A DNA stretch of 64,000 bases, from the NCBI RefSeq assembly GCF_900637905.1, contig NZ_LR134472.1, positions 744,001 to 808,000 of the forward strand. The letters run 5' to 3'. The first letter of the stretch is position 1; each line of letters begins with the position of its first letter. The translations under genes were made by a program, and so were the position numbers. Under the pieces are notes generated by a model. It was not told where the DNA came from and did not search any database. It was given only the letters and a program-made list of their open reading frames with translations. This DNA is from Parvimonas micra. Lineage in GTDB: Bacteria > Bacillota > Clostridia > Tissierellales > Peptoniphilaceae. This document shows, piece by piece, positions 1 through 64,000 of the stretch.

Positions 1-2
1 GG

Positions 3-1439
3 GTAATAAACCTTGCACTTGTAAATGGTGAACCTAAAGTTTTAAATTTAAAGGAATTAATCGGACATTATGTTGAACATCAAAGAGATGTAATCACAAG
101 ACGTTGTAGATTTGAACTTAAAAAAGCTGAAGACAGAGCACATATTGTTGAAGGACTTTTAAAAGCGATTGATCATATCGACGAAATAATTAAGATAATC
201 AGGGCTTCTTACTCAGACGCACAAGAAAAACTTATGGAACGTTTTGGCTTTACTAAAATTCAAGCTGAAAGTATCCTTGAAATGCGTTTAAGAAGACTTC
301 AAGGCCTTGAAAGAGAAAAATTACAAGATGAATACAATTCTTTGATTAAAGAAATTGCAAGACTTAAAGAAATTTTAGGAAATGAAAGATTAATCTTAAA
401 TATAATTAAAGAAGAATTAATAGAAATTAAAGAAAAATTTGGAGATGACAGAAGAACTGAAATCAAACCTAATTTTGATGAAATTGAAATTGAAGAGTTA
501 ATCAAAGAAGAAGATGTTGTAATAACTCTTACAAAACAAGGTTACATCAAGAGAATCCCTTCTGATACTTACAAAGTACAAAACAGAGGTGGAAAAGGTG
601 TTGTTGCTCTTACTACAAAAGAAGATGACTATGTTGACAGTCTTTTCGTAACTTCAACTCATAGTTTGATTTTATTCTTTACAAATAAGGGAAGAGTTTA
701 TAAATTAAAGGCTTATGAAATTCCTGAAGGAAAAAGACAGGCAAAAGGTCAAAATATTATAAATCTTTTGGAATTAATGCATGGAGAAAAAGTAAATGCA
801 GTAATTCCAGTAAAAGATGCCGGATCTGATGAATACTTAATTATGGCTACAAAGAAGGGAACAATCAAGAGAACATCTGTTGAACTTTTCAAAGCGATTA
901 GAAAAGTTGGAATGAAGGCGATTAATTTAGTTGACGATGACGAACTTATCCAAGTTAGAGTTTCAACAGTTGAAGACTCAGCTATGTTGGTTACAAAAAA
1001 AGGACTTGCGATTAAGTTTGAACTTTCAGATATTAGAGAGATAGGAAGAACAGGACAGGGTGTAAGAGGAATTAAACTTGATAAAGACGACGAAGTTGTT
1101 TCAATGAATCTTGCTTCTGAAGGAAAACATCTACTTGTAATCTCTGAATATGGCTATGGAAAGAGAACTTTAGCTTCAAATTACAAAGTGCAAAACAGAG
1201 GTGGAAAGGGTGTTAAAACTTATAAAGTAACTGATAAAACGGGCTTTGTAGTTTCATCAAAAATGGTAAATCCAAGTGATGAAATTATCGTACTTGCACA
1301 AAGTGGAGGAATTATAAGACTTCTTGTTAAAGACATACCTGTAAAAGGTAGAGATACACAAGGTGTTATAATAAAAGATGTAAATAAAGATGAAGATAAA
1401 ATTGTTGCAGTAGCAAAATATGTAAATGATGTTGAATAA
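3..1439 (+). CDS. gyrA: DNA gyrase subunit A, C-terminal part (5' end outside window)
   Basis: The frame is open from base 3 and gives 478 residues of GyrA. The first ~100 are the end of the breakage-reunion domain and its coiled coil (FGFTKIQAESILEMRLRRLQ). The rest is the six-bladed DNA-wrapping domain, with pinwheel blades such as GYIKRIP and KKGTIKRT. A GyrA-box-like heptad QNRGGKG occurs twice, near bases 580 and 1192; the canonical box is QRRGGKG. GyrA cuts and rejoins DNA in the A2B2 gyrase that introduces negative supercoils. The two boxes favour GyrA over ParC. The stop TAA is at 1437-1439, and the next gene follows after 9 bases, so the partner-switch operon may be co-transcribed with gyrA. 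Confidence 0.95.
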   Translation, partial: VINLALVNGEPKVLNLKELIGHYVEHQRDVITRRCRFELKKAEDRAHIVEGLLKAIDHIDEIIKIIRASYSDAQEKLMERFGFTKIQAESILEMRLRRLQGLEREKLQDEYNSLIKEIARLKEILGNERLILNIIKEELIEIKEKFGDDRRTEIKPNFDEIEIEELIKEEDVVITLTKQGYIKRIPSDTYKVQNRGGKGVVALTTKEDDYVDSLFVTSTHSLILFFTNKGRVYKLKAYEIPEGKRQAKGQNIINLLELMHGEKVNAVIPVKDAGSDEYLIMATKKGTIKRTSVELFKAIRKVGMKAINLVDDDELIQVRVSTVEDSAMLVTKKGLAIKFELSDIREIGRTGQGVRGIKLDKDDEVVSMNLASEGKHLLVISEYGYGKRTLASNYKVQNRGGKGVKTYKVTDKTGFVVSSKMVNPSDEIIVLAQSGGIIRLLVKDIPVKGRDTQGVIIKDVNKDEDKIVAVAKYVNDVE

Positions 1440-1448
1440 GGAGATGCT

Positions 1449-1754
1449 ATGGAATTAAAAGTTGATTTAAAAAAAGACGGAGAATTGCTTTTTGTTGATT
1501 TACAAGGCGATTTGGATATAAATTCCAATAAAGAATTTAAAGAAAAAGTTAATTCCGTTCAAGGAGTAAAAAAAATAATAGTAAATTGTGAAAATCTTTC
1601 ATATATTGATTCAACAGGGCTAGGTGCTTTTATAAGTATCTACAAACATATAAAAGAAAAGGGAGAGAAACTTGTTATTACAGGCTTAAAACCACATATC
1701 AAAAAAATCTTCCTTATAACTGACTTAGATAAGGTTTTTAAAATCGAGGGGTAA
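1449..1754 (+). CDS. Anti-sigma factor antagonist (STAS domain, RsbV/SpoIIAA type)
   Basis: This 101-aa single STAS domain has the family length. It carries the phosphoacceptor loop YIDSTGLGAF (residues ~54-63), whose Ser is the residue phosphorylated in RsbV and SpoIIAA. In the known partner-switch mechanism the unphosphorylated antagonist binds the anti-sigma factor and frees the sigma factor. The ATG follows AAGGAGATGCT. The gene is 2 bases upstream of the anti-sigma-like gene, which is followed 4 bases later by the sigma gene. This is the rsbV-rsbW-sigB / spoIIAA-AB-AC order. No RsbU-type phosphatase is visible. Confidence 0.92.
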   Translation: MELKVDLKKDGELLFVDLQGDLDINSNKEFKEKVNSVQGVKKIIVNCENLSYIDSTGLGAFISIYKHIKEKGEKLVITGLKPHIKKIFLITDLDKVFKIEG

Positions 1755-1756
1755 TT

Positions 1757-2104
1757 ATGGATAAAATATTTGTAAAATTTCCTTCAGAAAAAAAATATAT
1801 TTCAACTTTAAGGCTTTCAATCTCTTCCATAGCGAATACAATCTCTATGGATATTGAAAATATCGAAGATTTAAAGGTTTCAATTTCTGAAGTTTTGAAT
1901 TTATTTGTGGATGAAAGTGAATTTTTTGAAATCAGTATGGATGTTTTTGAAGATAAAATTGAAATTGAAGTCATCCCTGATATTTCTCTTTTGGGAATTC
2001 AAGAAAAAGAAGAAAATAGATTTGCTTTACTAATTTTGGAGAATTTAGTTGATAAAGTAGAATTCAGAGAAAATAGTGTACTTTTAGTTAAAAATAAAGG
2101 ATAA
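1757..2104 (+). CDS. RsbW/SpoIIAB-like anti-sigma factor with degenerate ATP-binding site
   Basis: Position and size (115 aa) fit an RsbW/SpoIIAB GHKL anti-sigma factor. The N-terminal pattern (RLSISSIANTISMDIENIEDLKVSISE) matches the start of that family. The nucleotide-binding motifs are eroded. The N-box is reduced to SEVLNLF, where SpoIIAB has SEAVTNAI with an E-x3-N spacing. The G1 box DxGxG is replaced by PDISLLG, and the glycine-rich ATP lid is shortened to ENRFALLILENL. I infer that it still binds sigma but is a doubtful kinase. The gene is tightly packed between the antagonist (2 bp) and the sigma gene (4 bp), which supports function rather than decay. Confidence 0.8.
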   Translation: MDKIFVKFPSEKKYISTLRLSISSIANTISMDIENIEDLKVSISEVLNLFVDESEFFEISMDVFEDKIEIEVIPDISLLGIQEKEENRFALLILENLVDKVEFRENSVLLVKNKG

Positions 2105-2108
2105 AAAA

Positions 2109-2873
2109 ATGAAAAAGGTATATAACAAACCGGACTCAGAAGAAATAAAATCTCTATTTAGAGAATATTTTGAAAATCCCACACCAGAACTTAGAGACAA
2201 ATTAATAGAAAAAAATCTATATATGGCTGAAATTTTAGCTAAAAAATATGTAAATCGTGGAATTGACTATGATGATCTATTCCAAGTTGCAAGTCTTGGA
2301 TTAATCTATGCCATAGATAGATATGACATCTCAAAAGGCTTTGAATTTTCAAGTTTCGCTATGCCGACTATCGTCGGAGAAATAAAGAGATATTTCAGAG
2401 ATAAGGGTTGGGTAATTCGGGTTCCAAGAAGAATACAAGAGAACTCTAAAAAAGTTAATAATGCAAAATATCATTTAACACAAGAGCTTGGAAGAACTCC
2501 AACAATTAAGGATATTGCAGACTATGTAGAACTTTCTGAAGAAGAAGTGTTGGAAATTATGGAAGCAAGTAAAGTTTATACACCTCAATCATTAGATCAA
2601 AGTTTTGAAAATTCAGATAGTGAAGACAAGGACACAAACTTAATTGATATTGTTGGAGAAGAAGATAAAGAATTCGACTTTATTGACAATCAAGATTTTA
2701 TCAGAAAGACTCTAGACAAATTAACCGAAGTTGAAAAACAAATAATACTTGGAAGATATTTTGAACAAAAAACGCAAGTTGCCCTTGCAAAAGAGCTAAA
2801 CATTTCACAGATGACAGTAAGCCGTCTCGAAAAAAAAGCCCTTGCAAAATTTAGAGAAGAATTGAATATGTAA
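2109..2873 (+). CDS. RNA polymerase sigma factor, SigB/SigF/SigG family
   Basis: This 254-aa sigma-70 family protein has the length of the SigB/SigF group. Region 2 (residues ~30-100) includes DYDDLFQVASLGLIYAIDRYD and the core-binding/-10 helix FSSFAMPTIVGEIKRYFRDKGW. Region 3 follows (LGRTPTIKDIADYVELS). Region 4 ends the protein with the HTH QVALAKELNISQMTVSRLEKKA. It is the last gene of the partner-switch operon, so its activity should depend on release from the upstream RsbW-like protein. The family directs stress or sporulation regulons; SigB-like use is a guess in an organism of uncertain sporulation. A terminator follows directly. Confidence 0.93.
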   Translation: MKKVYNKPDSEEIKSLFREYFENPTPELRDKLIEKNLYMAEILAKKYVNRGIDYDDLFQVASLGLIYAIDRYDISKGFEFSSFAMPTIVGEIKRYFRDKGWVIRVPRRIQENSKKVNNAKYHLTQELGRTPTIKDIADYVELSEEEVLEIMEASKVYTPQSLDQSFENSDSEDKDTNLIDIVGEEDKEFDFIDNQDFIRKTLDKLTEVEKQIILGRYFEQKTQVALAKELNISQMTVSRLEKKALAKFREELNM

Positions 2874-2882
2874 ATTTAGGAG

Positions 2883-2912
2883 AAAAATCAACGGATACCC
2901 GTTGATTTTTTT
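2883..2912 (+). terminator. Rho-independent terminator after the sigma gene
   Basis: The 12-bp perfect stem AAAAATCAACGG / CCGTTGATTTTT has a 4-base loop and runs into a T tract. A near-identical terminator followed by the same repeat module occurs after the Fic gene at 13,234. Confidence 0.9.
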
Positions 2913-3065
2913 GTGGGGAAGTTGTTTTTATGTATCTACGATACATTTACTTTTGCTAAAGCAAAAGTATGAGATCTTTCGACTTCGTTTCACTTCGCTC
3001 AAGATGACGTATAAGGGAAATACCTCTGTTTGATAGCTAGACGTTAAAAGTAAATAAACATCAAA
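2913..3065. repeat. Mosaic intergenic repeat, hairpin-rich module set
   Basis: This gap holds the palindromes ATGTATCtacGATACAT and ACTTTTGCtaaaGCAAAAGT. A 'TCGACTTCG...TCAAGATGACGT' block follows, then 'TAGCTAGACGTTAAAAGTAAATAA'. The same modules in the same order recur at 13,265-13,420. The last block recurs at 11,716 and 12,045. No coding potential is seen. Confidence 0.8.
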
Positions 3066-3126
3066 TTATCTTTATAAATGTAGTAGAAAAAATATAATAA
3101 AAAATCATATAATTTTATTTAAAAAG

Positions 3127-3400
3127 ATAGGCTATAAAATAATTCACGTCATAATACTTTGCATAAAAATTCCCCCAACACGTCATTTCGACTGTAGCGG
3201 AGCGGAGCGAATCTAGCCCTAACTCTGCTTACTTGTAAGCAGAAGTAGGTCTGATGGGGTAATTGTATCTTTAGATACAATTGCACTGGAAATCTCATAA
3301 AGCCCTGTGATTCTTAAAATAACTTTTATAGTCTATTTTGTTTGGATAAAAATTAGGGAAATTCAATATTATTATGCATCTATGATACATTTATATTTGC
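3127..3400. repeat. Mosaic intergenic repeat, long unit
   Basis: The unit runs 'TTCACGTCATA...CCCCCAACACGTCATTTCGAC...', then 'GAATCTAGCCCTAACTCTGC', a CTTACTTGTAAG hairpin, 'GTAGGTCTGA', the palindrome TTGTATCtttaGATACAA and 'GGAAATCTCATAAAGCCC'. Close copies lie at 7,420-7,600 and 11,790-11,950, and a partial one at 13,450-13,600. It fills the gap before the ABC operon, and nothing in it is coding. Confidence 0.85.
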
Positions 3401-3442
3401 TTGTTTATATTTCTAAAAGAAATATTATTTAAACGAATTTTT

Positions 3443-3471
3443 TACTTTTTAACAAATGATTATAGTATAAT
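3443..3471 (+). promoter_or_regulatory. Putative promoter of the ABC-2 exporter operon
   Basis: A consensus TATAAT at 3466-3471 is preceded by a TTTACTT-type -35. About 40 bases around it are duplicated at 6,170-6,215, beyond the end of the operon. Confidence 0.5.
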
Positions 3472-3576
3472 TACTTGAAATTAAATAATTACTATGTTAT
3501 TATCAATTTAATAGGAAGTTATTTTATTATAAAAAAATTCAAAAGTTACTTTAAAAATATTTTAGTGGGGAATGTT

Positions 3577-4509
3577 ATGATAGAAGTAAAAGATTTAACT
3601 AAAGATTATCATATTAGAAAGGGATTGTTTAAACCTTTTAATATTGTGAATGCAGTAAAAGGAGTTTCCTTTTCTATTAATCAGGGAGAAAAAATAGGAC
3701 TTATTGGGTTAAATGGTGCAGGAAAGAGTACATTAATGAAAATGATGTCCGGAGTATTAAAGCCTACAAGTGGAAGAATAAGGGTTAATGGGTTTGTACC
3801 ATATAAAAGAGAGAATAGTTTTTTGAAAAGTATCGGAGTTGTTATGGGGCAAAAATCAATTTTGCTTTATGATATACCTGTTAAAGATTCTTTAAAATAT
3901 TATAAGGAAGTCTATGGTATTGACGATAAAATTTTTAAAGAAAGACTTAATTATTATAATGAAATTTTGAATTTAAAGGAACTATATGATACTCCTGTTC
4001 GTAAATTATCATTTGGACAAAGAATGAGATGTGAACTTTGTGCATCACTATTACATAATCCCAAAGTTATATTTTTGGATGAACCCACAATAGGTCTTGA
4101 TATAGTTGTTAAGAATGAAATACTTTCATTTTTAGATTATCTAAATAAAAACTCAAATACTACAATTTGTTTAACAACACATAATATTGATGAAATTGAA
4201 AAATTATGCAGTAGGCTAATAATTGTGGATAAGGGTCAAATTGTATTTGATGGAGATAAAAAATTATTCAATAATGTTAAATCCGATAAGATTATTAGAT
4301 TTAAAAATGAGAATAATATTTCAATAGATTATTTGGAAAGTATTTCAAAAAAAGTGATTGATGGAGATGAGATTGAGCTTGTTGTTCTTGCAGATAGAGT
4401 AAATGAAATTGTATCATTTTTAGTTAAAAACTCAGTTTCAGATATAAATATTTCGGATGAGTCTTTAGAAGATTTGTTGATTAAATTTTACGGGGAGAAT
4501 AACAGATGA
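3577..4509 (+). CDS. ABC transporter ATP-binding protein (ABC-2 exporter)
   Basis: A 310-aa ATPase subunit. It has Walker A GLNGAGKST (~residue 44), signature LSFGQRMR (~144), Walker B VIFLDEPT (~163) and the H-loop TTHN. About 80 C-terminal residues form an extra domain. I chose the ATG at 3577 (MIEVKDLTKDY) over a longer 5' extension because the family begins there and a G-rich Shine-Dalgarno precedes it. The stop overlaps the permease start (ATGA), so translation is coupled. The best match by architecture is the ATPase of two-permease ABC-2 systems with DUF990-like membrane proteins, which export drugs, peptides or glycolipids. The substrate is unknown. Confidence 0.88.
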   Translation: MIEVKDLTKDYHIRKGLFKPFNIVNAVKGVSFSINQGEKIGLIGLNGAGKSTLMKMMSGVLKPTSGRIRVNGFVPYKRENSFLKSIGVVMGQKSILLYDIPVKDSLKYYKEVYGIDDKIFKERLNYYNEILNLKELYDTPVRKLSFGQRMRCELCASLLHNPKVIFLDEPTIGLDIVVKNEILSFLDYLNKNSNTTICLTTHNIDEIEKLCSRLIIVDKGQIVFDGDKKLFNNVKSDKIIRFKNENNISIDYLESISKKVIDGDEIELVVLADRVNEIVSFLVKNSVSDINISDESLEDLLIKFYGENNR

Positions 4510-5285
4510 GAAAATTAATTTTAATTTCGCTTAAAAACTCTCTAAAATTAGTTACTATATATCCAATTCATACCGTTATGACTTTTATATACGCATTACT
4601 TAGTATTGTTCTAAATTTATTATTTTGGTTGGTTCTAACTAGCAATTTTGGAGAAATAGGACTTTATGGAATAAAAGAAATTATGGTTTTAAATATGTTT
4701 GCTTTGCTTGCAGATTCGCTGGGTGGATTTTTCTTTGGATACAGAGATTTACCATATTGTATAAATGATGGAAGCTATGATAAATATCTTATTCTTCCAA
4801 GGAGAGATATTTTCTTGTTTTTAATTGAAAACATACCGATAGTCTATATGATACAACAATTTTTAATGTTTATTATTGGTTTTTTTGTTATAATTTTTGC
4901 TTATGAAATAAGTTTTAGTATATTTAATTTTTTAATGGCCATTATTTTTTTAGCTATCGGAGTTTTGATACTTAATTTATTTTATGGAAGTCTTACAATG
5001 TTATCTTTCTTAATTGATAGATTTGAGGGATTTCGTGAGTTGATTTTCAGTTTAAATATTACAAAAAATTATCCTTTAACTATTTTTCCAAAATTTGTTC
5101 AAATAATTTTAACTTATGTTATACCAATGTCTTTAATTTCTTATTATCCTACAATGTGTTTCTTTGGAAGGATAAATAATTTTAAATTTTTGGTTTTTGA
5201 AATTGTTATTTTAATAGTTTTCGCTTTGTTATACGAATTTATATATAAGAAAGCTATATTAAAATATACATCAAATGGAGGCTAA
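4506..5285 (+). CDS. ABC-2 family permease (DUF990-like), first subunit
   Basis: A 259-aa very hydrophobic protein with about six predicted membrane spans. The conserved cytoplasmic segment DGSYDKYLILPRR is typical of ABC-2 permeases of the DUF990 / ABC2_membrane_6 type. The start overlaps the ATPase stop by 4 bases. It is expected to pair with the next gene product as a heterodimeric channel driven by the ATPase. A 60-base stretch of this gene (about 4,925-4,985) is duplicated just after the second permease, a trace of past recombination here. The substrate cannot be deduced. Confidence 0.85.
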   Translation: MRKLILISLKNSLKLVTIYPIHTVMTFIYALLSIVLNLLFWLVLTSNFGEIGLYGIKEIMVLNMFALLADSLGGFFFGYRDLPYCINDGSYDKYLILPRRDIFLFLIENIPIVYMIQQFLMFIIGFFVIIFAYEISFSIFNFLMAIIFLAIGVLILNLFYGSLTMLSFLIDRFEGFRELIFSLNITKNYPLTIFPKFVQIILTYVIPMSLISYYPTMCFFGRINNFKFLVFEIVILIVFALLYEFIYKKAILKYTSNGG

Positions 5286-5286
5286 A

Positions 5287-6069
5287 ATGAAAAAATATTT
5301 TGTTTTGATAAGTTTAGAATTAAAGAAGATGAAAGAATATTTTCTAAATGTAATTATGATGATTTCAACGCTTCCTGTTCAAATAATGATTTATATTTTT
5401 ATGATTTATTGGCTAAATGAATATCAAAAATTGGGAGAATTTAAGTTTTCGTTTTTTATAATGTATTACATTTCAATTTTGATATTAAAATCAATAATGA
5501 TGCCTGCCGGAACAGTATGTTATTATGTGTATGAAGATATAAGAAGTGGTGATTTGGATAGATACTTATTACTTCCTATTTCATATATTAAGAAAAAATA
5601 TTTTGAGAATTTTGCAAATTTTATTATTTCATTTCCACTTGGATTTTTAATAATAATGATAGCAAATTTATTCTTGCAAACAGGTGAAAAATTAATATTT
5701 TTAAACATAATTTACTTTTTTATCTCCGCATTGCTAGGATTTACAATTTTATTTTTCATATTTGAAATAGTTGGAATTCTATCCTTTTGGTTTGAGAATA
5801 CTTTAAGTCTTAGGGATATAGTATGGATAGTAATACAGATTTTTAGTGGTGAGATGATTCCTTTATTTTTATTAACTGAAAGATTTCAATTTTTAAATTA
5901 TTTACCAATAAGTTACATATATTATTATCCGGTAATGATTTTACAAGGAAAGTCTGGAAATATTTTATATGTATTTTTAATGCAAATTATTTGGATAGCA
6001 GTTTTATTTAGCATTGCAAATTTTGCTTTCAAGATTGGAGTAAATAAATATGAATCACAAGGTGGTTAA
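5287..6069 (+). CDS. ABC-2 family permease, second subunit
   Basis: A 260-aa membrane protein with about six spans and the segment RSGDLDRYLLLPISYIKKKYFENF, paralogous to the DGSYDKYLILPRR segment of the first permease. I place the start at 5287, 5-6 bases after GGAGG, rather than at the ATG at 5275 that overlaps the Shine-Dalgarno. It follows the first permease stop by one base. Together with the ATPase it makes a complete exporter of composition ATPase plus two different permeases. No dedicated regulator is nearby. Confidence 0.85.
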   Translation: MKKYFVLISLELKKMKEYFLNVIMMISTLPVQIMIYIFMIYWLNEYQKLGEFKFSFFIMYYISILILKSIMMPAGTVCYYVYEDIRSGDLDRYLLLPISYIKKKYFENFANFIISFPLGFLIIMIANLFLQTGEKLIFLNIIYFFISALLGFTILFFIFEIVGILSFWFENTLSLRDIVWIVIQIFSGEMIPLFLLTERFQFLNYLPISYIYYYPVMILQGKSGNILYVFLMQIIWIAVLFSIANFAFKIGVNKYESQGG

Positions 6070-6215
6070 ATTTTTTAATGGCCATTATTTTTTTAGCCAT
6101 TGGAGTTTTAATACTTAATTTATTTTATTTAGTTTATAATTTATATTCTGATTATTTAAGTAATTTTTCTACTTTTTTAACAAATGATGATAGTATAATT
6201 ATTTGAAATTATATG
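6068..6215 (+). repeat. Duplicated fragment of permease gene plus duplicated promoter region
   Basis: Bases ~6,068-6,130 repeat ~4,925-4,987 of the first permease gene with only a few differences (shared core TTTTTTAATGGCCATTATTT). Bases ~6,170-6,215 repeat the promoter region 3,440-3,485 (shared core TAGTATAATTA). An extra copy of the ABC operon has probably collapsed, leaving an orphan TATAAT promoter at 6,194. Confidence 0.75.
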
Positions 6216-6337
6216 TCTATTATGTTACAATAAATTTAAATATGATTGATATTTTATAACTTTATATTGATAGAAATCGATATTTTATAAAATAGAAATA
6301 TTTAAAATAGAATTTGTTTTTAATCTAAACTTTTTTT

Positions 6338-6570
6338 GGAAAAGGCTATGCAAAAGAATCTGTAAAAGCAGTAGTAAAAGAGTTGTTTGAAAAATATAAT
6401 GTTCATAGAATATAAGCGAATTTGGATGCTCGAAACATATCTTCTGCTAAATTGTGCAGTAACATCGGTATGAGGCGAGAGGCTCATTTTGTTAAGGATT
6501 ACTGGAACAAAGGTTAATGGACTGATATTTATGTATATGGGACGCTCATTACAGGTATGACAAATTAGTC
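6338..6570 (+). pseudogene. Decayed GNAT acetyltransferase (RimJ/RimL type)
   Basis: One frame reads GKGYAKESVKAVVKELFEKY, then NVHRI, a TAA, ANLDARNISSAKLCSNIGMR, REAHFVKDYWNKG, another TAA and WTDIYVYG. This is the acetyl-CoA-binding half of a GNAT enzyme with two in-frame stops and no N-terminal half. It lies directly before an intact, different GNAT gene. Confidence 0.85.
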
Positions 6571-6620
6571 CTTTTGATAATCCCAGTTAGAATTTAGCTA
6601 AATATGAGGGAGGATTTAAG

Positions 6621-7133
6621 ATGATAAGTTTAGAGCTGATGTCTAAAGAAAATAGTATTGATATATATTTTTTTGAAAAAGAAAATCAAAAGTATTTTGA
6701 GCAGAATTTACTTCCTAGACCGATTAACTATTTTGATTTAGAGAGTTTTAAAGAAATTACAAATGAATTGTTAGTTGAACAAGATAATCACGAAGTTTAC
6801 ATGCACCTTATAAGAGATTTTCAAGGTGTTATTGTTGGAAGAATCAATTTAATTGTTTTTGAAAATGATAAAAAAATGGCTGAACTTGGATATAGAATTG
6901 GAGAAAATTATACTAATTTAGGTTATGCAAGTGAAGCAGTTAAAATTGTTTTAGATAAAGCATTCAATATTTATGGTTTAAAAAAAATTATTGCTGGAAC
7001 AGCGACAGATAATTTTGCATCTAAGAGAGTACTTGCAAAAAATGGGTTTACATTTAGTAAGATTATAGAAAATGATTTGCAAATTAATAATAAATGGATT
7101 CATACAGAAGTATTTGAGATAACGAATTTGTAG
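6621..7133 (+). CDS. GNAT family N-acetyltransferase (RimJ/RimL-like)
   Basis: A 170-aa protein of the length and pattern of ribosomal-protein/small-molecule acetyltransferases. The acetyl-CoA loop region is YRIGENYTNLGYASEAVKIVLDKAF (~residues 91-115). It is followed by the typical GLKKIIAGTATDNFASKRVLAKNGF strand-helix. It would transfer an acetyl group to an amine; the acceptor is unknown. The ATG follows GAGGGAGGATTTAAG. It stands alone between a GNAT relic and a repeat unit. Confidence 0.85.
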   Translation: MISLELMSKENSIDIYFFEKENQKYFEQNLLPRPINYFDLESFKEITNELLVEQDNHEVYMHLIRDFQGVIVGRINLIVFENDKKMAELGYRIGENYTNLGYASEAVKIVLDKAFNIYGLKKIIAGTATDNFASKRVLAKNGFTFSKIIENDLQINNKWIHTEVFEITNL

Positions 7134-7369
7134 CATAGTAATTTTAAAATCAAGTTCAATAAATTCCAGTTTGTAGAAGCGAAACAATCAAATAAATCCA
7201 ATGAACGAAGAAGTAAAAGCAAAAAGCAGATACTTCCTTTTTTTATGCCGAGAAAGGAGAGCAAAATAGCAGAAATGAAGCAAAAAGCAAAGTTATCCAT
7301 TGAAAAAAAGGTATCAAGATAAGAAAAAATGAGTATGTCAATTCTATGAGATAAAAAATCAAAGTGTTT
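7134..7369. other. Intergenic segment without a recognisable gene
   Basis: The plus strand has a short Lys/Arg-rich open stretch ending at 7,321 (MPRKESKIAEMKQKAKLS) without a ribosome-binding site. It may be a relic of a basic C-terminus. Nothing else is supported. Confidence 0.4.
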
Positions 7370-7640
7370 CCATTATTTTTTGTTGGGGAAGTTAAAAAAG
7401 AATAGAAAACAAAATATTTCACGTCATAGCAGTTAGCAAAGGAAAGCCCCCAACACGTCATCTTGAGCGGAACGTAGCATAGCGAAGTGCAGTCAATCTA
7501 GCCCTAACTTTGTTTACTTGTAAACAAAAGTAGGTCTGACGGGGTAATTGTATCTTTAGATACAATTGCGCTGGAAATCTCATAAAGCCCTATAATTGTT
7601 AATACAATGTTTGTAGTCTATTTTAATAGAATTATTTACA
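7370..7640. repeat. Mosaic intergenic repeat, long unit (second copy)
   Basis: The order is the same as at 3,127: TTCACGTCATA, 'CCCCCAACACGTCAT', 'TCAATCTAGCCCTAACTTTG', hairpin TTTACTTGTAAA, 'AGTAGGTCTGACGGGG', palindrome TTGTATCtttaGATACAA and 'GGAAATCTCATAAAGCCC'. The hairpin stems differ from the first copy by paired changes (GCTTAC/GTAAGC against GTTTAC/GTAAAC). Confidence 0.85.
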
Positions 7641-7662
7641 ATATCTTTAATACGAAAAAATA

Positions 7663-7691
7663 TTGAATCTACTCAATTATTATGATATACT
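7663..7691 (+). promoter_or_regulatory. Promoter of the DUF4026/DUF2314 gene
   Basis: TTGAAT at 7663-7668 and TATACT at 7686-7691 are separated by 17 bases. The gene starts 36 bases further down behind AAAAGGAGG. Confidence 0.75.
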
Positions 7692-7726
7692 GACATTGAT
7701 TATATTAGTATAAAAGGAGGAAAATA

Positions 7727-9112
7727 ATGAGTTTTTTTAAAAAAGTTATTAACGGATTATTTAATGATTCAAAGGAAAAGAAAGAAGAGTATTCTAATGA
7801 CGAGTATTCTCCTACTTTGATTAAAGAAGCACATCTTACTTATTGGGAAGAATTTTCCTATATGTTGGCTTTAGCGCCTGAAAATTACAAAATTACAGAA
7901 GATATTTTTACTAATATTGAAGCTTTAGATGGAATTGAAATTAAAGAAAAAATTATGCCAAGTGAGGATTTACCCGGAAAACTTGTTATATCCTATGATG
8001 GAGTAGAATATGAAGTAGGATTTTATGTTGGAGATTTTTATACAGAAGAAATGTATCAATGGCAACTACAATATTTTACAGAAGAGGAAAAAGAACAAAT
8101 TTTAAATGTAAAGAAAGCTTTAAATGTTTATATGAAGTTTGAAGGTAATCCTAAAAAGTGTTATCATTTACAGCTTAAGCTTATCTATGCTATGATTCCG
8201 GAAATGGTTGCTCTTTGTGATGAAAGTGCTGAAAGACTATTAAATAAAAAATGGGTTGAATTAGCAGATAAATCAAATGTACTTCCTTCTCCTACAAGTT
8301 TATATACTGTTCAAGCAGTTTATGATGAAAATGAAGTGTGGCTACATACACATGGATTGTGTAGATGTAATTTACATGAAATTGAGATTTTGGGTTCAAA
8401 TAAGGACGACTCCAGAACACATTATGATTTAATTTCAAGTTATGCTTGTAGATTATTAGATGAAAACAATCCTGTTGAAGAGGATGATGGAAATGAAATT
8501 GGTGAAGAAACTATAAATATGGGAGTTTTTTATGATGGAGAACCAATAGTTGCTACATCAAAAAAATGGATAAATTCTTTGAAGTATTATCCTAAGGATA
8601 TTCTCGGAGGTATTGAAGATAGAAAGGACTCTCATAATTCTAAAACAAATATACTTTTCCTTTATGGAAGTGAAGAGGATTTTAATAAAAAGCGTTTGAG
8701 AAAGCCTTCAGAGTTTACAGAAAAGTTGGAGAATAATCCTATATTTTATTTAAGCAATGAAGAAACTGCTAGAATGAGTTCTTTGGCGAGAGAAAGATTT
8801 TCTTATGTCGAAAGAATGCTTAAGGAAAAACAAGAAGGGAAAGATGATATTGCTATTATAATAAAGCTAGGTCTTGAAACAATAGACGAAGATGGTAATT
8901 TGGATAAGAAAAATCGTGAGCATATTTGGTTTGAAGCTCTTTCTATGGAAGAAGATGGTTTTAAGGCAAAATTGACTCAAGAGCCTTATAATATTCCTAA
9001 TTTACACGAAGGCGATGAGGGGATATATTCTATAGATTATGTGAGTGATTGGATGATTCATACTGAAAATGGTGTAATAACTCCTGAAACTGTATATTTG
9101 TTAGATTTATAA
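7727..9112 (+). CDS. DUF4026 protein with C-terminal DUF2314 domain
   Basis: A 461-aa acidic soluble protein. The N-terminal two thirds match the DUF4026 pattern, including GVEYEVGFYVGDFYTEEMYQWQLQ and a Cys/His-containing LHTHGLCRCNLHEIEILGS. The last ~90 residues carry a DUF2314-like ending: FEALSMEEDGFKAKLTQEPYN, then GDEGIYSIDYVSDWMI. The function is not known for either family. The gene is monocistronic, with its own promoter and a strong Shine-Dalgarno, between a repeat unit and a recombinase relic. I see no signal peptide or membrane span. Confidence 0.75.
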   Translation: MSFFKKVINGLFNDSKEKKEEYSNDEYSPTLIKEAHLTYWEEFSYMLALAPENYKITEDIFTNIEALDGIEIKEKIMPSEDLPGKLVISYDGVEYEVGFYVGDFYTEEMYQWQLQYFTEEEKEQILNVKKALNVYMKFEGNPKKCYHLQLKLIYAMIPEMVALCDESAERLLNKKWVELADKSNVLPSPTSLYTVQAVYDENEVWLHTHGLCRCNLHEIEILGSNKDDSRTHYDLISSYACRLLDENNPVEEDDGNEIGEETINMGVFYDGEPIVATSKKWINSLKYYPKDILGGIEDRKDSHNSKTNILFLYGSEEDFNKKRLRKPSEFTEKLENNPIFYLSNEETARMSSLARERFSYVERMLKEKQEGKDDIAIIIKLGLETIDEDGNLDKKNREHIWFEALSMEEDGFKAKLTQEPYNIPNLHEGDEGIYSIDYVSDWMIHTENGVITPETVYLLDL

Positions 9113-9167
9113 GACAGTTAATAAAAGTAAATATATTTCTATTTACTTTTTAACATAATAGGTAAAG

Positions 9168-9551
9168 ATGATTTTTGATACTTCAGCATTAGAGAAAGAA
9201 AAGATAGAATTAGAAGAATTTAATATCGTGGCGGAACAAGTGAATGACTGTATAAACGAGAATGCTAGAAAAGTTCAAAACCAGGATGAGTATGAAGTAA
9301 GATATACCAGTTTAGTAAATAGGTTTAATGCTACAAAGGTTAGACTGGATGAAATCAAGCAAAGCATAGTAGAAAAACAATCCAAGCGTGACGAGGGAGA
9401 GGATTTTATAAATGAACTGGAAAAGCAGGAACTCATGACAGAGTTTGATAAAAATGTATGGCTTAGCATGATAGACTACCTTAGGGTGTATCATGATGGA
9501 AAGATTGAATTTACATTCCTTGATGGTAGCCAGGTAGAATTAAATAAATAG
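9168..9551 (+). pseudogene. C-terminal remnant of a large serine recombinase
   Basis: The 127 residues match only the tail of large serine recombinases: a helical coiled-coil stretch (residues ~5-90) and the terminal strand pair IDYLRVYHDGKIEFTFLDGSQVELN. The catalytic, recombinase and zinc-ribbon domains are missing, and no in-frame coding sequence lies upstream. This is probably the scar of an older element that left the chromosome here. A ~19-bp terminator hairpin follows, and then the IS200/IS605 element. Confidence 0.75.
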
Positions 9552-9562
9552 AAAAAAACCAT

Positions 9563-9586
9563 CCCCGCGTCAAACGCGGGGTTTTT
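9563..9586 (+). terminator. Hairpin CCCCGCG-tcaaa-CGCGGGG with T tract (left copy)
   Basis: A perfect 7-bp G+C stem followed by TTTTT. The identical hairpin, in the same orientation, lies at 10,217 on the other side of the transposase gene. The pair may therefore belong to the ends of the IS. Confidence 0.8.
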
Positions 9587-9664
9587 ATCTGTCGGGAATA
9601 TCCCTTATTCCTCGCGGGACGCATACAACGTGTAAACTGGTCTGCCAGTTGCGTTGTCTATTTT

Positions 9665-10123
9665 TTATCTTTTCTTTTTCTTTTCTGTTTCCGGAAAGCT
9701 TAACTGCTCTCCCAATCTGTCTTCCTCGAGTTGATGCTTGATATACTCCGCAATTCTCCTCTCATTTTTTCCGACAGTATTTACATAATATCCATGACAC
9801 CAGAACTCCCTATTTCTAAATTTATACTTTAGTTCGGGGAATTGCTCGTATATCATTGTAGTGCTTTTTCCTTTGAGATATCCCATGAAACTTGACACTG
9901 CAATTTTAGGTGGTATCTCCACAAGCATATGTATGTGATCGGGACAAAGCTCCGCTTCGTCAATTTTCACGCCTTTCCACTCACATAGTTGTCTTAGGAT
10001 TTTTCCTACCGCTTCATGTTTTTCACCATAAAAATTTCTTCTTCTATATTTCGGTGCGAAAACAATATGGTATTTGCAATTCCACTTAGAATGCGATAAA
10101 CTGTTTATGTCATTTAGACCCAT
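9665..10123 (-). CDS. tnpA: IS200/IS605 family transposase TnpA (Y1 HUH enzyme)
   Basis: A 152-aa HUH single-strand transposase. The metal-binding motif is HIHM (H63, H65), the catalytic tyrosine lies in GYYVNTVGKN (~112-113), and the N-terminus KYHIVFAPKYRRR is typical. The length is that of intact IS200 TnpA. It cuts and joins single-stranded DNA at subterminal hairpins, preferring replication forks. The lysine-rich tail (EKKKKR) is unusual but short. A Shine-Dalgarno (AAGGAGGAAAAATG on the minus strand) precedes the start. It appears intact. Confidence 0.93.
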   Translation of the reverse strand: MGLNDINSLSHSKWNCKYHIVFAPKYRRRNFYGEKHEAVGKILRQLCEWKGVKIDEAELCPDHIHMLVEIPPKIAVSSFMGYLKGKSTTMIYEQFPELKYKFRNREFWCHGYYVNTVGKNERRIAEYIKHQLEEDRLGEQLSFPETEKKKKR

Positions 10124-10216
10124 TTTTCCTCCTTCTTTAGACTTTTGCAGCTGGCAGACCGCAAATTTAGTCTAACAGATGGAGGATTTTTGGTCAAAAG
10201 CATAGCGTCCACTGAA

Positions 10217-10239
10217 CCCCGCGTCAAACGCGGGGTTTT
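10217..10239 (+). terminator. Hairpin CCCCGCG-tcaaa-CGCGGGG with T tract (right copy)
   Basis: This is the same 19-base hairpin and loop as at 9,563, followed by TTTT. A second hairpin, AAACAGGCAC / GTGCCTGTTT (10,253-10,290), follows before the next promoter. Confidence 0.75.
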
Positions 10240-10294
10240 CCTTATACAACAAAAACAGGCACTTCAATAAAATTGGTGAGGTGCCTGTTTGTGC

Positions 10295-10323
10295 TTGATA
10301 AGGATTGCTATAGAAGGTATAAT
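10295..10323 (+). promoter_or_regulatory. Promoter of the kinase-like gene
   Basis: TTGATA (10295-10300), a 17-base spacer and TATAAT (10318-10323). This is near-consensus sigma-A. Confidence 0.8.
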
Positions 10324-10358
10324 ATATATTAAAATAACTTGTAAAGGGAGTGAGAATT

Positions 10359-11462
10359 TTGGCTAAAAGTAAAAGATATATCTCTTTGAATGAATTAAAA
10401 AAGTGTCCTGAGATGCAGAAATATGAAAATATCAAAGAGTTAGGGACAGGGACAAATGGTAGAGCATTCAAAGCAGAGCATAAATTTTTGAAACAAAATG
10501 TTGTAATAAAGGTGTATGCAATATTTAAAAATGATATTGATTCATACAAAGATAAGCATAAAAAAGAAATCTTAAAGAATTCAGCATTTCGCTTGTCAAA
10601 GAATCAATCAGTAATTTTTGATGCTGGGGAGTTAAAGGGATGTAACGGCGATGCGTTTTATTACTGTGTGATGAATTATTTAAATGGCATAACATTAGAA
10701 GAATGGATCAAATGTAGAGATAACTATAAATGTTATAACCATGAACATCTATTATCAAAAATCGAATTTAATGCTGCGTTAGGTTTTCTATTTCATTGCC
10801 ATGATTTAATAGAAAATGATTTGAAGCTTTATCTCACACATGGTGATTTGAACCCTGGTAATATTATAATGTTAAATCAAAATTATCCTGCTGACAGTGA
10901 AGGCTTTTTAAATTTTACTAATATATATGGAGATTATTTAGTGCCGATGGATGTAGAATTTATTGATTATGGAACTAGTGAATGGGCGGACACCAAAAAA
11001 GAATTTGGAGTTGAGCGAGATATAGAATACATATTTAACAACACTAAGAGCATACTCTCTAGATATCCAATTGAGAATTTTTTTGATTACGAAAAGTTGA
11101 TGACTTCTGATAATGAATTTGTTGTTGGATATAGAATGGAGTATATAATTGTTGATTTAATAAGAATAGTGCTATCTTTATATTTTTTAGAATTAAATTT
11201 ATCAGTTATGGATGCAAATGACCAATACATTAAGAGTTCTTGCGGTTGGTTGTATAAACTGTGGTATGGAGAATTTAAGTGGGAAGAATCTTTCGAGTTT
11301 AATTATTTTATAAACTTAAATTATTGGAAGGTTCTAAAAAAACCATCATGCGGTAGTTTCATTAAAGAAAAAGAGATTGTAGATTATATGAATTCATTGA
11401 ATTTTAGTAAATTAAAATTAAAGTTCGATGAAAAATTTAAACCAATAGAATTAGGGCGGTAG
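10359..11462 (+). CDS. Protein-kinase-like phosphotransferase
   Basis: A 367-aa protein with a degenerate eukaryotic-like kinase fold. The P-loop GTGTNGRAFKAEH (~residue 28) and the lysine strand VVIKVYA (~48) are present. The catalytic loop HGDLNPGNII (~163) has Asp and Asn in the right spacing. The metal site is EFIDYGTSEW (~199), with DYG in place of DFG. The HGDLNPGNI loop also resembles aminoglycoside and choline kinases, so the substrate may be a small molecule. I prefer the TTG at 10359, nine bases after AAAGGGA, to the GTG at 10350 that abuts it. A strong own promoter and terminator make it monocistronic. It adjoins an IS and a methylase relic, a sign of an accessory gene. Confidence 0.7.
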   Translation: MAKSKRYISLNELKKCPEMQKYENIKELGTGTNGRAFKAEHKFLKQNVVIKVYAIFKNDIDSYKDKHKKEILKNSAFRLSKNQSVIFDAGELKGCNGDAFYYCVMNYLNGITLEEWIKCRDNYKCYNHEHLLSKIEFNAALGFLFHCHDLIENDLKLYLTHGDLNPGNIIMLNQNYPADSEGFLNFTNIYGDYLVPMDVEFIDYGTSEWADTKKEFGVERDIEYIFNNTKSILSRYPIENFFDYEKLMTSDNEFVVGYRMEYIIVDLIRIVLSLYFLELNLSVMDANDQYIKSSCGWLYKLWYGEFKWEESFEFNYFINLNYWKVLKKPSCGSFIKEKEIVDYMNSLNFSKLKLKFDEKFKPIELGR

Positions 11463-11477
11463 CAATACCGTCTTTTT
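11457..11477 (+). terminator. Terminator overlapping the stop of the kinase-like gene
   Basis: The stem CGGTA / TACCG with loop GCAA is followed by a TCTTTTT tract; the stop codon lies inside the stem. Confidence 0.65.
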
Positions 11478-11560
11478 CTATGCCCAAAAACAAAAAGTTT
11501 CAGAGTACAGAGGAATAGTTTCAAAGTACAAAGGAAAAGTTTATTTGTATCAAAGACAGT

Positions 11561-11718
11561 AAGATACTAAATGCTACTTGTAGTAGTGGGGAGTTTCTTG
11601 TAAAGGAATAGCTAATATGCTTCAAGAAGTTGGTGGATTAAATACAAAAGAAGCAGAAAATATTAAGAAAAATAAACTTTATGGAATTAAATTTGATAGA
11701 GAAATCCTTGTTTTATAG
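11561..11718 (+). pseudogene. Relic of an N6-adenine DNA methyltransferase
   Basis: One frame reads KILNATCSSGEFLVKE then a stop. This resembles SAM-binding motif I (DPTCGSGEFL). After a frameshift it continues NMLQEVGGLNTKEAENIKKN then KLYGIKFDREILVL, the segment between motifs I and II of type I/IIG-like methylases. Everything else is missing. A 21-base tandem duplication (11,496-11,537; AGTTTCARAGTACARAGGAA) lies just before it and may belong to the same decayed gene. Confidence 0.7.
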
Positions 11719-12075
11719 CTATACGTTAAAAGTAAATAATCATTAAATATTATTAAAAAAATGAATTTAAAAATTGAATAGAAAACAAAATGTTTCACGT
11801 CATAGTACTTTGCATAGAAATTCCCCCAACACGTCATTTCGACTGAAGCGGAGCGGAGCGAATCTAGCCCTAACTCTGCTTACTTGTAAGCAGAAGTAGG
11901 TCTGACGGAGTTATTGTAGCATTTTATACAATAACTCTGGAAATCTCAACTATTGCTTGTAAACAAGCAAAGTTAGGGCTAGATTCCCTTCATTCGTTTC
12001 ACTCATTTCGGTCGAAATGACGTGTAAGAAAAGTACCTTCGTTTAATAGCTAGACGTTAAAAGTTAATAAGCTTC
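11716..12075. repeat. Mosaic intergenic repeat forming a long inverted pair
   Basis: It starts with 'TAGCTATACGTTAAAAGTAAATAA' and holds a full unit ('CACGTCATTTCGACTGAAG' ... 'GAATCTAGCCCTAACTCTGC'). It then repeats the core in inverted orientation ('GCAAAGTTAGGGCTAGATTC' ... 'TCGGTCGAAATGACGTG'). It ends with 'TAGCTAGACGTTAAAAGTTAATAA'. The arms (about 11,830-11,900 and 11,950-12,027) could pair over some 60 bases. The gap contains no gene. Confidence 0.85.
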
Positions 12076-12127
12076 GAAAATTGTATATTAACTTTTATAA
12101 AAACAATTTTTACACTTAAATATTGAT

Positions 12128-12162
12128 TTATCCCTTAAAATATGATATATTTTAAGGGATAA
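12128..12162 (+). promoter_or_regulatory. Perfect 16-bp inverted repeat, likely operator of the fic gene
   Basis: TTATCCCTTAAAATAT, GAT, then the exact reverse complement ATATTTTAAGGGATAA. It covers the AT-rich -10 region and ends 22 bases before the start codon. It probably serves autoregulation by the Fic protein's own winged-helix domain. Confidence 0.75.
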
Positions 12163-12184
12163 AATTATTTTAAGGAGAAATTCA

Positions 12185-13231
12185 ATGAGAAATTTTAATT
12201 ATTCCAAAATTAAAGATAAAAAATGGGACTCTGAAATTCTATCTTTAGTCACATCAATTTATAAATATAAAGGAAAACAGGAATTATATTTAAAACAAAG
12301 ACCTGAAGAATTAAATAAACTTATTGAAGTTGCAAAAATTCAAAGTACAGAGGCTTCAAATGATATTGAAGGAATTGTTACGACAAGTGCAAGACTTAAA
12401 AAGTTAGTTGAAGAAAAGACGACTCCAAGAAATAGAAATGAAGAAGAAATTGTAGGGTATAGAGATGTTCTTAATCTTATTCACGAGAATTTTGATGTAA
12501 TTTCAATTTCAAAGAATTATATTTTACAAATGCATAAAATTATGTTTAGATATATGGATAATCCACTTGCTGGAAAGACTAAAAATATTCAAAATTATAT
12601 TACTATAAATTATCCAAATAAGAAATCAGAAATTTTATTTACACCACCTTCACCTTTTGAAACACCTGAAGCTTTGGAAAATATATGTAATGAATATAAT
12701 AAGGTTATTGGAAATTTCGAGATAGATCCACTTCTTGTAATTCCTTATTTTATCCACGACTTTTTATGTATTCATCCATTTAATGACGGAAATGGCAGAT
12801 TGAGCAGATTACTTACAACCCTTTTACTTTATAGAAGCGGTTTTTATGTAGGTAAATATATATCTTTGGAGGCTTTAATTGCAAAGGATAAATCGGCTTA
12901 TTACGGATCACTTCAAAAATCAGGATTGAATTGGCATGAAGAAAATGAGGATATTTTACCATTTATGAAATATTTATTAGGTATTATTCTTGCAGGATAT
13001 AAAGATTTTGAAGATAGATTTTCTATAGTGGAAGAAAAGCTTCCTGCAATAGAGCTTGTAAGAAAGGCAATTTCTCAGAAAATGGGAAGATTTACAAAGC
13101 AGGACATTATAGAGCTTTGCCCGACTCTAAGTTTAAGTTCTATTGAGGGCTCTTTAAGAAAATTAGTAGATGAAGGAGAAATCCAAAGAGAGGGAATAGG
13201 CAGAGCTACAAAATATATAAGACTAAAATAG
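12185..13231 (+). CDS. Fic family protein with N-terminal inhibitory helix and C-terminal winged HTH
   Basis: A 348-aa protein. The Fic active-site motif HPFNDGNGRLSR (~residues 197-208) is complete, so AMP transfer (or another NMP transfer) to a hydroxyl side chain of a target protein is expected. An inhibitory-helix motif EASNDIEG (~56-63) upstream fits class II Fic proteins, which keep their own ATP site blocked. The last ~80 residues (KMGRFTKQDIIELCPTLSLSSIEGSLRKL) look like a winged helix. The ATG follows TAAGGAGAAATTCA. The perfect palindrome upstream suggests self-repression. A terminator follows. No antitoxin gene adjoins it. Confidence 0.9.
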   Translation: MRNFNYSKIKDKKWDSEILSLVTSIYKYKGKQELYLKQRPEELNKLIEVAKIQSTEASNDIEGIVTTSARLKKLVEEKTTPRNRNEEEIVGYRDVLNLIHENFDVISISKNYILQMHKIMFRYMDNPLAGKTKNIQNYITINYPNKKSEILFTPPSPFETPEALENICNEYNKVIGNFEIDPLLVIPYFIHDFLCIHPFNDGNGRLSRLLTTLLLYRSGFYVGKYISLEALIAKDKSAYYGSLQKSGLNWHEENEDILPFMKYLLGIILAGYKDFEDRFSIVEEKLPAIELVRKAISQKMGRFTKQDIIELCPTLSLSSIEGSLRKLVDEGEIQREGIGRATKYIRLK

Positions 13232-13233
13232 TG

Positions 13234-13264
13234 AAAAAATCAACGGGTTTCCGTTGATTTTTTT
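13234..13264 (+). terminator. Terminator after the fic gene
   Basis: The stem AAATCAACGG / CCGTTGATTT with loop GTTT is followed by a T run. It is nearly the same as the terminator at 2,883, and both are fused to the same repeat module. Confidence 0.88.
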
Positions 13265-13800
13265 GTGGGGAAGTTGTTGTTATGTATCTTCGATACATTT
13301 ACTTTTGCTAAAGCAAAAGTATGAGATTTCTCCATTACGCTTACGCTCCAGTCGAAATGACGTATAAGAGAGCTATCCTTATTTTGTAGCTTAACGTGAA
13401 TGGTAAATAAACTTCAATATTTGTTTATTAATTTTTATAAAACAAAATGTTTCACGTCATAGCACTTTGCATAGAAATTCTCTCAGCACGTCATTTCGAC
13501 CGAAATGTAGCATAGCGGAATGTAGTGGAGAAATCTCATAAAACCCCATAATTCTTAAAATAACTTTTACAGTCTATTTTGCTTTGATAAAAAATAGGGA
13601 AATTCAGTATTATGATGTATCTGCGATACATTTACTTTTGCTAAAGCAAAAGTATGAGATTTTCGCAGTCGATTGTGCTTAAATTAAAGATTTGAACAAT
13701 CTTTGCGTCAGACCTACTTTTGCTTGTAAACAAACAAAGTGAGTTTGACGTGGTATTTGTATCATTTGATATAATTATTGCAAAGCAACAAGGTTCCCAA
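13265..13800. repeat. Largest mosaic intergenic repeat cluster
   Basis: It contains two copies of the pair ATGTATCttcGATACAT + ACTTTTGCtaaaGCAAAAGT (13,282-13,322 and ~13,617-13,652). Between them lie a 'CAGTCGAAATGACGTATAAG' block, a unit 'TTCACGTCATAGCAC...CACGTCATTTCGACC' and 'GGAGAAATCTCATAAAACCCC'. An inverted 'GTCAGACCTACTTTTGC' block lies near 13,707. The whole 530-base gap is repeat modules and no gene is seen. Confidence 0.85.
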
Positions 13801-13845
13801 GTATCTACCCAATGAAATTATAAAATTTTTTTGGTACATACACAA

Positions 13846-14808
13846 TCAAATGGAAGTTTTTTTAGAATTATATTTTTTTATATCTTTTGGATAGATTCCT
13901 TTATATTTTTTGAAACAAGTACTGAATTTGCTATGAGAAGAATACCCTACTGCTTCAGCAATATCCTGAATTTTAAGGGAGGAGTTCAATAGAAGAACTT
14001 CTGCCATGTTCATTCGGCGTCTTTGAGTGTATTCGGTAATTGTACATTGATATTTTTGTTTAAATAATTTTTTAAGTTTTGTACCGCTCATAGTGGATAT
14101 TTTTTCTAAAGTTTTTTGTGAAATTGAGGTTGCATAATGATCATCTATATAATTAGCAACAATTTCCAAAGCTTCATCATCGGCGATAGATATTGGATTG
14201 TTGTACTTATTTAGAAATGCATCTATTGTTATACTAAGCCATTCTTTTGCCTTTGATTCAAAAAAAATTTCAGCAGCAGGAGATATCATCTTACAATTTA
14301 GTATATCTTTTGCAATTCTTTCCAAAGGTTTGTTTATAATTGTGTTAGTGTTGAAAAATAAATTTTCATAGTTACAAACTTTATTTTTGTATGAGGATAG
14401 ACACTCTTCTATCATAGATTGGTTGAAATTTATACCTATTCCTAGATAGGGAGAGTTTTTATGTAGTATAAATCTATAGTTTTTAGAATTTTTTGTATTT
14501 ATAACATAGAGTGAGTTTGAAGAAAGATTTTGATAAGGATTAAAACTTTCTCCATTTGCTGTAACTAAATAAGATGAGTAAAGGGAATAGAAATTATCCA
14601 AACCGGCAAAACTTGTGTGGATAATTTCTTTTTTTATGAAAACATCGTGAATATCAATTGTAAAATTTTTACCTTCATAAAACCAATATATACCTTCCGC
14701 ATCGTCTGTATTGAAACAGAATGTATGTCCTGCAGAGGAGTATTTTGTATTATCAGTACATTCATTTGTAGAAAAAAAGTTTTTAACAAAGTTGTAAAAG
14801 TCGCTCAT
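13846..14808 (-). CDS. AraC family transcriptional regulator
   Basis: A 320-aa regulator. The N-terminal ~200 residues form a sensor region without a recognisable signature. The C-terminal ~100 residues carry the double HTH: ISQKTLEKISTMSGTKLKKLFKQ and IQDIAEAVGYSSHSKFSTCFKKYKGIYPKDIKKY. The start at 14808 (MSDFYNF) is chosen because GGAGG lies 5-6 bases upstream, inside a longer open frame. It is transcribed divergently from the two-ABC-transporter operon. That matches the YbtA-YbtPQ layout of siderophore uptake loci, so it is probably the operon's activator and responds to iron or siderophore. Confidence 0.85.
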   Translation of the reverse strand: MSDFYNFVKNFFSTNECTDNTKYSSAGHTFCFNTDDAEGIYWFYEGKNFTIDIHDVFIKKEIIHTSFAGLDNFYSLYSSYLVTANGESFNPYQNLSSNSLYVINTKNSKNYRFILHKNSPYLGIGINFNQSMIEECLSSYKNKVCNYENLFFNTNTIINKPLERIAKDILNCKMISPAAEIFFESKAKEWLSITIDAFLNKYNNPISIADDEALEIVANYIDDHYATSISQKTLEKISTMSGTKLKKLFKQKYQCTITEYTQRRRMNMAEVLLLNSSLKIQDIAEAVGYSSHSKFSTCFKKYKGIYPKDIKKYNSKKTSI

Positions 14809-14833
14809 ATATACCTCCATTGTAATTTTTATC

Positions 14834-14861
14834 CCAAATAGACATTATTCCAAATAGACAT
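14834..14861. promoter_or_regulatory. Tandem direct repeat, likely AraC-regulator operator
   Basis: CCAAATAGACAT occurs at 14834-14845 and again at 14850-14861, a 16-base period. It lies between the AraC gene and the -35 of the ABC operon. AraC-type activators bind such direct repeats next to the -35 element. Confidence 0.65.
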
Positions 14862-14877
14862 AGTTAACTATGCTTAA

Positions 14878-14906
14878 TTGATTGAATTTCTCATTTATTA
14901 TATAAT
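14878..14906 (+). promoter_or_regulatory. Promoter of the siderophore-type ABC operon
   Basis: TTGATT (14878-14883), a 17-base spacer and TATAAT (14901-14906), 16 bases downstream of the operator repeats. Confidence 0.75.
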
Positions 14907-15034
14907 AAATGTAAGATAAAAACAATCAAAGAGTTATATAATGTTAAAAATTTTTAAAATACCAATTTTTATAGTCAGTCCAAACAGGATATTTATAAAA
15001 CCTGTTGAATTTAAAGAAAAGGAGGAGTTATTCA

Positions 15035-16792
15035 TTGAAGAATAAGAAAAAATCAATACTAAAAAGACTAATGCCTTATGCCGGTAGGAAAAGTATTTTG
15101 TTTTATATTGCTATGATTATGTCTGCAATTTCAGGTATTATGGTCTTGATGCCTATGGTTTTTATTCATAGGATTATAAATAGTTTAATTTTAAATGAAA
15201 CGGTAGATTTTGTCTATGTGAGGGAAAATTCAATTTATGCGGCGATATTTGCGGGATTAGGTTTATTTATATACCTTATAGGTCTCATTTTATCCCATGT
15301 TTTTGCGTTTGAAGTAGAAGATAATATTATTAAGAGCTCGGTAAAAAAACTAATTAATAAACCGCTTGGATATTTTGATGATAAAGAAAGTGGAAGAATA
15401 AGAAAAGTAATCATATCCGGAGCTTCTGAAACACATTCTTTTTTAGCACATCAACTTCCTGATATGGCAATGACAGTTATATCACCGATAGTTCTGTTTG
15501 TATTTTTCTTTATGTTTGATTGGAAATTGGGGCTTGTAAGTATGGTGCCGATAATTATTGGCATGATATTAATGTCATCAATGATGACATCCGAAACAAA
15601 GAAAATGAAAGAAGAATATTACGAAGATCTTTCCGATTTATCTTCTCAGACCGTAGAATATGTCAGGGGAATTCCGGTGGTAAAAACATTCGCACAAAGT
15701 ATTGAAAGTTTTGATAAGTTATATTCGTTAATTATCAAAATAAAAGATCTTGTGCTCAAGCTTACTATGAGTTACACGAATAAAATGTCATGGTTTGGGA
15801 CTATTTCTACATCGACAGCATTTTTCTTAGTGCCTGTAGCTTTATTGTTAATAAAATTTAATGGTAACTTAGCTAATGTGGTTGCAAATTCTGTTATTTA
15901 TTTTCTGATAGGACCGATATTTGCCGTTTTTATTATGAGAACGGCGACAATTAAACAATTTAGTTATTTTGCGGAGCTTGCTCTGGACAAAATTGAAAAT
16001 ATACTTGAATATGATGATTTTATTTATGGAGATAAGACAAGCTCTGATGTGGGAATTGAGTTTAAAAATGTAAGTTTTTCTTATGGTGAAGAAAATGTTT
16101 TGGATAATATTTCTTTTAAAGTAGAAAGAGGAGAACAAGTTGCTTTAGTTGGAATGTCGGGTAGTGGTAAAACCACTATAGCAAGGCTTGCTGCCAGATT
16201 TTATGATATTAAATCAGGTGAAATTTTAATTGGCGGGATTAATATAAAAGATTTTGAAAAAGAGGCTTTGATGAAAAAAATAGCCTTTGTTTTTCAAAAT
16301 TCCAAACTGTTTAAGATGAGTTTAAGAGAGAATCTTCTAATTGCAAAACCCGACGCAACAGATGAAGAAATAGATAATGCTTTGATTAATTCAGGCTGTA
16401 AAGAGATAATTAAAGGCTTGAAAAATGGACTTGATACTGTTTATGGAACGAGGGGCACATATTTTTCAGGTGGTGAAGCTCAAAGACTTTCTATAGCAAG
16501 AGCTTTTCTTAAGGATGCGGATATTATTATTTTAGATGAAGCTACAGCTTTTGCGGACCCTGAAAATGAACATCTAATTCAGGAGTCTTTTAAAAAATTA
16601 TCAAAAAACAAGACAACGCTAATGATTGCCCACAGATTATCTACTGTAGTAGATGTGGACAAGATACTTGTTATAGAAAAAGGTAGAATTGTAGAAGAAG
16701 GTAAGCACTCAGATTTGATAAATATGAATGGGCATTATAAAAAGCTTTGGGATGAATATCAAAAATCTGTAAATTGGAAGATAGGAGGTTAA
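15035..16792 (+). CDS. ABC transporter ATP-binding/permease, YbtP/IrtA-like half
   Basis: A 585-aa fused transporter: six membrane spans (residues ~20-310) and an ATPase domain with Walker A GMSGSGKTT (~373), signature FSGGEAQR (~478) and Walker B IIILDEATAFADPENE (~498). The ADPENE variant after Walker B is characteristic of the YbtPQ/IrtAB group. That group has exporter-like folds but imports ferric siderophores. I use the TTG at 15035 because AAAGGAGGAG precedes it. The TTG at 15005 lies upstream of that Shine-Dalgarno. It should pair with the next gene, which starts 3 bases after its stop. Iron uptake is inferred from the motif and the AraC neighbour. Confidence 0.8.
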   Translation: MKNKKKSILKRLMPYAGRKSILFYIAMIMSAISGIMVLMPMVFIHRIINSLILNETVDFVYVRENSIYAAIFAGLGLFIYLIGLILSHVFAFEVEDNIIKSSVKKLINKPLGYFDDKESGRIRKVIISGASETHSFLAHQLPDMAMTVISPIVLFVFFFMFDWKLGLVSMVPIIIGMILMSSMMTSETKKMKEEYYEDLSDLSSQTVEYVRGIPVVKTFAQSIESFDKLYSLIIKIKDLVLKLTMSYTNKMSWFGTISTSTAFFLVPVALLLIKFNGNLANVVANSVIYFLIGPIFAVFIMRTATIKQFSYFAELALDKIENILEYDDFIYGDKTSSDVGIEFKNVSFSYGEENVLDNISFKVERGEQVALVGMSGSGKTTIARLAARFYDIKSGEILIGGINIKDFEKEALMKKIAFVFQNSKLFKMSLRENLLIAKPDATDEEIDNALINSGCKEIIKGLKNGLDTVYGTRGTYFSGGEAQRLSIARAFLKDADIIILDEATAFADPENEHLIQESFKKLSKNKTTLMIAHRLSTVVDVDKILVIEKGRIVEEGKHSDLINMNGHYKKLWDEYQKSVNWKIGG

Positions 16793-16795
16793 GAT

Positions 16796-18520
16796 ATGGT
16801 TTCTTATTTTATAAAACGATATGCTATGTCTGAAAAAGGAGCGATTAATTTAAAAAAAGCAATCATCTCACATACCTTTGTTAATTTAACAAAATTATTT
16901 GCACCAATGATTGCCTTTATGTTTTTGTTTCAGTATATAGGCATTTTAAAGGGAATTGAAAGTTATAATTTTACTTTATTTCATTATCTTATATTAATTA
17001 TAGTAATGATGATATTAATGTTTTTAGTTGCAAGGTGGGATTATGTAAGACTCTATACCAATGTGTATAATGAGAGTGCAAATTCAAGGATTGATTTAGC
17101 AGAAAGATTAAAAAAATTGCCTCTTTCTTATTTTGGAAAAAGAGATTTGGCAGATCTTGCAGAAACAATGATGAATGATATGAATTTATATGAAACTATA
17201 TTTTCACATGCCGTTCCTCATATATATGCAACCACTATTTCTACAGGCATTATTGCTTTAATGCTTATTATCTATAATCCAAAATTGGCTTTTGCAGCAT
17301 TGTGGGTGATTCCGATTTCACTTCTAATAATATTTTTATCAAGAAAAAGTCAGAAAAAAGTAGTACAAAACTGGATAGATGATAATCGCAAGGTTTTTGA
17401 TGATTTGCAGGAAAAGATTGAGCAGATAGAGCAAATAAAATCTTATAATTTAGAAGAACAAATGCTAAAAGATTTTTTTAAAAAATTAAATATGTCTACA
17501 AAACAAAAAACTAAGGGTGAAATTGTTGCAGGAACACTTACAGGAATAGCGACTGCAATATTAAAGCTTGGTATTATAAGTGTTGCTGTTGTTGGTGTAA
17601 ATATGCTTATTGCAGGGGAGATAAATATATTGGTTTATATTGCATTTTTAATGATGACGACAAGTATTTATCTACCAATAGAGGGAATAATTACTTTTAT
17701 GTCCATGATAGTTATGCTTGATGCTGTGGTTGGAAGAATAAAGGAAATAAAAACTATGCCTATTCAAGAGGGCAAAAAGAATATGGAAATTACAAATTAT
17801 GACATTGAATTTAAAGATGTTTATTTTGGATATGATAATTATTCTGTAATAAATGGGGTTAGTTTTATCGCAAAGCAAGGTGAAATCACAGCCTTAATCG
17901 GTTCAAGCGGAAGTGGAAAAACAACAGTTGCAAAGCTTGCTGCAAGATTTTGGGATATAGATAGAGGAAAAATTTTGATAGGTGGAAAAGACATAAGTGA
18001 GGTTGATCCGGAAACTTTACTTAAAAATTTTTCCATAGTATTTCAAGATGTTATCCTCTTTAATACAAGCATAAAAGATAATATTAAAATCGGGAAAAAG
18101 AATGCTACAGATGAGGAAATAACAAGGGCAGCTAAAATAGCAAGATGTGATGATTTTATAAATAAAATGCCGAATGGAATAGATACTATAATAGGAGAAA
18201 ATGGACAAAGACTCTCCGGTGGAGAAAGACAAAGAATATCAATAGCAAGGGCTATTTTGAAAGATGCACCGATTATACTGCTTGATGAAGCTACAGCATC
18301 TCTCGATGTCGAAAATGAAAGTCTTATTCAGGAAGCTCTTTCTGAACTTATAAAAGAAAAAACAGTTATAGTAATTGCTCATAGACTTAGAACAATAAGA
18401 AATGCAGATAAAATTGTTTTGTTAAATGCCGGGAAAATAGAAGCGGTAGGTACAGATAGCGAACTTTGTAAAAACTCGGAATTTTATAAGGCAATGCTTG
18501 AAAAAGCAAATATTCAGTAA
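16796..18520 (+). CDS. ABC transporter ATP-binding/permease, YbtQ/IrtB-like half
   Basis: A 574-aa fused transporter: six spans in residues ~15-300, Walker A GSSGSGKTT (~368), signature LSGGERQR (~472), Walker B IILLDEATASLDVENE and the H-loop IAHRL. It is co-directional with the previous half-transporter, three bases apart with GGAGGTTAAGAT as ribosome site. The pair should form a heterodimer. Its catalytic motifs are canonical in both signature and H-loop. The product list ends here: a third reading frame begins 21 bases later but stops after 11 codons. Confidence 0.8.
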   Translation: MVSYFIKRYAMSEKGAINLKKAIISHTFVNLTKLFAPMIAFMFLFQYIGILKGIESYNFTLFHYLILIIVMMILMFLVARWDYVRLYTNVYNESANSRIDLAERLKKLPLSYFGKRDLADLAETMMNDMNLYETIFSHAVPHIYATTISTGIIALMLIIYNPKLAFAALWVIPISLLIIFLSRKSQKKVVQNWIDDNRKVFDDLQEKIEQIEQIKSYNLEEQMLKDFFKKLNMSTKQKTKGEIVAGTLTGIATAILKLGIISVAVVGVNMLIAGEINILVYIAFLMMTTSIYLPIEGIITFMSMIVMLDAVVGRIKEIKTMPIQEGKKNMEITNYDIEFKDVYFGYDNYSVINGVSFIAKQGEITALIGSSGSGKTTVAKLAARFWDIDRGKILIGGKDISEVDPETLLKNFSIVFQDVILFNTSIKDNIKIGKKNATDEEITRAAKIARCDDFINKMPNGIDTIIGENGQRLSGGERQRISIARAILKDAPIILLDEATASLDVENESLIQEALSELIKEKTVIVIAHRLRTIRNADKIVLLNAGKIEAVGTDSELCKNSEFYKAMLEKANIQ

Positions 18521-18541
18521 AAACTTATTTAGGAGGACGCT

Positions 18542-18577
18542 ATGGAAATTGAAAAATTAAAAATCAAGAATTTTTAA
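18542..18577 (+). pseudogene. Truncated third cistron of the ABC operon (11 codons)
   Basis: A strong AGGAGG ribosome site precedes ATG, which encodes MEIEKLKIKNF and then stops. The spacing and Shine-Dalgarno are those of a real operon gene; the remainder has been deleted or never existed. The original function is unknown. Confidence 0.5.
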
Positions 18578-18652
18578 ATTCAATAGCTGATTATATTGTA
18601 TATTTGTAGATATTAATGTCTTATTAAAAAATTAGTTTTAGTAACTAAGGAA

Positions 18653-18687
18653 GGGGAGTAAATTTTAAAAAATACTCCCTAATTTTT
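18653..18687 (+). terminator. Terminator of the ABC operon
   Basis: The stem GGGAGTA / TACTCCC over a 12-base A+T loop is followed by TAATTTTTTA. Confidence 0.75.
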
Positions 18688-18863
18688 TATTGCTTTTTAA
18701 AAAATTTTTTAATTTTTACAAAATTAACCACAAAATTATCATTTTTTAAAAAATATTACTTTAAACGGTATATACAAAACAAAATAAATATGTTATACTG
18801 ATAAAGTAGTATTCTTTATACTGCATAGGTTTATTTATTTTTATATTTAAGGAGGGTTTTTCT

Positions 18864-21800
18864 ATGAGAAAAAGGTTTTTGACTCTGTTATTAACGTTTT
18901 CATTATTATTAGGTAGCACAAGTGTTGCTTTTGCTAATGAAAAAGTTAATACAGCTCCAAAAATTACAAAAACTGCAAATAAGATTAAAGCCGACGAAAA
19001 TGAGGAAAAAACTTATATTGTAGTTTTGAAAGAGGATTCTAAAGCAGACTTTTCCAGTTTGAAAACTGCAGAAGGAAAAAAGGCTAGAGAAGCTAAAAGT
19101 AAGGCTTTAATCAATTCTTTTAAAGCTGAACTTGACAAAGCTGATATAAGTTATGAAACATATTATGAATATGACTTATTATTTGCCGGAATTGCTTTAA
19201 AAACTAAGGTTAAAAACATTGAGAAAATTTCAAAAATGGCTTCTGTTGAATCCGTTGAAGTTTCAAATGAATTTTCAAAACCTACAGTTAAAGAATCCGA
19301 AAAGGAATTTAATCCTAAAAGAAAGAAAAGAAGCTTAGATTCAAACAATCTAATGAAGGTTACAGACGAACTTAGAAAGAAATATAATGGACAAGGTAGA
19401 GTTGTTTCCGTATTGGATACAGGTGTCGATGTAAAACATGATATCCTAAGAGTTTCTGATGTTTCAAAAGGAAAATTTCCAACTGAAGATTCTATGAATA
19501 AAAAGATGAAGGAAGCCGGAATTAACTACGGTAGTTGGAGAACTGACAAAGTTGTTTACGCTCATAATTACAGCACAAACGGAAAGAATGTAAAAGAAGA
19601 AATGAGAGAAGAATCTCACGGAATGCATGTTTCCGGTATTTCAGTAGGTAATCCTAAAATGGAAGCTGAATTTAACAAAGAAGACGGAACAACTAAAAAA
19701 GAAAAAATCATAGGAACTGCTCCTGAAGCACAACTTATTTTTATGGGAGTTTTCCAAGGACAATCAACATATACTCATATTTATGCAAAGGCTGTTGAAG
19801 ACTCTGTAAAACTTGGTGCAGATAGTATAAACTTGAGTTTGGGTGCTCCTAACGGATCTATCGCATCTGTTGGTAGAGCTATGGAAAAAGCTATAGCTTA
19901 TGCGAGAAAGATGGGCGTTATCGTAGCTATCGCAGCCGGTAATGACGGTCACTTCGGTGCGTTTAGTGATAAACCTCCTGTAACAAATCCGGACTATGGT
20001 ACAGTTGGAAGTCCGGGTGTTGCAAAAGATGCTTTGACTGTTGCAGCTATGTATACTGATGTTGAAAGAGTTAGAACAATTAGCATTGAAGGAGTTAGTG
20101 GTGTATTAAAATCAGGAGATTATTTCCAAGGTTATGACAATGAGGGAGATCCTGACCCCGCTAAACAATTTATAGATGCAGATAAAAAAGAACAAAGTTA
20201 TGATGTAGTTGAAGCGGGTCTTGGAAATGAAGAGTCCGACTATAACGGAAAAGAAGTTAAAGATAAAGTGGTCTTAGTAAAAAGAGGCGGAAAGACTTTT
20301 GCCGATAAGATTATTTTAGCCGGTAAAAAAGGTGCAAAAGGTGTTATAATCTACAACCACGAACAAGGTGGAGAAGAAATTATAAATATGGCATTTGGAG
20401 ATCAAACAAAAGATGTTAAAATTCCATCTGTATTTATAGGAAACTCTGCAGGTAAAAAAATTATTGAAAATAAAGATAAAAAAGTAAAATTTACAAAACA
20501 ATTAAGTGCGATTCCTTATGCAAATGGTGGACAGTTAACTGACTTTTCATCTTACGGTTGGGCATCTGACGGAACTTTCAAACCTGATATAACAGCTCCG
20601 GGCGGACTTATTTATTCTTCAATAAATAATAATAAATACACAACTATGAGTGGTACTTCAATGGCAACTCCTCATATTGCAGGTGCTGTAGCTCTTATAA
20701 GAGAAAGTTTAAATAAAAGACATTCTGAAATTAAGGGAGAACAAGAATACGACATTATAAAAGCGTTGATTATGAGTACAGCAGATCCTGTTAAGGAAAA
20801 GGGAACAGAAAATTATGTTTCTCCTAGAAAACAGGGTGCCGGTGCTATAAATGTTGAAAAAGCTACAAGTAGCGATATTTATGTGCTTGACAGTAATAAT
20901 AATCCAAAAACTTGGTTAAATGATATTGACAGTAAATTTGAAATTAACTTAAAAGTTGTAAATATTGGAAATGAAGCAAAAACTTTAAAATATAAAACAG
21001 TTTTAGGTACTGATGAAACTGAAAAGGGAAAATTTGCTTTAAAGACAAAAACTTTAGAAACAATTCAAGGAAAAGAAATAACTGTACCTGCTAAGGGTTC
21101 AGTAGATGTTAAAATAACTGTTGATGCAAGTAAATTTGACGCTGAATTAAGCAAACAAATGCCTAACGGTTATTTCTTAGAAGGTTTTGTATTCTTTGAA
21201 GATGCGAAAGATAATACAAAAGAAGTTAGTATGGCATTTAGTGGATTTAAAGGAAAGTGGGCAAATGTACCACTTTGGGAAAAATCTGTTTATGACTTTG
21301 ATCTTAGTAAAGAACTTCCAATGTATATGAAACAAAACGGTTCCTTTACACCAAACTTCACATCTCTTGTAACTGTCGAAAATAATCCTTATGCAAGAGG
21401 AAAACAATGGACTGACAAAGGAGTGCAATATAATTTTGTTGGAAATAAAGGTGAAATTCCTCTAGGCTTTGATGCAGGTAAGTTTGAATTTTCAAAAAAT
21501 AATTTGGCAATTTCTCCAAATGGAGATGATAACAAAGACTTTGTTGCATTCAAAGGTATGTTCTTTAGGAATTCACAATATATTACAGCTAAGGTTTATG
21601 ATAAAGACGGGAATCTTGTTTACCAAAGCGGTTCAGGTTATGCTTATAAAAATAGTAATAATTACAGTGATGGCGCTTCAAGATCCAATCTTATAGAACA
21701 AACTTACTGGGATGGAACATCAAACGGAAAATCTCTTCCTGAAGGTACGTACAAATATGTAGTAACTGCAAACTCTGAAGTGGCGGGAGCTGCTGTTGAA

Positions 21801-23618
21801 AATGAACAAAAAATGGAATTTGATGTAAAAATCGACAATACCGCTCCAAAAATTGCTAAGCCTAAGGTTGAAGGAAATATTTATAAACCTGAAATCACAG
21901 ATAATTTAAGCGGTGTTGAAGAAACTGTTTTAAGATATATTGATAAAAACGGTGAAACAAAGTGGATAACAGCTAAAGAGGATGGAACTTTTGAAATTCC
22001 GGCAGATGTGGAACACAAAAATATCTATATTCACACTTTTGACTACGCAGGAAATATCGCATCACTTAATTTAGACGGCTCTGAATATTCTGCACCTCAA
22101 ATAAAACCGAAAGATTTGGGAGCAAATGTTAAACCGATATTCAAAGTAACAAATTATAAAGACTTTGAAGGAAAACATATAGAAGGCTCTGAAAACTTAA
22201 ATATGTTCCCGATTGAAATCAATTGGAGAGAAGATGTTTATGTTCATAATGGAACAGGTTGGAATCCAATGAGAAATTATAGATATTCTAATGAGTTATT
22301 AAATATGGCTCCGGGAAAATATTCTTTCTATATTCACCAAATTCCGGAAATCTATGAACCGTTAAAAGAACAACAAAAAGATGTTACTGCTGAAAAAGAT
22401 AAAACAACAGATCTTGTCTTTGAAACAAAACAAAAGGAAGAAAAGATTGAAGCAGGATATGGAGAAGTTAATATCAGATTACAAATAAATGATTATCCTG
22501 AAAACTATATGGGAGCAGGTGCAACTTATGTAATCAAAGATAAAGACGGAAAAGAAATTAACAGAGATAATTTAAAAACTTACACTAAAGTATATGAATC
22601 TCCTATAAAAGACGAAAACGGAAAACTTACAGGAGTTAATTTCCACAGAGATTTAATGACTGTTCTACCTGTTGGAGAATATACTGTTGAAATTAAAACA
22701 AGTGATGATTCTTTAAAATTTGAAACAAAAACAATTAAATTTACAGTTGAAGAAAATAAACCGAAGAGAGTAATCTTTAAGGCACAAGAAACTATAAATG
22801 ATGTTGTAAATATCGCTTTTGAAGGTTTGGATAAACTTCCTGACGGAATAAAAGTAACTCTTGAAAATGTTGAGTCAAAAGAAAAATTTGATCTTACACA
22901 AAGTAAGTTTAACAAAAAAGTATTTCACGGAGATATTCCAAATGGAAAATACAAAGTTACTATAGAAGTTCCTGAAGGTTACAAAGTTGACAGGGATTCA
23001 TTTGACATTACAGTTAAGAATGATAAAGTTAAAGAGATTGTAAATATCAAGAAGTTAGTAACATTAACAGATAAAGATAAAAAAGTTACAGTTTCAAGTT
23101 ATGATTTAAAAGAAGATTGGACTTTAGTTGCTGATGTTAAAGATAAAAATTCAGTTGATAAGTTAAAAGATTCCGAAGCGGATTTATACGACATTTACTT
23201 CCTTGATAAAAATGGTAAGAGAGTTGACGTTCCTAAGGGAGAATACAATGTTTCAATAGTAAAAGCTGAAGGAAAGACAGCAAAAGCTATTTACTTTGTA
23301 AATGACAAGGGTGAACTTGAAAATATCGAATTTAAACAAGACGATAAAAATGTAACATTTACAACAACTCACTTCTCAGGTTATGCAGTTGATTATGGTA
23401 AAGTCAATGAAGAACCGGAAAAACCAAAACCGGATCCACAAAAACCGGGTGAACCGGGTAAACCTGGACAACCGGGTAAACCGGGTCAAAAAACTCCTAA
23501 AAATAAAAAAGGACTTGTAAAGACAAATCTTGATTCAAATGTTCTAGGATTTGTTGTAGTTGCGATTGGTTCTTTAGGAATGGTAGTGGCTGTAGATAAA
23601 AAGAGAAGAAATAAATAA
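18864..23618 (+). CDS. Cell-surface S8 (subtilisin/C5a-peptidase-like) serine protease
   Basis: A 1584-aa secreted protease. It has a signal peptide (residues 1-25, cleaved near VAFA-NE) and an I9-type propeptide (ENEEKTYIVVLKEDS). The catalytic triad is Asp in VVSVLDTGVD (~186), His in ESHGMHVSG (~250) and Ser in GTSMATPH (~597), with the oxyanion Asn in AAGNDG. A PA insert lies at ~430-560, a C5a-peptidase Fn3-like domain next, then a FlgD-like segment (SPNGDDNKD) and several beta-sandwich modules. The C-terminus has a Pro/Gly spacer (KPGEPGKPGQPGKPGQ), a membrane span and KKRRNK. The expected LPXTG is absent; LVKTN stands at that place. It probably degrades host or dietary proteins. The gene is monocistronic behind AAGGAGGG. 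Confidence 0.92.
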   Translation: MRKRFLTLLLTFSLLLGSTSVAFANEKVNTAPKITKTANKIKADENEEKTYIVVLKEDSKADFSSLKTAEGKKAREAKSKALINSFKAELDKADISYETYYEYDLLFAGIALKTKVKNIEKISKMASVESVEVSNEFSKPTVKESEKEFNPKRKKRSLDSNNLMKVTDELRKKYNGQGRVVSVLDTGVDVKHDILRVSDVSKGKFPTEDSMNKKMKEAGINYGSWRTDKVVYAHNYSTNGKNVKEEMREESHGMHVSGISVGNPKMEAEFNKEDGTTKKEKIIGTAPEAQLIFMGVFQGQSTYTHIYAKAVEDSVKLGADSINLSLGAPNGSIASVGRAMEKAIAYARKMGVIVAIAAGNDGHFGAFSDKPPVTNPDYGTVGSPGVAKDALTVAAMYTDVERVRTISIEGVSGVLKSGDYFQGYDNEGDPDPAKQFIDADKKEQSYDVVEAGLGNEESDYNGKEVKDKVVLVKRGGKTFADKIILAGKKGAKGVIIYNHEQGGEEIINMAFGDQTKDVKIPSVFIGNSAGKKIIENKDKKVKFTKQLSAIPYANGGQLTDFSSYGWASDGTFKPDITAPGGLIYSSINNNKYTTMSGTSMATPHIAGAVALIRESLNKRHSEIKGEQEYDIIKALIMSTADPVKEKGTENYVSPRKQGAGAINVEKATSSDIYVLDSNNNPKTWLNDIDSKFEINLKVVNIGNEAKTLKYKTVLGTDETEKGKFALKTKTLETIQGKEITVPAKGSVDVKITVDASKFDAELSKQMPNGYFLEGFVFFEDAKDNTKEVSMAFSGFKGKWANVPLWEKSVYDFDLSKELPMYMKQNGSFTPNFTSLVTVENNPYARGKQWTDKGVQYNFVGNKGEIPLGFDAGKFEFSKNNLAISPNGDDNKDFVAFKGMFFRNSQYITAKVYDKDGNLVYQSGSGYAYKNSNNYSDGASRSNLIEQTYWDGTSNGKSLPEGTYKYVVTANSEVAGAAVENEQKMEFDVKIDNTAPKIAKPKVEGNIYKPEITDNLSGVEETVLRYIDKNGETKWITAKEDGTFEIPADVEHKNIYIHTFDYAGNIASLNLDGSEYSAPQIKPKDLGANVKPIFKVTNYKDFEGKHIEGSENLNMFPIEINWREDVYVHNGTGWNPMRNYRYSNELLNMAPGKYSFYIHQIPEIYEPLKEQQKDVTAEKDKTTDLVFETKQKEEKIEAGYGEVNIRLQINDYPENYMGAGATYVIKDKDGKEINRDNLKTYTKVYESPIKDENGKLTGVNFHRDLMTVLPVGEYTVEIKTSDDSLKFETKTIKFTVEENKPKRVIFKAQETINDVVNIAFEGLDKLPDGIKVTLENVESKEKFDLTQSKFNKKVFHGDIPNGKYKVTIEVPEGYKVDRDSFDITVKNDKVKEIVNIKKLVTLTDKDKKVTVSSYDLKEDWTLVADVKDKNSVDKLKDSEADLYDIYFLDKNGKRVDVPKGEYNVSIVKAEGKTAKAIYFVNDKGELENIEFKQDDKNVTFTTTHFSGYAVDYGKVNEEPEKPKPDPQKPGEPGKPGQPGKPGQKTPKNKKGLVKTNLDSNVLGFVVVAIGSLGMVVAVDKKRRNK

Positions 23619-23631
23619 GAAAAGATAATTT

Positions 23632-23662
23632 AAAAAGTGGTTACGATGTAGCCACTTTTTTT
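23632..23662 (+). terminator. Terminator of the S8 protease gene
   Basis: AAAAAGTGGTTAC / GTAGCCACTTTTT with loop GAT and one T-G pair runs into TTT. Confidence 0.88.
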
Positions 23663-23756
23663 ATGTAATGAGTTTTTTAGAATTTTATGATTTATTAAAG
23701 CAGGTAAATAGTAGCTTTTATTGAGAAGACGGTTTTATTTTATACTTAAAATTTTA

Positions 23757-23785
23757 TTGAAAAACTTAAAAAGAAATGTTATAAT
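23757..23785 (+). promoter_or_regulatory. Promoter of the acetyltransferase gene
   Basis: TTGAAA (23757-23762), a 17-base spacer and TATAAT (23780-23785). Confidence 0.8.
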
Positions 23786-23825
23786 TATAAAAACGATATA
23801 GAATATCAATAAAAAGAGGTAGCAT

Positions 23826-24263
23826 ATGGAAATAAAAAAAGTTCTAAAAGAAGATTTAGAGAAACTTATTCCGAGTTTTAAAAAAGCATTTAATGAGAGT
23901 GAGTGGAATCAAAGATGGACAGATGAAAGTGTTAGAATTTCTTTAACCAATATTTTTGATTTTCCACATTTTTATGGGCTTATTGCCATAAAAGAAGGTG
24001 TTCCGGTTGGAGCCATATTAGGACATGTACAAACTTTTAATGATGGGAAAACATATTATATTGATGAACTGTTCGTTGATCCGATTTTTCAAAAACAGGG
24101 AATAGCAAAAGCGTTATATGGTGATGCTATAAGAGAATTGAGAAAATTGGGAGTTTCCGGAGCATTTTTTACAACTTTAACAAATTCTTCGGCATATGAT
24201 TTTTATAAATCTCAAGGAGCTATTCATTTGGAGGATAGCGCTGTATTTTATCATCCTTTTTAA
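23826..24263 (+). CDS. GNAT family N-acetyltransferase
   Basis: A 145-aa single-domain acetyltransferase. The core strand YYIDELFVDPIFQKQGIAKALYGDAI (~residues 78-103) contains the Q-x-x-G-I-A acetyl-CoA loop. FFTTLTNSSAYDFYKSQGA follows. The acceptor is unknown. It stands alone, with its own promoter and terminator. The ATG follows AAAGAGGTAGCAT. Its sequence is unlike that of the RimJ/L-type enzyme at 6,621. Confidence 0.85.
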   Translation: MEIKKVLKEDLEKLIPSFKKAFNESEWNQRWTDESVRISLTNIFDFPHFYGLIAIKEGVPVGAILGHVQTFNDGKTYYIDELFVDPIFQKQGIAKALYGDAIRELRKLGVSGAFFTTLTNSSAYDFYKSQGAIHLEDSAVFYHPF

Positions 24264-24275
24264 TAAATAGTATTT

Positions 24276-24304
24276 AAGCGATTACAAAAAGTAGTCGCTT
24301 TTTA
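24276..24304 (+). terminator. Terminator after the acetyltransferase gene
   Basis: AAGCGATTAC / GTAGTCGCTT with loop AAAAA and one wobble pair, followed by a T run. Confidence 0.8.
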
Positions 24305-24351
24305 TATAGTCTTTTATAAAAAAGTGACCTTTCGGGCACTTATTAAATTAT

Positions 24352-24729
24352 TTACTTCCGATTATTATCCCAATTTTTTCTTGAAAAATAAGGAAAGATT
24401 AAACCTATCAGTATAAAAATTACTCCTAATAGAGAAAATCCATTTGTATTTTTGATATATACAACAAAAAATATAATCCCTAAAATCAAGAGCCTTCCGG
24501 ATATAATATAATTTTCATAGTATTTTTCAAAATATTTATTTCTAAATATTTTAAATTTTCCTATTTTGGTAAAAAATACTAAGTAGGAACTTATACAAAT
24601 ACAAGTTACAGCTATAATAGTAATATAAAATTTATTCACATTTAGTAAATTTAAAAATGCAATTATAAAACCGGAAAACAATACAATTAAAAATGATTTG
24701 TATAAATCTCCTGTACTCATTCTTTTCAT
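24352..24729 (-). CDS. Hypothetical membrane protein, four predicted spans
   Basis: A 125-aa protein on the minus strand with hydrophobic stretches at about 12-28, 33-52, 74-91 and 98-115, and a positively charged loop (TKIGKFKIFRNKYFEKYYEN). I do not recognise a family. The ATG is preceded by AGAGGAATAAAAA. It is convergent with the acetyltransferase gene and is the last chromosomal gene before the ICE. A repeat remnant follows on the right. Confidence 0.6.
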   Translation of the reverse strand: MKRMSTGDLYKSFLIVLFSGFIIAFLNLLNVNKFYITIIAVTCICISSYLVFFTKIGKFKIFRNKYFEKYYENYIISGRLLILGIIFFVVYIKNTNGFSLLGVIFILIGLIFPYFSRKNWDNNRK

Positions 24730-24806
24730 TTTTTATTCCTCTAATTTTCAATTAATAAATTTATTCGTTTTTATTTTCCTTTAAGTATTTATCTAAGGTT
24801 TTTGTG

Positions 24807-24883
24807 AGTTTAAATAAAAATAATTCACGTTATAGCAGTTTGTAAAGAGATATTTCCTAACACGTCATGTCGAGTGCATAGCG
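24807..24883. repeat. Truncated mosaic repeat at the ICE boundary
   Basis: TTCACGTTATAGCAGTTTG...CCTAACACGTCATGTCGAGTGCATAGCG matches the long repeat unit up to GCATAGCG and then stops matching. The other copies continue with GAATG/AAGTG. The break is the best visible candidate for the left edge of the ICE. Confidence 0.65.
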
Positions 24884-24903
24884 TTGATACAAAGAGTGAA
24901 ATC

Positions 24904-25062
24904 GTGAAAATCCTGCATTTTAAGCAGTTTTACAAGCATTATGTATTTGTAGAAGATGGCGAAGGTGGACGAAAAAAAGTCCTAAAAAATTATATAGATG
25001 TGAATGTTTGTATTGATATGGTGTGTGGAGATACAAAGTATGAATTGGGAAGTGAGGAATAA
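24904..25062 (+). CDS. Small ICE protein of unknown function (52 aa)
   Basis: The likely start is the GTG at 24904, giving (M)KILHFKQFYKHYVFVEDGEG and ending YELGSEE. The open frame extends ten codons further left, across the presumed ICE boundary, so the gene could instead be the 3' end of a longer ICE gene. It precedes the CD1845 gene by 3 bases and is probably co-transcribed with it. No family is recognised. Confidence 0.45.
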   Translation: MKILHFKQFYKHYVFVEDGEGGRKKVLKNYIDVNVCIDMVCGDTKYELGSEE

Positions 25063-25065
25063 GAA

Positions 25066-25350
25066 ATGATGAGATGGATAATAAAAATAATCTTATTTCC
25101 AATCAGCTTGCTGCTGAGTATCCTTACTGCCTTTCTGACATTTATACTTGGCATAGGAACAACTATTTTGTATTTCTTAATGCTGATGTGTATAGTTGCT
25201 GCAATAGGATCATTTATGCAAAAAGATATATCACTTGGCATTGAGGCATTGGTATTAGGATTTTTGTTAAGTCCTTATGGAATACCGATGGTCGGAGCAG
25301 CTGTTATAGCATTCCTTCAGGGAATCAATGAAGCAATAAAATCAATCTAA
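25066..25350 (+). CDS. CD1845 family small membrane protein
   Basis: A 94-aa protein with three hydrophobic segments (residues ~3-25, 27-47 and 58-82), ending AFLQGINEAIKSI. The pattern IILFPISLLLSILTAFLTFILGIGT is that of the CD1845 family carried by Tn1549-like ICEs upstream of the replication genes. The role is unknown; a membrane location is certain from composition. The start is 3 bases after the previous stop, and a hairpin terminator follows at 25,379. Confidence 0.7.
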   Translation: MMRWIIKIILFPISLLLSILTAFLTFILGIGTTILYFLMLMCIVAAIGSFMQKDISLGIEALVLGFLLSPYGIPMVGAAVIAFLQGINEAIKSI

Positions 25351-25378
25351 AAAATTTTATAAAAATGGTTACCAAAGG

Positions 25379-25409
25379 CGATAGAGAGAAAAAACTATCG
25401 TCTTTTTCT
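25379..25409 (+). terminator. Weak terminator before repA
   Basis: The stem CGATAG / CTATCG with a 10-base A-rich loop is followed by TCTTTTTCTTT. It separates the CD1845 gene from the replication genes. Confidence 0.5.
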
Positions 25410-25439
25410 TTGCAAATTTTTAAGGAGGGAGGTGAAGCG

Positions 25440-26219
25440 ATGGACTTTGACTATTTCTATAACAGAGAAGCGGAAAGATTTAATTTCTTAAAAGTACCGG
25501 AGATATTGGTTGATGGAGAAGAATTTAAGGGATTATCTGCCGAAGCAATTATCCTTTATTCCATGCTTTTGAAACGAACAGGAATGTCCTTTAAGAATAA
25601 CTGGATAGACAAGGAAGGTAGAGTATTTATCTATTTCACAGTCGAGGAAATTATGAAAAGAAGAAATATTTCAAAGCCTACTGCCATAAAAACATTAGAT
25701 GAGTTAGATAGCAAAAAAGGGATAGGACTGATTGAAAGAGTAAGGCTTGGACTTGGTAAGCCGAATGTCATATATGTTAAAGACTTTATGAGCATATTAG
25801 TGGTAAAAGAAAATGACCTCTTGAAGTCAAAAAACTTTACTTCAGAAGTAAAAGATGTTGACCTCAGAAGTAAAGAAAATGAACTTCAAGAGGTTAAGAA
25901 TGTTGACCGTAACTATATAGAGAATAATAAGAGTAAGTATAGTAAGAGAGAATATAGTTTTGGTGTAAACGGACTTGGAACATTTCAAAATGTATTTTTA
26001 GCTGCTGAAGATATATCCGATTTACAAATCATAATGAACTCACAGCTTGATAATTACATTGAAAGGCTATCTGCATATATCAAAAGCACCGGAAAGACCT
26101 ATAAAGACCATAAAGCAACAATCCTTTCTTGGTTCTATAAAGATCAGGGGAGAGGAAAAGAAGTGAAAACATCAAATATCCCGACATGGGAAGAATATGA
26201 TAAAGGAGAACACCTATGA
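25440..26219 (+). CDS. repA: Replication initiator protein A (RepA_N type) of the ICE
   Basis: A 259-aa protein. The N-terminal RepA_N domain FNFLKVPEILVDGEEFKGLSAEAIILYSMLLKRTGMS is followed by a winged helix (VEEIMKRRNISKPTAIKTLDEL). The C-terminal domain RLSAYIKSTGKTYKDHKATI, ending EEYDKGEHL, is shared with the Rep of the nested element. The ATG at 25440 follows AAGGAGGGAGGTGAAGCG; a longer 5' frame ignores this site. Such proteins initiate autonomous replication of the circular ICE. The stop overlaps the loader gene start, which implies translational coupling. Confidence 0.85.
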   Translation: MDFDYFYNREAERFNFLKVPEILVDGEEFKGLSAEAIILYSMLLKRTGMSFKNNWIDKEGRVFIYFTVEEIMKRRNISKPTAIKTLDELDSKKGIGLIERVRLGLGKPNVIYVKDFMSILVVKENDLLKSKNFTSEVKDVDLRSKENELQEVKNVDRNYIENNKSKYSKREYSFGVNGLGTFQNVFLAAEDISDLQIIMNSQLDNYIERLSAYIKSTGKTYKDHKATILSWFYKDQGRGKEVKTSNIPTWEEYDKGEHL

Positions 26220-27067
26220 TGAAAGAATTAGAAAAAGTAATGATAGAAGATGTAGAGTATTCTTACGATCCTGAAAAAGAATATATCAAGGACGGACACG
26301 CATTTTGTAAAGTTTGCCATGAAAGAAAAGACGGAAAATTGATGGAGTTCTTTGATAACAAGATGATATTTAAGATTTCTTGCAAATGCGATAGAGATAG
26401 AGAAGCAAGAGAAAAAGAAAGACAAAAGCAGATGGAGATTGAACGATTAAAGAGTAGCTGCTTTAACTCTATTATTCAGTGGTCATACACATTTGAAAAT
26501 TATCAGGGAGAAGAAAATCAAAGCCTTATCATTGCAAAGAACTTTGTAAAAGACTATGAGGAAATGAAAAAAGAAAATATCGGACTTCTTTTTTATGGCT
26601 CAGTAGGTAGCGGAAAGACCTATCTTGGCTGCTCCATTGCAAATAGCCTTATTGAACAGTATCAAATAGGCGTTAAAATAAGAAATTTTGCACAGATTAT
26701 CAATGAACTGCAAAAGGGAGGATTTGATTTTGACAAGAACGCATATATTGAATCCCTTGTAAATACTTCCGTTCTTATCTTGGATGACTTAGGAATAGAA
26801 AGAGATACAAGCTATGCCAAAGAGCAAGTATATAACATCGTGAATAACAGGTACTTAAAACAGAAACCGACTATCTTCACTACTAACCTTTCCTACGACA
26901 CAATCCAAAATTGTAAGGATAGCGTAGAGTATCAAAGAATCTACTCAAGAATCATAGAGATGTGTATTCCTGTTATGGTTGTAGGTGAGGATTTTAGAAA
27001 GGTTATTCAAAAGGACAAACTGAATCGCAATAGGGACAGACTGCTGAATGGAGGTGAGAGAAGTTGA
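26216..27067 (+). CDS. DnaC/IstB-like AAA+ helicase loader
   Basis: A 283-aa ATPase. An N-terminal zinc-finger-like cluster (CKVCHERKDG...CKCDRD, residues ~23-65) is followed by an AAA+ domain: Walker A YGSVGSGKTYLG (~128), Walker B VLILDDLGIE and sensor IFTTNLS. It probably loads the replicative helicase at the RepA-bound origin. The gene overlaps repA by 4 bases and the next gene by 4 bases. The nested element has a RepA-like gene but no loader, so this protein may serve both. Confidence 0.85.
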   Translation: MMKELEKVMIEDVEYSYDPEKEYIKDGHAFCKVCHERKDGKLMEFFDNKMIFKISCKCDRDREAREKERQKQMEIERLKSSCFNSIIQWSYTFENYQGEENQSLIIAKNFVKDYEEMKKENIGLLFYGSVGSGKTYLGCSIANSLIEQYQIGVKIRNFAQIINELQKGGFDFDKNAYIESLVNTSVLILDDLGIERDTSYAKEQVYNIVNNRYLKQKPTIFTTNLSYDTIQNCKDSVEYQRIYSRIIEMCIPVMVVGEDFRKVIQKDKLNRNRDRLLNGGERS

Positions 27068-27549
27068 TCAATGAAGAAATAGCAAGAAAAACACTGAATA
27101 TGGAAGTTAGAGCTGCTAAAGTAACAGGAAAGCTAATTCTGAACTTGTTAAAGAAATTGATGAAAGAAGCAGAAAAACTTGGAGGACTTGAAAAGCTGGT
27201 TAATACTAACGGAAATGAAGTAAAGCTAAAAGATATGGTTAAAAAGGGGCAGCTTGAAGAAATTCCAGTTGAAGAAGCAGAACTTAAGGAACTCAAAAAG
27301 GAACTTAATCGGTATGGGGTAAAGTTTTCAGTCATGAAAGATAAGGAAAGTGGGAAATACTCAGTATTCTTTCAGGCTAAAGATATGAAGGTTATGGACA
27401 AAGCATTTAAGCATGCCCTGTCAGAATCGGAAAAGAAAACGGAAAGAAAAGAATCTATCCATAAGAATATTGAGAAGTTCAAGGAGATGGCTAAAAACTC
27501 TGTTTCCAAAGATAAAATCAAGAATAAACAAAAGGAGCAGAGCCTATGA
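27064..27549 (+). CDS. PcfB family protein (DUF3801)
   Basis: A 161-aa charged protein with a long helical N-terminus (EIARKTLNMEVRAAKVTGKLILNLLKKLMKEA) and a central ELKKELNRYGVKFSVMKDKESG motif typical of PcfB/DUF3801. In pCF10, PcfB helps bring the relaxosome to the coupling protein PcfC. The TTG start at 27064 follows GGAGGTGAGAGAAG. It overlaps the loader gene by 4 bases and the virD4 start by 4 bases, so one transcript feeds all three. Confidence 0.8.
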   Translation: MINEEIARKTLNMEVRAAKVTGKLILNLLKKLMKEAEKLGGLEKLVNTNGNEVKLKDMVKKGQLEEIPVEEAELKELKKELNRYGVKFSVMKDKESGKYSVFFQAKDMKVMDKAFKHALSESEKKTERKESIHKNIEKFKEMAKNSVSKDKIKNKQKEQSL

Positions 27550-28589
27550 TAGATAAAATATTAAAGGACATCAAAGGCTTATTTAAGGTGCAAGATAAGG
27601 TAAAGTTTCTAAAGCAGAACATTCCCTATCTTGCATTTTTCTATATAGGTAATATCTTTTCACATCATGTAAGAGCCTATATAGGGGGCGATATTATTGA
27701 CAAAATTTTTCAAGGGATATTAGAGATTAATACGATGAGCTTTCTTCCGAGTATTCATCCGGCGGATATTTTAATAGGTATAGGAATGGCTGCTTTAATC
27801 AAATTCGTTGTCTATACAAAAGGAAAAAACGCTAAAAAGTTTAGGCAGGGAAAAGAGTATGGATCGGCAAGATGGGGAACGAAAAAAGATATAGAGCCAT
27901 ATCTGGATGAAAAGTTTCAAAATAATATTTTGCTTACTCAAACTGAGCGATTAACAATGAATGGTAGACCATCTAATCCAAAGTATGCGAGAAATAAGAA
28001 TGTTCTTGTCATCGGTGGATCAGGAAGTGGAAAAACCCGATTTTATGTCAAACCTAACTTAATGCAGATGCACAGCAGCTATTGTGTAACTGATCCGAAA
28101 GGAACGATAGTCCTTGAGTGCGGTAAGATGCTTGAAGATAACGGATATGAGATAAAAATCTTAAATACAATTAACTTCAAAAAGAGCATGAAGTACAATC
28201 CATTCGCTTATCTCAGAAGTGAAAAAGATATACTCAAATTAGTACAGACAATCATCGCAAACACCAAGGGAGAAGGAGAAAAAGCAGGAGAAGATTTTTG
28301 GGTGAAAGCTGAGAAGCTCTATTACACTGCACTTATAGGATACATCTTCTACGAAGCTCCAAGAGAAGAAAAGAACTTTGCAACACTTCTCGATATGATA
28401 GACGCTTCAGAAGTTAGAGAAGATGATGAAACCTATATGAATCCGATAGACAGACTCTTTGAAGCACTGGAGAAGAAAGAACCTACACACTTTGCAGTGA
28501 AGCAATATAAAAAGTACAAATTGGCTGCGGGAGTAATAGAATTAAGGAGAACACTTAATCACTATTTTAGTGAAATATGTACTTCTTAA
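27546..28589 (+). pseudogene. VirD4/TraG coupling protein, N-terminal part (interrupted)
   Basis: 347 codons give the N-terminal membrane region (SFLPSIHPADILIGIGMAALIKFVVY) and the first half of the ATPase: Walker A VIGGSGSGKTRFYVKPNLM (~156) and CVTDPKGTIVLECGKML. The frame runs into a stop after HYFSEICTS, where the nested element begins. The remaining ~268 codons lie at 41,839-42,645. VirD4 couples the relaxosome to the type IV channel, so the ICE cannot transfer unless this gene is rejoined. It is annotated as interrupted rather than decayed, because neither half has internal stops. Confidence 0.92.
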
Positions 28590-28604
28590 TTCTTTTTTTA
28601 TTGA

Positions 28605-30458
<1,854 letters not shown>

Positions 30459-30471
30459 TATATCGGATAGT

Positions 30472-30503
30472 AAAAGATAATCTCAATGGAGGTTATCTTT
30501 TTT
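30472..30503 (+). terminator. Terminator of tnpX
   Basis: AAAAGATAATCT / AGGTTATCTTTT with loop CAATGG and one wobble pair, followed by T residues. Confidence 0.8.
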
Positions 30504-30570
30504 ATGGTCATGTATAAACCTTCTTATACGGATAATAAATATAGAAAGATGTTTTTAAGGAGGGATTACA

Positions 30571-31185
30571 TTGAAATATGGATATGTCAGAGTATCAACA
30601 AAAGAGCAAAATATAGACAGACAAATAGCAGCGATGACAAAGGAAAAATTGGAGATGAAACAAATCTATGTAGACAAGGCAAGTGGGAAAGATTTTAATC
30701 GAAAGAAATATAAACAACTTTTAAGGAAATTAAAAGAAGGCGATGAGTTATATATCAAATCCATAGATAGACTTGGAAGAAATTATGATGAAATTATAAA
30801 GGAATGGAATAGACTAACCAAAGAAAAGAAAATAGATATTATCGTTTTAGATTTTCCATTGCTTGATACCAGAGAAAAAGCGGAAAATCTGACAGGCAAG
30901 TTCTTATCGGATATTGTTCTTCAAATACTTTCTTATGTAGCCCAGATAGAAAGAGAAAACATTCATCAAAGACAGATGGAGGGGATCAAAGAAGCAAAGA
31001 AAAAAGGAGTCAAGTTTGGTAGACCAAAACAGAAACTTCCTGATAATTTTTACGAAATTGTAACACTTTGGCAAAACAATAAAATTAGTCTCAGAGAAGG
31101 GGCAAAGTTATTAAAAATGAGTCATTCGACTTTTTCAAGAAAACTAAAGGAATACAATATATCAAAAATCCATGACTCTAAATAA
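30571..31185 (+). CDS. Small serine resolvase/invertase
   Basis: A 204-aa resolvase. The catalytic domain has MKYGYVRVSTKEQN (Ser9) and IKSIDRLGRNYDEI, a long E-helix (FLSDIVLQILSYVAQIERENIHQRQ) and a C-terminal HTH (SLREGAKLLKMSHSTFSRKLKEY). The TTG start follows AAGGAGGGATTACA. It is of Tn3-resolvase/Hin size, so it probably resolves cointegrates or inverts a segment. Resolution of dimers during rolling-circle transfer of the nested element is also possible. A candidate res-like inverted repeat lies just downstream at 31,190-31,229. Confidence 0.88.
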   Translation: MKYGYVRVSTKEQNIDRQIAAMTKEKLEMKQIYVDKASGKDFNRKKYKQLLRKLKEGDELYIKSIDRLGRNYDEIIKEWNRLTKEKKIDIIVLDFPLLDTREKAENLTGKFLSDIVLQILSYVAQIERENIHQRQMEGIKEAKKKGVKFGRPKQKLPDNFYEIVTLWQNNKISLREGAKLLKMSHSTFSRKLKEYNISKIHDSK

Positions 31186-31189
31186 TCCC

Positions 31190-31229
31190 TGTAACAAAAA
31201 ATGGAGCGAAAGGTAGACGTTTTGTTACA
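31190..31229. repeat. 10-bp inverted repeat, possible resolvase site
   Basis: TGTAACAAAA and TTTTGTTACA face each other across 20 bases, directly after the resolvase stop. The stretch also encodes a 24-codon open fragment (VTKNGAKGRRFVTPDFINSP), so a gene relic is the alternative. The remainder of the gap to 31,391 shows only the Shine-Dalgarno AAGGAGAGG of the adhesin. Confidence 0.4.
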
Positions 31230-31391
31230 CCTGATTTTATAAACAGCCCAACACAAAAAGTATGATTTTCCAACTCAAATATACTTTGCTATTAGTTTAT
31301 CACATACGGTCTAAAACGTCTGAATTTGAATCCATTTAAAGGAAATACAGCCATGTGTTACTACTAAAAGAATTAAGGAGAGGATGATTAG

Positions 31392-34300
31392 ATGAAAAAG
31401 AAATGGAGTTTTGTCTTGGCACTACTTATGATGTTAAGTATGACAGTTTCAAGCTTTAGCAGTTTAGTTTATGCACAAGAGAATGATGACGATACTAACA
31501 TTACATCTGAAGTTAGTGACGAGGACAAAACGTTTTTAGATGAATCTAAAACGGTTGAGGAAGAATCGGAAAAGATTGAAGAAATAGTAGCTGAAAAAGA
31601 CGAAAAGTTGGAAGTTTTAAAGGCTAATAATTCTCCTGCAAACAGAGGGGAACTTAGTCTCGACGATGTTACAATTGATTACTTTAAGATAATTGATACT
31701 ACACATGAAAATGTAGAAATAGATTATAGAACGAGTGATCAACCGGATTTTGTTAGCTATAGTGAAGATCCGACAAAATTTAGTAATGATATATGTGATG
31801 AAGGGAGAGCAAGCAAAATTACCCTAAAATTAGGGCTTCATTACAACTCAGATACTCCTTTGCAGGAAGGAGATTCATTGGTAATTCCTGCATCATATGG
31901 AGGACGTCTTGAGGATTATGTCTCACAGAAATTATTTGATGCAGATAATAACGAGCTTGGAACATGGGAATATAAAAATGGTTCGGTTATAATCAAGTTT
32001 TCTGGCGATTACATTAGGAATAATATCGTAAAAAAATTTACTGCGTCATTTCAAACCGGCGAAATGCGTAATCTTAGCGATGATATGGGAAAAACTTTTA
32101 TTAAAGGCGAACGTATTTTAGTTAAAGGAAAATTGGGTAAAAAAGATCTGATTTCGGCATATGAAAAATATTATGTTCAAGCTAATCATATAAATAAAAC
32201 AAATAAAAGCATTGGAAAATTTAGCAGCTTTACAACTGATTCTCAAGTGGAGTGGGGATTTAGCATATATAATGATATTTATGCACATAAAACTGTAGGA
32301 ACTAATTTTAACCCTTATTTATTGGAGAATAACGGGCAATATCCCACAAAGGTTCATTCTGGAATATATGTGGAAGATACTTTTTTTGAACTTACCGAGG
32401 CGCCTTCAATAAAATATATTAATGTATGTCTATCAGGCATAACAGATGATGGAAAAGTTATCTCAGGATATTATGCTGTTCCTTTGCCAACTACATTTTT
32501 TAAGAAGATTGACCAAGCCGATATGACGAGAGAAGAGGTAAAAGCGACATTAAAACATGGGGAATATTGCGTTTATGCTAACCCTGATGGTTCTTTTACT
32601 TTAATGCTTAAAATGTGGGATATAAACGATAATGATGCTCCAAAGTATGATGATCTTCCTTTGATAAAATCGGCTGGTGGTGTAGGCAATTATTTAAAGA
32701 AAAGTGACTCGCAGATTTTCGGCAATCTTTCTCAAGATACCATTGATAAAATCAATCAAATATATAAAGATAAAACAATACTAAATATTGATTTAGTATT
32801 TAGTGCTCAATATGTGCCTGCTAAAGAAAAAACTCAATTTAAAAATACAGCACAGATTACAACTAATGAATTAGGAACAAAAGATTTTTCTGCTACTGCT
32901 ACACTACACCCTGCGACAGGAGTGGCTGATGCACCGGCAGATCCTCTTTCATTAAAAATGTTGAAAACTGATAAAGATACAGGTGCTGATCTGTCAACCG
33001 GATTTAATTTTGAATTGCAAACCTCTGCAGATAACGGAGCGAATTGGACGAAAGTCAACTTGGATTCATCTATGGTGGAAATAGGAACACTGAATGATGA
33101 TAAAACAATAACTCCGGATGCAAAAGGCGCAATTCAAGTGAAGAAACTCACCGGCGGTAATATGTATCGTTTTGTTGAGAAAACTCATGCAGATGGGTAT
33201 CAGGATCTAGCAATCAACAATGAGCAACCTAATGATAAAGATCATCCTGCTTCCGCAAATTCAAGAGCTGTAACAGTAACAACACAAGGAAAAGGTCATG
33301 TTATTGTTATGTATAATGTAAAGCCTGAAACTGTTTCTGTTTCCATAGAGAAAAAATGGATTGGGAAAGAACTTGATTCGGTAAGAGTATATCTATATGC
33401 CGATGGCAAAGAAGTTACCTACAAAGATTTAAATAAAGAAAACGACTGGAAGTGGACTTTTAATAAGTGTGATAAGTTTGATGCCGATGGCAAAGAAATA
33501 GAATACACAGTAAAAGAAGTTCCGGTTAAAGGCTATGATACCACTATTGAGGGTAATGTAGCGGATGGATTTGTTATTATAAATAAAGAGCAAACACCAT
33601 GGACTCCGATGGAACCTCCAAGAAGAGATGTAAAAGTAACAAAAGATTGGAAAGGTGCAGATGGAAATATTTTAGAAGCTCCGATCGGTAATATTGAGGT
33701 AGAGCTTTATAAGGACGGAAATCCTACCGGAATCAAGAAAGAGTTGACTAAGGATAACAACTGGACAGCGACCTTTGAAAAACTTGCAGTATACGAGTCT
33801 ATTACAAATCAGGCAATACACAAATATACTGTTAAGGAAGTTGGAGAAAACAACAATTCTATCAAAATTGAAGACAGTTGGTATAAGGTAAGTATTACCG
33901 GCGATATGAAAGATGGTTTTACCATTACCAATATGAAACAACCTCCATTAACACCAATGGAACCTCCGACAAGAGATGTCAAGGTAATAAAAGACTGGAA
34001 AGGTATTAAACCCCCAGTTGATAAGATTGAGGTAGAACTTTACAAAGATGGAGTTGCTACAGGAATCAAAAAAGAGCTTACAAAGGCTAACAACTGGACA
34101 ACAACCTTTGAAAAACTAAAGTTATCTGCAACTTTAGAGGGTAAGGCTTATGAATATACCGTTAAAGAAGTAGGAGAAAATAACGGTTCAGTTACTTTTG
34201 ATGATAAAACATTTAAGGTAAGCTATGAAGGTAATATGAAAGACGGTTTTAAAGTTATAAATAAATATGAAAAACCTAAAAAGCCGGAACCGAAAGAGCC

Positions 34301-34463
34301 TGAAAAACCAAAGGTGCCAAATACAGAATCTAAAAAACCGGTTACGTTACCCAAAACAGGTGATAGTTCAAATGTGTTTTTATACAGTTTGGCTCTTGGG
34401 TTATCAAGTTTGGGCTTATTATCATTAGGATTCTTTAGAAGGAAAAGAACAAAAGAAAACTAA
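31392..34463 (+). CDS. LPXTG-anchored Cna-B repeat surface adhesin
   Basis: A 1023-aa wall-anchored protein. The signal peptide (1-28) is MKKKWSFVLALLMMLSMTVSS followed by ...VYAQ. An N-terminal acidic spacer precedes an adhesin region (~80-510), then a SpaA-like prealbumin fold (LSLKMLKTDKDTG, ~518). Three Cna-B modules follow (from ~647, ~737 and ~856), the last two separated by the near-identical linker TPMEPPxRDVKV. The end is LPKTG (~985), a hydrophobic span and RRKRTKEN. Lys and Asn/Glu positions suit intramolecular isopeptide bonds. The gene has no sortase neighbour, so a host sortase must anchor it. It is the main surface cargo of the nested element and probably mediates attachment. 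Confidence 0.92.
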   Translation: MKKKWSFVLALLMMLSMTVSSFSSLVYAQENDDDTNITSEVSDEDKTFLDESKTVEEESEKIEEIVAEKDEKLEVLKANNSPANRGELSLDDVTIDYFKIIDTTHENVEIDYRTSDQPDFVSYSEDPTKFSNDICDEGRASKITLKLGLHYNSDTPLQEGDSLVIPASYGGRLEDYVSQKLFDADNNELGTWEYKNGSVIIKFSGDYIRNNIVKKFTASFQTGEMRNLSDDMGKTFIKGERILVKGKLGKKDLISAYEKYYVQANHINKTNKSIGKFSSFTTDSQVEWGFSIYNDIYAHKTVGTNFNPYLLENNGQYPTKVHSGIYVEDTFFELTEAPSIKYINVCLSGITDDGKVISGYYAVPLPTTFFKKIDQADMTREEVKATLKHGEYCVYANPDGSFTLMLKMWDINDNDAPKYDDLPLIKSAGGVGNYLKKSDSQIFGNLSQDTIDKINQIYKDKTILNIDLVFSAQYVPAKEKTQFKNTAQITTNELGTKDFSATATLHPATGVADAPADPLSLKMLKTDKDTGADLSTGFNFELQTSADNGANWTKVNLDSSMVEIGTLNDDKTITPDAKGAIQVKKLTGGNMYRFVEKTHADGYQDLAINNEQPNDKDHPASANSRAVTVTTQGKGHVIVMYNVKPETVSVSIEKKWIGKELDSVRVYLYADGKEVTYKDLNKENDWKWTFNKCDKFDADGKEIEYTVKEVPVKGYDTTIEGNVADGFVIINKEQTPWTPMEPPRRDVKVTKDWKGADGNILEAPIGNIEVELYKDGNPTGIKKELTKDNNWTATFEKLAVYESITNQAIHKYTVKEVGENNNSIKIEDSWYKVSITGDMKDGFTITNMKQPPLTPMEPPTRDVKVIKDWKGIKPPVDKIEVELYKDGVATGIKKELTKANNWTTTFEKLKLSATLEGKAYEYTVKEVGENNGSVTFDDKTFKVSYEGNMKDGFKVINKYEKPKKPEPKEPEKPKVPNTESKKPVTLPKTGDSSNVFLYSLALGLSSLGLLSLGFFRRKRTKEN

Positions 34464-34607
34464 GTATTACAAATAGAGAAAGATATTATCTTAAGAAATG
34501 GAGGATTAAAAGAAATATGCAGGTGTAGATATGAAAACAAAGCAAAATTGCATATTAACACCATTTTCTCAGTAATAATTTCATAAAGATATCATTCTTT
34601 CAAGAAA

Positions 34608-34648
34608 GAGGACTTTTTACGCCAAAGTGTAGAAGTCCTCCTTTTTTA
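34608..34648 (+). terminator. Terminator after the adhesin gene
   Basis: GAGGACTTTTTAC / GTAGAAGTCCTC with loop GCCAAA, then CTTTTTT. Confidence 0.85.
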
Positions 34649-34691
34649 TTTTCAAAAGAAAAACAGAGAACTTAAAAAGGAGGATAACTAA

Positions 34692-35108
34692 GTGGCAAAG
34701 AAAGAATATTACCTTTATGTGAAAGGAAAAGCCGTACCTGTAAGTGAAGAAGTCTACAAAGCATACTGGAAGATAACAGAGCATGAAAAATATTTTCAAA
34801 GAAAAGATTGGAAGCATAATGTTATATCATTTTCAGCAATGGATCATGACGGACACTTTGAAGATAACATCATAGATGAAAAAATAGACTTAGAAAAAAT
34901 TGTAGAAGTAAAAATGCAAATTGAAGAACTTCATAAAGCATTAAATACTCTTACAAAAGAAGAACGAGAGTTAATGGAAGCCATCTTCTACAGAGAAGAA
35001 AGTCTAAGGTCAATCGGTAAAAAAGAAAAAGTAAGTTATCAATCAATCGCTAAAAGGAGGGATAAAATTTTAGAAAAACTAAGAGAGATATTAAAAGATA
35101 AAATCTAA
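34692..35108 (+). CDS. Sigma-70 region-4-like protein of mobile elements
   Basis: A 138-aa protein. The N-terminus (KKEYYLYVKGKAVPVSEEVYKAYWK) is typical of sigma-like proteins found in conjugative elements. The C-terminus (residues ~80-136) is a region 4 HTH: ALNTLTKEERELMEAIFYREESLRSIGKKEKVSYQSIAKRRDKI. It lacks a clear region 2, so it may regulate by binding DNA or the polymerase rather than act as a full sigma factor. The GTG start follows AAAGGAGGATAACTAA. A strong terminator follows. The target promoters are not known. Confidence 0.8.
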   Translation: MAKKEYYLYVKGKAVPVSEEVYKAYWKITEHEKYFQRKDWKHNVISFSAMDHDGHFEDNIIDEKIDLEKIVEVKMQIEELHKALNTLTKEERELMEAIFYREESLRSIGKKEKVSYQSIAKRRDKILEKLREILKDKI

Positions 35109-35116
35109 AAAGAGTG

Positions 35117-35154
35117 GAAAGGTTAAGCATTAAAAGATGCTTAGCCTTTCTTTC
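35117..35154 (+). terminator. Terminator after the sigma-like gene
   Basis: GAAAGGTTAAGCAT / ATGCTTAGCCTTTC with loop TAAAAG, then TTTC. Confidence 0.88.
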
Positions 35155-35159
35155 TGGAA

Positions 35160-35376
35160 AAAGCTGATGTAGAAAAAATACCTAAAAATGGTAAACTATT
35201 ATTAGTTAAAATGGACTAACTAATGGGATTAGATTATTAAATCGGAGAGGATTATTAGTTCGGAAATTAGATAAATTATCAAAAAAATTGAAATTATATC
35301 AAGCCATCTTGCAAATGTATTTAGTGCTTATAGGTATAGTAGCAATGATGAATTAGTATTTGCTAAGGAGTAGAGA
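35160..35376. other. Gap with a short gene relic
   Basis: From about 35,276 one frame reads DKLSKKIEIISSHLANVFSA and YRYSSNDELVFAKE before a stop at 35,373. It has no start codon or ribosome site, so it is probably the tail of a lost gene. The family is unknown. No other feature is seen. Confidence 0.4.
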
Positions 35377-36075
35377 ATGAATCAATACTTAAAAGAAACC
35401 CAAATGCTGGATTTTTCAAATCCGAGTATTCAAAAACTAATAGAGGTTAAGTGTTGGAAAGAACAAAATAAATTTGACTGTCTTAAATCTATTTATAATT
35501 TTGTAAGAGATGATGTTGATTTTGGATACAATATTGATGACTGTATTCCTGCGTCCAAAGTTCTTGAAGACGGGTATGGTCAATGTAATACGAAAGGAAC
35601 TCTATTTATGGCATTACTTCGTGCTTGCGAAATTCCTTGCCGTGTGCATGGATTTACAATAGATAAGCAATTACAAAAGGGAGCGATGAACGGTTTTGTT
35701 TATAAAAATGCTCCTCAGAATATATTTCACAGTTGGGTTGAAGTATATTTTGAAGATAAATGGTATGAACTGGAGGCGTTCATACTGGATCAAAAATATT
35801 TATCCAAGTTGCAGAAAAAATTTGCAAGCTGTGCAGGTTATTTTTGCGGTTATGGTGTTGCAGTAAAAGATTTTCAGCATCCAATAATTGATTTTGACAG
35901 AAACAACACCTATATACAAAGTGAGGGAATTAAGCAGGATTTTGGCGTATATGATTCTCCGGATGAATTATTGAAAAATCATCATCAAAATCTATCGTCA
36001 ATAAAAACTTTTGCATACAGATATTTAGGACGGCATTTGATGAATCGTAATGTAAAGAAAATAAGAAATTCCTAA
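35377..36075 (+). CDS. Transglutaminase-like cysteine protein
   Basis: A 232-aa protein with the transglutaminase-like fold. The Cys motif LEDGYGQCNTKGTLFMALLRA (Cys ~69), the His motif IFHSWVEVYFEDKWYELEAF (His ~118) and an acidic residue in YELE complete the triad. No signal peptide is present, so it should act in the cytoplasm, as a peptidase, amidase or crosslinking enzyme. The ATG follows AAGGAGTAGAGA. It is followed by a relic and an SRPBCC protein on the same strand, which suggests an imported cassette in the nested element. The substrate is not inferable. Confidence 0.8.
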   Translation: MNQYLKETQMLDFSNPSIQKLIEVKCWKEQNKFDCLKSIYNFVRDDVDFGYNIDDCIPASKVLEDGYGQCNTKGTLFMALLRACEIPCRVHGFTIDKQLQKGAMNGFVYKNAPQNIFHSWVEVYFEDKWYELEAFILDQKYLSKLQKKFASCAGYFCGYGVAVKDFQHPIIDFDRNNTYIQSEGIKQDFGVYDSPDELLKNHHQNLSSIKTFAYRYLGRHLMNRNVKKIRNS

Positions 36076-36097
36076 AGTTTGAATTTGCAAGTAGAAA

Positions 36098-36268
36098 GCT
36101 AACAATCACATTTCAGCTGATATTGTAGTGCCTTCTCTTCACCATAATGGTAAAGATAGGCATCAGAAATAATGCCCTAAATGTACTGTATTTTTGTCCG
36201 AAGGCTTATCAAGAAAAATAATAGGAAATTATGTTGAGGCGATTGCTCGCTTTAGAAACGAGGAATGA
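36098..36268 (+). pseudogene. Relic of an unidentified zinc-ribbon-like gene
   Basis: One frame encodes ANNHISADIVVPSLHHNGKD, then RHQK, a TAA, CPKCTVFLSEGLSRKIIGNY and VEAIARFRNEE. A Cys pair CPKC and clear amino-acid-like composition point to real former coding sequence with at least one stop and no start. It lies between the transglutaminase and SRPBCC genes. Confidence 0.5.
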
Positions 36269-36271
36269 TAA

Positions 36272-36733
36272 ATGAAAATGACTGTTAAAAAGACTTCCGT
36301 CTTTCCGGAAAATCAAAGAAATATTTTTGAATTATTACAAAGATTTGATACACTTGCATATATTGCCAAGCCTTACGCAATATTCAAAAGTGTTGATAAA
36401 CAAACAAAACTGGTTTGGGAAGTTGGCAAAAGTTTCTCTTTCGATTTTAAGATGTTCGGCTTCATTACACTCGGCGTTCATGTTATCAATGGTAGGGAAT
36501 TAAGTCCGAGCAATATCTATACAAATGAGTGCAATCCGTTTTGCCCCGTATGGAATCATCGGATTATTCTTAACGAAACGGCTGAAGGCAAAACTGAATA
36601 CACCAACGAGGTAAAAATTGAGGCAGGATGGAAAACACCATTTGTATATTTGTGGGCAAAAGCATTTTACTCGCATAGGCAAAAGAAATGGATAAAGCTA
36701 CTTAATAAGCTATCTGAAAAGAGCATGTGTTAA
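36272..36733 (+). CDS. SRPBCC-like ligand-binding domain protein
   Basis: A 153-aa single-domain protein. The strand pattern and the ending (WNHRIILNETAEGKTEYTNEVKIEAG, then a long terminal helix WAKAFYSHRQKKWIKLLNKL) fit the START/SRPBCC fold, which binds hydrophobic ligands. The assignment rests on fold-like pattern only. The ATG overlaps the end of the preceding relic frame by a few bases, and a terminator follows at 36,782. With the transglutaminase gene it probably forms one cargo unit. Confidence 0.5.
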   Translation: MKMTVKKTSVFPENQRNIFELLQRFDTLAYIAKPYAIFKSVDKQTKLVWEVGKSFSFDFKMFGFITLGVHVINGRELSPSNIYTNECNPFCPVWNHRIILNETAEGKTEYTNEVKIEAGWKTPFVYLWAKAFYSHRQKKWIKLLNKLSEKSMC

Positions 36734-36781
36734 AAAATCACGGTTTCATATAATCAATAAATCGATAAAGACTAACACAGT

Positions 36782-36813
36782 AACAGTAAATCAAAAAAGG
36801 TTTACTGTTTTTT
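36782..36813 (+). terminator. Terminator after the SRPBCC gene
   Basis: AACAGTAAA / TTTACTGTT with a 10-base loop, followed by TTTT. Confidence 0.85.
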
Positions 36814-36845
36814 ATTTGCTTGAAATTTGAAAGGAGAAAGAAAAA

Positions 36846-37175
36846 ATGAAGAAAGAAAACACATTACAGGAAGTACAAGAACAAATTTTTGAACTTCAGG
36901 AAGAAAGACAAAAGTGCGATGTAAAGCTGAAAAAATTACAAAATCAAGGTAAGAAATTAGAAAAACTTGCAAACGAAAAGGAACGAAAAAGAAGAAATCA
37001 TAGGCTCATACAAAGAGGCTTGATAGTAGAAAGAGTGATTGAAAATCCTCTAATGTTTACCAATGAGGAGATGGAAGAACTACTCAAAGTTGCTACAGAT
37101 ACAGAAAAATACAGACGAGCTTATGAAGAAATAATAAATAGGAAAGATATAGAAGATGAAACAGACATCAAGTAA
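36846..37175 (+). CDS. DUF3847 family mobilization accessory protein
   Basis: A 109-aa protein. A long coiled coil (LQEVQEQIFELQEERQKCDVKLKKLQNQGKKLE) is followed by KRRNHRLIQRGLIVERVI and a short acidic tail. This is the DUF3847 pattern found directly upstream of MobA/MobL genes. It is probably an oriT-binding or relaxosome accessory protein. The ATG follows GAAAGGAGAAAGAAAAA. The oriT lies ~30 bases downstream, which supports this role. Confidence 0.75.
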   Translation: MKKENTLQEVQEQIFELQEERQKCDVKLKKLQNQGKKLEKLANEKERKRRNHRLIQRGLIVERVIENPLMFTNEEMEELLKVATDTEKYRRAYEEIINRKDIEDETDIK

Positions 37176-37204
37176 ACAGAATAAAAAACCTTAGTTTTTT
37201 CAGA

Positions 37205-37290
37205 AGCTCCCTGCAAGGGCAAAAAGCTTCGCAGAACGCAAAGCACCCTTTAGGGTGTATAATTGCGCCCTTAGAAAATCTAAGGGATTT
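37205..37290 (+). other. oriT: Origin of transfer (oriT), MobQ type
   Basis: The core ATAATTGCGCCCTTAG (37,259-37,274) resembles the RSF1010-family nick region (TAAGTGCGCCCT), where MobQ relaxases cut. A perfect inverted repeat CACCCTttAGGGTG (37,244-37,257) is directly upstream, and a hairpin CCCTTAGAaaaTCTAAGGG (37,268-37,286) overlaps the core. A further hairpin CCCTgcaAGGG lies at ~37,209. The position just before mobA and after DUF3847 is the usual one. The exact nick base is not claimed. Confidence 0.8.
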
Positions 37291-37334
37291 TAGCAAGTCT
37301 TTGAAAACCAAAAACTTAATAAAAACATACGGAT

Positions 37335-37378
37335 AAAGCAGATAGGAAAAGATAGAAAAAATAGCCTGTCTGCTTTTT
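37335..37378 (+). terminator. Hairpin terminator or attenuator upstream of mobA
   Basis: AAAGCAGATAGG / CCTGTCTGCTTT over an 18-base A-rich loop, then TTCC. It lies between oriT and the mobA start, so it may attenuate mobA expression. Confidence 0.65.
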
Positions 37379-37433
37379 CCTTTACCTGAAAGCAATCCTA
37401 AAAACAAACAAAAAATGAAAGGAGCTTATATAG

Positions 37434-39068
37434 ATGGCAGAAACATTTCACTTTAGTATTTCTATGATAAGCAGAGGTAAGAGTAAATCGGCAGTTGCAA
37501 GTGCAGCATATATCTCTTGCGAGAAAATCAGAAATGAATGGGACGGAGAAGTTCACGATTACCATAATAAAAAGGGACTTTTACATTCAGAAATCTTCTT
37601 GCCGGAGAATGTCCCCATAGCATTAAAAGATAGAACTACTTTATGGAATAGCGTTGAACTAAATGAGAAAGCAAGCAATGCACAGCTTGCAAGAAACTTC
37701 ATTATTGCCTTACCGAAAGAATTATCCTTTGAAGAAAACAAGAAACTCATTACCGACTTTATTGGGAAAAATTTTGTGTCAAAAGGAATGATAGCAGACC
37801 TTGCAATCCATGATGAAAGTGATGAAGAAAATAATAATATCCATGCTCATATTATGACTACCCTCAGACCAATCAATGAAAAAGGAGAGTGGCAGGCAAA
37901 AAGCAAAAAAGAATATGTTCTTGATGAAAACGGAGAAAAGATAAAACTAAAAAGCGGTAACTACAAAACAAGAAAAGTAGAGCTGACGGACTGGAACGAT
38001 AAAGGCAACGCAGAGAAATGGAGAGAGAATTTTGCGAGTCTTTGTAATCAGTATTTAGAAAAAAATCATCAGGAAAAGAGAGTGGATCATCGTTCCTACA
38101 AAAGACAAGGTATAGAAGAAATTCCAACCATTCATTTAGGAGCAAGTGCCAGTGGCTTAGAGAAAAAAGGAATCGAAACCGACAAAGGAAACATCAACCG
38201 AGAAATCAAAAAGCATAACTTCTTAGTAAAAGCCATTAAGAACAAGATAAAAGAAATCACCTCTTGGATAGACTCTTTACTTGGAAATCTACAAGCTAAA
38301 TATGATGAGTATAAACAGACCAAGAAAGATGAACTGGAGAACAAAGCAGAACTCTTTAACCTCTATGAGTATATTTCTATCTACAACGAGATACAGGGAG
38401 AAAAAACAAAAAATTTATCCTACTATGGACAGATAAAAAAGGGAAATGCAGACCTAAAGAGATTTGTAAAAGCAATCTACTATTTGAAAGATAATCATCT
38501 TCAAACCATAGCAGACCTACAAGAAAAAGTCTTTGAACTGGCAAAGCAAAGTAAAAATATAAGTGGTGATATTCAAGATAAAACACAAAGAATTAAAGAC
38601 CTAAATCAGTGTGCAAGCTGCATAGACTCTATCAAAGAAAACAAAGAGGTCTATCAGGAATACAAAAGCAAAACCATATTAAAAGACAGCTTTTACAATT
38701 CCCATAAAAAAGAAATAGACAGATACCTAAGAGCAAGAAAGACCATAGAAAAATTCACCGGGACATCAGCCATAAAATTAAGTGATTGGCAAAAAGAAAT
38801 ATCAAGGCTTAAAAAAGAGATACAAGACTTAACCGAAGATAAAGCCAAAGTACAAGATGAATTTAAGCAGATAGACCATATCAAATATGCAGTAAAGATA
38901 GTCAATGATGAGTATGGAATAGACCTATCCATAGAGGTAGACAAGGCAATTAAGAGAGGAGATAAACCAAGTGTAATTGCACAACTGAAAAAATTCCAAG
39001 AGCAACAGGAAAAGATAGACCAGTACAAACAAAAAGTAAAAGAAAAATATACGGAACAAGAAAGATGA
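37434..39068 (+). CDS. mobA: MobA/MobL (MobQ) relaxase
   Basis: A 544-aa relaxase. The N-terminal domain starts AETFHFSISMISRGKSKSAVASAAYISC. The HUH metal motif HAHIMTTLRP (~residue 138) and the conserved NKEYVLDE/GNAEKWRENFASLCNQYLEKN region follow. The C-terminal half is coiled coil. It nicks one strand at the adjacent oriT, forms a tyrosyl-DNA link and leads the strand into a coupling protein. The nested element has no type IV channel of its own, so it must use a helper, most simply the ICE that hosts it. The ATG follows AAAGGAGCTTATATAG. Confidence 0.92.
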   Translation: MAETFHFSISMISRGKSKSAVASAAYISCEKIRNEWDGEVHDYHNKKGLLHSEIFLPENVPIALKDRTTLWNSVELNEKASNAQLARNFIIALPKELSFEENKKLITDFIGKNFVSKGMIADLAIHDESDEENNNIHAHIMTTLRPINEKGEWQAKSKKEYVLDENGEKIKLKSGNYKTRKVELTDWNDKGNAEKWRENFASLCNQYLEKNHQEKRVDHRSYKRQGIEEIPTIHLGASASGLEKKGIETDKGNINREIKKHNFLVKAIKNKIKEITSWIDSLLGNLQAKYDEYKQTKKDELENKAELFNLYEYISIYNEIQGEKTKNLSYYGQIKKGNADLKRFVKAIYYLKDNHLQTIADLQEKVFELAKQSKNISGDIQDKTQRIKDLNQCASCIDSIKENKEVYQEYKSKTILKDSFYNSHKKEIDRYLRARKTIEKFTGTSAIKLSDWQKEISRLKKEIQDLTEDKAKVQDEFKQIDHIKYAVKIVNDEYGIDLSIEVDKAIKRGDKPSVIAQLKKFQEQQEKIDQYKQKVKEKYTEQER

Positions 39069-39070
39069 AA

Positions 39071-39298
39071 TCCTAAAATAGGACAACATCTAGTAGGGAA
39101 TGAGCAAATTATTTAGTACTACAAACTTACGCACTATTTTGGTGCATAAGGCTGCGTACCCATTTTGGGAACACAGATATAAAGATGAGTCCCTGTTTTA
39201 GGGAAGCATATAGCTGGTGTCGTGTTTCACGATGGCAGATTTATAAGGATGCCCTGTTTTGGGGCGTGCTTACTATCAAGGGTGTCGTAAATCACGAC
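39071..39298 (+). repeat. Array of seven mini-hairpins with ~30-base period
   Basis: Seven short stem-loops (stems 4-6 bp, loops 3-5 bases) lie between mobA and rep: TCCTAaaaTAGGA (39,071), GCACTattttGGTGC (39,131), GTACCCattttGGGAAC (39,156), TCCCTgttttAGGGA (39,190), TCGTGtttCACGA (39,220), GCCCTgttttGGGGC (39,251) and GTCGTaaatcACGAC (39,284). After the first, spacing is 25-34 bases. The stems differ in sequence but keep base pairing, so it is the shape that is repeated. It could be a single-strand origin, Rep/relaxase binding sites or a structured leader RNA. Confidence 0.8.
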
Positions 39299-39366
39299 TT
39301 CCTTAAAAACCAAGAGGTGGTAATGATTTGTTACTTCCCTTTGCAATAAAAAGAGAGGAGAGAAAA

Positions 39367-40119
39367 ATGGCAGATAACAGAAGATACTATTGGTTAAAAC
39401 TGAAAGAAGATTTTTTTACAGATAAGAGAATAAAAAGGCTAAGAAAAATATCAGGAGGAGATACCTATACAATCATCTACCTCAAATTGCTTTTGCTTAG
39501 CCTAAAGGATAGTGGGAAACTGTATTATGACGGAGTAGAAACAGACTTTATCAAGGAGCTTGCATTAACGATTGATGAAACGGAAGATGATGTAATGGTT
39601 ACAGTAAATTATCTTGTAGCACAAGGATTGATGGAGATAATCACAGAAAATGACGAGTATTTTTTAACAGAAATCCCAAGTCTTATAGGTTCAGAAACAG
39701 CGTCTACAAGGCGTTCGAGGAAATCAAGAGGACAAAAAGCGTTGCAATGCAACACAAGTGCAACATCTTGCAACCTTTTGCAACAAAACCGCAACGGAGA
39801 GATAGAGATAGAGAAAGAGATAGATATAGAGTTAGAGAAAGAGGGGGAGAAAGAAAAAATATCCCCCTCCCTTTATGGAGAATATAAAAATGTTTCCTTA
39901 ACTGATGAAGAATATGGAAAATTAAAGGATAAAATGCAAGGTCATAGGGATAAAATGATAGAGAAGCTGTCAACCTATATGCAAAGCACAGGAAGAAACT
40001 ATAAAGACCATTATGCGACCTTAGTTCATTGGTACGAACAAGACAAAGGGAAATTAAAGGAGAGCAGTAAATCAAAAGTATATACCTTTGAAGATTATGA
40101 CAAGGGTGAACACTTGTAG
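39367..40119 (+). CDS. Replisome-organizer-like Rep protein of the nested element
   Basis: A 250-aa protein. The N-terminal winged-helix domain RRYYWLKLKEDFFTDKRIKRLRKISGG is of the phage replisome organizer type. A Glu/Lys-rich linker (IEIEKEIDIELEKEGEKEK) follows. The C-terminal domain (IEKLSTYMQSTGRNYKDHYATLVHWY, ending DYDKGEHL) is homologous to the end of the ICE RepA. The start is 39367, behind AGAGAGGAGAGAAAA; the open frame extends 13 codons upstream. It presumably drives replication of the excised circle. No helicase loader is encoded in the nested element. Confidence 0.8.
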   Translation: MADNRRYYWLKLKEDFFTDKRIKRLRKISGGDTYTIIYLKLLLLSLKDSGKLYYDGVETDFIKELALTIDETEDDVMVTVNYLVAQGLMEIITENDEYFLTEIPSLIGSETASTRRSRKSRGQKALQCNTSATSCNLLQQNRNGEIEIEKEIDIELEKEGEKEKISPSLYGEYKNVSLTDEEYGKLKDKMQGHRDKMIEKLSTYMQSTGRNYKDHYATLVHWYEQDKGKLKESSKSKVYTFEDYDKGEHL

Positions 40120-40279
40120 ACTTCGCATAAGACGGTGGAAAGGTGTTTTTAGAGCGTTAATGATAAAATAGGTATCAGATACGGCTAAAGTAAGAAATAA
40201 GCCTTAAAACGTATTTATCCATAAAATGTACTTTAAGTTATAAACAATCTAATAAATTTAATCATATTAGGAAAATAAG

Positions 40280-40362
40280 TTTTACTTAGCGAGGTGTTTT
40301 GCGGTATAAGTAAAATTAAAGTTTGAAAACTTTACTTAAAACTGTTATACTTATTCTAAGTA
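40280..40362 (+). promoter_or_regulatory. Promoter and operator palindromes of the second fic gene
   Basis: The promoter is TTGAAA (40323-40328), a 17-base spacer and TATACT (40346-40351). The perfect palindrome TACTTAttcTAAGTA (40,348-40,362) overlaps the -10. An outer pair TTTTACTTA / TAAGTAAAA (40,280-40,315) repeats the same half-site. This is the layout of a repressor with two operators. Confidence 0.75.
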
Positions 40363-40390
40363 AAATGGATTTAACTTAGGGGGTGATATT

Positions 40391-41539
40391 TTGAGATTAG
40401 AAAACAATAGAGCTGGACAGCTAAAGAGAATACAAAGTGATTACGAATGCTTTGTTCCACATAATTTAAAAGATATAAAATTAAATCTTGATAGTGAAAT
40501 AAATGCTTTAATCAATAAAGCGTATTTATTACTGGGAAGGTTAGATGGTATGGCAATAACTCTTCCAGATATTGATCTATTTGTGTCTATGTATGTTCAA
40601 AAAGAGGCTGTTATAAGTTCTCAAATAGAGGGAACACAAGCTTCTCTTGTTGATGTGCTGCAAAAAGATAGGGGAAGTGAAAAGATAAAGGATACTGAAG
40701 AAATTGTAAACTATATCAAAGCAACTCATTACGCATTTAAAAGACTGAATGAATTGCCATTATGTATGAGGCTGATTAAAGAAACCCACTCGGTTCTTTT
40801 GTCTAATGTTAGAGGAGAAGAAAAAATGCCGGGTGAATTTAGAAAATCACAAAATTGGATTGGACATGCAGGTTCAACCATAAATAATGCAAGCTTTATT
40901 CCGCCTTCACCTGATGAAATGGATATTTGCCTCAGCGATTTAGAAAAATATATACATGAAGATAGTGATATTTCAAACTTAATAAAGATAGCTCTAATTC
41001 ATTATCAATTTGAAACGATACACCCATTTTTAGATGGTAATGGAAGAATGGGTAGACTACTCATAATATTATATTTAAGAGAGCAAGGCTTGATTGAATA
41101 CCCTGTTCTTTATCTGAGTTATTTTTTCAAGAAAAATAGAAATAGATATTATGAACTTCTTAATAATATCCGTATTAAGGGGGAATTTGAAGAATGGATT
41201 AAATTTTTTATAGATGGAATTTGCGAAATATCTGAGGATGCAATCACTTCAATCCAAAAGATTATTGAGCTTAAGAAGAACGATATGGAGAAAATTCGAC
41301 AGTTTTCAAGCGGTAATATTTCAAATCTTCTTTTGGTATACGAATATCTATTGAAACACCCTTTTGTAGAAGCGGAGGATATTAAAAATTTAGTGAATGT
41401 CAGTAAACCTACTGTCAATAAACTTTTAGATAATTTAATGGATATGGAAATAATAGAGCTTGTAGAAGATAAAAAAAGGTACAGACAATATGTATATAAA
41501 AAATATGTAGATATTCTTTCAGAGGGAACAATGCTGTAA
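40391..41539 (+). CDS. Fic family protein with Fic-N domain and C-terminal HTH
   Basis: A 382-aa protein. The inhibitory motif VISSQIEGTQASLVDVL (~residues 75-92) lies before a complete active site HPFLDGNGRMGR (~212-223). A C-terminal winged helix ends it (VEAEDIKNLVNVSKPTVNKLLDNLMDMEIIE). It is predicted to modify a protein hydroxyl with AMP under self-inhibition. The TTG start is preceded by AGGGGGTGATATT. The operators upstream suggest self-repression through the HTH. The same architecture is seen in the chromosomal Fic at 12,185, but the sequences are only distantly alike. Confidence 0.88.
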   Translation: MRLENNRAGQLKRIQSDYECFVPHNLKDIKLNLDSEINALINKAYLLLGRLDGMAITLPDIDLFVSMYVQKEAVISSQIEGTQASLVDVLQKDRGSEKIKDTEEIVNYIKATHYAFKRLNELPLCMRLIKETHSVLLSNVRGEEKMPGEFRKSQNWIGHAGSTINNASFIPPSPDEMDICLSDLEKYIHEDSDISNLIKIALIHYQFETIHPFLDGNGRMGRLLIILYLREQGLIEYPVLYLSYFFKKNRNRYYELLNNIRIKGEFEEWIKFFIDGICEISEDAITSIQKIIELKKNDMEKIRQFSSGNISNLLLVYEYLLKHPFVEAEDIKNLVNVSKPTVNKLLDNLMDMEIIELVEDKKRYRQYVYKKYVDILSEGTML

Positions 41540-41572
41540 GAATAAAAATTTAAAAGAATAAAACTATTTAAG

Positions 41573-41608
41573 GCGATTAGAAAAGCTAAAAATTCTAATC
41601 GCTTTTTT
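41573..41608 (+). terminator. Terminator after the second fic gene
   Basis: A perfect stem GCGATTAGAA / TTCTAATCGC with a 10-base loop, followed by TTTTTT. Confidence 0.9.
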
Positions 41609-41635
41609 GATTGCAACAAACAGGAGGGAAACTAT

Positions 41636-41821
41636 ATGCACGAAAACAGAAATGAACATAATACAGGAACAAAGACCATAAAGAAGATTGGAAAGGCAAC
41701 TTATGAGGTTGTAGTCCATTTTAATGAGAATGCGACTGAAACTATGCAAGATAAATTAAAAAGGATAATGCTTAGGGAAATGGAGCGAGAAAAAGATAAA
41801 AAAATCCATAAAAATGATTAG
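41636..41821 (+). CDS. tnpW: Transposon-encoded protein TnpW
   Basis: A 61-aa protein with the TnpW pattern: KTIKKIGKATYEVVVHFNEN (~17-36), then ETMQDKLKRIMLREMERE. TnpW is the small conserved protein of Tn4451-like elements and ends within ~20 bases of the right terminus here. Its role is not established; an accessory role in excision is one possibility. The ATG follows AGGAGGGAAACTAT. Its presence at the opposite end from TnpX frames the nested element. Confidence 0.82.
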   Translation: MHENRNEHNTGTKTIKKIGKATYEVVVHFNENATETMQDKLKRIMLREMEREKDKKIHKND

Positions 41822-41838
41822 AAAGTCCTTGACAAGTT

Positions 41839-42645
41839 GTTACAGGAAAAACTGCCAAATCTATTCTTATCTCTTGTGGTGCAAGGCTTGCTCCTTTTGA
41901 TATTCATGAACTTAGGGACTTGATGAAAGAAGATGAACTTGAGCTTGATACACTGGGAGATAGAAAAACAGCACTATTTGTTATTATCTCCGATACCGAT
42001 GATACCTTTAACTTTGTGGTGTCTATTATGTATTCACAGTTATTTAATCTCTTATGTGATAAAGCCGATGATGTATATGGCGGAAGATTACCTGTTCATG
42101 TGAGGTGCTTACTTGATGAATTTGCAAACATCGGCTTAATTCCAAAGTTTGAAAAGCTCATAGCGACAATAAGATCAAGAGAGATTTCAGCGAGTATTAT
42201 TTTACAAGCACAATCTCAGTTAAAGGCAATCTATAAAGACAACGCCGATACAATCGTAGGTAACTGTGACAGTACCCTGTTTCTGGGTGGAAAGGAAAAG
42301 ACAACACTTAAAGAACTTTCTGAAACACTTGGAAAAGAAACTATCGACCTGTATAACACATCAGAAACAAGAAGTAATCAAAAGTCGTTTGGACTTAACT
42401 ATCAAAAGACAGGTAAGGAACTGATGAGCCAAGATGAAATAACTGTCATGGACGGAAGCAAATGTATCTTTCAGCTTAGAGGCGTCAGACCTTTTCTTTC
42501 GGATAAGTATGATATTACAAAGCATAAGAACTATAAGCTGCTTGAGGATTATGACAAGAAGAATGTGTTTGACATAGAAAGCTATATGAAGCGAAAAGGT
42601 AAAGCAAAGATGAATAGAGAAACCGTTATTACGAAGATAGTGTAA
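41839..42645 (+). pseudogene. VirD4/TraG coupling protein, C-terminal part (interrupted)
   Basis: The frame opens with VTGKTAKSILISCGARLAPF, DIHELRDLMKEDELELDTLG, and continues through Walker B VHVRCLLDEFANIG, SREISASIILQAQSQLKAIY and GNCDSTLFLGGKEKTTLKEL to SYMKRKGKAKMNRETVITKIV. It matches the second half of VirD4 from clostridial ICEs and joins the N-terminal half without loss of frame. No promoter or start of its own is evident. A TTG at 41920 could allow a headless product, which would lack the Walker A motif. A clean excision should recreate an intact ~615-aa gene. Confidence 0.92.
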
Positions 42646-42797
42646 TAGATTACAAAATATGGTATAATAAAAATATCATAAATTATTTTGTATTGTTACC
42701 TGTAATTTTAATCTTGTTATCATGTGTTTCTGTCAGCCTAACAAAGAAACTTACTGAAACTGTTGATTTTAAAATCACATTGAGGGGGGGACTTATT

Positions 42798-42854
42798 ATG
42801 GAAATGATAAGAAATATGGGTGGATGCGGCACATTTCGGGATGGCTCCATATGA
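42798..42854 (+). CDS. Possible 18-aa peptide with strong Shine-Dalgarno
   Basis: The ATG at 42798 lies 7 bases after a GAGGGGGGG run and encodes MEMIRNMGGCGTFRDGSI before TGA. It is too short for family assignment and may be a leader peptide for the following ssb-virB block, or chance. The rest of this gap (42,646-43,117) holds a TATAAT at 42,662, a tRNA-like end and a terminator. Confidence 0.3.
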   Translation: MEMIRNMGGCGTFRDGSI

Positions 42855-42926
42855 AAAAAGAAACATAGGTTGAATTACATTTAACATAGATTTGTGCTGG
42901 GGGTTCAAATCCCCCGCATCCCGCCA
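42838..42926 (+). other. tRNA-like 3' end (T arm, acceptor and CCA) without a cloverleaf
   Basis: GGGGG-TTCAAAT-CCCCC (42,899-42,915) is a perfect T arm. GCATCCC, a G discriminator and CCA follow. GGGATGG at 42,838 could pair with the acceptor except at the last pair. The 54 bases between form no D or anticodon arm. The 3' half resembles a tRNA-Ser end (G discriminator). It is probably a captured tRNA 3' fragment, such as an old attachment site. Confidence 0.55.
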
Positions 42927-43052
42927 ATTATATAGTTTTAGTGACAGCAAGTCTAAAAAAAGATTTGCTGTTTTTTATTACCTTAAAATCAGGAGGTAAG
43001 ATGCTAAGGATTAGAAGTCCCACTTAAAGGAAAATTAAATAGTAATAGTATC

Positions 43053-43090
43053 AGCGATTGGAAAAGTAATACTTCTGGTCGCTTTTTTAT
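43053..43090 (+). terminator. Terminator before ssb
   Basis: AGCGATTGGAA pairs with TTCTGGTCGCT (several G-T pairs), followed by TTTTTT. Confidence 0.7.
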
Positions 43091-43117
43091 TGAATTGAAA
43101 AGGAGAAATTTAAAAAG

Positions 43118-43429
43118 ATGAAACAAGAAATGATTAACATCAACGCCAACTTATTGGCAGAGCCTACTTTCTCAAGTTTTGAAAATGAAGGAGAGAAAGT
43201 GGAAGTTGCAAACTTCACGCTTGTAAAAAAGTACGGAAAGGGAAAGGAGTACATCAACTGTGCAGCCTATGGAGAAAAAGCTGAGAAAGCAAAGGACTTT
43301 GAAAAAGGCGATTTAATTCATATCTTTGGTTACTTTAAGAAGCGTGAAAAAGAGGGAAAGACTTACAAAAACTTTGTAGTGAAGTCATATAACAAGATTG
43401 AAAAGAAAGAAGAAAACGAGGAGGAATAA
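43118..43429 (+). CDS. ssb: Single-stranded DNA-binding protein of the ICE
   Basis: A 103-aa OB-fold protein. INANLLAEPTFSSFENEGEKVEVANFTLV is followed by INCAAYGEKAEKAKDFEKGDLIHIFGYFKKRE, the SSB strand order, and an acidic tail (EKKEENEEE) replaces the usual DDDIPF tip. It is shorter than chromosomal SSB and typical of ICE-borne copies that coat the transferred strand. The ATG follows AAAAGGAGAAATTTAAAAAG. The next gene starts 3 bases after its stop, so it heads the mating-channel operon. Confidence 0.85.
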   Translation: MKQEMININANLLAEPTFSSFENEGEKVEVANFTLVKKYGKGKEYINCAAYGEKAEKAKDFEKGDLIHIFGYFKKREKEGKTYKNFVVKSYNKIEKKEENEEE

Positions 43430-43432
43430 CTT

Positions 43433-43648
43433 ATGGCATTTTTTACACAGGCAGTTAATGTATTAAAGATTTTGGTTATGGCAGTAGGTGCAGGACTTGG
43501 AGCATGGGGCGTTATCAACCTGATGGAAGGATATGGTAATGACAATCCCGGTGCTAAGAGCCAAGGTATTAAGCAGCTTATGGCTGGAGGAGGTATCGTT
43601 CTTATCGGACTTAAGCTCATTCCACTACTTGCCAATGTACTCAATTAA
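43433..43648 (+). CDS. Maff2 family / VirB2-TrbC-like pilin subunit
   Basis: A 71-aa protein with two hydrophobic helices: VLKILVMAVGAGLGAWGVINLM (~9-30) and GGGIVLIGLKLIPLLANVL (~52-70). The linker GYGNDNPGAKSQGIKQLM is typical of the Maff2 family of Tn1549-like ICEs. The position before VirB6 is that of the VirB2-like channel/pilin subunit. No long signal peptide is seen. Membrane insertion is expected. Confidence 0.85.
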   Translation: MAFFTQAVNVLKILVMAVGAGLGAWGVINLMEGYGNDNPGAKSQGIKQLMAGGGIVLIGLKLIPLLANVLN

Positions 43649-43667
43649 GAAGAAAAGGAGAGCTTAG

Positions 43668-44531
43668 ATGTTTGGAATATTCGACAAGATAGAAGAATTC
43701 TTTAAGGAGCTTCTACTGGGCGGTATCCAAGCAAACTTAGAGTCCATGTTTCTTGACATCAACGACAAAGTTGGTGCGGTTGCAACAGATGTAGGTAAAA
43801 CGCCTATGGGGTGGAACGGAGATGTATTTGCCTTTATCAAAAGCATTAACGATTCCGTTATCATTCCAATAGCGGGACTAATCATCACAGCAGTTCTTTG
43901 TATCGAGCTTATCAATATGGTAATGCAAAAGAACAATATGCACGATACAGATACCTTTGAATTTTTCAAGTACATCATCAAGATGTGGATTGCTGTATGG
44001 TTAGTATCCCATGCCTTTGAGTTTTCAATGGCAGTTTTTGATGTGGCACAGCACATGGTAAATAAGGCGGCAGGGGTGATAAATACCTCTGCCACCGTTT
44101 CCGGAGATCAGATAGTGGCAATGATGGATACCCTAAAAGAAAAGGGACTTGGAGAACTTGTTATGATTCTCTTTGAAACCTCACTCATCAAGGTTGCTAT
44201 ACAGGTAATATCCGTTGTGATTATGCTTGTAGTTTACGGAAGAATGTTTGAGATTTATGTTTACTCATCGGTTTCAGCTATTCCTTTTGCCACAATGGGA
44301 AACAAAGAGTGGGGACAGATTGGTACAAACTACATCAAAGGACTATTTGCACTTGGACTACAAGGACTCTTTTTAATGGTTTGTCTTGGAATTTACGCAG
44401 TTTTAGTTAAGACGATTAAGATAACAGATATACACACAAGTACCATGACGATACTTGGCTATGCGGTTTTGCTGGGGTTAATGATGCTAAAGAGCGGAAC
44501 ACTGGCCAAAAGCGTATTAAATGCACACTAA
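43668..44531 (+). CDS. VirB6/TrbL-like conjugation channel protein
   Basis: A 287-aa polytopic protein. An amphipathic N-terminus (FGIFDKIEEFFKELLLGGIQANLE) is followed by about six spans, including VIIPIAGLIITAVLCIELINMVM and MWIAVWLVSHAFEFSMAVFDV. The motif ATMGNKEWGQIGTNYIKGLFALGLQG is conserved in the CD1112/VirB6-like family. It forms the inner-membrane part of the Gram-positive type IV channel. The ATG follows AAAAGGAGAGCTTAG. Confidence 0.87.
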   Translation: MFGIFDKIEEFFKELLLGGIQANLESMFLDINDKVGAVATDVGKTPMGWNGDVFAFIKSINDSVIIPIAGLIITAVLCIELINMVMQKNNMHDTDTFEFFKYIIKMWIAVWLVSHAFEFSMAVFDVAQHMVNKAAGVINTSATVSGDQIVAMMDTLKEKGLGELVMILFETSLIKVAIQVISVVIMLVVYGRMFEIYVYSSVSAIPFATMGNKEWGQIGTNYIKGLFALGLQGLFLMVCLGIYAVLVKTIKITDIHTSTMTILGYAVLLGLMMLKSGTLAKSVLNAH

Positions 44532-44550
44532 AAAAGAAAGGAAAGATAGT

Positions 44551-44814
44551 ATGAACAAAAGAAAAACAACATTTACAGCAGTAATAATAGTCGCAGGCGT
44601 TATGGCGGTAATTGATAGAATCAGACTTCATAACAAGGTAGAAGAATTGGAAGAAAGGACACAGGACATTGGTTGCTGCCATAATGATTTTTGCTTAATG
44701 CAGCAAAGATATAACAAGAATACAGATGAACAACTTGCAATTATTCAGGATGAAATCGGATCTGTATATGAACACTTTGAGGAGCTGTCAAAGGGTAAAG
44801 AAGATGGGAGGTAA
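44551..44814 (+). CDS. Small membrane-anchored ICE protein of unknown function
   Basis: An 87-aa protein with one N-terminal span (TTFTAVIIVAGVMAVIDRIRL), a helical stretch and a CCHNDFC cysteine cluster. The ATG at 44551 follows AAAGGAAAGATAGT. An upstream ATG at 44521 would overlap the virB6 stop and lacks a good ribosome site. The place between VirB6 and PrgI suggests a channel accessory role. No family is recognised. Confidence 0.6.
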   Translation: MNKRKTTFTAVIIVAGVMAVIDRIRLHNKVEELEERTQDIGCCHNDFCLMQQRYNKNTDEQLAIIQDEIGSVYEHFEELSKGKEDGR

Positions 44815-44817
44815 GAT

Positions 44818-45207
44818 ATGGCATATGTACCAATCCCTAAAGACTTAAATAGGGTAAAGACAAAGGTTGCTTTTAACCTAACGAAAAGGCAGCTCATAGG
44901 CTTCACACTTGCAGGACTGGTTGGAATACCAGTCTATTTATTTATGAGGAAGTTTGTGCCAAATGACATAGCTGTCATATTCCTTATCGTGTCCACGCTT
45001 CCTATCTTTTTCATCACACTATTTGAAAAGGACGGACTGACCTTTGAGAAATATTTTAAGCACATCTACCTTCATAAGTTTTATCAGCCAAAAAAGAGAG
45101 TGAGAAAGGAGGTTTACCTTGAACAAGAAAAGAAAAATTCAGCAAATAAAACTCATGCAAAACGAAAAGGTATTGAGAAGTCAAAAGCGAGACTTAAAGA
45201 AAAGTAA
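44818..45207 (+). CDS. PrgI family protein (VirB3-like)
   Basis: A 129-aa protein. The N-terminus MAYVPIPKDLNRVKTKVAFNLTKRQLIGF is the PrgI signature. Two spans follow (~31-48 and ~53-72), then a basic tail. PrgI takes the VirB3 place next to VirB4 in Gram-positive systems. The last 89 bases are also the start of virB4 in another frame, an unusually long overlap that makes the two proteins translationally linked. The ATG follows GGGAGGTAAGAT. Confidence 0.88.
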   Translation: MAYVPIPKDLNRVKTKVAFNLTKRQLIGFTLAGLVGIPVYLFMRKFVPNDIAVIFLIVSTLPIFFITLFEKDGLTFEKYFKHIYLHKFYQPKKRVRKEVYLEQEKKNSANKTHAKRKGIEKSKARLKEK

Positions 45208-47548
45208 TTGCAAGTCAAAAAAAGATAAGGGAGGAATCCTTGACCTTATCTTTAAGAAAGAACCGAAAAGATATACGGTAGAAGATACCATTCCCTATCT
45301 AAGGCTTTTAAAAAGCGGAATATGCCAGCTTGATGAAAGGCACTTCAGTAAAAGTATAGCCTTTCAGGACATTAACTATCAGCTTGCCTTAGATGAAGAT
45401 AGGGACTTGATTTTTAATCAATTTGCAAACTTCCTAAACTCTTTTGATCCAAGTATCAGCATTGAGTTTTCATATATCAATCAGCTCGGACGAAACGAAG
45501 AAATGAAGTCGGCAATTCAGATACCGGATAAAAAGGACGGTTTCGATGATATACGCTTTGAATTTAGAGAGATGCTTAAAAGCCAGATTGTAAAGGGAAA
45601 TAACGGACTTAAAAAATCAAAGTATGTAACCTTTACAGTGGAAGCGGATAATTTAGAACAGGCAACATCAAAACTTGAAAGACTGGAGATAGATATATTA
45701 TCGAGTCTTAAAAGTATGGGAGTAAGAGCAGAAAGCCTTATCGGAGAAGAAAGACTAAAGGTTCTTCACGATATTTTAAATCCAAATAAAACATTTGAAT
45801 TTTCCTATAAAGACCTAAAGAAAAGAGAAAGCACAAAGACATATATTGTGCCTGATGAGTTTAACTTTACACCGAGTAGATACTTTAAGTTTGGCAAATT
45901 CATTGGAGCAACAAGTCATTTTCAAATCCTTGCCAGTGAGCTTTCAGATAGGATGTTATCCGAGTTTTTGGATATTGACGATAACATCAATATTTCCTTT
46001 CATATTAGGGCAATCGACCAATCGGAAGCCATTAAGATGGTAAAACGAAAAAACACTGATATTGATAAGATGAAGATTGAGGAAAATAAGAAAGCGGTAA
46101 GAAGCGGTTATGATATGGACATTCTTCCATCGGACTTAATTACCTATGGTGAGGATGTAAAGAGCCTCTTAAAAGACTTGCAGACAAGAGATGAGCGAAT
46201 GTTTGTAGTAAGTATCGTCTTTATGAATTTTGCAAGGACAGTGCAAAAGCTTGATAACACGATTGCTCAAATAAGCTCTATTGCAAATAAGCATAACTGT
46301 AAGCTGAAAAGACTTGACCATTCTCAGGAACAAGGTTTAGTGAGCATGCTGCCTCTTGGTGTAAATAAGATTGAAATAGATAGAGGACTGACAAGCTCAT
46401 CAACGGCAGTATTTATGCCATTTACCACAGAGGAGCTTTTTATCAATTCAAGTAATAGTCTTTACTACGGACTAAATGCCCTAAGCCATAACCTGATTAT
46501 GGCAGATAGAAAGAAATTAAAGAACCCAAACGGTCTAATCCTCGGAACTCCGGGCAGCGGTAAATCCTTTAGTGCCAAAAGAGAAATGGCAAATGCGATT
46601 TTAGTAACAGATGATGATGTGATTATCTGCGATCCGGAAGGAGAGTATGGAAACCTCGTAAGGCAGTTTAAGGGAGAAGTCATTAAGGTCAGCAGTAAGT
46701 CAAAGGATTACCTGAATCCCCTTGATATAAACATGAACTACGGGGATGGGGATGCACCGCTGAAAGATAAGGCAAACTTTATCATGAGTATGCTTGAGCT
46801 TGTAGTAGGTGGCAGTGGTCTTACGGCAGAAGAAAAGTCTGTTATTGATAGGTGCCTTCCTAAAATCTATGAAAAGTATTTTGAACATCCTACTCCTGAC
46901 AATATGCCGATACTTCAAGACCTATACGATATGTTAAAAGGACAGGAAGAAAAGGTTGGTAAGAAGCTGGCAACGGAGATGGAAATCTATGTATCGGGGT
47001 CTCTCAATGTCTTTAATCACAGGTCAAATGTGGATTTAAATAAGAAGCTCCTTTGTTTTGATATTAAAGAACTTGGAAGCCAGTTAAAGAAAATAGGAAT
47101 GCTTGTCATTCAGGATCAGGTGTGGAACAAGGTATCCCAAAACAGAGGAAACAAGGCTACAAGATACTATATCGACGAGTTTCATTTACTTTTAAAAGAT
47201 GAGCAGACAGCATCGTATTCGGTTGAGATTTGGAAGAGGTTTAGAAAATGGGGAGGTATCCCGACAGGTATCACACAAAATGTCAAAGACCTACTTATGA
47301 GTAAGGAGATAGAAAATATCTTTGATAATACGGACTTTGTCTTAATGCTAAATCAGGCTTCGGGAGATAGAGAAATCTTAGCAAGGAAACTTAAAATCTC
47401 ACTTCCACAGCTCAGATATGTTACTAATTCAAATGAAGGTGAGGGACTCTTATTCTTTGGAAATACCATTGTGCCTTTCCTTGATAAGTTTCCGAAAGAT
47501 ACAATCCTTTATCAGAAGATGACTACCAAGCCGGAAGAAGTGAGGTAG
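45119..47548 (+). CDS. VirB4-like conjugation ATPase
   Basis: An 809-aa ATPase that powers the mating channel. The N-terminal domain (~50-440) carries the CagE/VirB4 pattern (YIVPDEFNFTPSRYFKFGKF). Walker A is LGTPGSGKSFSAKRE (~474), and Walker B lies in ATRYYIDEFHLLL. The end is SLPQLRYVTNSNEGEGLLFFG. The TTG start at 45119 follows GAAAGGAGGTTTACC, inside the prgI gene. The first ~40 residues are strongly basic because of the overlap with the basic tail of PrgI. The size fits the family. Confidence 0.92.
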   Translation: MNKKRKIQQIKLMQNEKVLRSQKRDLKKSNCKSKKDKGGILDLIFKKEPKRYTVEDTIPYLRLLKSGICQLDERHFSKSIAFQDINYQLALDEDRDLIFNQFANFLNSFDPSISIEFSYINQLGRNEEMKSAIQIPDKKDGFDDIRFEFREMLKSQIVKGNNGLKKSKYVTFTVEADNLEQATSKLERLEIDILSSLKSMGVRAESLIGEERLKVLHDILNPNKTFEFSYKDLKKRESTKTYIVPDEFNFTPSRYFKFGKFIGATSHFQILASELSDRMLSEFLDIDDNINISFHIRAIDQSEAIKMVKRKNTDIDKMKIEENKKAVRSGYDMDILPSDLITYGEDVKSLLKDLQTRDERMFVVSIVFMNFARTVQKLDNTIAQISSIANKHNCKLKRLDHSQEQGLVSMLPLGVNKIEIDRGLTSSSTAVFMPFTTEELFINSSNSLYYGLNALSHNLIMADRKKLKNPNGLILGTPGSGKSFSAKREMANAILVTDDDVIICDPEGEYGNLVRQFKGEVIKVSSKSKDYLNPLDINMNYGDGDAPLKDKANFIMSMLELVVGGSGLTAEEKSVIDRCLPKIYEKYFEHPTPDNMPILQDLYDMLKGQEEKVGKKLATEMEIYVSGSLNVFNHRSNVDLNKKLLCFDIKELGSQLKKIGMLVIQDQVWNKVSQNRGNKATRYYIDEFHLLLKDEQTASYSVEIWKRFRKWGGIPTGITQNVKDLLMSKEIENIFDNTDFVLMLNQASGDREILARKLKISLPQLRYVTNSNEGEGLLFFGNTIVPFLDKFPKDTILYQKMTTKPEEVR

Positions 47549-47551
47549 CCT

Positions 47552-49684
47552 ATGGGAAAGAAGCTGAAAAAGGACTTTAAGGAAAGGCACAAGGCAAGCA
47601 TTGAAAAAGAAATGCTCCATAGTAAAACAGATACGATACCTGAAGAAAGTAAGCTAAAACATAACGATGATTACAGAGGAAAAATCGTTCATGAGAAAGA
47701 TAGATTTCAGGATAAGGTTCATAAAAAGATAAGCAAGATAAATGCTGATAATGAAAAGGATTATGGAAATTCCAAGAGAAACGCAAAATATAGAGTTTCA
47801 GATAAGGGGAGCATAACTTCTGTAACTGAAACTGGAAGAGTGGATTATGTTACAGAGGTTAAGGATGGGAAAATCTATGATCATTTAGGAAAAGACCTTG
47901 ATAATGATGGGATTATAGACAGATACGATAATGACTTTAGGGATAGCGACTATTTTGAGTCAACCTATGATGTCGAGGATAATCTTCATCATAAAGCAGA
48001 AAATACAAATAGTTTCTCAAAAAGCCAAAAAGCTCAAAAGAAAAATTATAAGAGAAAAAACTATACCGAAAGCCTTTATACAAGGAAAAAGGATGATGTG
48101 TTAAAGGAGAATAAGCCTGAAGATAAAAAGACTGGAAAAGATACTATAAGCGAAAAAGAACATAGCAGTCTTTCAAAAGACCAGAAGAAAAAGGTCAAAA
48201 AGGATATGGTAAAGGTATCTGCCCTGTCAGGACTTGCCAAAGGAAGTGAAACCGTAAGAGATTACCTTTCTCATGGAAGTGATGAAAATAAAGGGGTAGA
48301 AGCAGGAGAAAAGACAGCAGATACAAGCTCAAAACTCATTCATGGCATAAAGAATTACTCGGATAAGAAAAGAGCTAAAAGAGGCTATGACCTTACAAAT
48401 AAGGACTATAAAATCAGAAAGCGTAAGTCAAAGTTGGAATTTCGTGATGCCAAAAAGGAACTGAAAAAGACGGATGAGTATAAAAGAGCAAGTGCATATA
48501 AAAGATTTCAAAAGAAAAATCAGGTAAAGGCAGCAATTTCTCGTGAGAATAAGTCAAGGCTTAGAGATCGAATTAAAGAGGGACTTATCGGAACACTGAA
48601 AAGCTCAAAGGATATGATTATCCGAAAAGCAAAAGGACTAATGCTTATTTTCATAGGTATCATTATCTTAGGGACTTTTGTGATTAACTTCGCAGGAACG
48701 GGAATGATAGGCTTTATGAACTCTACAAGCTCTGTGCTTACAACAAGCTATTTATCAAAGCCAAATGTCCTAAGTGAAATCAATCAGAAATTTTCAGATA
48801 TGGAGGGTAAGCTTCAAAGTGAAGTTGACCATGTGAAAGAAAATTATCCCGGATATGATGAATATATCTTAAATAATACAGAATACATCGGTCATAATGT
48901 CCATGAGCTTTTATCCTACATTACATCAAGGTGCGGAGAGGTAAAGAGTGTATCGGAAGTAGAATCCATATTAAAAGAATTATTTGAGTCCATGTATGAC
49001 CTTGAGTATAGGGAAGAAATTGAAATCAGATACAGGACGGTTACAAAAACCTATACCGATGAAGATGGCAATGAATATACCGAAAGCCACGAAGAACCTT
49101 ATGAGTATAAAAAACTCATCGTAACGCTTCATAAAAAAGAGATGGACAGCATTATCCGAAAGGTCTTTGCAAACTATCCCGATAATCTAAAGCACTATGA
49201 AGCCTTGTTCCTTGCACAAGGCAATATGGGAGAAGCCTTTGGTAATTCTGACCTTATCAGTGCAAATGGAGGTATCGGCGGTGGAAAAGAGTATGAGGCA
49301 TCTACGGAAGTACAAAAGAAGATTGTTAATGCTGCATACATTACGCCATCTCCGGGTGCAGGCTGGTGTGCCATGTGGGTATCACAGGTCTATCAAAATG
49401 CAGGACTTGGATATATAGGTGGGAATGCCTGTGATATGTACCGAAACTATACCTTTACATCAGACAGGTCAAAGCTAAAAGTGGGAATGCTTGTGGCAGT
49501 TGAAAGCAGCAGTAGCGGAAGCAGTGCAGGGCTTACCTATGGTCATGTAGGTATTTACATCGGAGATGGAAAAGTGATTGATAACATCGGTCGAATAAGA
49601 GTAACTACCTTAGATGATTGGATAGCAACATTTTGTAAGCACCATCCCGTAGGATTCGGTTTTCCGCCAAATGTAAAGAAATAG
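47552..49684 (+). CDS. CD1108-family CHAP-domain peptidoglycan hydrolase of the ICE
   Basis: A 710-aa protein. A charged, repeat-rich N-terminal 350 residues contain an aspartate-rich module ([35 protein letters not shown]; ~109-143). One membrane span follows (AKGLMLIFIGIIILGTFVIN, ~356-380). An extracellular region ends in a CHAP domain with Cys in GAGWCAMWVSQVYQNAG (~606) and His in GLTYGHVGIYIGDGKV. It opens the cell wall for the mating channel and corresponds to VirB1/TcpG-type enzymes. The start is 3 bases after the virB4 stop. The Asp-rich module recurs at the end of the giant protein (63,480-63,585). Confidence 0.88.
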   Translation: MGKKLKKDFKERHKASIEKEMLHSKTDTIPEESKLKHNDDYRGKIVHEKDRFQDKVHKKISKINADNEKDYGNSKRNAKYRVSDKGSITSVTETGRVDYVTEVKDGKIYDHLGKDLDNDGIIDRYDNDFRDSDYFESTYDVEDNLHHKAENTNSFSKSQKAQKKNYKRKNYTESLYTRKKDDVLKENKPEDKKTGKDTISEKEHSSLSKDQKKKVKKDMVKVSALSGLAKGSETVRDYLSHGSDENKGVEAGEKTADTSSKLIHGIKNYSDKKRAKRGYDLTNKDYKIRKRKSKLEFRDAKKELKKTDEYKRASAYKRFQKKNQVKAAISRENKSRLRDRIKEGLIGTLKSSKDMIIRKAKGLMLIFIGIIILGTFVINFAGTGMIGFMNSTSSVLTTSYLSKPNVLSEINQKFSDMEGKLQSEVDHVKENYPGYDEYILNNTEYIGHNVHELLSYITSRCGEVKSVSEVESILKELFESMYDLEYREEIEIRYRTVTKTYTDEDGNEYTESHEEPYEYKKLIVTLHKKEMDSIIRKVFANYPDNLKHYEALFLAQGNMGEAFGNSDLISANGGIGGGKEYEASTEVQKKIVNAAYITPSPGAGWCAMWVSQVYQNAGLGYIGGNACDMYRNYTFTSDRSKLKVGMLVAVESSSSGSSAGLTYGHVGIYIGDGKVIDNIGRIRVTTLDDWIATFCKHHPVGFGFPPNVKK

Positions 49685-49695
49685 GAGGTAACAAT

Positions 49696-49935
49696 TTGAA
49701 AAAGGAACTGATAGCAGTAAAAAATAGAATAAAGAAGTTAAAGGATAAAAAGGCTCTGATTGATGAAGAATTGGAGCCTTTATTCATTCGTGAAGAAGAG
49801 CTTGAAAATGAAGAAATCATTGCCATTTGCAGAAAGAATAACATCACAATCAGCGATTTGATGGCAAAGGTAAACAGACAAAAAGCAGAAATGAAAAAGG
49901 AGAAAACAAATGAAAACCAGTTTGAAAAAGAATAA
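49696..49935 (+). CDS. DUF4315 family protein
   Basis: A 79-aa helical protein: KNRIKKLKDKKALIDEELEP and EEIIAICRKNNITISDLMAKV. This is the DUF4315 pattern found between the CHAP and DUF4366 genes of Tn1549-like ICEs. It is probably a coiled-coil accessory protein; the function is not known. The TTG start follows AGGAGGTAACAAT. The last 26 bases overlap the next gene. Confidence 0.8.
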   Translation: MKKELIAVKNRIKKLKDKKALIDEELEPLFIREEELENEEIIAICRKNNITISDLMAKVNRQKAEMKKEKTNENQFEKE

Positions 49936-51448
49936 TAAGTTTTGGACGGTAGCACTTGCGGTAATTGTAAGTATTAGTTGTATTTTAGGTCTTTGGACGG
50001 TTGTTTATGCACAGGAGCAAAAATCTGAAGCTCCAACAAAAAACGAAGCTGTTCAAATGGAAGTTGAAGTAAATGTAAGGTATATCTTTGAAGATGAAAA
50101 GGTCTTTAAGGAAGAAAAGATAAAGGCTGAGAAAGGACAACTTATTGATAGCGGAGATCTTCCAATGCTCCCAGATGATATGAAATTCATTGATGAATTT
50201 CTGTTTTATGAGGTAAAGGGAGATGGAAAAGATGAGATTATCCGTAAGATAACAAAGATAGAGGTTAAGAATAAGGAAACGCAGACGGAAGAAGAAAAGC
50301 TACAGCAGGACAAAAGCACTCAGACGGAAGATAAAAAGACGAAAGATAAGTCAACGCAGACAGAGCTTTCCAAAGAGGATATTTCCAAGATGGAAAAGCA
50401 GGCAAAAGAACTTAAAGGGGAGCTTGATAAGCTAAATGGTGAGATTAAGGATAAAGATAAGTTAAGCGATAAGCAGAAGGAAAAAATCAAAGCTCTTGAA
50501 GATGAAATTGATAGCCTGAAAGAAAAACTGAAAAAAGAAAAGGATAACAAAGATTTATCTTCTGATATTAAAAAGGAAATGGACAAGCTAAATGAAAAGA
50601 TTAAAGATCTTGAAAAAAAGGCTAATGAAGTGAATAAAGCTCCGGCATCATCTAATGTTGTTACACCAATTCCACCAAATAGCAGTATAAAAACAAGTGC
50701 AGGAAATTCTCAGCCACTTGTAAATACAGGTAAGGGAAGTGAACCAAAGGCAAGTTTTGGAAATACTGCAAAAGATGAAAATACTAAACAATCAAAAGAT
50801 AAAGAAAAGGAAATTCGTTATCCTAATAAGCTGACAGCTAAAACGCCTGCTAACAATAACAGCCAAGATTCAGCTATGGATGGCACAAGTAAGAGTGCAA
50901 ATACCAATAAGGGAGTAGCTTCTGCACCGTCTAAGGCAAGAGGAAGTGTTACGGAAAATAAGGATAATGCAAATAAGGAATATCCGATTCATCATAGCGA
51001 TGATAAGGATAATAAAGAAACTGATAAATATTCGGCTGATGCAAGACAGTTTATTACCTTTCAGACTAAAAATGGTAAGACCTTTTATTTAATCATCAAT
51101 CATGATGAAGATAGTGAGAATGTAATGCTTCTTACGGAAGTATCTGAAGATGATTTGCTTAATATGGTGGAGAAAAAAGAAGCACCAAAGCAGGAAGTAG
51201 TAAAAGAAGAACCTGTTAAGGAAGAAGTGAAGCCTGAGAAGAAGGACGAAAAGAGTAATTTAGGAACCTATATTATTTTGCTTCTTGTAGTAGGTGGTGC
51301 ATTAGGAGCAGGCTACTATTTTAAGGTTGTGAAAAAGAAAGAAGATAAAGAACTTGAAGCCTTAGAGGAGGAAGATGATGATTTCTTTTCTGAAGCTGAA
51401 AGCGAGGAAGAAATAAATGATGCAGATGAAGTAGAAGATGAAGAATAA
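49910..51448 (+). CDS. CD1107/DUF4366 family surface mobile-element protein
   Basis: A 512-aa protein. It has a signal peptide or anchor (FWTVALAVIVSISCILGLWTVVYAQE, ~10-36). Three STQTE/TQTEE motifs lie at ~123-153, followed by a long coiled coil (~155-235), a Ser/Asn-rich spacer and the conserved DUF4366 core (FITFQTKNGKTFYLIINHDE, ~380). A C-terminal span (TYIILLLVVGGALGAGYYF) and an acidic tail end it. It probably sits at the cell surface in the mating complex. The ATG lies inside the end of the DUF4315 gene, behind AAAAAGGAGAAAACAA. Confidence 0.85.
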   Translation: MKTSLKKNNKFWTVALAVIVSISCILGLWTVVYAQEQKSEAPTKNEAVQMEVEVNVRYIFEDEKVFKEEKIKAEKGQLIDSGDLPMLPDDMKFIDEFLFYEVKGDGKDEIIRKITKIEVKNKETQTEEEKLQQDKSTQTEDKKTKDKSTQTELSKEDISKMEKQAKELKGELDKLNGEIKDKDKLSDKQKEKIKALEDEIDSLKEKLKKEKDNKDLSSDIKKEMDKLNEKIKDLEKKANEVNKAPASSNVVTPIPPNSSIKTSAGNSQPLVNTGKGSEPKASFGNTAKDENTKQSKDKEKEIRYPNKLTAKTPANNNSQDSAMDGTSKSANTNKGVASAPSKARGSVTENKDNANKEYPIHHSDDKDNKETDKYSADARQFITFQTKNGKTFYLIINHDEDSENVMLLTEVSEDDLLNMVEKKEAPKQEVVKEEPVKEEVKPEKKDEKSNLGTYIILLLVVGGALGAGYYFKVVKKKEDKELEALEEEDDDFFSEAESEEEINDADEVEDEE

Positions 51449-51450
51449 AC

Positions 51451-51518
51451 GCACCTAAAAACATATTATTTTGGGTGCAAAGTTAGGGCGGGAGAGTAAC
51501 ATCTTTCGCCCTATTTTG
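51451..51518 (+). other. Two consecutive hairpins before topB
   Basis: GCACC / GGTGC (51,451-51,478) and TAGGGCG / CGCCCTA (51,484-51,513), the latter followed by TTTT. They may terminate or attenuate the channel operon ahead of topB. Confidence 0.55.
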
Positions 51519-51542
51519 ATTTATAACAGGAGGAAAACACAG

Positions 51543-53249
51543 ATGAAGTTAGTTATTGCAGAAAAGCCGAGTGTTGCAATCTCCATTGCAAAGGTTATTG
51601 GAGCAAATAAAAAGAAAGACGGATATTATGAAGGAAACGGATATAGGGTAAGCTGGTGCGTTGGACACCTAATTCAAATGGCAAATCCGGATGCTTATGA
51701 TGAAAAGTACGCCAAGTGGAATATGGCTGATTTACCGATTATTCCGAGCGACTACAAGTATGAAGTAGCAAAGGCAACCAAGAAGCAGTTTAACATCCTT
51801 AAAAAGCTGATGAATGATAAGGAGGTTGATACGGTTATCAATGCGTGCGATGCAGGGCGTGAGGGAGAAAGTATTTTTAGACTTGTATATAATCAAGTGA
51901 ATTGTAAAAAGAAGATGAAACGCCTTTGGATTTCTTCAATGGAAGATAGTGCCATTAAAGAGGGTTTTGATAACCTAACAGACGGAAAAGACTATGATAA
52001 TCTCTTTGAATCGGCACAGGCAAGAGCTATTGCGGATTGGTTAGTCGGAATGAATATTAGTAGGCTCTACTCTTGCCTGTATCAGCAAAATTACAGTGTT
52101 GGCAGAGTGCAGACACCTACCCTTGCCATGATTGTAAAAAGAGATGATGAGATAGCAAATTATCAGAAAGAAAAATATTACACAGTAGAGCTTTCTACAA
52201 ATGGTTTTACACTATCAACGGATAGAATTGATGATGAAGTTGCTGCTGAACAGCTCTTAAATTTAGTAGGCGATAAGATTGAAATAACCGATGTCATTCA
52301 GAAAGAAAAGATTACTAAACCTGATTTACCCTTTGACCTTACAACACTTCAAAGAGAGTGCAATAAGTATTTCGGATATAGTGCTAAACAGACACTTGAT
52401 TATGCCCAAAGCCTTTATGAGAAAAAGCTCATCACCTATCCAAGAACAGACAGCAGATGTTTAACGGAAGATATGATTGTAAGTACGGTTAATAACATTT
52501 TGGGTAAAAATGACTTTGATACAGAGCGTATTAAGGTAGTATTTGATTCTAAAAAGGTTACAGATCATCACGCTATTATTCCGACAGTAAGCTCACTGAG
52601 TGAAGCTTTATCGGGCATTCCTGAGAGTGAAGCAAAGGTATATAGGCTTATTTCTAATAAGCTTCACGCAAGCGTAGGCTATCCTTTAATTGAGAATACA
52701 ACAAAGATTATAGCTGAATTTGATGGCTTTAAATTTACAAGTTCAGGTAAGGTAATTAAGGATGAAGGCTTTAGCAAATACCTTAAAGAGTATAAGTCCA
52801 AGAAGAATGAGGATGTAGAACTTCCTAATGTAAATGTTGATGATGTTTTAAGCATTGAAAATAAAGAGATTAAAGAAAAATTTACCCAACCTCCGAAACA
52901 CTTTACTGAAGATACGCTCTTAAAGTCTATGGAGATTGCGGGAAATGATGCCTTAGAAAAAGGTGTAGAGGTGGAAAGAAAAGGTCTTGGCACTCCGGCA
53001 ACAAGGGCAGGAATTATTGAAAATCTAATCTTTAAGAGATTTGTCGAAAGAGATAAGAAGAATCTAATTGCAACGCATAAGGGAATCAGCCTTGTAACGA
53101 TTGTAGCAGATACCTTTAAGTCGGCAGAAACGACAGCAAAGTGGGAAATGGAATTATCGGATATTGCTCAGGGTAAATCCTCTAAGAAAGAATTTTTAGA
53201 TGCGATTGAAAATGAGATAAAAGAAGCGGTTTTGACATATCGCAAGTAA
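51543..53249 (+). CDS. topB: DNA topoisomerase III
   Basis: A 568-aa type IA topoisomerase. The Toprim domain MKLVIAEKPSVAISIAKVIG carries NACDAGREGES (~110). The active-site region is LITYPRTDSRCL, whose Tyr lies at ~299. The ending LGTPATRAGIIENLI is typical. The length is that of ICE-encoded TopB, which lacks the zinc fingers of chromosomal TopA. It decatenates or relaxes DNA during transfer and replication. I choose ATG 51543, behind AGGAGGAAAACACAG; the open frame extends 24 codons upstream. Confidence 0.93.
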   Translation: MKLVIAEKPSVAISIAKVIGANKKKDGYYEGNGYRVSWCVGHLIQMANPDAYDEKYAKWNMADLPIIPSDYKYEVAKATKKQFNILKKLMNDKEVDTVINACDAGREGESIFRLVYNQVNCKKKMKRLWISSMEDSAIKEGFDNLTDGKDYDNLFESAQARAIADWLVGMNISRLYSCLYQQNYSVGRVQTPTLAMIVKRDDEIANYQKEKYYTVELSTNGFTLSTDRIDDEVAAEQLLNLVGDKIEITDVIQKEKITKPDLPFDLTTLQRECNKYFGYSAKQTLDYAQSLYEKKLITYPRTDSRCLTEDMIVSTVNNILGKNDFDTERIKVVFDSKKVTDHHAIIPTVSSLSEALSGIPESEAKVYRLISNKLHASVGYPLIENTTKIIAEFDGFKFTSSGKVIKDEGFSKYLKEYKSKKNEDVELPNVNVDDVLSIENKEIKEKFTQPPKHFTEDTLLKSMEIAGNDALEKGVEVERKGLGTPATRAGIIENLIFKRFVERDKKNLIATHKGISLVTIVADTFKSAETTAKWEMELSDIAQGKSSKKEFLDAIENEIKEAVLTYRK

Positions 53250-53333
53250 GACAGCACTAATTTCAGCGTGGAAAAAATGCTCTAAAAATGCTATAATATA
53301 AGCAATTTATTTGTAATTGTTAGGAGAATTAAG

Positions 53334-54800
53334 ATGGCAATAAAAAATCAAGATTATATAAAAAATTTAATCAGAGAGTTGATTTCTTTGCCAAGTGAAA
53401 CAGAATGGGTTGAATTTAAGCATAATAACGATGAACCTCAGATGATAGGTGAGTATATTTCTGCTTTGGGCAATTCTGCAACTTTATGGGGAAGACCTAA
53501 AGCATATTTACTCTGGGGTATTGATGATAATACACATAAAATTGTAGGAACTACATTTGATTATAGGGAGAGTAAAAAAGGTTCGGAAGAACTTGAAGCA
53601 TGGTTATCTCGAATGACAAATCCAAGAATAGACTTCAGATTTTATAAAACAGAAATTGAGGATAAAAATGTAGTATTACTCGAAATTCCATGTGCAGAAA
53701 AGCAGCCAATTAAGTTTTCAGGTGAAGAGTATATTAGAATTGGAACAAATAAGAAGAAGTTGAAAGAATATCCTGATAAAGAGAGATCTCTATGGGCAGC
53801 TTTTGATACAACTCCGTTTGAATTAAGAAATGCAAAAGATAATATTTCGTTTCATGAGGTGTTAGATGTACTGAATGTAGCGGGATATTATGAAAAGATG
53901 GGGTTTGCATTACCACAAAATAACAATAAAATATTGGATGATTTTACTAATGAAAAGTTTATAAAAAGAAATGATTCCGGAAGCTATGATATTACTAATT
54001 TAGGAGCATTACTTATTTCAAAAGATTTAAAGAATTTTGAGAGTTTAGCTCATAAATCTATAAGAGTAATTTGGTATAAAGAGAACAATAGACTTGACAC
54101 AATACGGGAAAAAGTATTTAGTGAAGGTTATGCTATTTCATATGAGGAAATTGTAGATTATGTTTTGACTGTCATTCCACAGGAAGAGATAATTGAAGAC
54201 TCTATAAGAAAAACTAAGTTGGGTTATCCGGAGATAGCCATTCGTGAGTTAATTGCCAATATCATGATTCATCAAGCTATTGAACAAAAAGGGACAAGTC
54301 CTATGGTTGAGTTATTCAAAGATAGGATAGAATTTTCAAATGCAGGTTCGCCATTGGTTTCGATAGACCGCATTGTTGATACAGTTCCGATTTCAAGAAA
54401 TGAAAATCTTGCGGGATTTATGCACAAATGTGGGATTTGTGAAGAAAGAGGAAGTGGTTTTGATAAGATAGTATATGCGACAAGTAAGAATTCTATGCTT
54501 GCTCCTAAAATCGAAAATCAAAGTGATAAATTCACAAAAGTAACTCTCTATTTGAAAGCTCCTTTTGACTTGATTAGTAAAGAAGATAGAATAAGAACTT
54601 GTTATATGCAGGCTTGCTTTGTCTATGTCAATGGAGAGAGCATAACGAATAATTCGCTCAGAGAATTATTTGATATAAGTGATAAAGATAAATATAAAGC
54701 ATCGAGGATAATTAAAGATACATTAGAAGCCAAACTTATTAAGCCAGTTGATGAAAATACAGCTCCGAGATATATGAAGTATATTCCTTTTTGGGCTTGA
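53334..54800 (+). CDS. AlbA_2/Schlafen-like DNA-binding domain plus GHKL-ATPase-like protein
   Basis: A 488-aa protein. The N-terminal AlbA_2 domain (SLPSETEWVEFKHNNDEPQM, GEYISALGNSATLWG, ~17-65) is followed by a middle region and an HATPase_c_4-like domain (IAIRELIANIMIHQAI...VELFKDRIEFSNAGSP, ~303-345). A winged-helix end completes it. The family is annotated as putative transcriptional regulators. Defence roles are known for some relatives, but nothing here proves one. It has its own TATAAT (53,292-53,297) and lies between topB and the methylase/helicase, where ICEs of this type usually have none, so it is probably cargo. Confidence 0.75.
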   Translation: MAIKNQDYIKNLIRELISLPSETEWVEFKHNNDEPQMIGEYISALGNSATLWGRPKAYLLWGIDDNTHKIVGTTFDYRESKKGSEELEAWLSRMTNPRIDFRFYKTEIEDKNVVLLEIPCAEKQPIKFSGEEYIRIGTNKKKLKEYPDKERSLWAAFDTTPFELRNAKDNISFHEVLDVLNVAGYYEKMGFALPQNNNKILDDFTNEKFIKRNDSGSYDITNLGALLISKDLKNFESLAHKSIRVIWYKENNRLDTIREKVFSEGYAISYEEIVDYVLTVIPQEEIIEDSIRKTKLGYPEIAIRELIANIMIHQAIEQKGTSPMVELFKDRIEFSNAGSPLVSIDRIVDTVPISRNENLAGFMHKCGICEERGSGFDKIVYATSKNSMLAPKIENQSDKFTKVTLYLKAPFDLISKEDRIRTCYMQACFVYVNGESITNNSLRELFDISDKDKYKASRIIKDTLEAKLIKPVDENTAPRYMKYIPFWA

Positions 54801-54801
54801 T

Positions 54802-54918
54802 TTAAGTTGCAGTAAGTTGCAAAATCGTGATTTATGCAGTATGAATGGGAGATAAAACCTAGTAAAATAAGGATTTTTAGTAAGTCAAAACAGAAAAATT
54901 AAGTTGCAGTAAGTTGCA
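54802..54918 (+). repeat. Two 20-base direct repeats, each holding two AAGTTGCA units
   Basis: TTAAGTTGCAGTAAGTTGCA occurs at 54,802-54,821 and, exactly, at 54,899-54,918 (period 97 bases). Each copy contains AAGTTGCA twice, 10 bases apart. They may be iteron-like binding sites or scars flanking a 77-base segment. Confidence 0.75.
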
Positions 54919-54931
54919 GCACATAGAATTT

Positions 54932-54967
54932 AAAGGTGATTAGAGTAAAATCTAACCACCTTTTTTG
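54932..54967 (+). terminator. Terminator upstream of the giant methylase/helicase gene
   Basis: AAAGGTGATTAGA / TCTAACCACCTTT with one mismatch and loop GTAAAA, then TTTT. Confidence 0.8.
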
Positions 54968-54991
54968 TTTGGAAAAAAGAAGGAGGTAAAA

Positions 54992-57900
54992 ATGCGAATA
55001 AATGATTTTCATAACATTTTGGAGCTTGTAAAACAAGATGTGCTTCAAAGTGAAGCAGAATATCTGAAGCTACTAAAGGTTGTCGGAAACAATCAGAGAT
55101 ATGACTTTAGAAGTCAGCTTAGTATCTATGATAGAAATCCTGAGGCGACAGCCTGTGCCAAGTTCGACTATTGGAGGGAACGCTTTAACCGAACTGTTAT
55201 GAGAGGACAGAAGGGTATCCCTATCTTAGAGGACTATGGCACATATAAGAAAGTTGACTATATCTTTGATATAGGTCAGACAGTTTCAAGAAACAGAGAT
55301 GTCAATGAAGTTAATCTTTGGAGATTTGATAAAGAAGCTCATAGGGCTGTCTTAAAGGAAATGGTAAAAAGTGAGGGCTACGAAGAAAGCGAAAGCACCT
55401 TAGAAAATATCTTTTCTTTAAGTAGGCTTTACGGAGATGAAAAGATAGACAGCCTTATGAATGAGCTTAGAATAGCAGATGAGGATAGAATATCCTTTAC
55501 AAAGTTTGTGAGGGACTCAATAAGCTATGCAGTTGCTTCAAGATTTAAGGTAGACTATCCGATGGATAAGGAGCTTTTAAAGGAAAACTTCGCAATGCTT
55601 GATAGTATTTCCCTTATGAGCTTAGGTGAAACTGTATCGGATATTAGTGGGAATATTATTGATGAAACCATTCAGAAAAGTAAAGAGCTTGACAAAGAAG
55701 TTTTAAGAGGTAAAGAAGCAGGATATAATAAGATTAGAGAAGAAATTGAGGAGGTAGAAGAAAATGTACTTCGACGAGATGATCAGAAAAGAAATGAAAA
55801 CGAGCGAGTTCTCCGAAATGGAGAGTACGGACGAGATAATAGAGAAAATCAGGGAGAATACACTAAACAGCTTGGAGGAACAGACGGATTTCATGAAAGA
55901 ATTCCCGAATCCGATTTACGCAGTGATGAGACTCACTTATCTTTCAGAGAGCGAGGAGCAGAGCCATTTCGAGATGTTAGTGGATCTTTACAAGGAGAAG
56001 AAATTGATAGGACACCTGATGGATATTCAGAAACAAGCGATAGAGTTTATGAGAACAGAGAAGCCGAAGCTGATGGCAGCTTGGAAGATAGAGGGCGAGA
56101 ACAATCCGCAGTATGGGGCGATGATTTCAGCTCTCAAAGAAATGACCATCAAGGAAATGGTAGAAATCTAAAAGATAATACTGAAGCAGAGATAAGAGAA
56201 GCTGATAATGCTTCTTTTTCTTTGCCTGAAAATTCTTATGGACAGATGAGGCTTACTATTCCTCTTAATCAGAACGATATAGATACTGTCCTTATTAACG
56301 GAGGAAATCACGATGGAAGTAGACTTCCTCTTATAGCTGAGTTTTCCAAAGGAAAGAGCAATGAAGAATTAGGAGAATACCTTAAAGATACCTTTAGAGG
56401 TGGAAACGGATTTTACATTGATGAAAGAGAGGTATCTTCCTGGTATTCGGATAAAGGTATTCATTTAGCTTATGGAACATCGGCAAGAGAGGATAATACA
56501 CAAATTTTAAGTTGGAGTGATGCAGCAAGTAGGATAAATGAACTTCTTGACAGAGGTGAGTTTGCTACAAATGTAGAACTTTTAGAGGCACAGGACTATG
56601 AAAGGGATAGAATTTCAGAATCCTTATGGTATCTATCGCATGATTTAAGTGAAGAAGGAAAAGAGCAAGGATATTTCAACTCTTTTGAAAGAGGTGGTGG
56701 ATTTACGGAAGAAACGAAAAGATTATCTGAAGCATTAAAAAATCATGAATATCTGAAAGAAACAATCAGGGGATACGACAGATTTTTAACAGGATACAAA
56801 GAAAACAGAGATGTACTAAGGTTTCATTATCACAAGGTTGATAGCCTTTATCAGAGACTCAAGGAACTTGAACTGCCACGAAAGGAATACAGTAGCAATC
56901 TGACAGAACTTACGAAGGTAAAGCCTTTTATTACAGAAGATGAAGTCCTTGAAAGCCTTTCAAGAGGAAGCGGCGTTGATAGAGGAAAAGAACGAATCAC
57001 CAAGTTTTTTAAAGAAAATCATACTTTGCAGGAAAAAGCTAATTTCCTAAAAGACGAATATGGAATCGGAGGACATTCCCATGCAATTTCAGGGGCAATG
57101 GGAAGTGATGAATGGCACGATGCGAAGGGACTTAAACTACAGAAGAATAATTGTAATGATGTGTTCCTTACTTGGTCAAGTGTGGCAAAGCATATCGATG
57201 AGCTGCTTTCTAAAAATCTCTATATTGAAGAAACGGAAATAGGAAGTAAGGCAGAGATAGAAGAACCACAATATTATTCCAAAGATGATCCAGAAAATCT
57301 GATGACCGATGAAATGCTTGAAAGAATTCCTGAGCTTTACGCACAGGAAGATGTACCTTTAGCAGATAAGGAGGTTCACGCAGCATATATCATTCCTTTC
57401 CGTTCAAACTGGACGTGGTATATGACGGAGTATGACAGAGAAAGTGGCGATGCTTTCGGACTTGTACTTGGGATTGAACCTGAATGGGGATATTTCAATC
57501 TTGAAGAATTGAAAGAACTAAATGCTCAAAGGCTTATTTTAGAAGATTTCCCAAAAACCTTTAGAGAGCTTAAGGACACAGAACTTATTAAGCAAATGGA
57601 TGAGCAGGAGCTTCAATCAGTCTTTAACGGAGAACTTAGCTTTGAAGATAAAGCAGAGCTTGAAATACTTGAAGAAGTCGAAGAAAGAGTAGCTGTAACA
57701 CCTGTTCAGGAAACTCTATTTGATTACCTCAAAGAAAGAGAAGAGGTAGAACTTAATGAAAAAGAGGAAAGTCTTTTAGAAGATTTTGCAGTTAAAGATG
57801 GCGATATCGTCTATTTTAATCATGAAGAATATAAAGTCAGAGAAATTTCTAAGAATGAAATCACAGGAAGATATGATTTGTGGCTTGATCCTAATAGATC

Positions 57901-60900
57901 CGGCAATCATCAGATACCGATTGTAGTTTTTGAAGATAATGAGGACTTGCTGAATAAAATAAGTCTTGAAAGACCGCACTTTATTGTCGGTGATGAAGTT
58001 AAATACAAGGACAAAGACCATACCATAACACGCTTTGATGATATGGGAAAGAACCTAAATACGGTAACGGTGAAGGACAACACCGAGTATTTTGGCGGGA
58101 TGATAACAGGCTCCGATGTCATTCCTTATCGTCTGGAAAGCGACCTTGAGAGGGTATTTGAAAACCTGACATATAAACAGCCAGAGCAGACTACTGAAGA
58201 AACTCGAATAAGGAAAGCGGAAGCTCATAACTTTAAAATTACAGAAGAAACGCTCCCTGAAAAGTTAAGTCCAAGCGAAAGATTAAATCAAAACCTTGAA
58301 GCAATTTCCATGCTTAACAGAGTGGAGAGCGGACAAAGAGAACTTGACAGTACAGCTCAGGAAGTTTTAGCAAGGTATGTAGGCTGGGGTGGACTTTCCG
58401 AAGTCTTTGATGAAAGCAAGGAAGGTCAGTGGAAAGAAGCAAGGGCTTTTCTAAAGGAGAACTTATCACATGCAGAATACGAAGCTGCAAGAGAATCTAC
58501 TTTAACAGCCTTTTATACACCGAAAGCAGTCATTGACGGAGTGTATAGGACGCTTTCCGATATGGGATTTAAGAGTGGAAATATCTTAGAACCAAGTATG
58601 GGAGTAGGAAACTTTATCGGAAATCTTCCCGATGAAATGAGTAAGTCAAAGTTTTATGGAGTGGAGCTTGACTCAGTAAGTGGTAGAATTGGAAAACTAC
58701 TATACCCTGAAAGTGAAGTGCAGATTAAAGGACTGGAAGAAACTTCCTTCTCCAATAACTTCTTTGATGTGGTTATCGGCAATATACCCTTTGGAGAATA
58801 TAAGGTAAATGACAGGGAGTATAACAAAAATAACTTCCTTATCCATGATTATTTCTTTGCCAAGTCCATTGATAAAGTCAGAAACGGCGGTATTATCGCT
58901 TTTATCACATCAAGTGGAACAATGGATAAAAAGGACGAAAGTGTAAGACGCTACCTTGCAGCAAGAGCAGAGTTTTTAGGGGCAATCAGACTTCCAAATG
59001 ATACCTTTAAGGGCGTAGCCGGAACAGAAGTAACCTCAGATATTATATTCCTAAAGAAAAGGGACAGTATCAGAGAAAGAGATGAGGACTGGATTCACCT
59101 TGCTGAAGATGAAAATGGTCTTACCTATAACAAATATTTTGTAGATCATCCTGAGCAGGTACTCGGCACAATGCGTGAAGTTTCAGGAAGATTTGGAAAC
59201 ACACTTGCGTGCCTGCCGAAAGAAAATGCCGACTTAAAAGAGCTTCTGACAAAAGCAAGCGAAGAAATCGCTAAAAATGCTAATTATGAAGAAATAGAGC
59301 TACTTGATGATGAAATCAGCACAATACCCGCAACGGACGATGTCAAGAATTTCTCCTACACCATTATTGATGATGAAGTTTATTACAGAGAAAACTCCCT
59401 ATTTGTAAAGAAAGAAGTAACGGATAAAAACAAGGAAAAGATTAAGGACTATCTTGAGTTAAATGTTGCCTTAAAGGATGTTATTTACAAACAGAAAGAA
59501 GATTTTTCAGATGATGAAGTAAAGAAAGCTCAGGAAAAACTAAATGAAATTTATGACAGCTTTTCTAAGAAGCATGGATATGTCAATAACCTAAGTAATA
59601 CCAGAGTCTTAAAAGAGGATAGTAACTTCCCGCTTGTTTCTTCCATTGAAATCCTTGATGAAGAAGAAAACTTCAAAGCAAAGGGAGATATTTTCTCCAA
59701 GCGAACAATCACAAAGGCGAAGGTTATCGACCATGTAGATACTTCCATTGAAGCTCTTGTGTTATCTATGTCTGAAAAAGGTTATGTGGATTTTGACTAT
59801 ATGGGAAGTCTTACAGGAAAAGACAGACTGACTTTGATAGAAGAACTTAGAGGAGAGATCTATCTAAACATCAGAGAGGAACAAAACTTTTATAGACCAT
59901 TATCTTTTAACCTTGAAGATGGAGATTTACCTTTTGCCTGTGCAAACGGCAGTAATTCATACAAATACGGCTATGTAACAAAGGATGAGTACCTAAGCGG
60001 AAATATCAGAGATAAGATTGCTATTGTAGACAGCTACCTTGCAAAGTTAAGGCAGACCGAAAGAGAGTTACCTCATCTTGGCTATGCCGAAGATGGGAAA
60101 GAAAAAGAGCTGATAAGCTATGAGATTAACCGTTTGGAATATCAAAAGGCAGAGCTTACAAAAGTTCTTCCAAAAGAGCTTGAAGCAAGTGAAATCAACG
60201 TAAGACTCGGAGCTACTTGGATACCGATTAAGGATATTGAAAAATTCATCTTTGAAACGCTGAAAACTCCGGGATATGCCAAATGGGATATTAAGGTTAA
60301 ATTTTCAAATCTGACAAGTGAATGGAATGTAGAAGGAAAGAGCAGGGACAGAGGGAATGACCTTGCTGAAATGACCTACGGTACAAGTAGAGTAAGTGCC
60401 TATAAGCTGATTGAAGATGCTCTAAACTTAAAAGAAACAAAGGTATTTGACCAGATTGTAAATCCTGACGGCTCGAAAACTTCTATACTAAATAAAAAGG
60501 AAACTCTCCTTGCAGGACAGAAACAAGAGCTTCTAAAGGAAGAATTTAAGAACTGGATATTTAACGATCAGGAAAGAAGAAACAGGCTTGTAAAGTTATA
60601 TAACGAGCGTTTTAACTCTATCCGTAACAGAGAATATGACGGTAGCAACCTATCCTTTGAGGGAATGAATACTAAAATAGAGCTTAGACCTCATCAGAGG
60701 AACGCTATTGCAAGAAGTTTATATGGTGGAAATACCTTGCTTGCCCATGTGGTTGGTAGTGGAAAGACCTTTGAGATGGTAGCTTCCGCAATGGAATCTA
60801 AAAGGCTTGGAATGTGTAGTAAGTCACTCTTTGTTGTGCCGAACCATCTAACAGGACAAATCGGCAGAGAGTTTATGCAGCTATATCCGTCAGCCAATAT

Positions 60901-63706
60901 TATGGTGGCAGATAAAAAAGACTTTGAGCCGAAGAACAGAAAGAGATTTATCGGAAGAATTGCAACAGGAGAGTACGATGCGGTAGTAATCGGGCATACG
61001 CAGTTTGAAAAAATTCCGATGAGTAAGGAATATCAGGAGAAGCATATTCAGGATCAGATTGATGAAATCATAAACTATGTGGAGGAATATAAGCATGACA
61101 GAAATCAGAATTTTACGGTAAAGCAGCTTGAAAAAACAAAAAAGAAGCTGGAAACAAGGCTTGAAAAGTTAAACGATAATTTTAAAAAAGACGATGTCAT
61201 TACCTTTGAAGAATTAGGTGTAGATAAGCTCTTTATTGACGAGGCACATAATTACAAAAATCTCTATCTTTATACAAAAATGAGAAATGTAGCAGGTATT
61301 GGGCAGTCTGAAGCTTTTAAGTCCTCCGATATGTTTATGAAGTGCAGATACATGGATGAAATGACAGGTGGTAAAGGGATTGTCTTTGCAACAGGAACGC
61401 CTGTCAGTAATTCTATGACTGAGCTTTATACCATGCAGCGTTATCTTCAGTATGAAAGCCTTAAAAAGAATAATTTAGAGCATTTTGACTCTTGGGCTTC
61501 TACCTTTGGTGAAACGCAGTCAGCATTTGAATTATCTCCTGAAGGTACAGGGTATAGAGTAAAGACAAGATTTTCCAAGTTCTATAACTTGCCTGAACTA
61601 ATGTCCATGTTTAAAGAAGTTGCGGATATTCAGACAGCAGATATGCTAAATCTTCCAACACCTGAAGCACACTATGAAGTCATTAAGACTTTGCCAAGTG
61701 AGGAACAAAAGGAAATTCTAAAGAGCTTATCTGAAAGAGCAGATGATGTGAGAAATAGGGTGGTAGAACCTGACGAAGATAATATGCTGAAAATCACCAA
61801 TGACGGCAAGAAACTTGCCTTAGATCAGCGTTTAATCAATCCTTTGCTACCTGATAATCCTGACAGCAAGGTCAATGTGTGCGTGAAAAATGTCTTTTCC
61901 ATTTGGGATAAGACAAGAGAAAATAAGTCCACACAGCTTCTTTTCTCCGATATGTCAACTCCAAAAGGAGATGGAGAGTTTAATATTTACGATGATATTA
62001 GAGAAAAACTTGTGGCAATGGGAATACCGAAAGAAGAAATAGCCTTTATCCATGAAGCAAATTCCGATAAGCAAAAGGATGAACTCTTTGCAAAGGTAAG
62101 AAAAGGCGAAATTCGTATTTTGATGGGTTCTACACAGAAAATGGGAGCAGGCACGAATGTGCAAAACAAGCTGATTGCACTTCATGATTTAGATGTCCCA
62201 TGGCGTCCTGCCGACCTTGAGCAGAGAGCCGGAAGAATTGTAAGACAGGGAAACGAAAACAAAGAAGTCAGCATATACAGATATGTAACGGAGAATACCT
62301 TTGATGCGTACCTTTGGCAGACCATCGAGAATAAACAGAAGTTCATTTCTCAGATTATGACAAGTAAAACACCTGTAAGAGTGGCGGAAGATGTGGACGA
62401 AAGCAGCTTAAACTATGCAGAGATTAAAGCCCTTGCAACAGGTGATCCGAAAATCAAGGAAAAGATGGATTTGGATAATGAGGTTACAAAACTTAAAATG
62501 ATGGAAGCAAACTTTAAGTCGAATCGTTACAGGTTAGAAGATAAGGTGGCTAAAAACTATCCGGAAGAAATCGCAAGGACGGAAAAGTTAATTGAAGCTG
62601 TAAAGAAAGATATAGCAAATGTAGAACCGCAAGGAGATGGTGAAAATAAATTTACTTCCATAACCATAAAAGGCGAGAAAATATTTGATAAAAAGGTCGC
62701 AGGAGAAAAGCTACTTGAAGCTATCAAAGCGGTAAAAATCAATGAAAGTAAGATGATAGGAAAGTATAGAAATATGGACTTAGAGGTAAGTTATAACTTC
62801 TTTACCAATGCCCATGACTTTAGCTTAAACGGTGCTGCAAAGCATTCAGGAGAGCTTGGAACAAGTGCGGACGGTAACATTACAAGACTTGATAACGCTC
62901 TTGAGAAAATGCCTGAGAAATTAAACAGACTTGAAGAAAAACTTATCAGTACAAAGGAACAACTGGAAAATGCCAAAGAAGAATTAAAAAAGCCTTTTGA
63001 AAAAGCAGATGAGCTAAAAACTAAGGTATTAAGACTTGCAGAACTGAATAAGCTCCTTGATATGGGAGAAGTGGAAGAAAAGAGAAATGATAATCCGCTT
63101 ATAGAAGATGTAAAAAGAGCAATCATTGACTTCTGTAATAGAGAGTACGAAGAAAATCATAGCTATGATGAATTTAATACCTTGTACCCTGATTTGAAGC
63201 ATATAGGCATCGCCTATACCAATACACCCGATGAAAGGCATGGTATTCAGTATGAACTGAATTTAGAGGATAAGACATGGACTCAGTATATTGATGACAC
63301 GCCAATCAAAACAGAGAGCTTTGATTACGAAAATAAGGGAGAAAATGAAGCTCTAAAGAATATGAAAAATGAAATAGAAATGTCCTCTTTTAGTGATTTA
63401 GTTTATGTTGATTCCGAAGATTTAAGAGCAGCAACGGGACTCGATATTGATGATGAAGGAAACTTCTATGATCCACTTGCAAAAGACCTCGATAATGACG
63501 GTATTCCGGATAGATATGATAATGACTTTAAGGACAGTGATTATTTTGAGTCAACCTATGATGTGGAGGACAATTTTCATATCAAAGAAGAAAACACACA
63601 AAAATCAGAGGATAAGCCGTCTATTTTAGATCAGATAAGAGCCTATCAAAATGAAAGTAAAACAGAAGAAAAGCAAAAAACAAAAGAACAGGAATTTTTA
63701 AGATAA
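54992..63706 (+). CDS. Giant N6-adenine methyltransferase / SNF2-type helicase of the ICE
   Basis: A 2904-aa multidomain protein. An ArdC-like N-terminal region (residues ~5-110) is followed by a polar linker (~255-400). Two related modules contain [16 protein letters not shown] and [20 protein letters not shown]2958-like part follows, then a methylase with motif [10 protein letters not shown] (~1200) and NIPFG as motif IV (~1262). The SF2 helicase has Walker [10 protein letters not shown] (~1916), IDEAHN (~2083) and [11 protein letters not shown] (~2410). A coiled coil follows, then an Asp-rich calcium-like module near the end (~2830). It probably protects and remodels entering ICE DNA. ATG 54992 follows AAGGAGGTAAAA. 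A second gene is nested at 55,764-56,171. Confidence 0.9.
55764..56171 (+). CDS. TnpV-like gene nested out of frame inside the giant ORF
   Basis: A 135-aa frame fully inside the methylase/helicase gene. It has its own GAGGAGGT Shine-Dalgarno 8 bases before the ATG. The protein looks globular and biased to helices: [40 protein letters not shown] and [16 protein letters not shown]. The pattern LY-x3-KL-x2-HL-x-DI recalls TnpV proteins of Tn4451/Tn5397-type elements; this likeness is tentative. The main frame opposite it is a featureless Arg/Glu/Gly/Asp-rich linker, as expected if the nested frame carries the selective constraint. Confidence 0.65.
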
Positions 63707-63748
63707 GGGGAGGGCAATCTCCCTTTTGCCATGAAAGGAGATAAAAAC

Positions 63749-64000
63749 ATGGATTACAAAGCAATGAGAAATCAAATAGAAGATATGGTAAATGATAACC
63801 ACAAGGACTTTGTAAAGGCGATTATAAGCATGGAAAAAGGCATCAATGATGAAAGTGCTTTGGACAAGCTATATGACGCTTATATGGACAATGACACCGT
63901 TAATTTGCTACATGAGGAATTTGACTATATGATTGAAGAATTAAGAGAACAGGGGCAGATAAAAGACCTGCCTTATGTACAGACAGAAAAAGATAACCTT
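63749..64000 (+). CDS. Small acidic ICE protein, incomplete at window end
   Basis: 84 codons are visible from ATG 63749, behind AAAGGAGATAAAAAC, starting MDYKAMRNQIEDMVNDNHKD and running off the window. It is helical and acidic, with no cysteines or membrane span so far. It follows the giant gene by 42 bases and is probably in the same operon. No family is recognised. Confidence 0.65.
   Translation, partial: MDYKAMRNQIEDMVNDNHKDFVKAIISMEKGINDESALDKLYDAYMDNDTVNLLHEEFDYMIEELREQGQIKDLPYVQTEKDNL

Follow-up and report, generated by a model that had tools for sequence, protein, structure and literature searches.

A modular array of short hairpins between mobL and rep of a Parvimonas micra conjugative element, tentatively read as an RNA leader of rep

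Organization of the mobL–rep interval

The window analyzed was a 64,000-nucleotide stretch of Parvimonas micra DNA (NZ_LR134472.1, positions 744,001 to 808,000), and its coordinates are used throughout. Folding of the window revealed a row of hairpins at 39063–39342, in the interval from the end of mobL to the beginning of rep, comprising eight clear units and one degenerate unit (Table 1). The flanking genes, which the original prediction named mobA and rep, were refined using Pfam to those of a MobA/MobL relaxase and a Phage_rep_org_N protein. Each unit spans 25–30 bases and consists of an outer stem of 3–5 bp, a small internal loop, an inner stem of mostly 4–7 bp, and an A/T-rich loop, and the linkers between adjacent clear units from h3 to h9 are 1–8 nt long. 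The seven palindromes originally reported were all present and represent the inner parts, or tips, of these two-step hairpins. As for the reported spacing of about 25–34 bases for six of the seven, the last six start 28–33 bases apart, while the first two start 60 bases apart because the degenerate unit h2 sits between them; the array itself is larger than first described. Moreover, h2 (39095–39113) is 79% complementary to h9 (39322–39340) and resembles its reverse complement, h6 (39219–39232) is 86% complementary to h8 (39285–39298) over 14 bases, and an alternative long-range fold enclosing h3–h8 was predicted.

Table 1. Positions of the genes, the hairpin units, and the candidate origin of transfer in the window.
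Feature	Position	Strand	Description
Candidate oriT	37226–37271	+	Inverted repeat, then TAATTGCGCCCT (37260–37271)
mobL	37434–39068	+	MobA/MobL relaxase, 544 aa; PF03389, E 1.5e-91
h1	39063–39091	+	mobL stop codon within the outer stem
h2	39094–39120	+	Degenerate in the window; well paired in L110, L157, L046, and L005
h3	39126–39150	+	Predicted hairpin
h4	39152–39176	+	Predicted hairpin
h5	39185–39209	+	Predicted hairpin
h6	39214–39238	+	Predicted hairpin
h7	39244–39272	+	Predicted hairpin
h8	39278–39304	+	Predicted hairpin
h9	39313–39342	+	Absent from the original prediction; final hairpin ahead of the rep ribosome-binding site
rep	39367–40119	+	Replisome-organizer type initiator (Phage_rep_org_N); PF09681, E 4.4e-19
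Seven palindromes	39071–39083, 39131–39145, 39159–39169, 39190–39204, 39220–39232, 39251–39265, 39284–39298		

Downstream of rep, a Fic/DOC gene (40391–41539) is followed by a coupling-protein ORF (41920–42645), which matches only positions 251–442 of the 468-position T4SS-DNA_transf profile, the N-terminal half being outside the ORF. A 2913-aa ORF lies farther downstream (54965–63706).

Hairpin formation compared with chance

Four perfect-stem hairpins (stem of at least 5 bp with at least 2 G–C pairs, loop of 3–7) were counted in 39069–39345, while 500 shuffles averaged 0.71 and never exceeded 3. The folding z of 39061–39345 was −6.7 for the + strand and −5.85 for the − strand as RNA, and −5.6 and −5.0, respectively, with DNA parameters; in each case, 0 of 200 shuffles folded as well. 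As a control, the final 285 bases of mobL gave a local-fold z of +0.35. Of the 200-base stretches in the window that hold at least four local hairpins, the array had the lowest summed + strand energy at −74.7 kcal/mol, followed by −52.2 kcal/mol. The hairpins are real and are not explained by chance.

Protein coding in the array was rejected, as the + strand ORFs at 39100–39201 and 39185–39349 are interrupted by stops in relatives, the former in L004 and the latter in L002 and L005. The original prediction named no described element of this design, and the searches here agree with it. Rfam release 15 gave 0 matches at the gathering score in the whole window (the five sub-threshold matches in 39000–39400 had E values of 1.6 or worse), tRNA and tmRNA searches found nothing, and searches of open-licence literature yielded no description of such an array. 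The array looks like an undescribed control element.

Distribution and modularity among relatives

Among 22 MobL loci at 83–100% identity, the window included, the array was found in five; in the other 17, the mobL stop lies only 2 bases ahead of the rep start. The array is therefore accessory, and the homologues without hairpins that the original prediction would have counted against it do not make it unreal. Short arrays were detected at 3 of 49 further MobL 3′ ends, and no array followed mobL within 330 bases in eight other loci (L086–L093). Starting from Rep homologues, arrays were identified in at least 7 of 50 loci (L041, L043, L045, L046, L053, L057, and L058). The hosts were varied and included Peptoniphilus, Eggerthia, Mogibacterium, and Anaerococcus, among others.

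Broader searches gave few additional cases. A DNA search matched 10 of 199 relatives, including the window genome, and at least L009 and L010 among these are not arrays. The L009 match (1501–1531) is a 31-base, 94% copy of h6, present as a single unit inside an ORF that we take to be phage antirepressor-like, and it is either a coincidence or a mobile unit. A covariance model built from six arrays matched 5 of 391 class genomes, one of them (L158) judged to be chance, and 6 of 130 family genomes, including the window genome. Further searches, counted with their query genomes, matched 2 of 398 (L165 judged to be chance), 1 of 148, 2 of 147, 2 of 118 (L376 not confirmed), and 4 of 119 genomes. 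The matches in L010, L158, and L165 were judged not to be arrays, and a search of L376 with the L157 array found nothing. The pattern GGTGTCGTNNNTCACGA returned single matches among the matches listed, and a second pattern search for arrays found none. No array match was obtained in a DNA search of the plasmid collection or in E. coli genomes, and the single match in the phage DNA search covered the rep start only. Among viral contigs, no locus with Rep type 1 was found; for Rep type 2, 80 of 102 loci were kept, and the upstream regions of all 80 were hairpin-scored, with few read by eye. One of these viral loci, L176, has an array of the L002 type.

Clusters of hairpins also occur in L018, L024, L054, L061, and L063 as well as near further ends of relatives; these were regarded as background, and the cluster at 991–1190 of L041 is its oriT region. 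The MobQ plasmids L166–L173 showed high hairpin scores throughout most records, which are more GC-rich, and no regular array followed mobL in the three stretches inspected (L166, L167, and L173); L171 and L172 were inspected there in part. In pAPRE01 (L171), a short h9-like array lies after the PcfB gene and ahead of rep.

The number of units in relatives ranged from two to nine, whole units having been gained and lost. In arrays of the window type, the order h1 to h9 is kept and the number varies: L008 has h1 and h8; L108, L380, and L382 have h1 and h3; L110 and L378 have h1, h2, and h3; and L006 has all units except h5–h7. In L058, the h3–h4 pair is apparently duplicated and h7 and h8 are missing, while in L157 a deletion from the h4 loop to the h5 loop has produced a fused hybrid unit, the arms of which still partly pair. 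As judged by eye, the boundaries of gain and loss are mostly in linkers or loops, with the exception of L046, which retains a scrap of h3. It is conceivable, but doubtful, that such sequence-unrelated mini-hairpins of equal shape form a new modular class acting as a counted structure, with units added, deleted, fused at their arms, or inverted as a block; its function would need only hairpins ahead of rep, as RNA or as transferred ssDNA.

Selection on the fold

The covarying stems of the original prediction were a comparison of different units within one molecule, which is not covariation; homologous units were compared instead. Alignments A3 and A5 comprised 6 and 10 of the arrays found, respectively, and L058 was omitted from A5 because it was misaligned in A4. 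Across the 10 distinct arrays, pairing holds in 89.9% of 606 cells, a value reached by 13 of 500 shuffles. With slid partners, 36–48% of cells pair, in a control that favors a structure derived from these same sequences. Changes on both sides occurred in 6 of 84 pairs compared with a shuffle mean of 3.8 (reached by 29 of 500), the covariation score was 0.072 compared with 0.067 (reached by 28 of 500), and the 29 further pair types were below the shuffle mean of 30.1. In the separate count of pair changes described below, 14 of 91 pairs carried a double change after the misassigned rows h5 of L006 and h9 of L004 were removed, and 18 before. Strict column covariation in the aligned arrays is modest, with high pairing but few double changes. 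The earlier view that the units have structure more than sequence in common is supported in the homologous arrays and in a strongly diverged one.

In addition, the observed substitutions were re-placed randomly within each unit, leaving out h2, h5 of L006, and h9 of L004. The real arrays folded better in 7 of 8 cases. On the + strand, the p values of the seven were 0.082, 0.129, 0.060, 0.10, 0.0005, 0.086, and 0.018, two of which are below 0.05; combined over the 7 arrays, p was 1.6e-5, the arrays being related and hence not independent. The − strand values ranged from 0.0035 to 0.39, with three below 0.05, so protection is about equal on both strands. In the eighth array, L004, which has a DUF1016/YhcG gene after it, the fold was unprotected (p 0.78).

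Pair changes were also compared between strands. There were 84 G–U and 27 A–C cells, but the reference was the + strand fold, which builds in most of this excess. When only pairs that are Watson–Crick in the reference were counted, 40 G–U and 25 A–C cells remained (p 0.08), corresponding to 20 and 19 distinct events; therefore, the pair changes show no strand preference. The folding energy of the + strand RNA was lower than that of the − strand in all 10 arrays, with L053 read inverted.

Compared with L002 or L005, eight of the nine units in the window are 76–97% identical and h2 is 53% identical, while single units of L058, L157, and L046 are less identical to the window than those of L002 and L005. 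Against the third codon positions of mobL, h8 is 94% identical versus 54% in L157, and h1 is 97% versus 58% in L058; some units, such as h2 (53–69%), are not kept better than these positions. The array could be a leftover of repeated duplication and deletion that has little function and is kept as harmless. Its accessory distribution, the modest strict covariation, and the weak folds in L004/L011 and L007 (described below) agree with this, but substitutions tend to avoid hairpin breakage, several units are far better kept than the codon positions even if h2 is not, and the fused L157 unit still partly pairs. A leftover is considered the least probable of the explanations weighed here.

Neighboring genes and orientation of the array

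The upstream neighbor of the array is mobL or, in single relatives, DUF1016/YhcG (L002), DUF3801 (L053), or PcfB (L171); in L002, a short segment adjoining the array looks by eye like the 3′ end of mobL. Downstream, either of two Rep types or, in L004, L006, and L007, DUF1016/YhcG is found. According to Pfam, the extra genes near the mobL–rep interval of L002, L004, L006, and L007 are DUF1016/YhcG nucleases, and extra genes were also present there in L041, L056, L097, L102, L120, and L137–L139. The L007 array, which lies close to a gene for ribosomal protein S4, is possibly a relic.

The local-fold z of ten rep-adjacent arrays was −3.4 to −7.6, while the DUF1016-adjacent arrays gave −1.6 (L004; L011, −1.5), −2.5 (L007), and −5.6 (L006); the comparison was made post hoc on few arrays, and z is affected by length. 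In L053, the diverged array is block-inverted relative to rep and a mobL remnant, which keeps its usual direction, and h2, h5, h8, and h9 match on the minus strand. The inverted array folds on the rep strand too (z −5.5) because it is palindromic, and a terminator-like hairpin (2929–2958) lies between it and rep.

The original prediction had considered an array of binding sites for Rep or the relaxase. Rep binding is disfavored because the same array precedes either Rep type and because candidate iterons are located within rep. Specifically, iteron-like TGCAAC sites occur at 39741–39784 on the + strand, four direct and 10–11 bp apart plus one inverted, and these are a candidate replication origin. 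Relaxase binding is disfavored because the units are unlike in sequence and the candidate oriT, located elsewhere, contains a hairpin of its own. Alternatively, the units may be structured binding sites of a protein, encoded by the element or the host, that recognizes the shape of hairpins in DNA or RNA whatever their orientation. Such a protein would fit the constant shape of units that differ in sequence, the h2/h9 and h6/h8 complementarity, and the similar protection of both strands, and the L053 inversion would be neutral to it. However, no gene type is constant among the neighbors examined (mobL, DUF1016, DUF3801/PcfB, and the two Rep types), and this explanation is considered unlikely.

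Candidate oriT and the transferred strand

The candidate oriT is the best of 21 window matches to TAAGTGCGCCCT, which we take to be the nic motif of RSF1010/pIP501, with 1 mismatch where up to 3 were allowed; as 20.4 matches were expected by chance, the count itself is no evidence. The repeat and nic core are also present ahead of mobL in L022 and L041, the MobL of the latter being 56% identical. Nicking polarity was assumed to be as in RSF1010, and if so, the + strand, which is the mRNA strand, would also be the one transferred from this candidate oriT.

The array might act on transferred ssDNA, as the original prediction had suggested. The relaxase would nick oriT, the + strand would enter the recipient 5′ end first with the array 1.8 kb behind, and the hairpins would resist SSB and allow host primase or RNA polymerase to prime the second strand, like sso1 of ICEBs1. 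In the cited account, sso1 lies between the relaxase gene and the next gene, is about 200 bp long with three predicted stem-loops, and causes no conjugation defect when deleted alone (PMC4595007). The array resembles it in position just after the relaxase gene, in size (about 200–280 bp), in having several predicted stem-loops, and in being dispensable in some contexts, the comparison resting on position, size, and multi-hairpin nature; the harmless sso1 deletion fits an accessory array. Unlike sso1, the array consists of many short regular hairpins of variable number, is missing from most close relatives, and is inverted in one. The non-random DNA fold of the + strand and the varied hosts are consistent with such an ssDNA element. 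On the other hand, the array is missing from 17 of 22 close relatives whose relaxase is similar, arrays can be as small as two hairpins, and the L053 array is inverted while its mobL remnant is not. An ssDNA role is rather unlikely, but it is the main rival of the favored explanation.

Favored explanation

A cis-acting RNA leader within the mobL–rep mRNA, which would uncouple rep from mobL and tune rep expression, is tentatively favored, and an RNA leader was also among the readings of the original prediction. The reasons are mainly that the arrays are adjacent to rep, genes that nearly touch are turned into genes with a spaced leader, and the folds are weak in two of the three lineages in which the array is displaced from rep. 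The array would presumably be transcribed as a structured RNA spacer, each unit folding independently while the mRNA emerges. The row holds the mobL stop tens to about 300 bases away from the start of rep, and this spacing would uncouple rep translation from that of mobL and give the rep message its own 5′ leader, the stability or translation of which may depend on the presence and perhaps the number of hairpins. We infer the effect on rep and any consequence for copy number. In ten tabulated arrays with either Rep type, the last hairpin lies shortly ahead of the rep ribosome-binding site. The protection of the fold in 7 of 8 arrays, the lower + strand RNA energy in all 10 arrays, and the stops that interrupt the two short ORFs in relatives also agree with a leader. 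When the rep start was included in the predicted fold, 3–5 of the 5 ribosome-binding bases were paired in 4 of 7 arrays; in the other 3, all were unpaired, which counts against an RNA leader. The inverted array of L053, the fold kept in L006 despite DUF1016 downstream, the G–U excess that mostly vanished on recount, and the roughly equal protection of the minus strand also count against it.

Terminator-like hairpins with T runs were found by a scan in leaders a short distance ahead of genes (36782–36809 and 42943–42972 in the window) and, by eye, just ahead of rep in L050, L051, L059, L060, L174, L175, L177, and L178. These leader hairpins suggest possible attenuation or antitermination in this ICE family. 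In 38700–39500, no + strand intrinsic terminator (GC hairpin and T run) was found, and two weak sites were present on the − strand.

The array could also be a cis-acting RNA for processive antitermination of the transfer operon, binding RNA polymerase so that later terminators are read through. The precedent is canT of Tn916, a 452-nt multi-hairpin cis-acting element of an ICE that is most likely RNA and orientation-specific; it lies between orf8 and xis and, in the cited sections, is not described as a modular array (PMC11658703). By description, the array is likewise multi-hairpin and within a conjugation operon, and + strand terminator-like sites follow it, e.g., at 42943–42972 and 51484–51513, with 19 sites on both strands of 34400–54000 compared with 9.1 expected. 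However, the array is modular and at a different place, 17 of 22 close relatives lack it, and the inversion in L053 contrasts with the orientation specificity of canT. Antitermination is considered distinctly unlikely.

Comparison with other structured elements and implications

Single-strand promoters were also compared with the array. Frpo presents its −35 and −10 boxes within a fold, and the array shares with Frpo/ssi promoters its folding and its location within the leading region of a conjugative element. No promoter-like hexamer pair was found on either strand of 38700–39500 (0 compared with a shuffle mean of 3.0) in a consensus scan of the linear, not the folded, strands. The stem-loop arrays of TIGR-Tas, with their tandem palindromes of varying sequence, look similar, and TIGR-Tas was therefore considered. 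According to the cited text, TIGR arrays carry two 8–12-nt spacers with box C/D between palindromes (PMC12045711). This identity was rejected, as the linkers from h3 to h9 measure 1–8 nt and the Nop domain of the TIGR-Tas protein (PF01798) was found in 0 of 12 genomes, in a profile search that was positive in 4 of 14 controls and could miss a very diverged Nop domain.

Several genera of anaerobic commensals carry the conjugative element concerned. If the array sets rep expression, evolution could adjust copy number and transfer through the number of hairpins. If it works on the transferred strand instead, an ICE would have a structurally different means of starting its complementary strand, located where the sso of ICEBs1 lies. 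In both cases, the natural arrays of 2–9 units provide a ready-made series for testing a function that depends on structure only.
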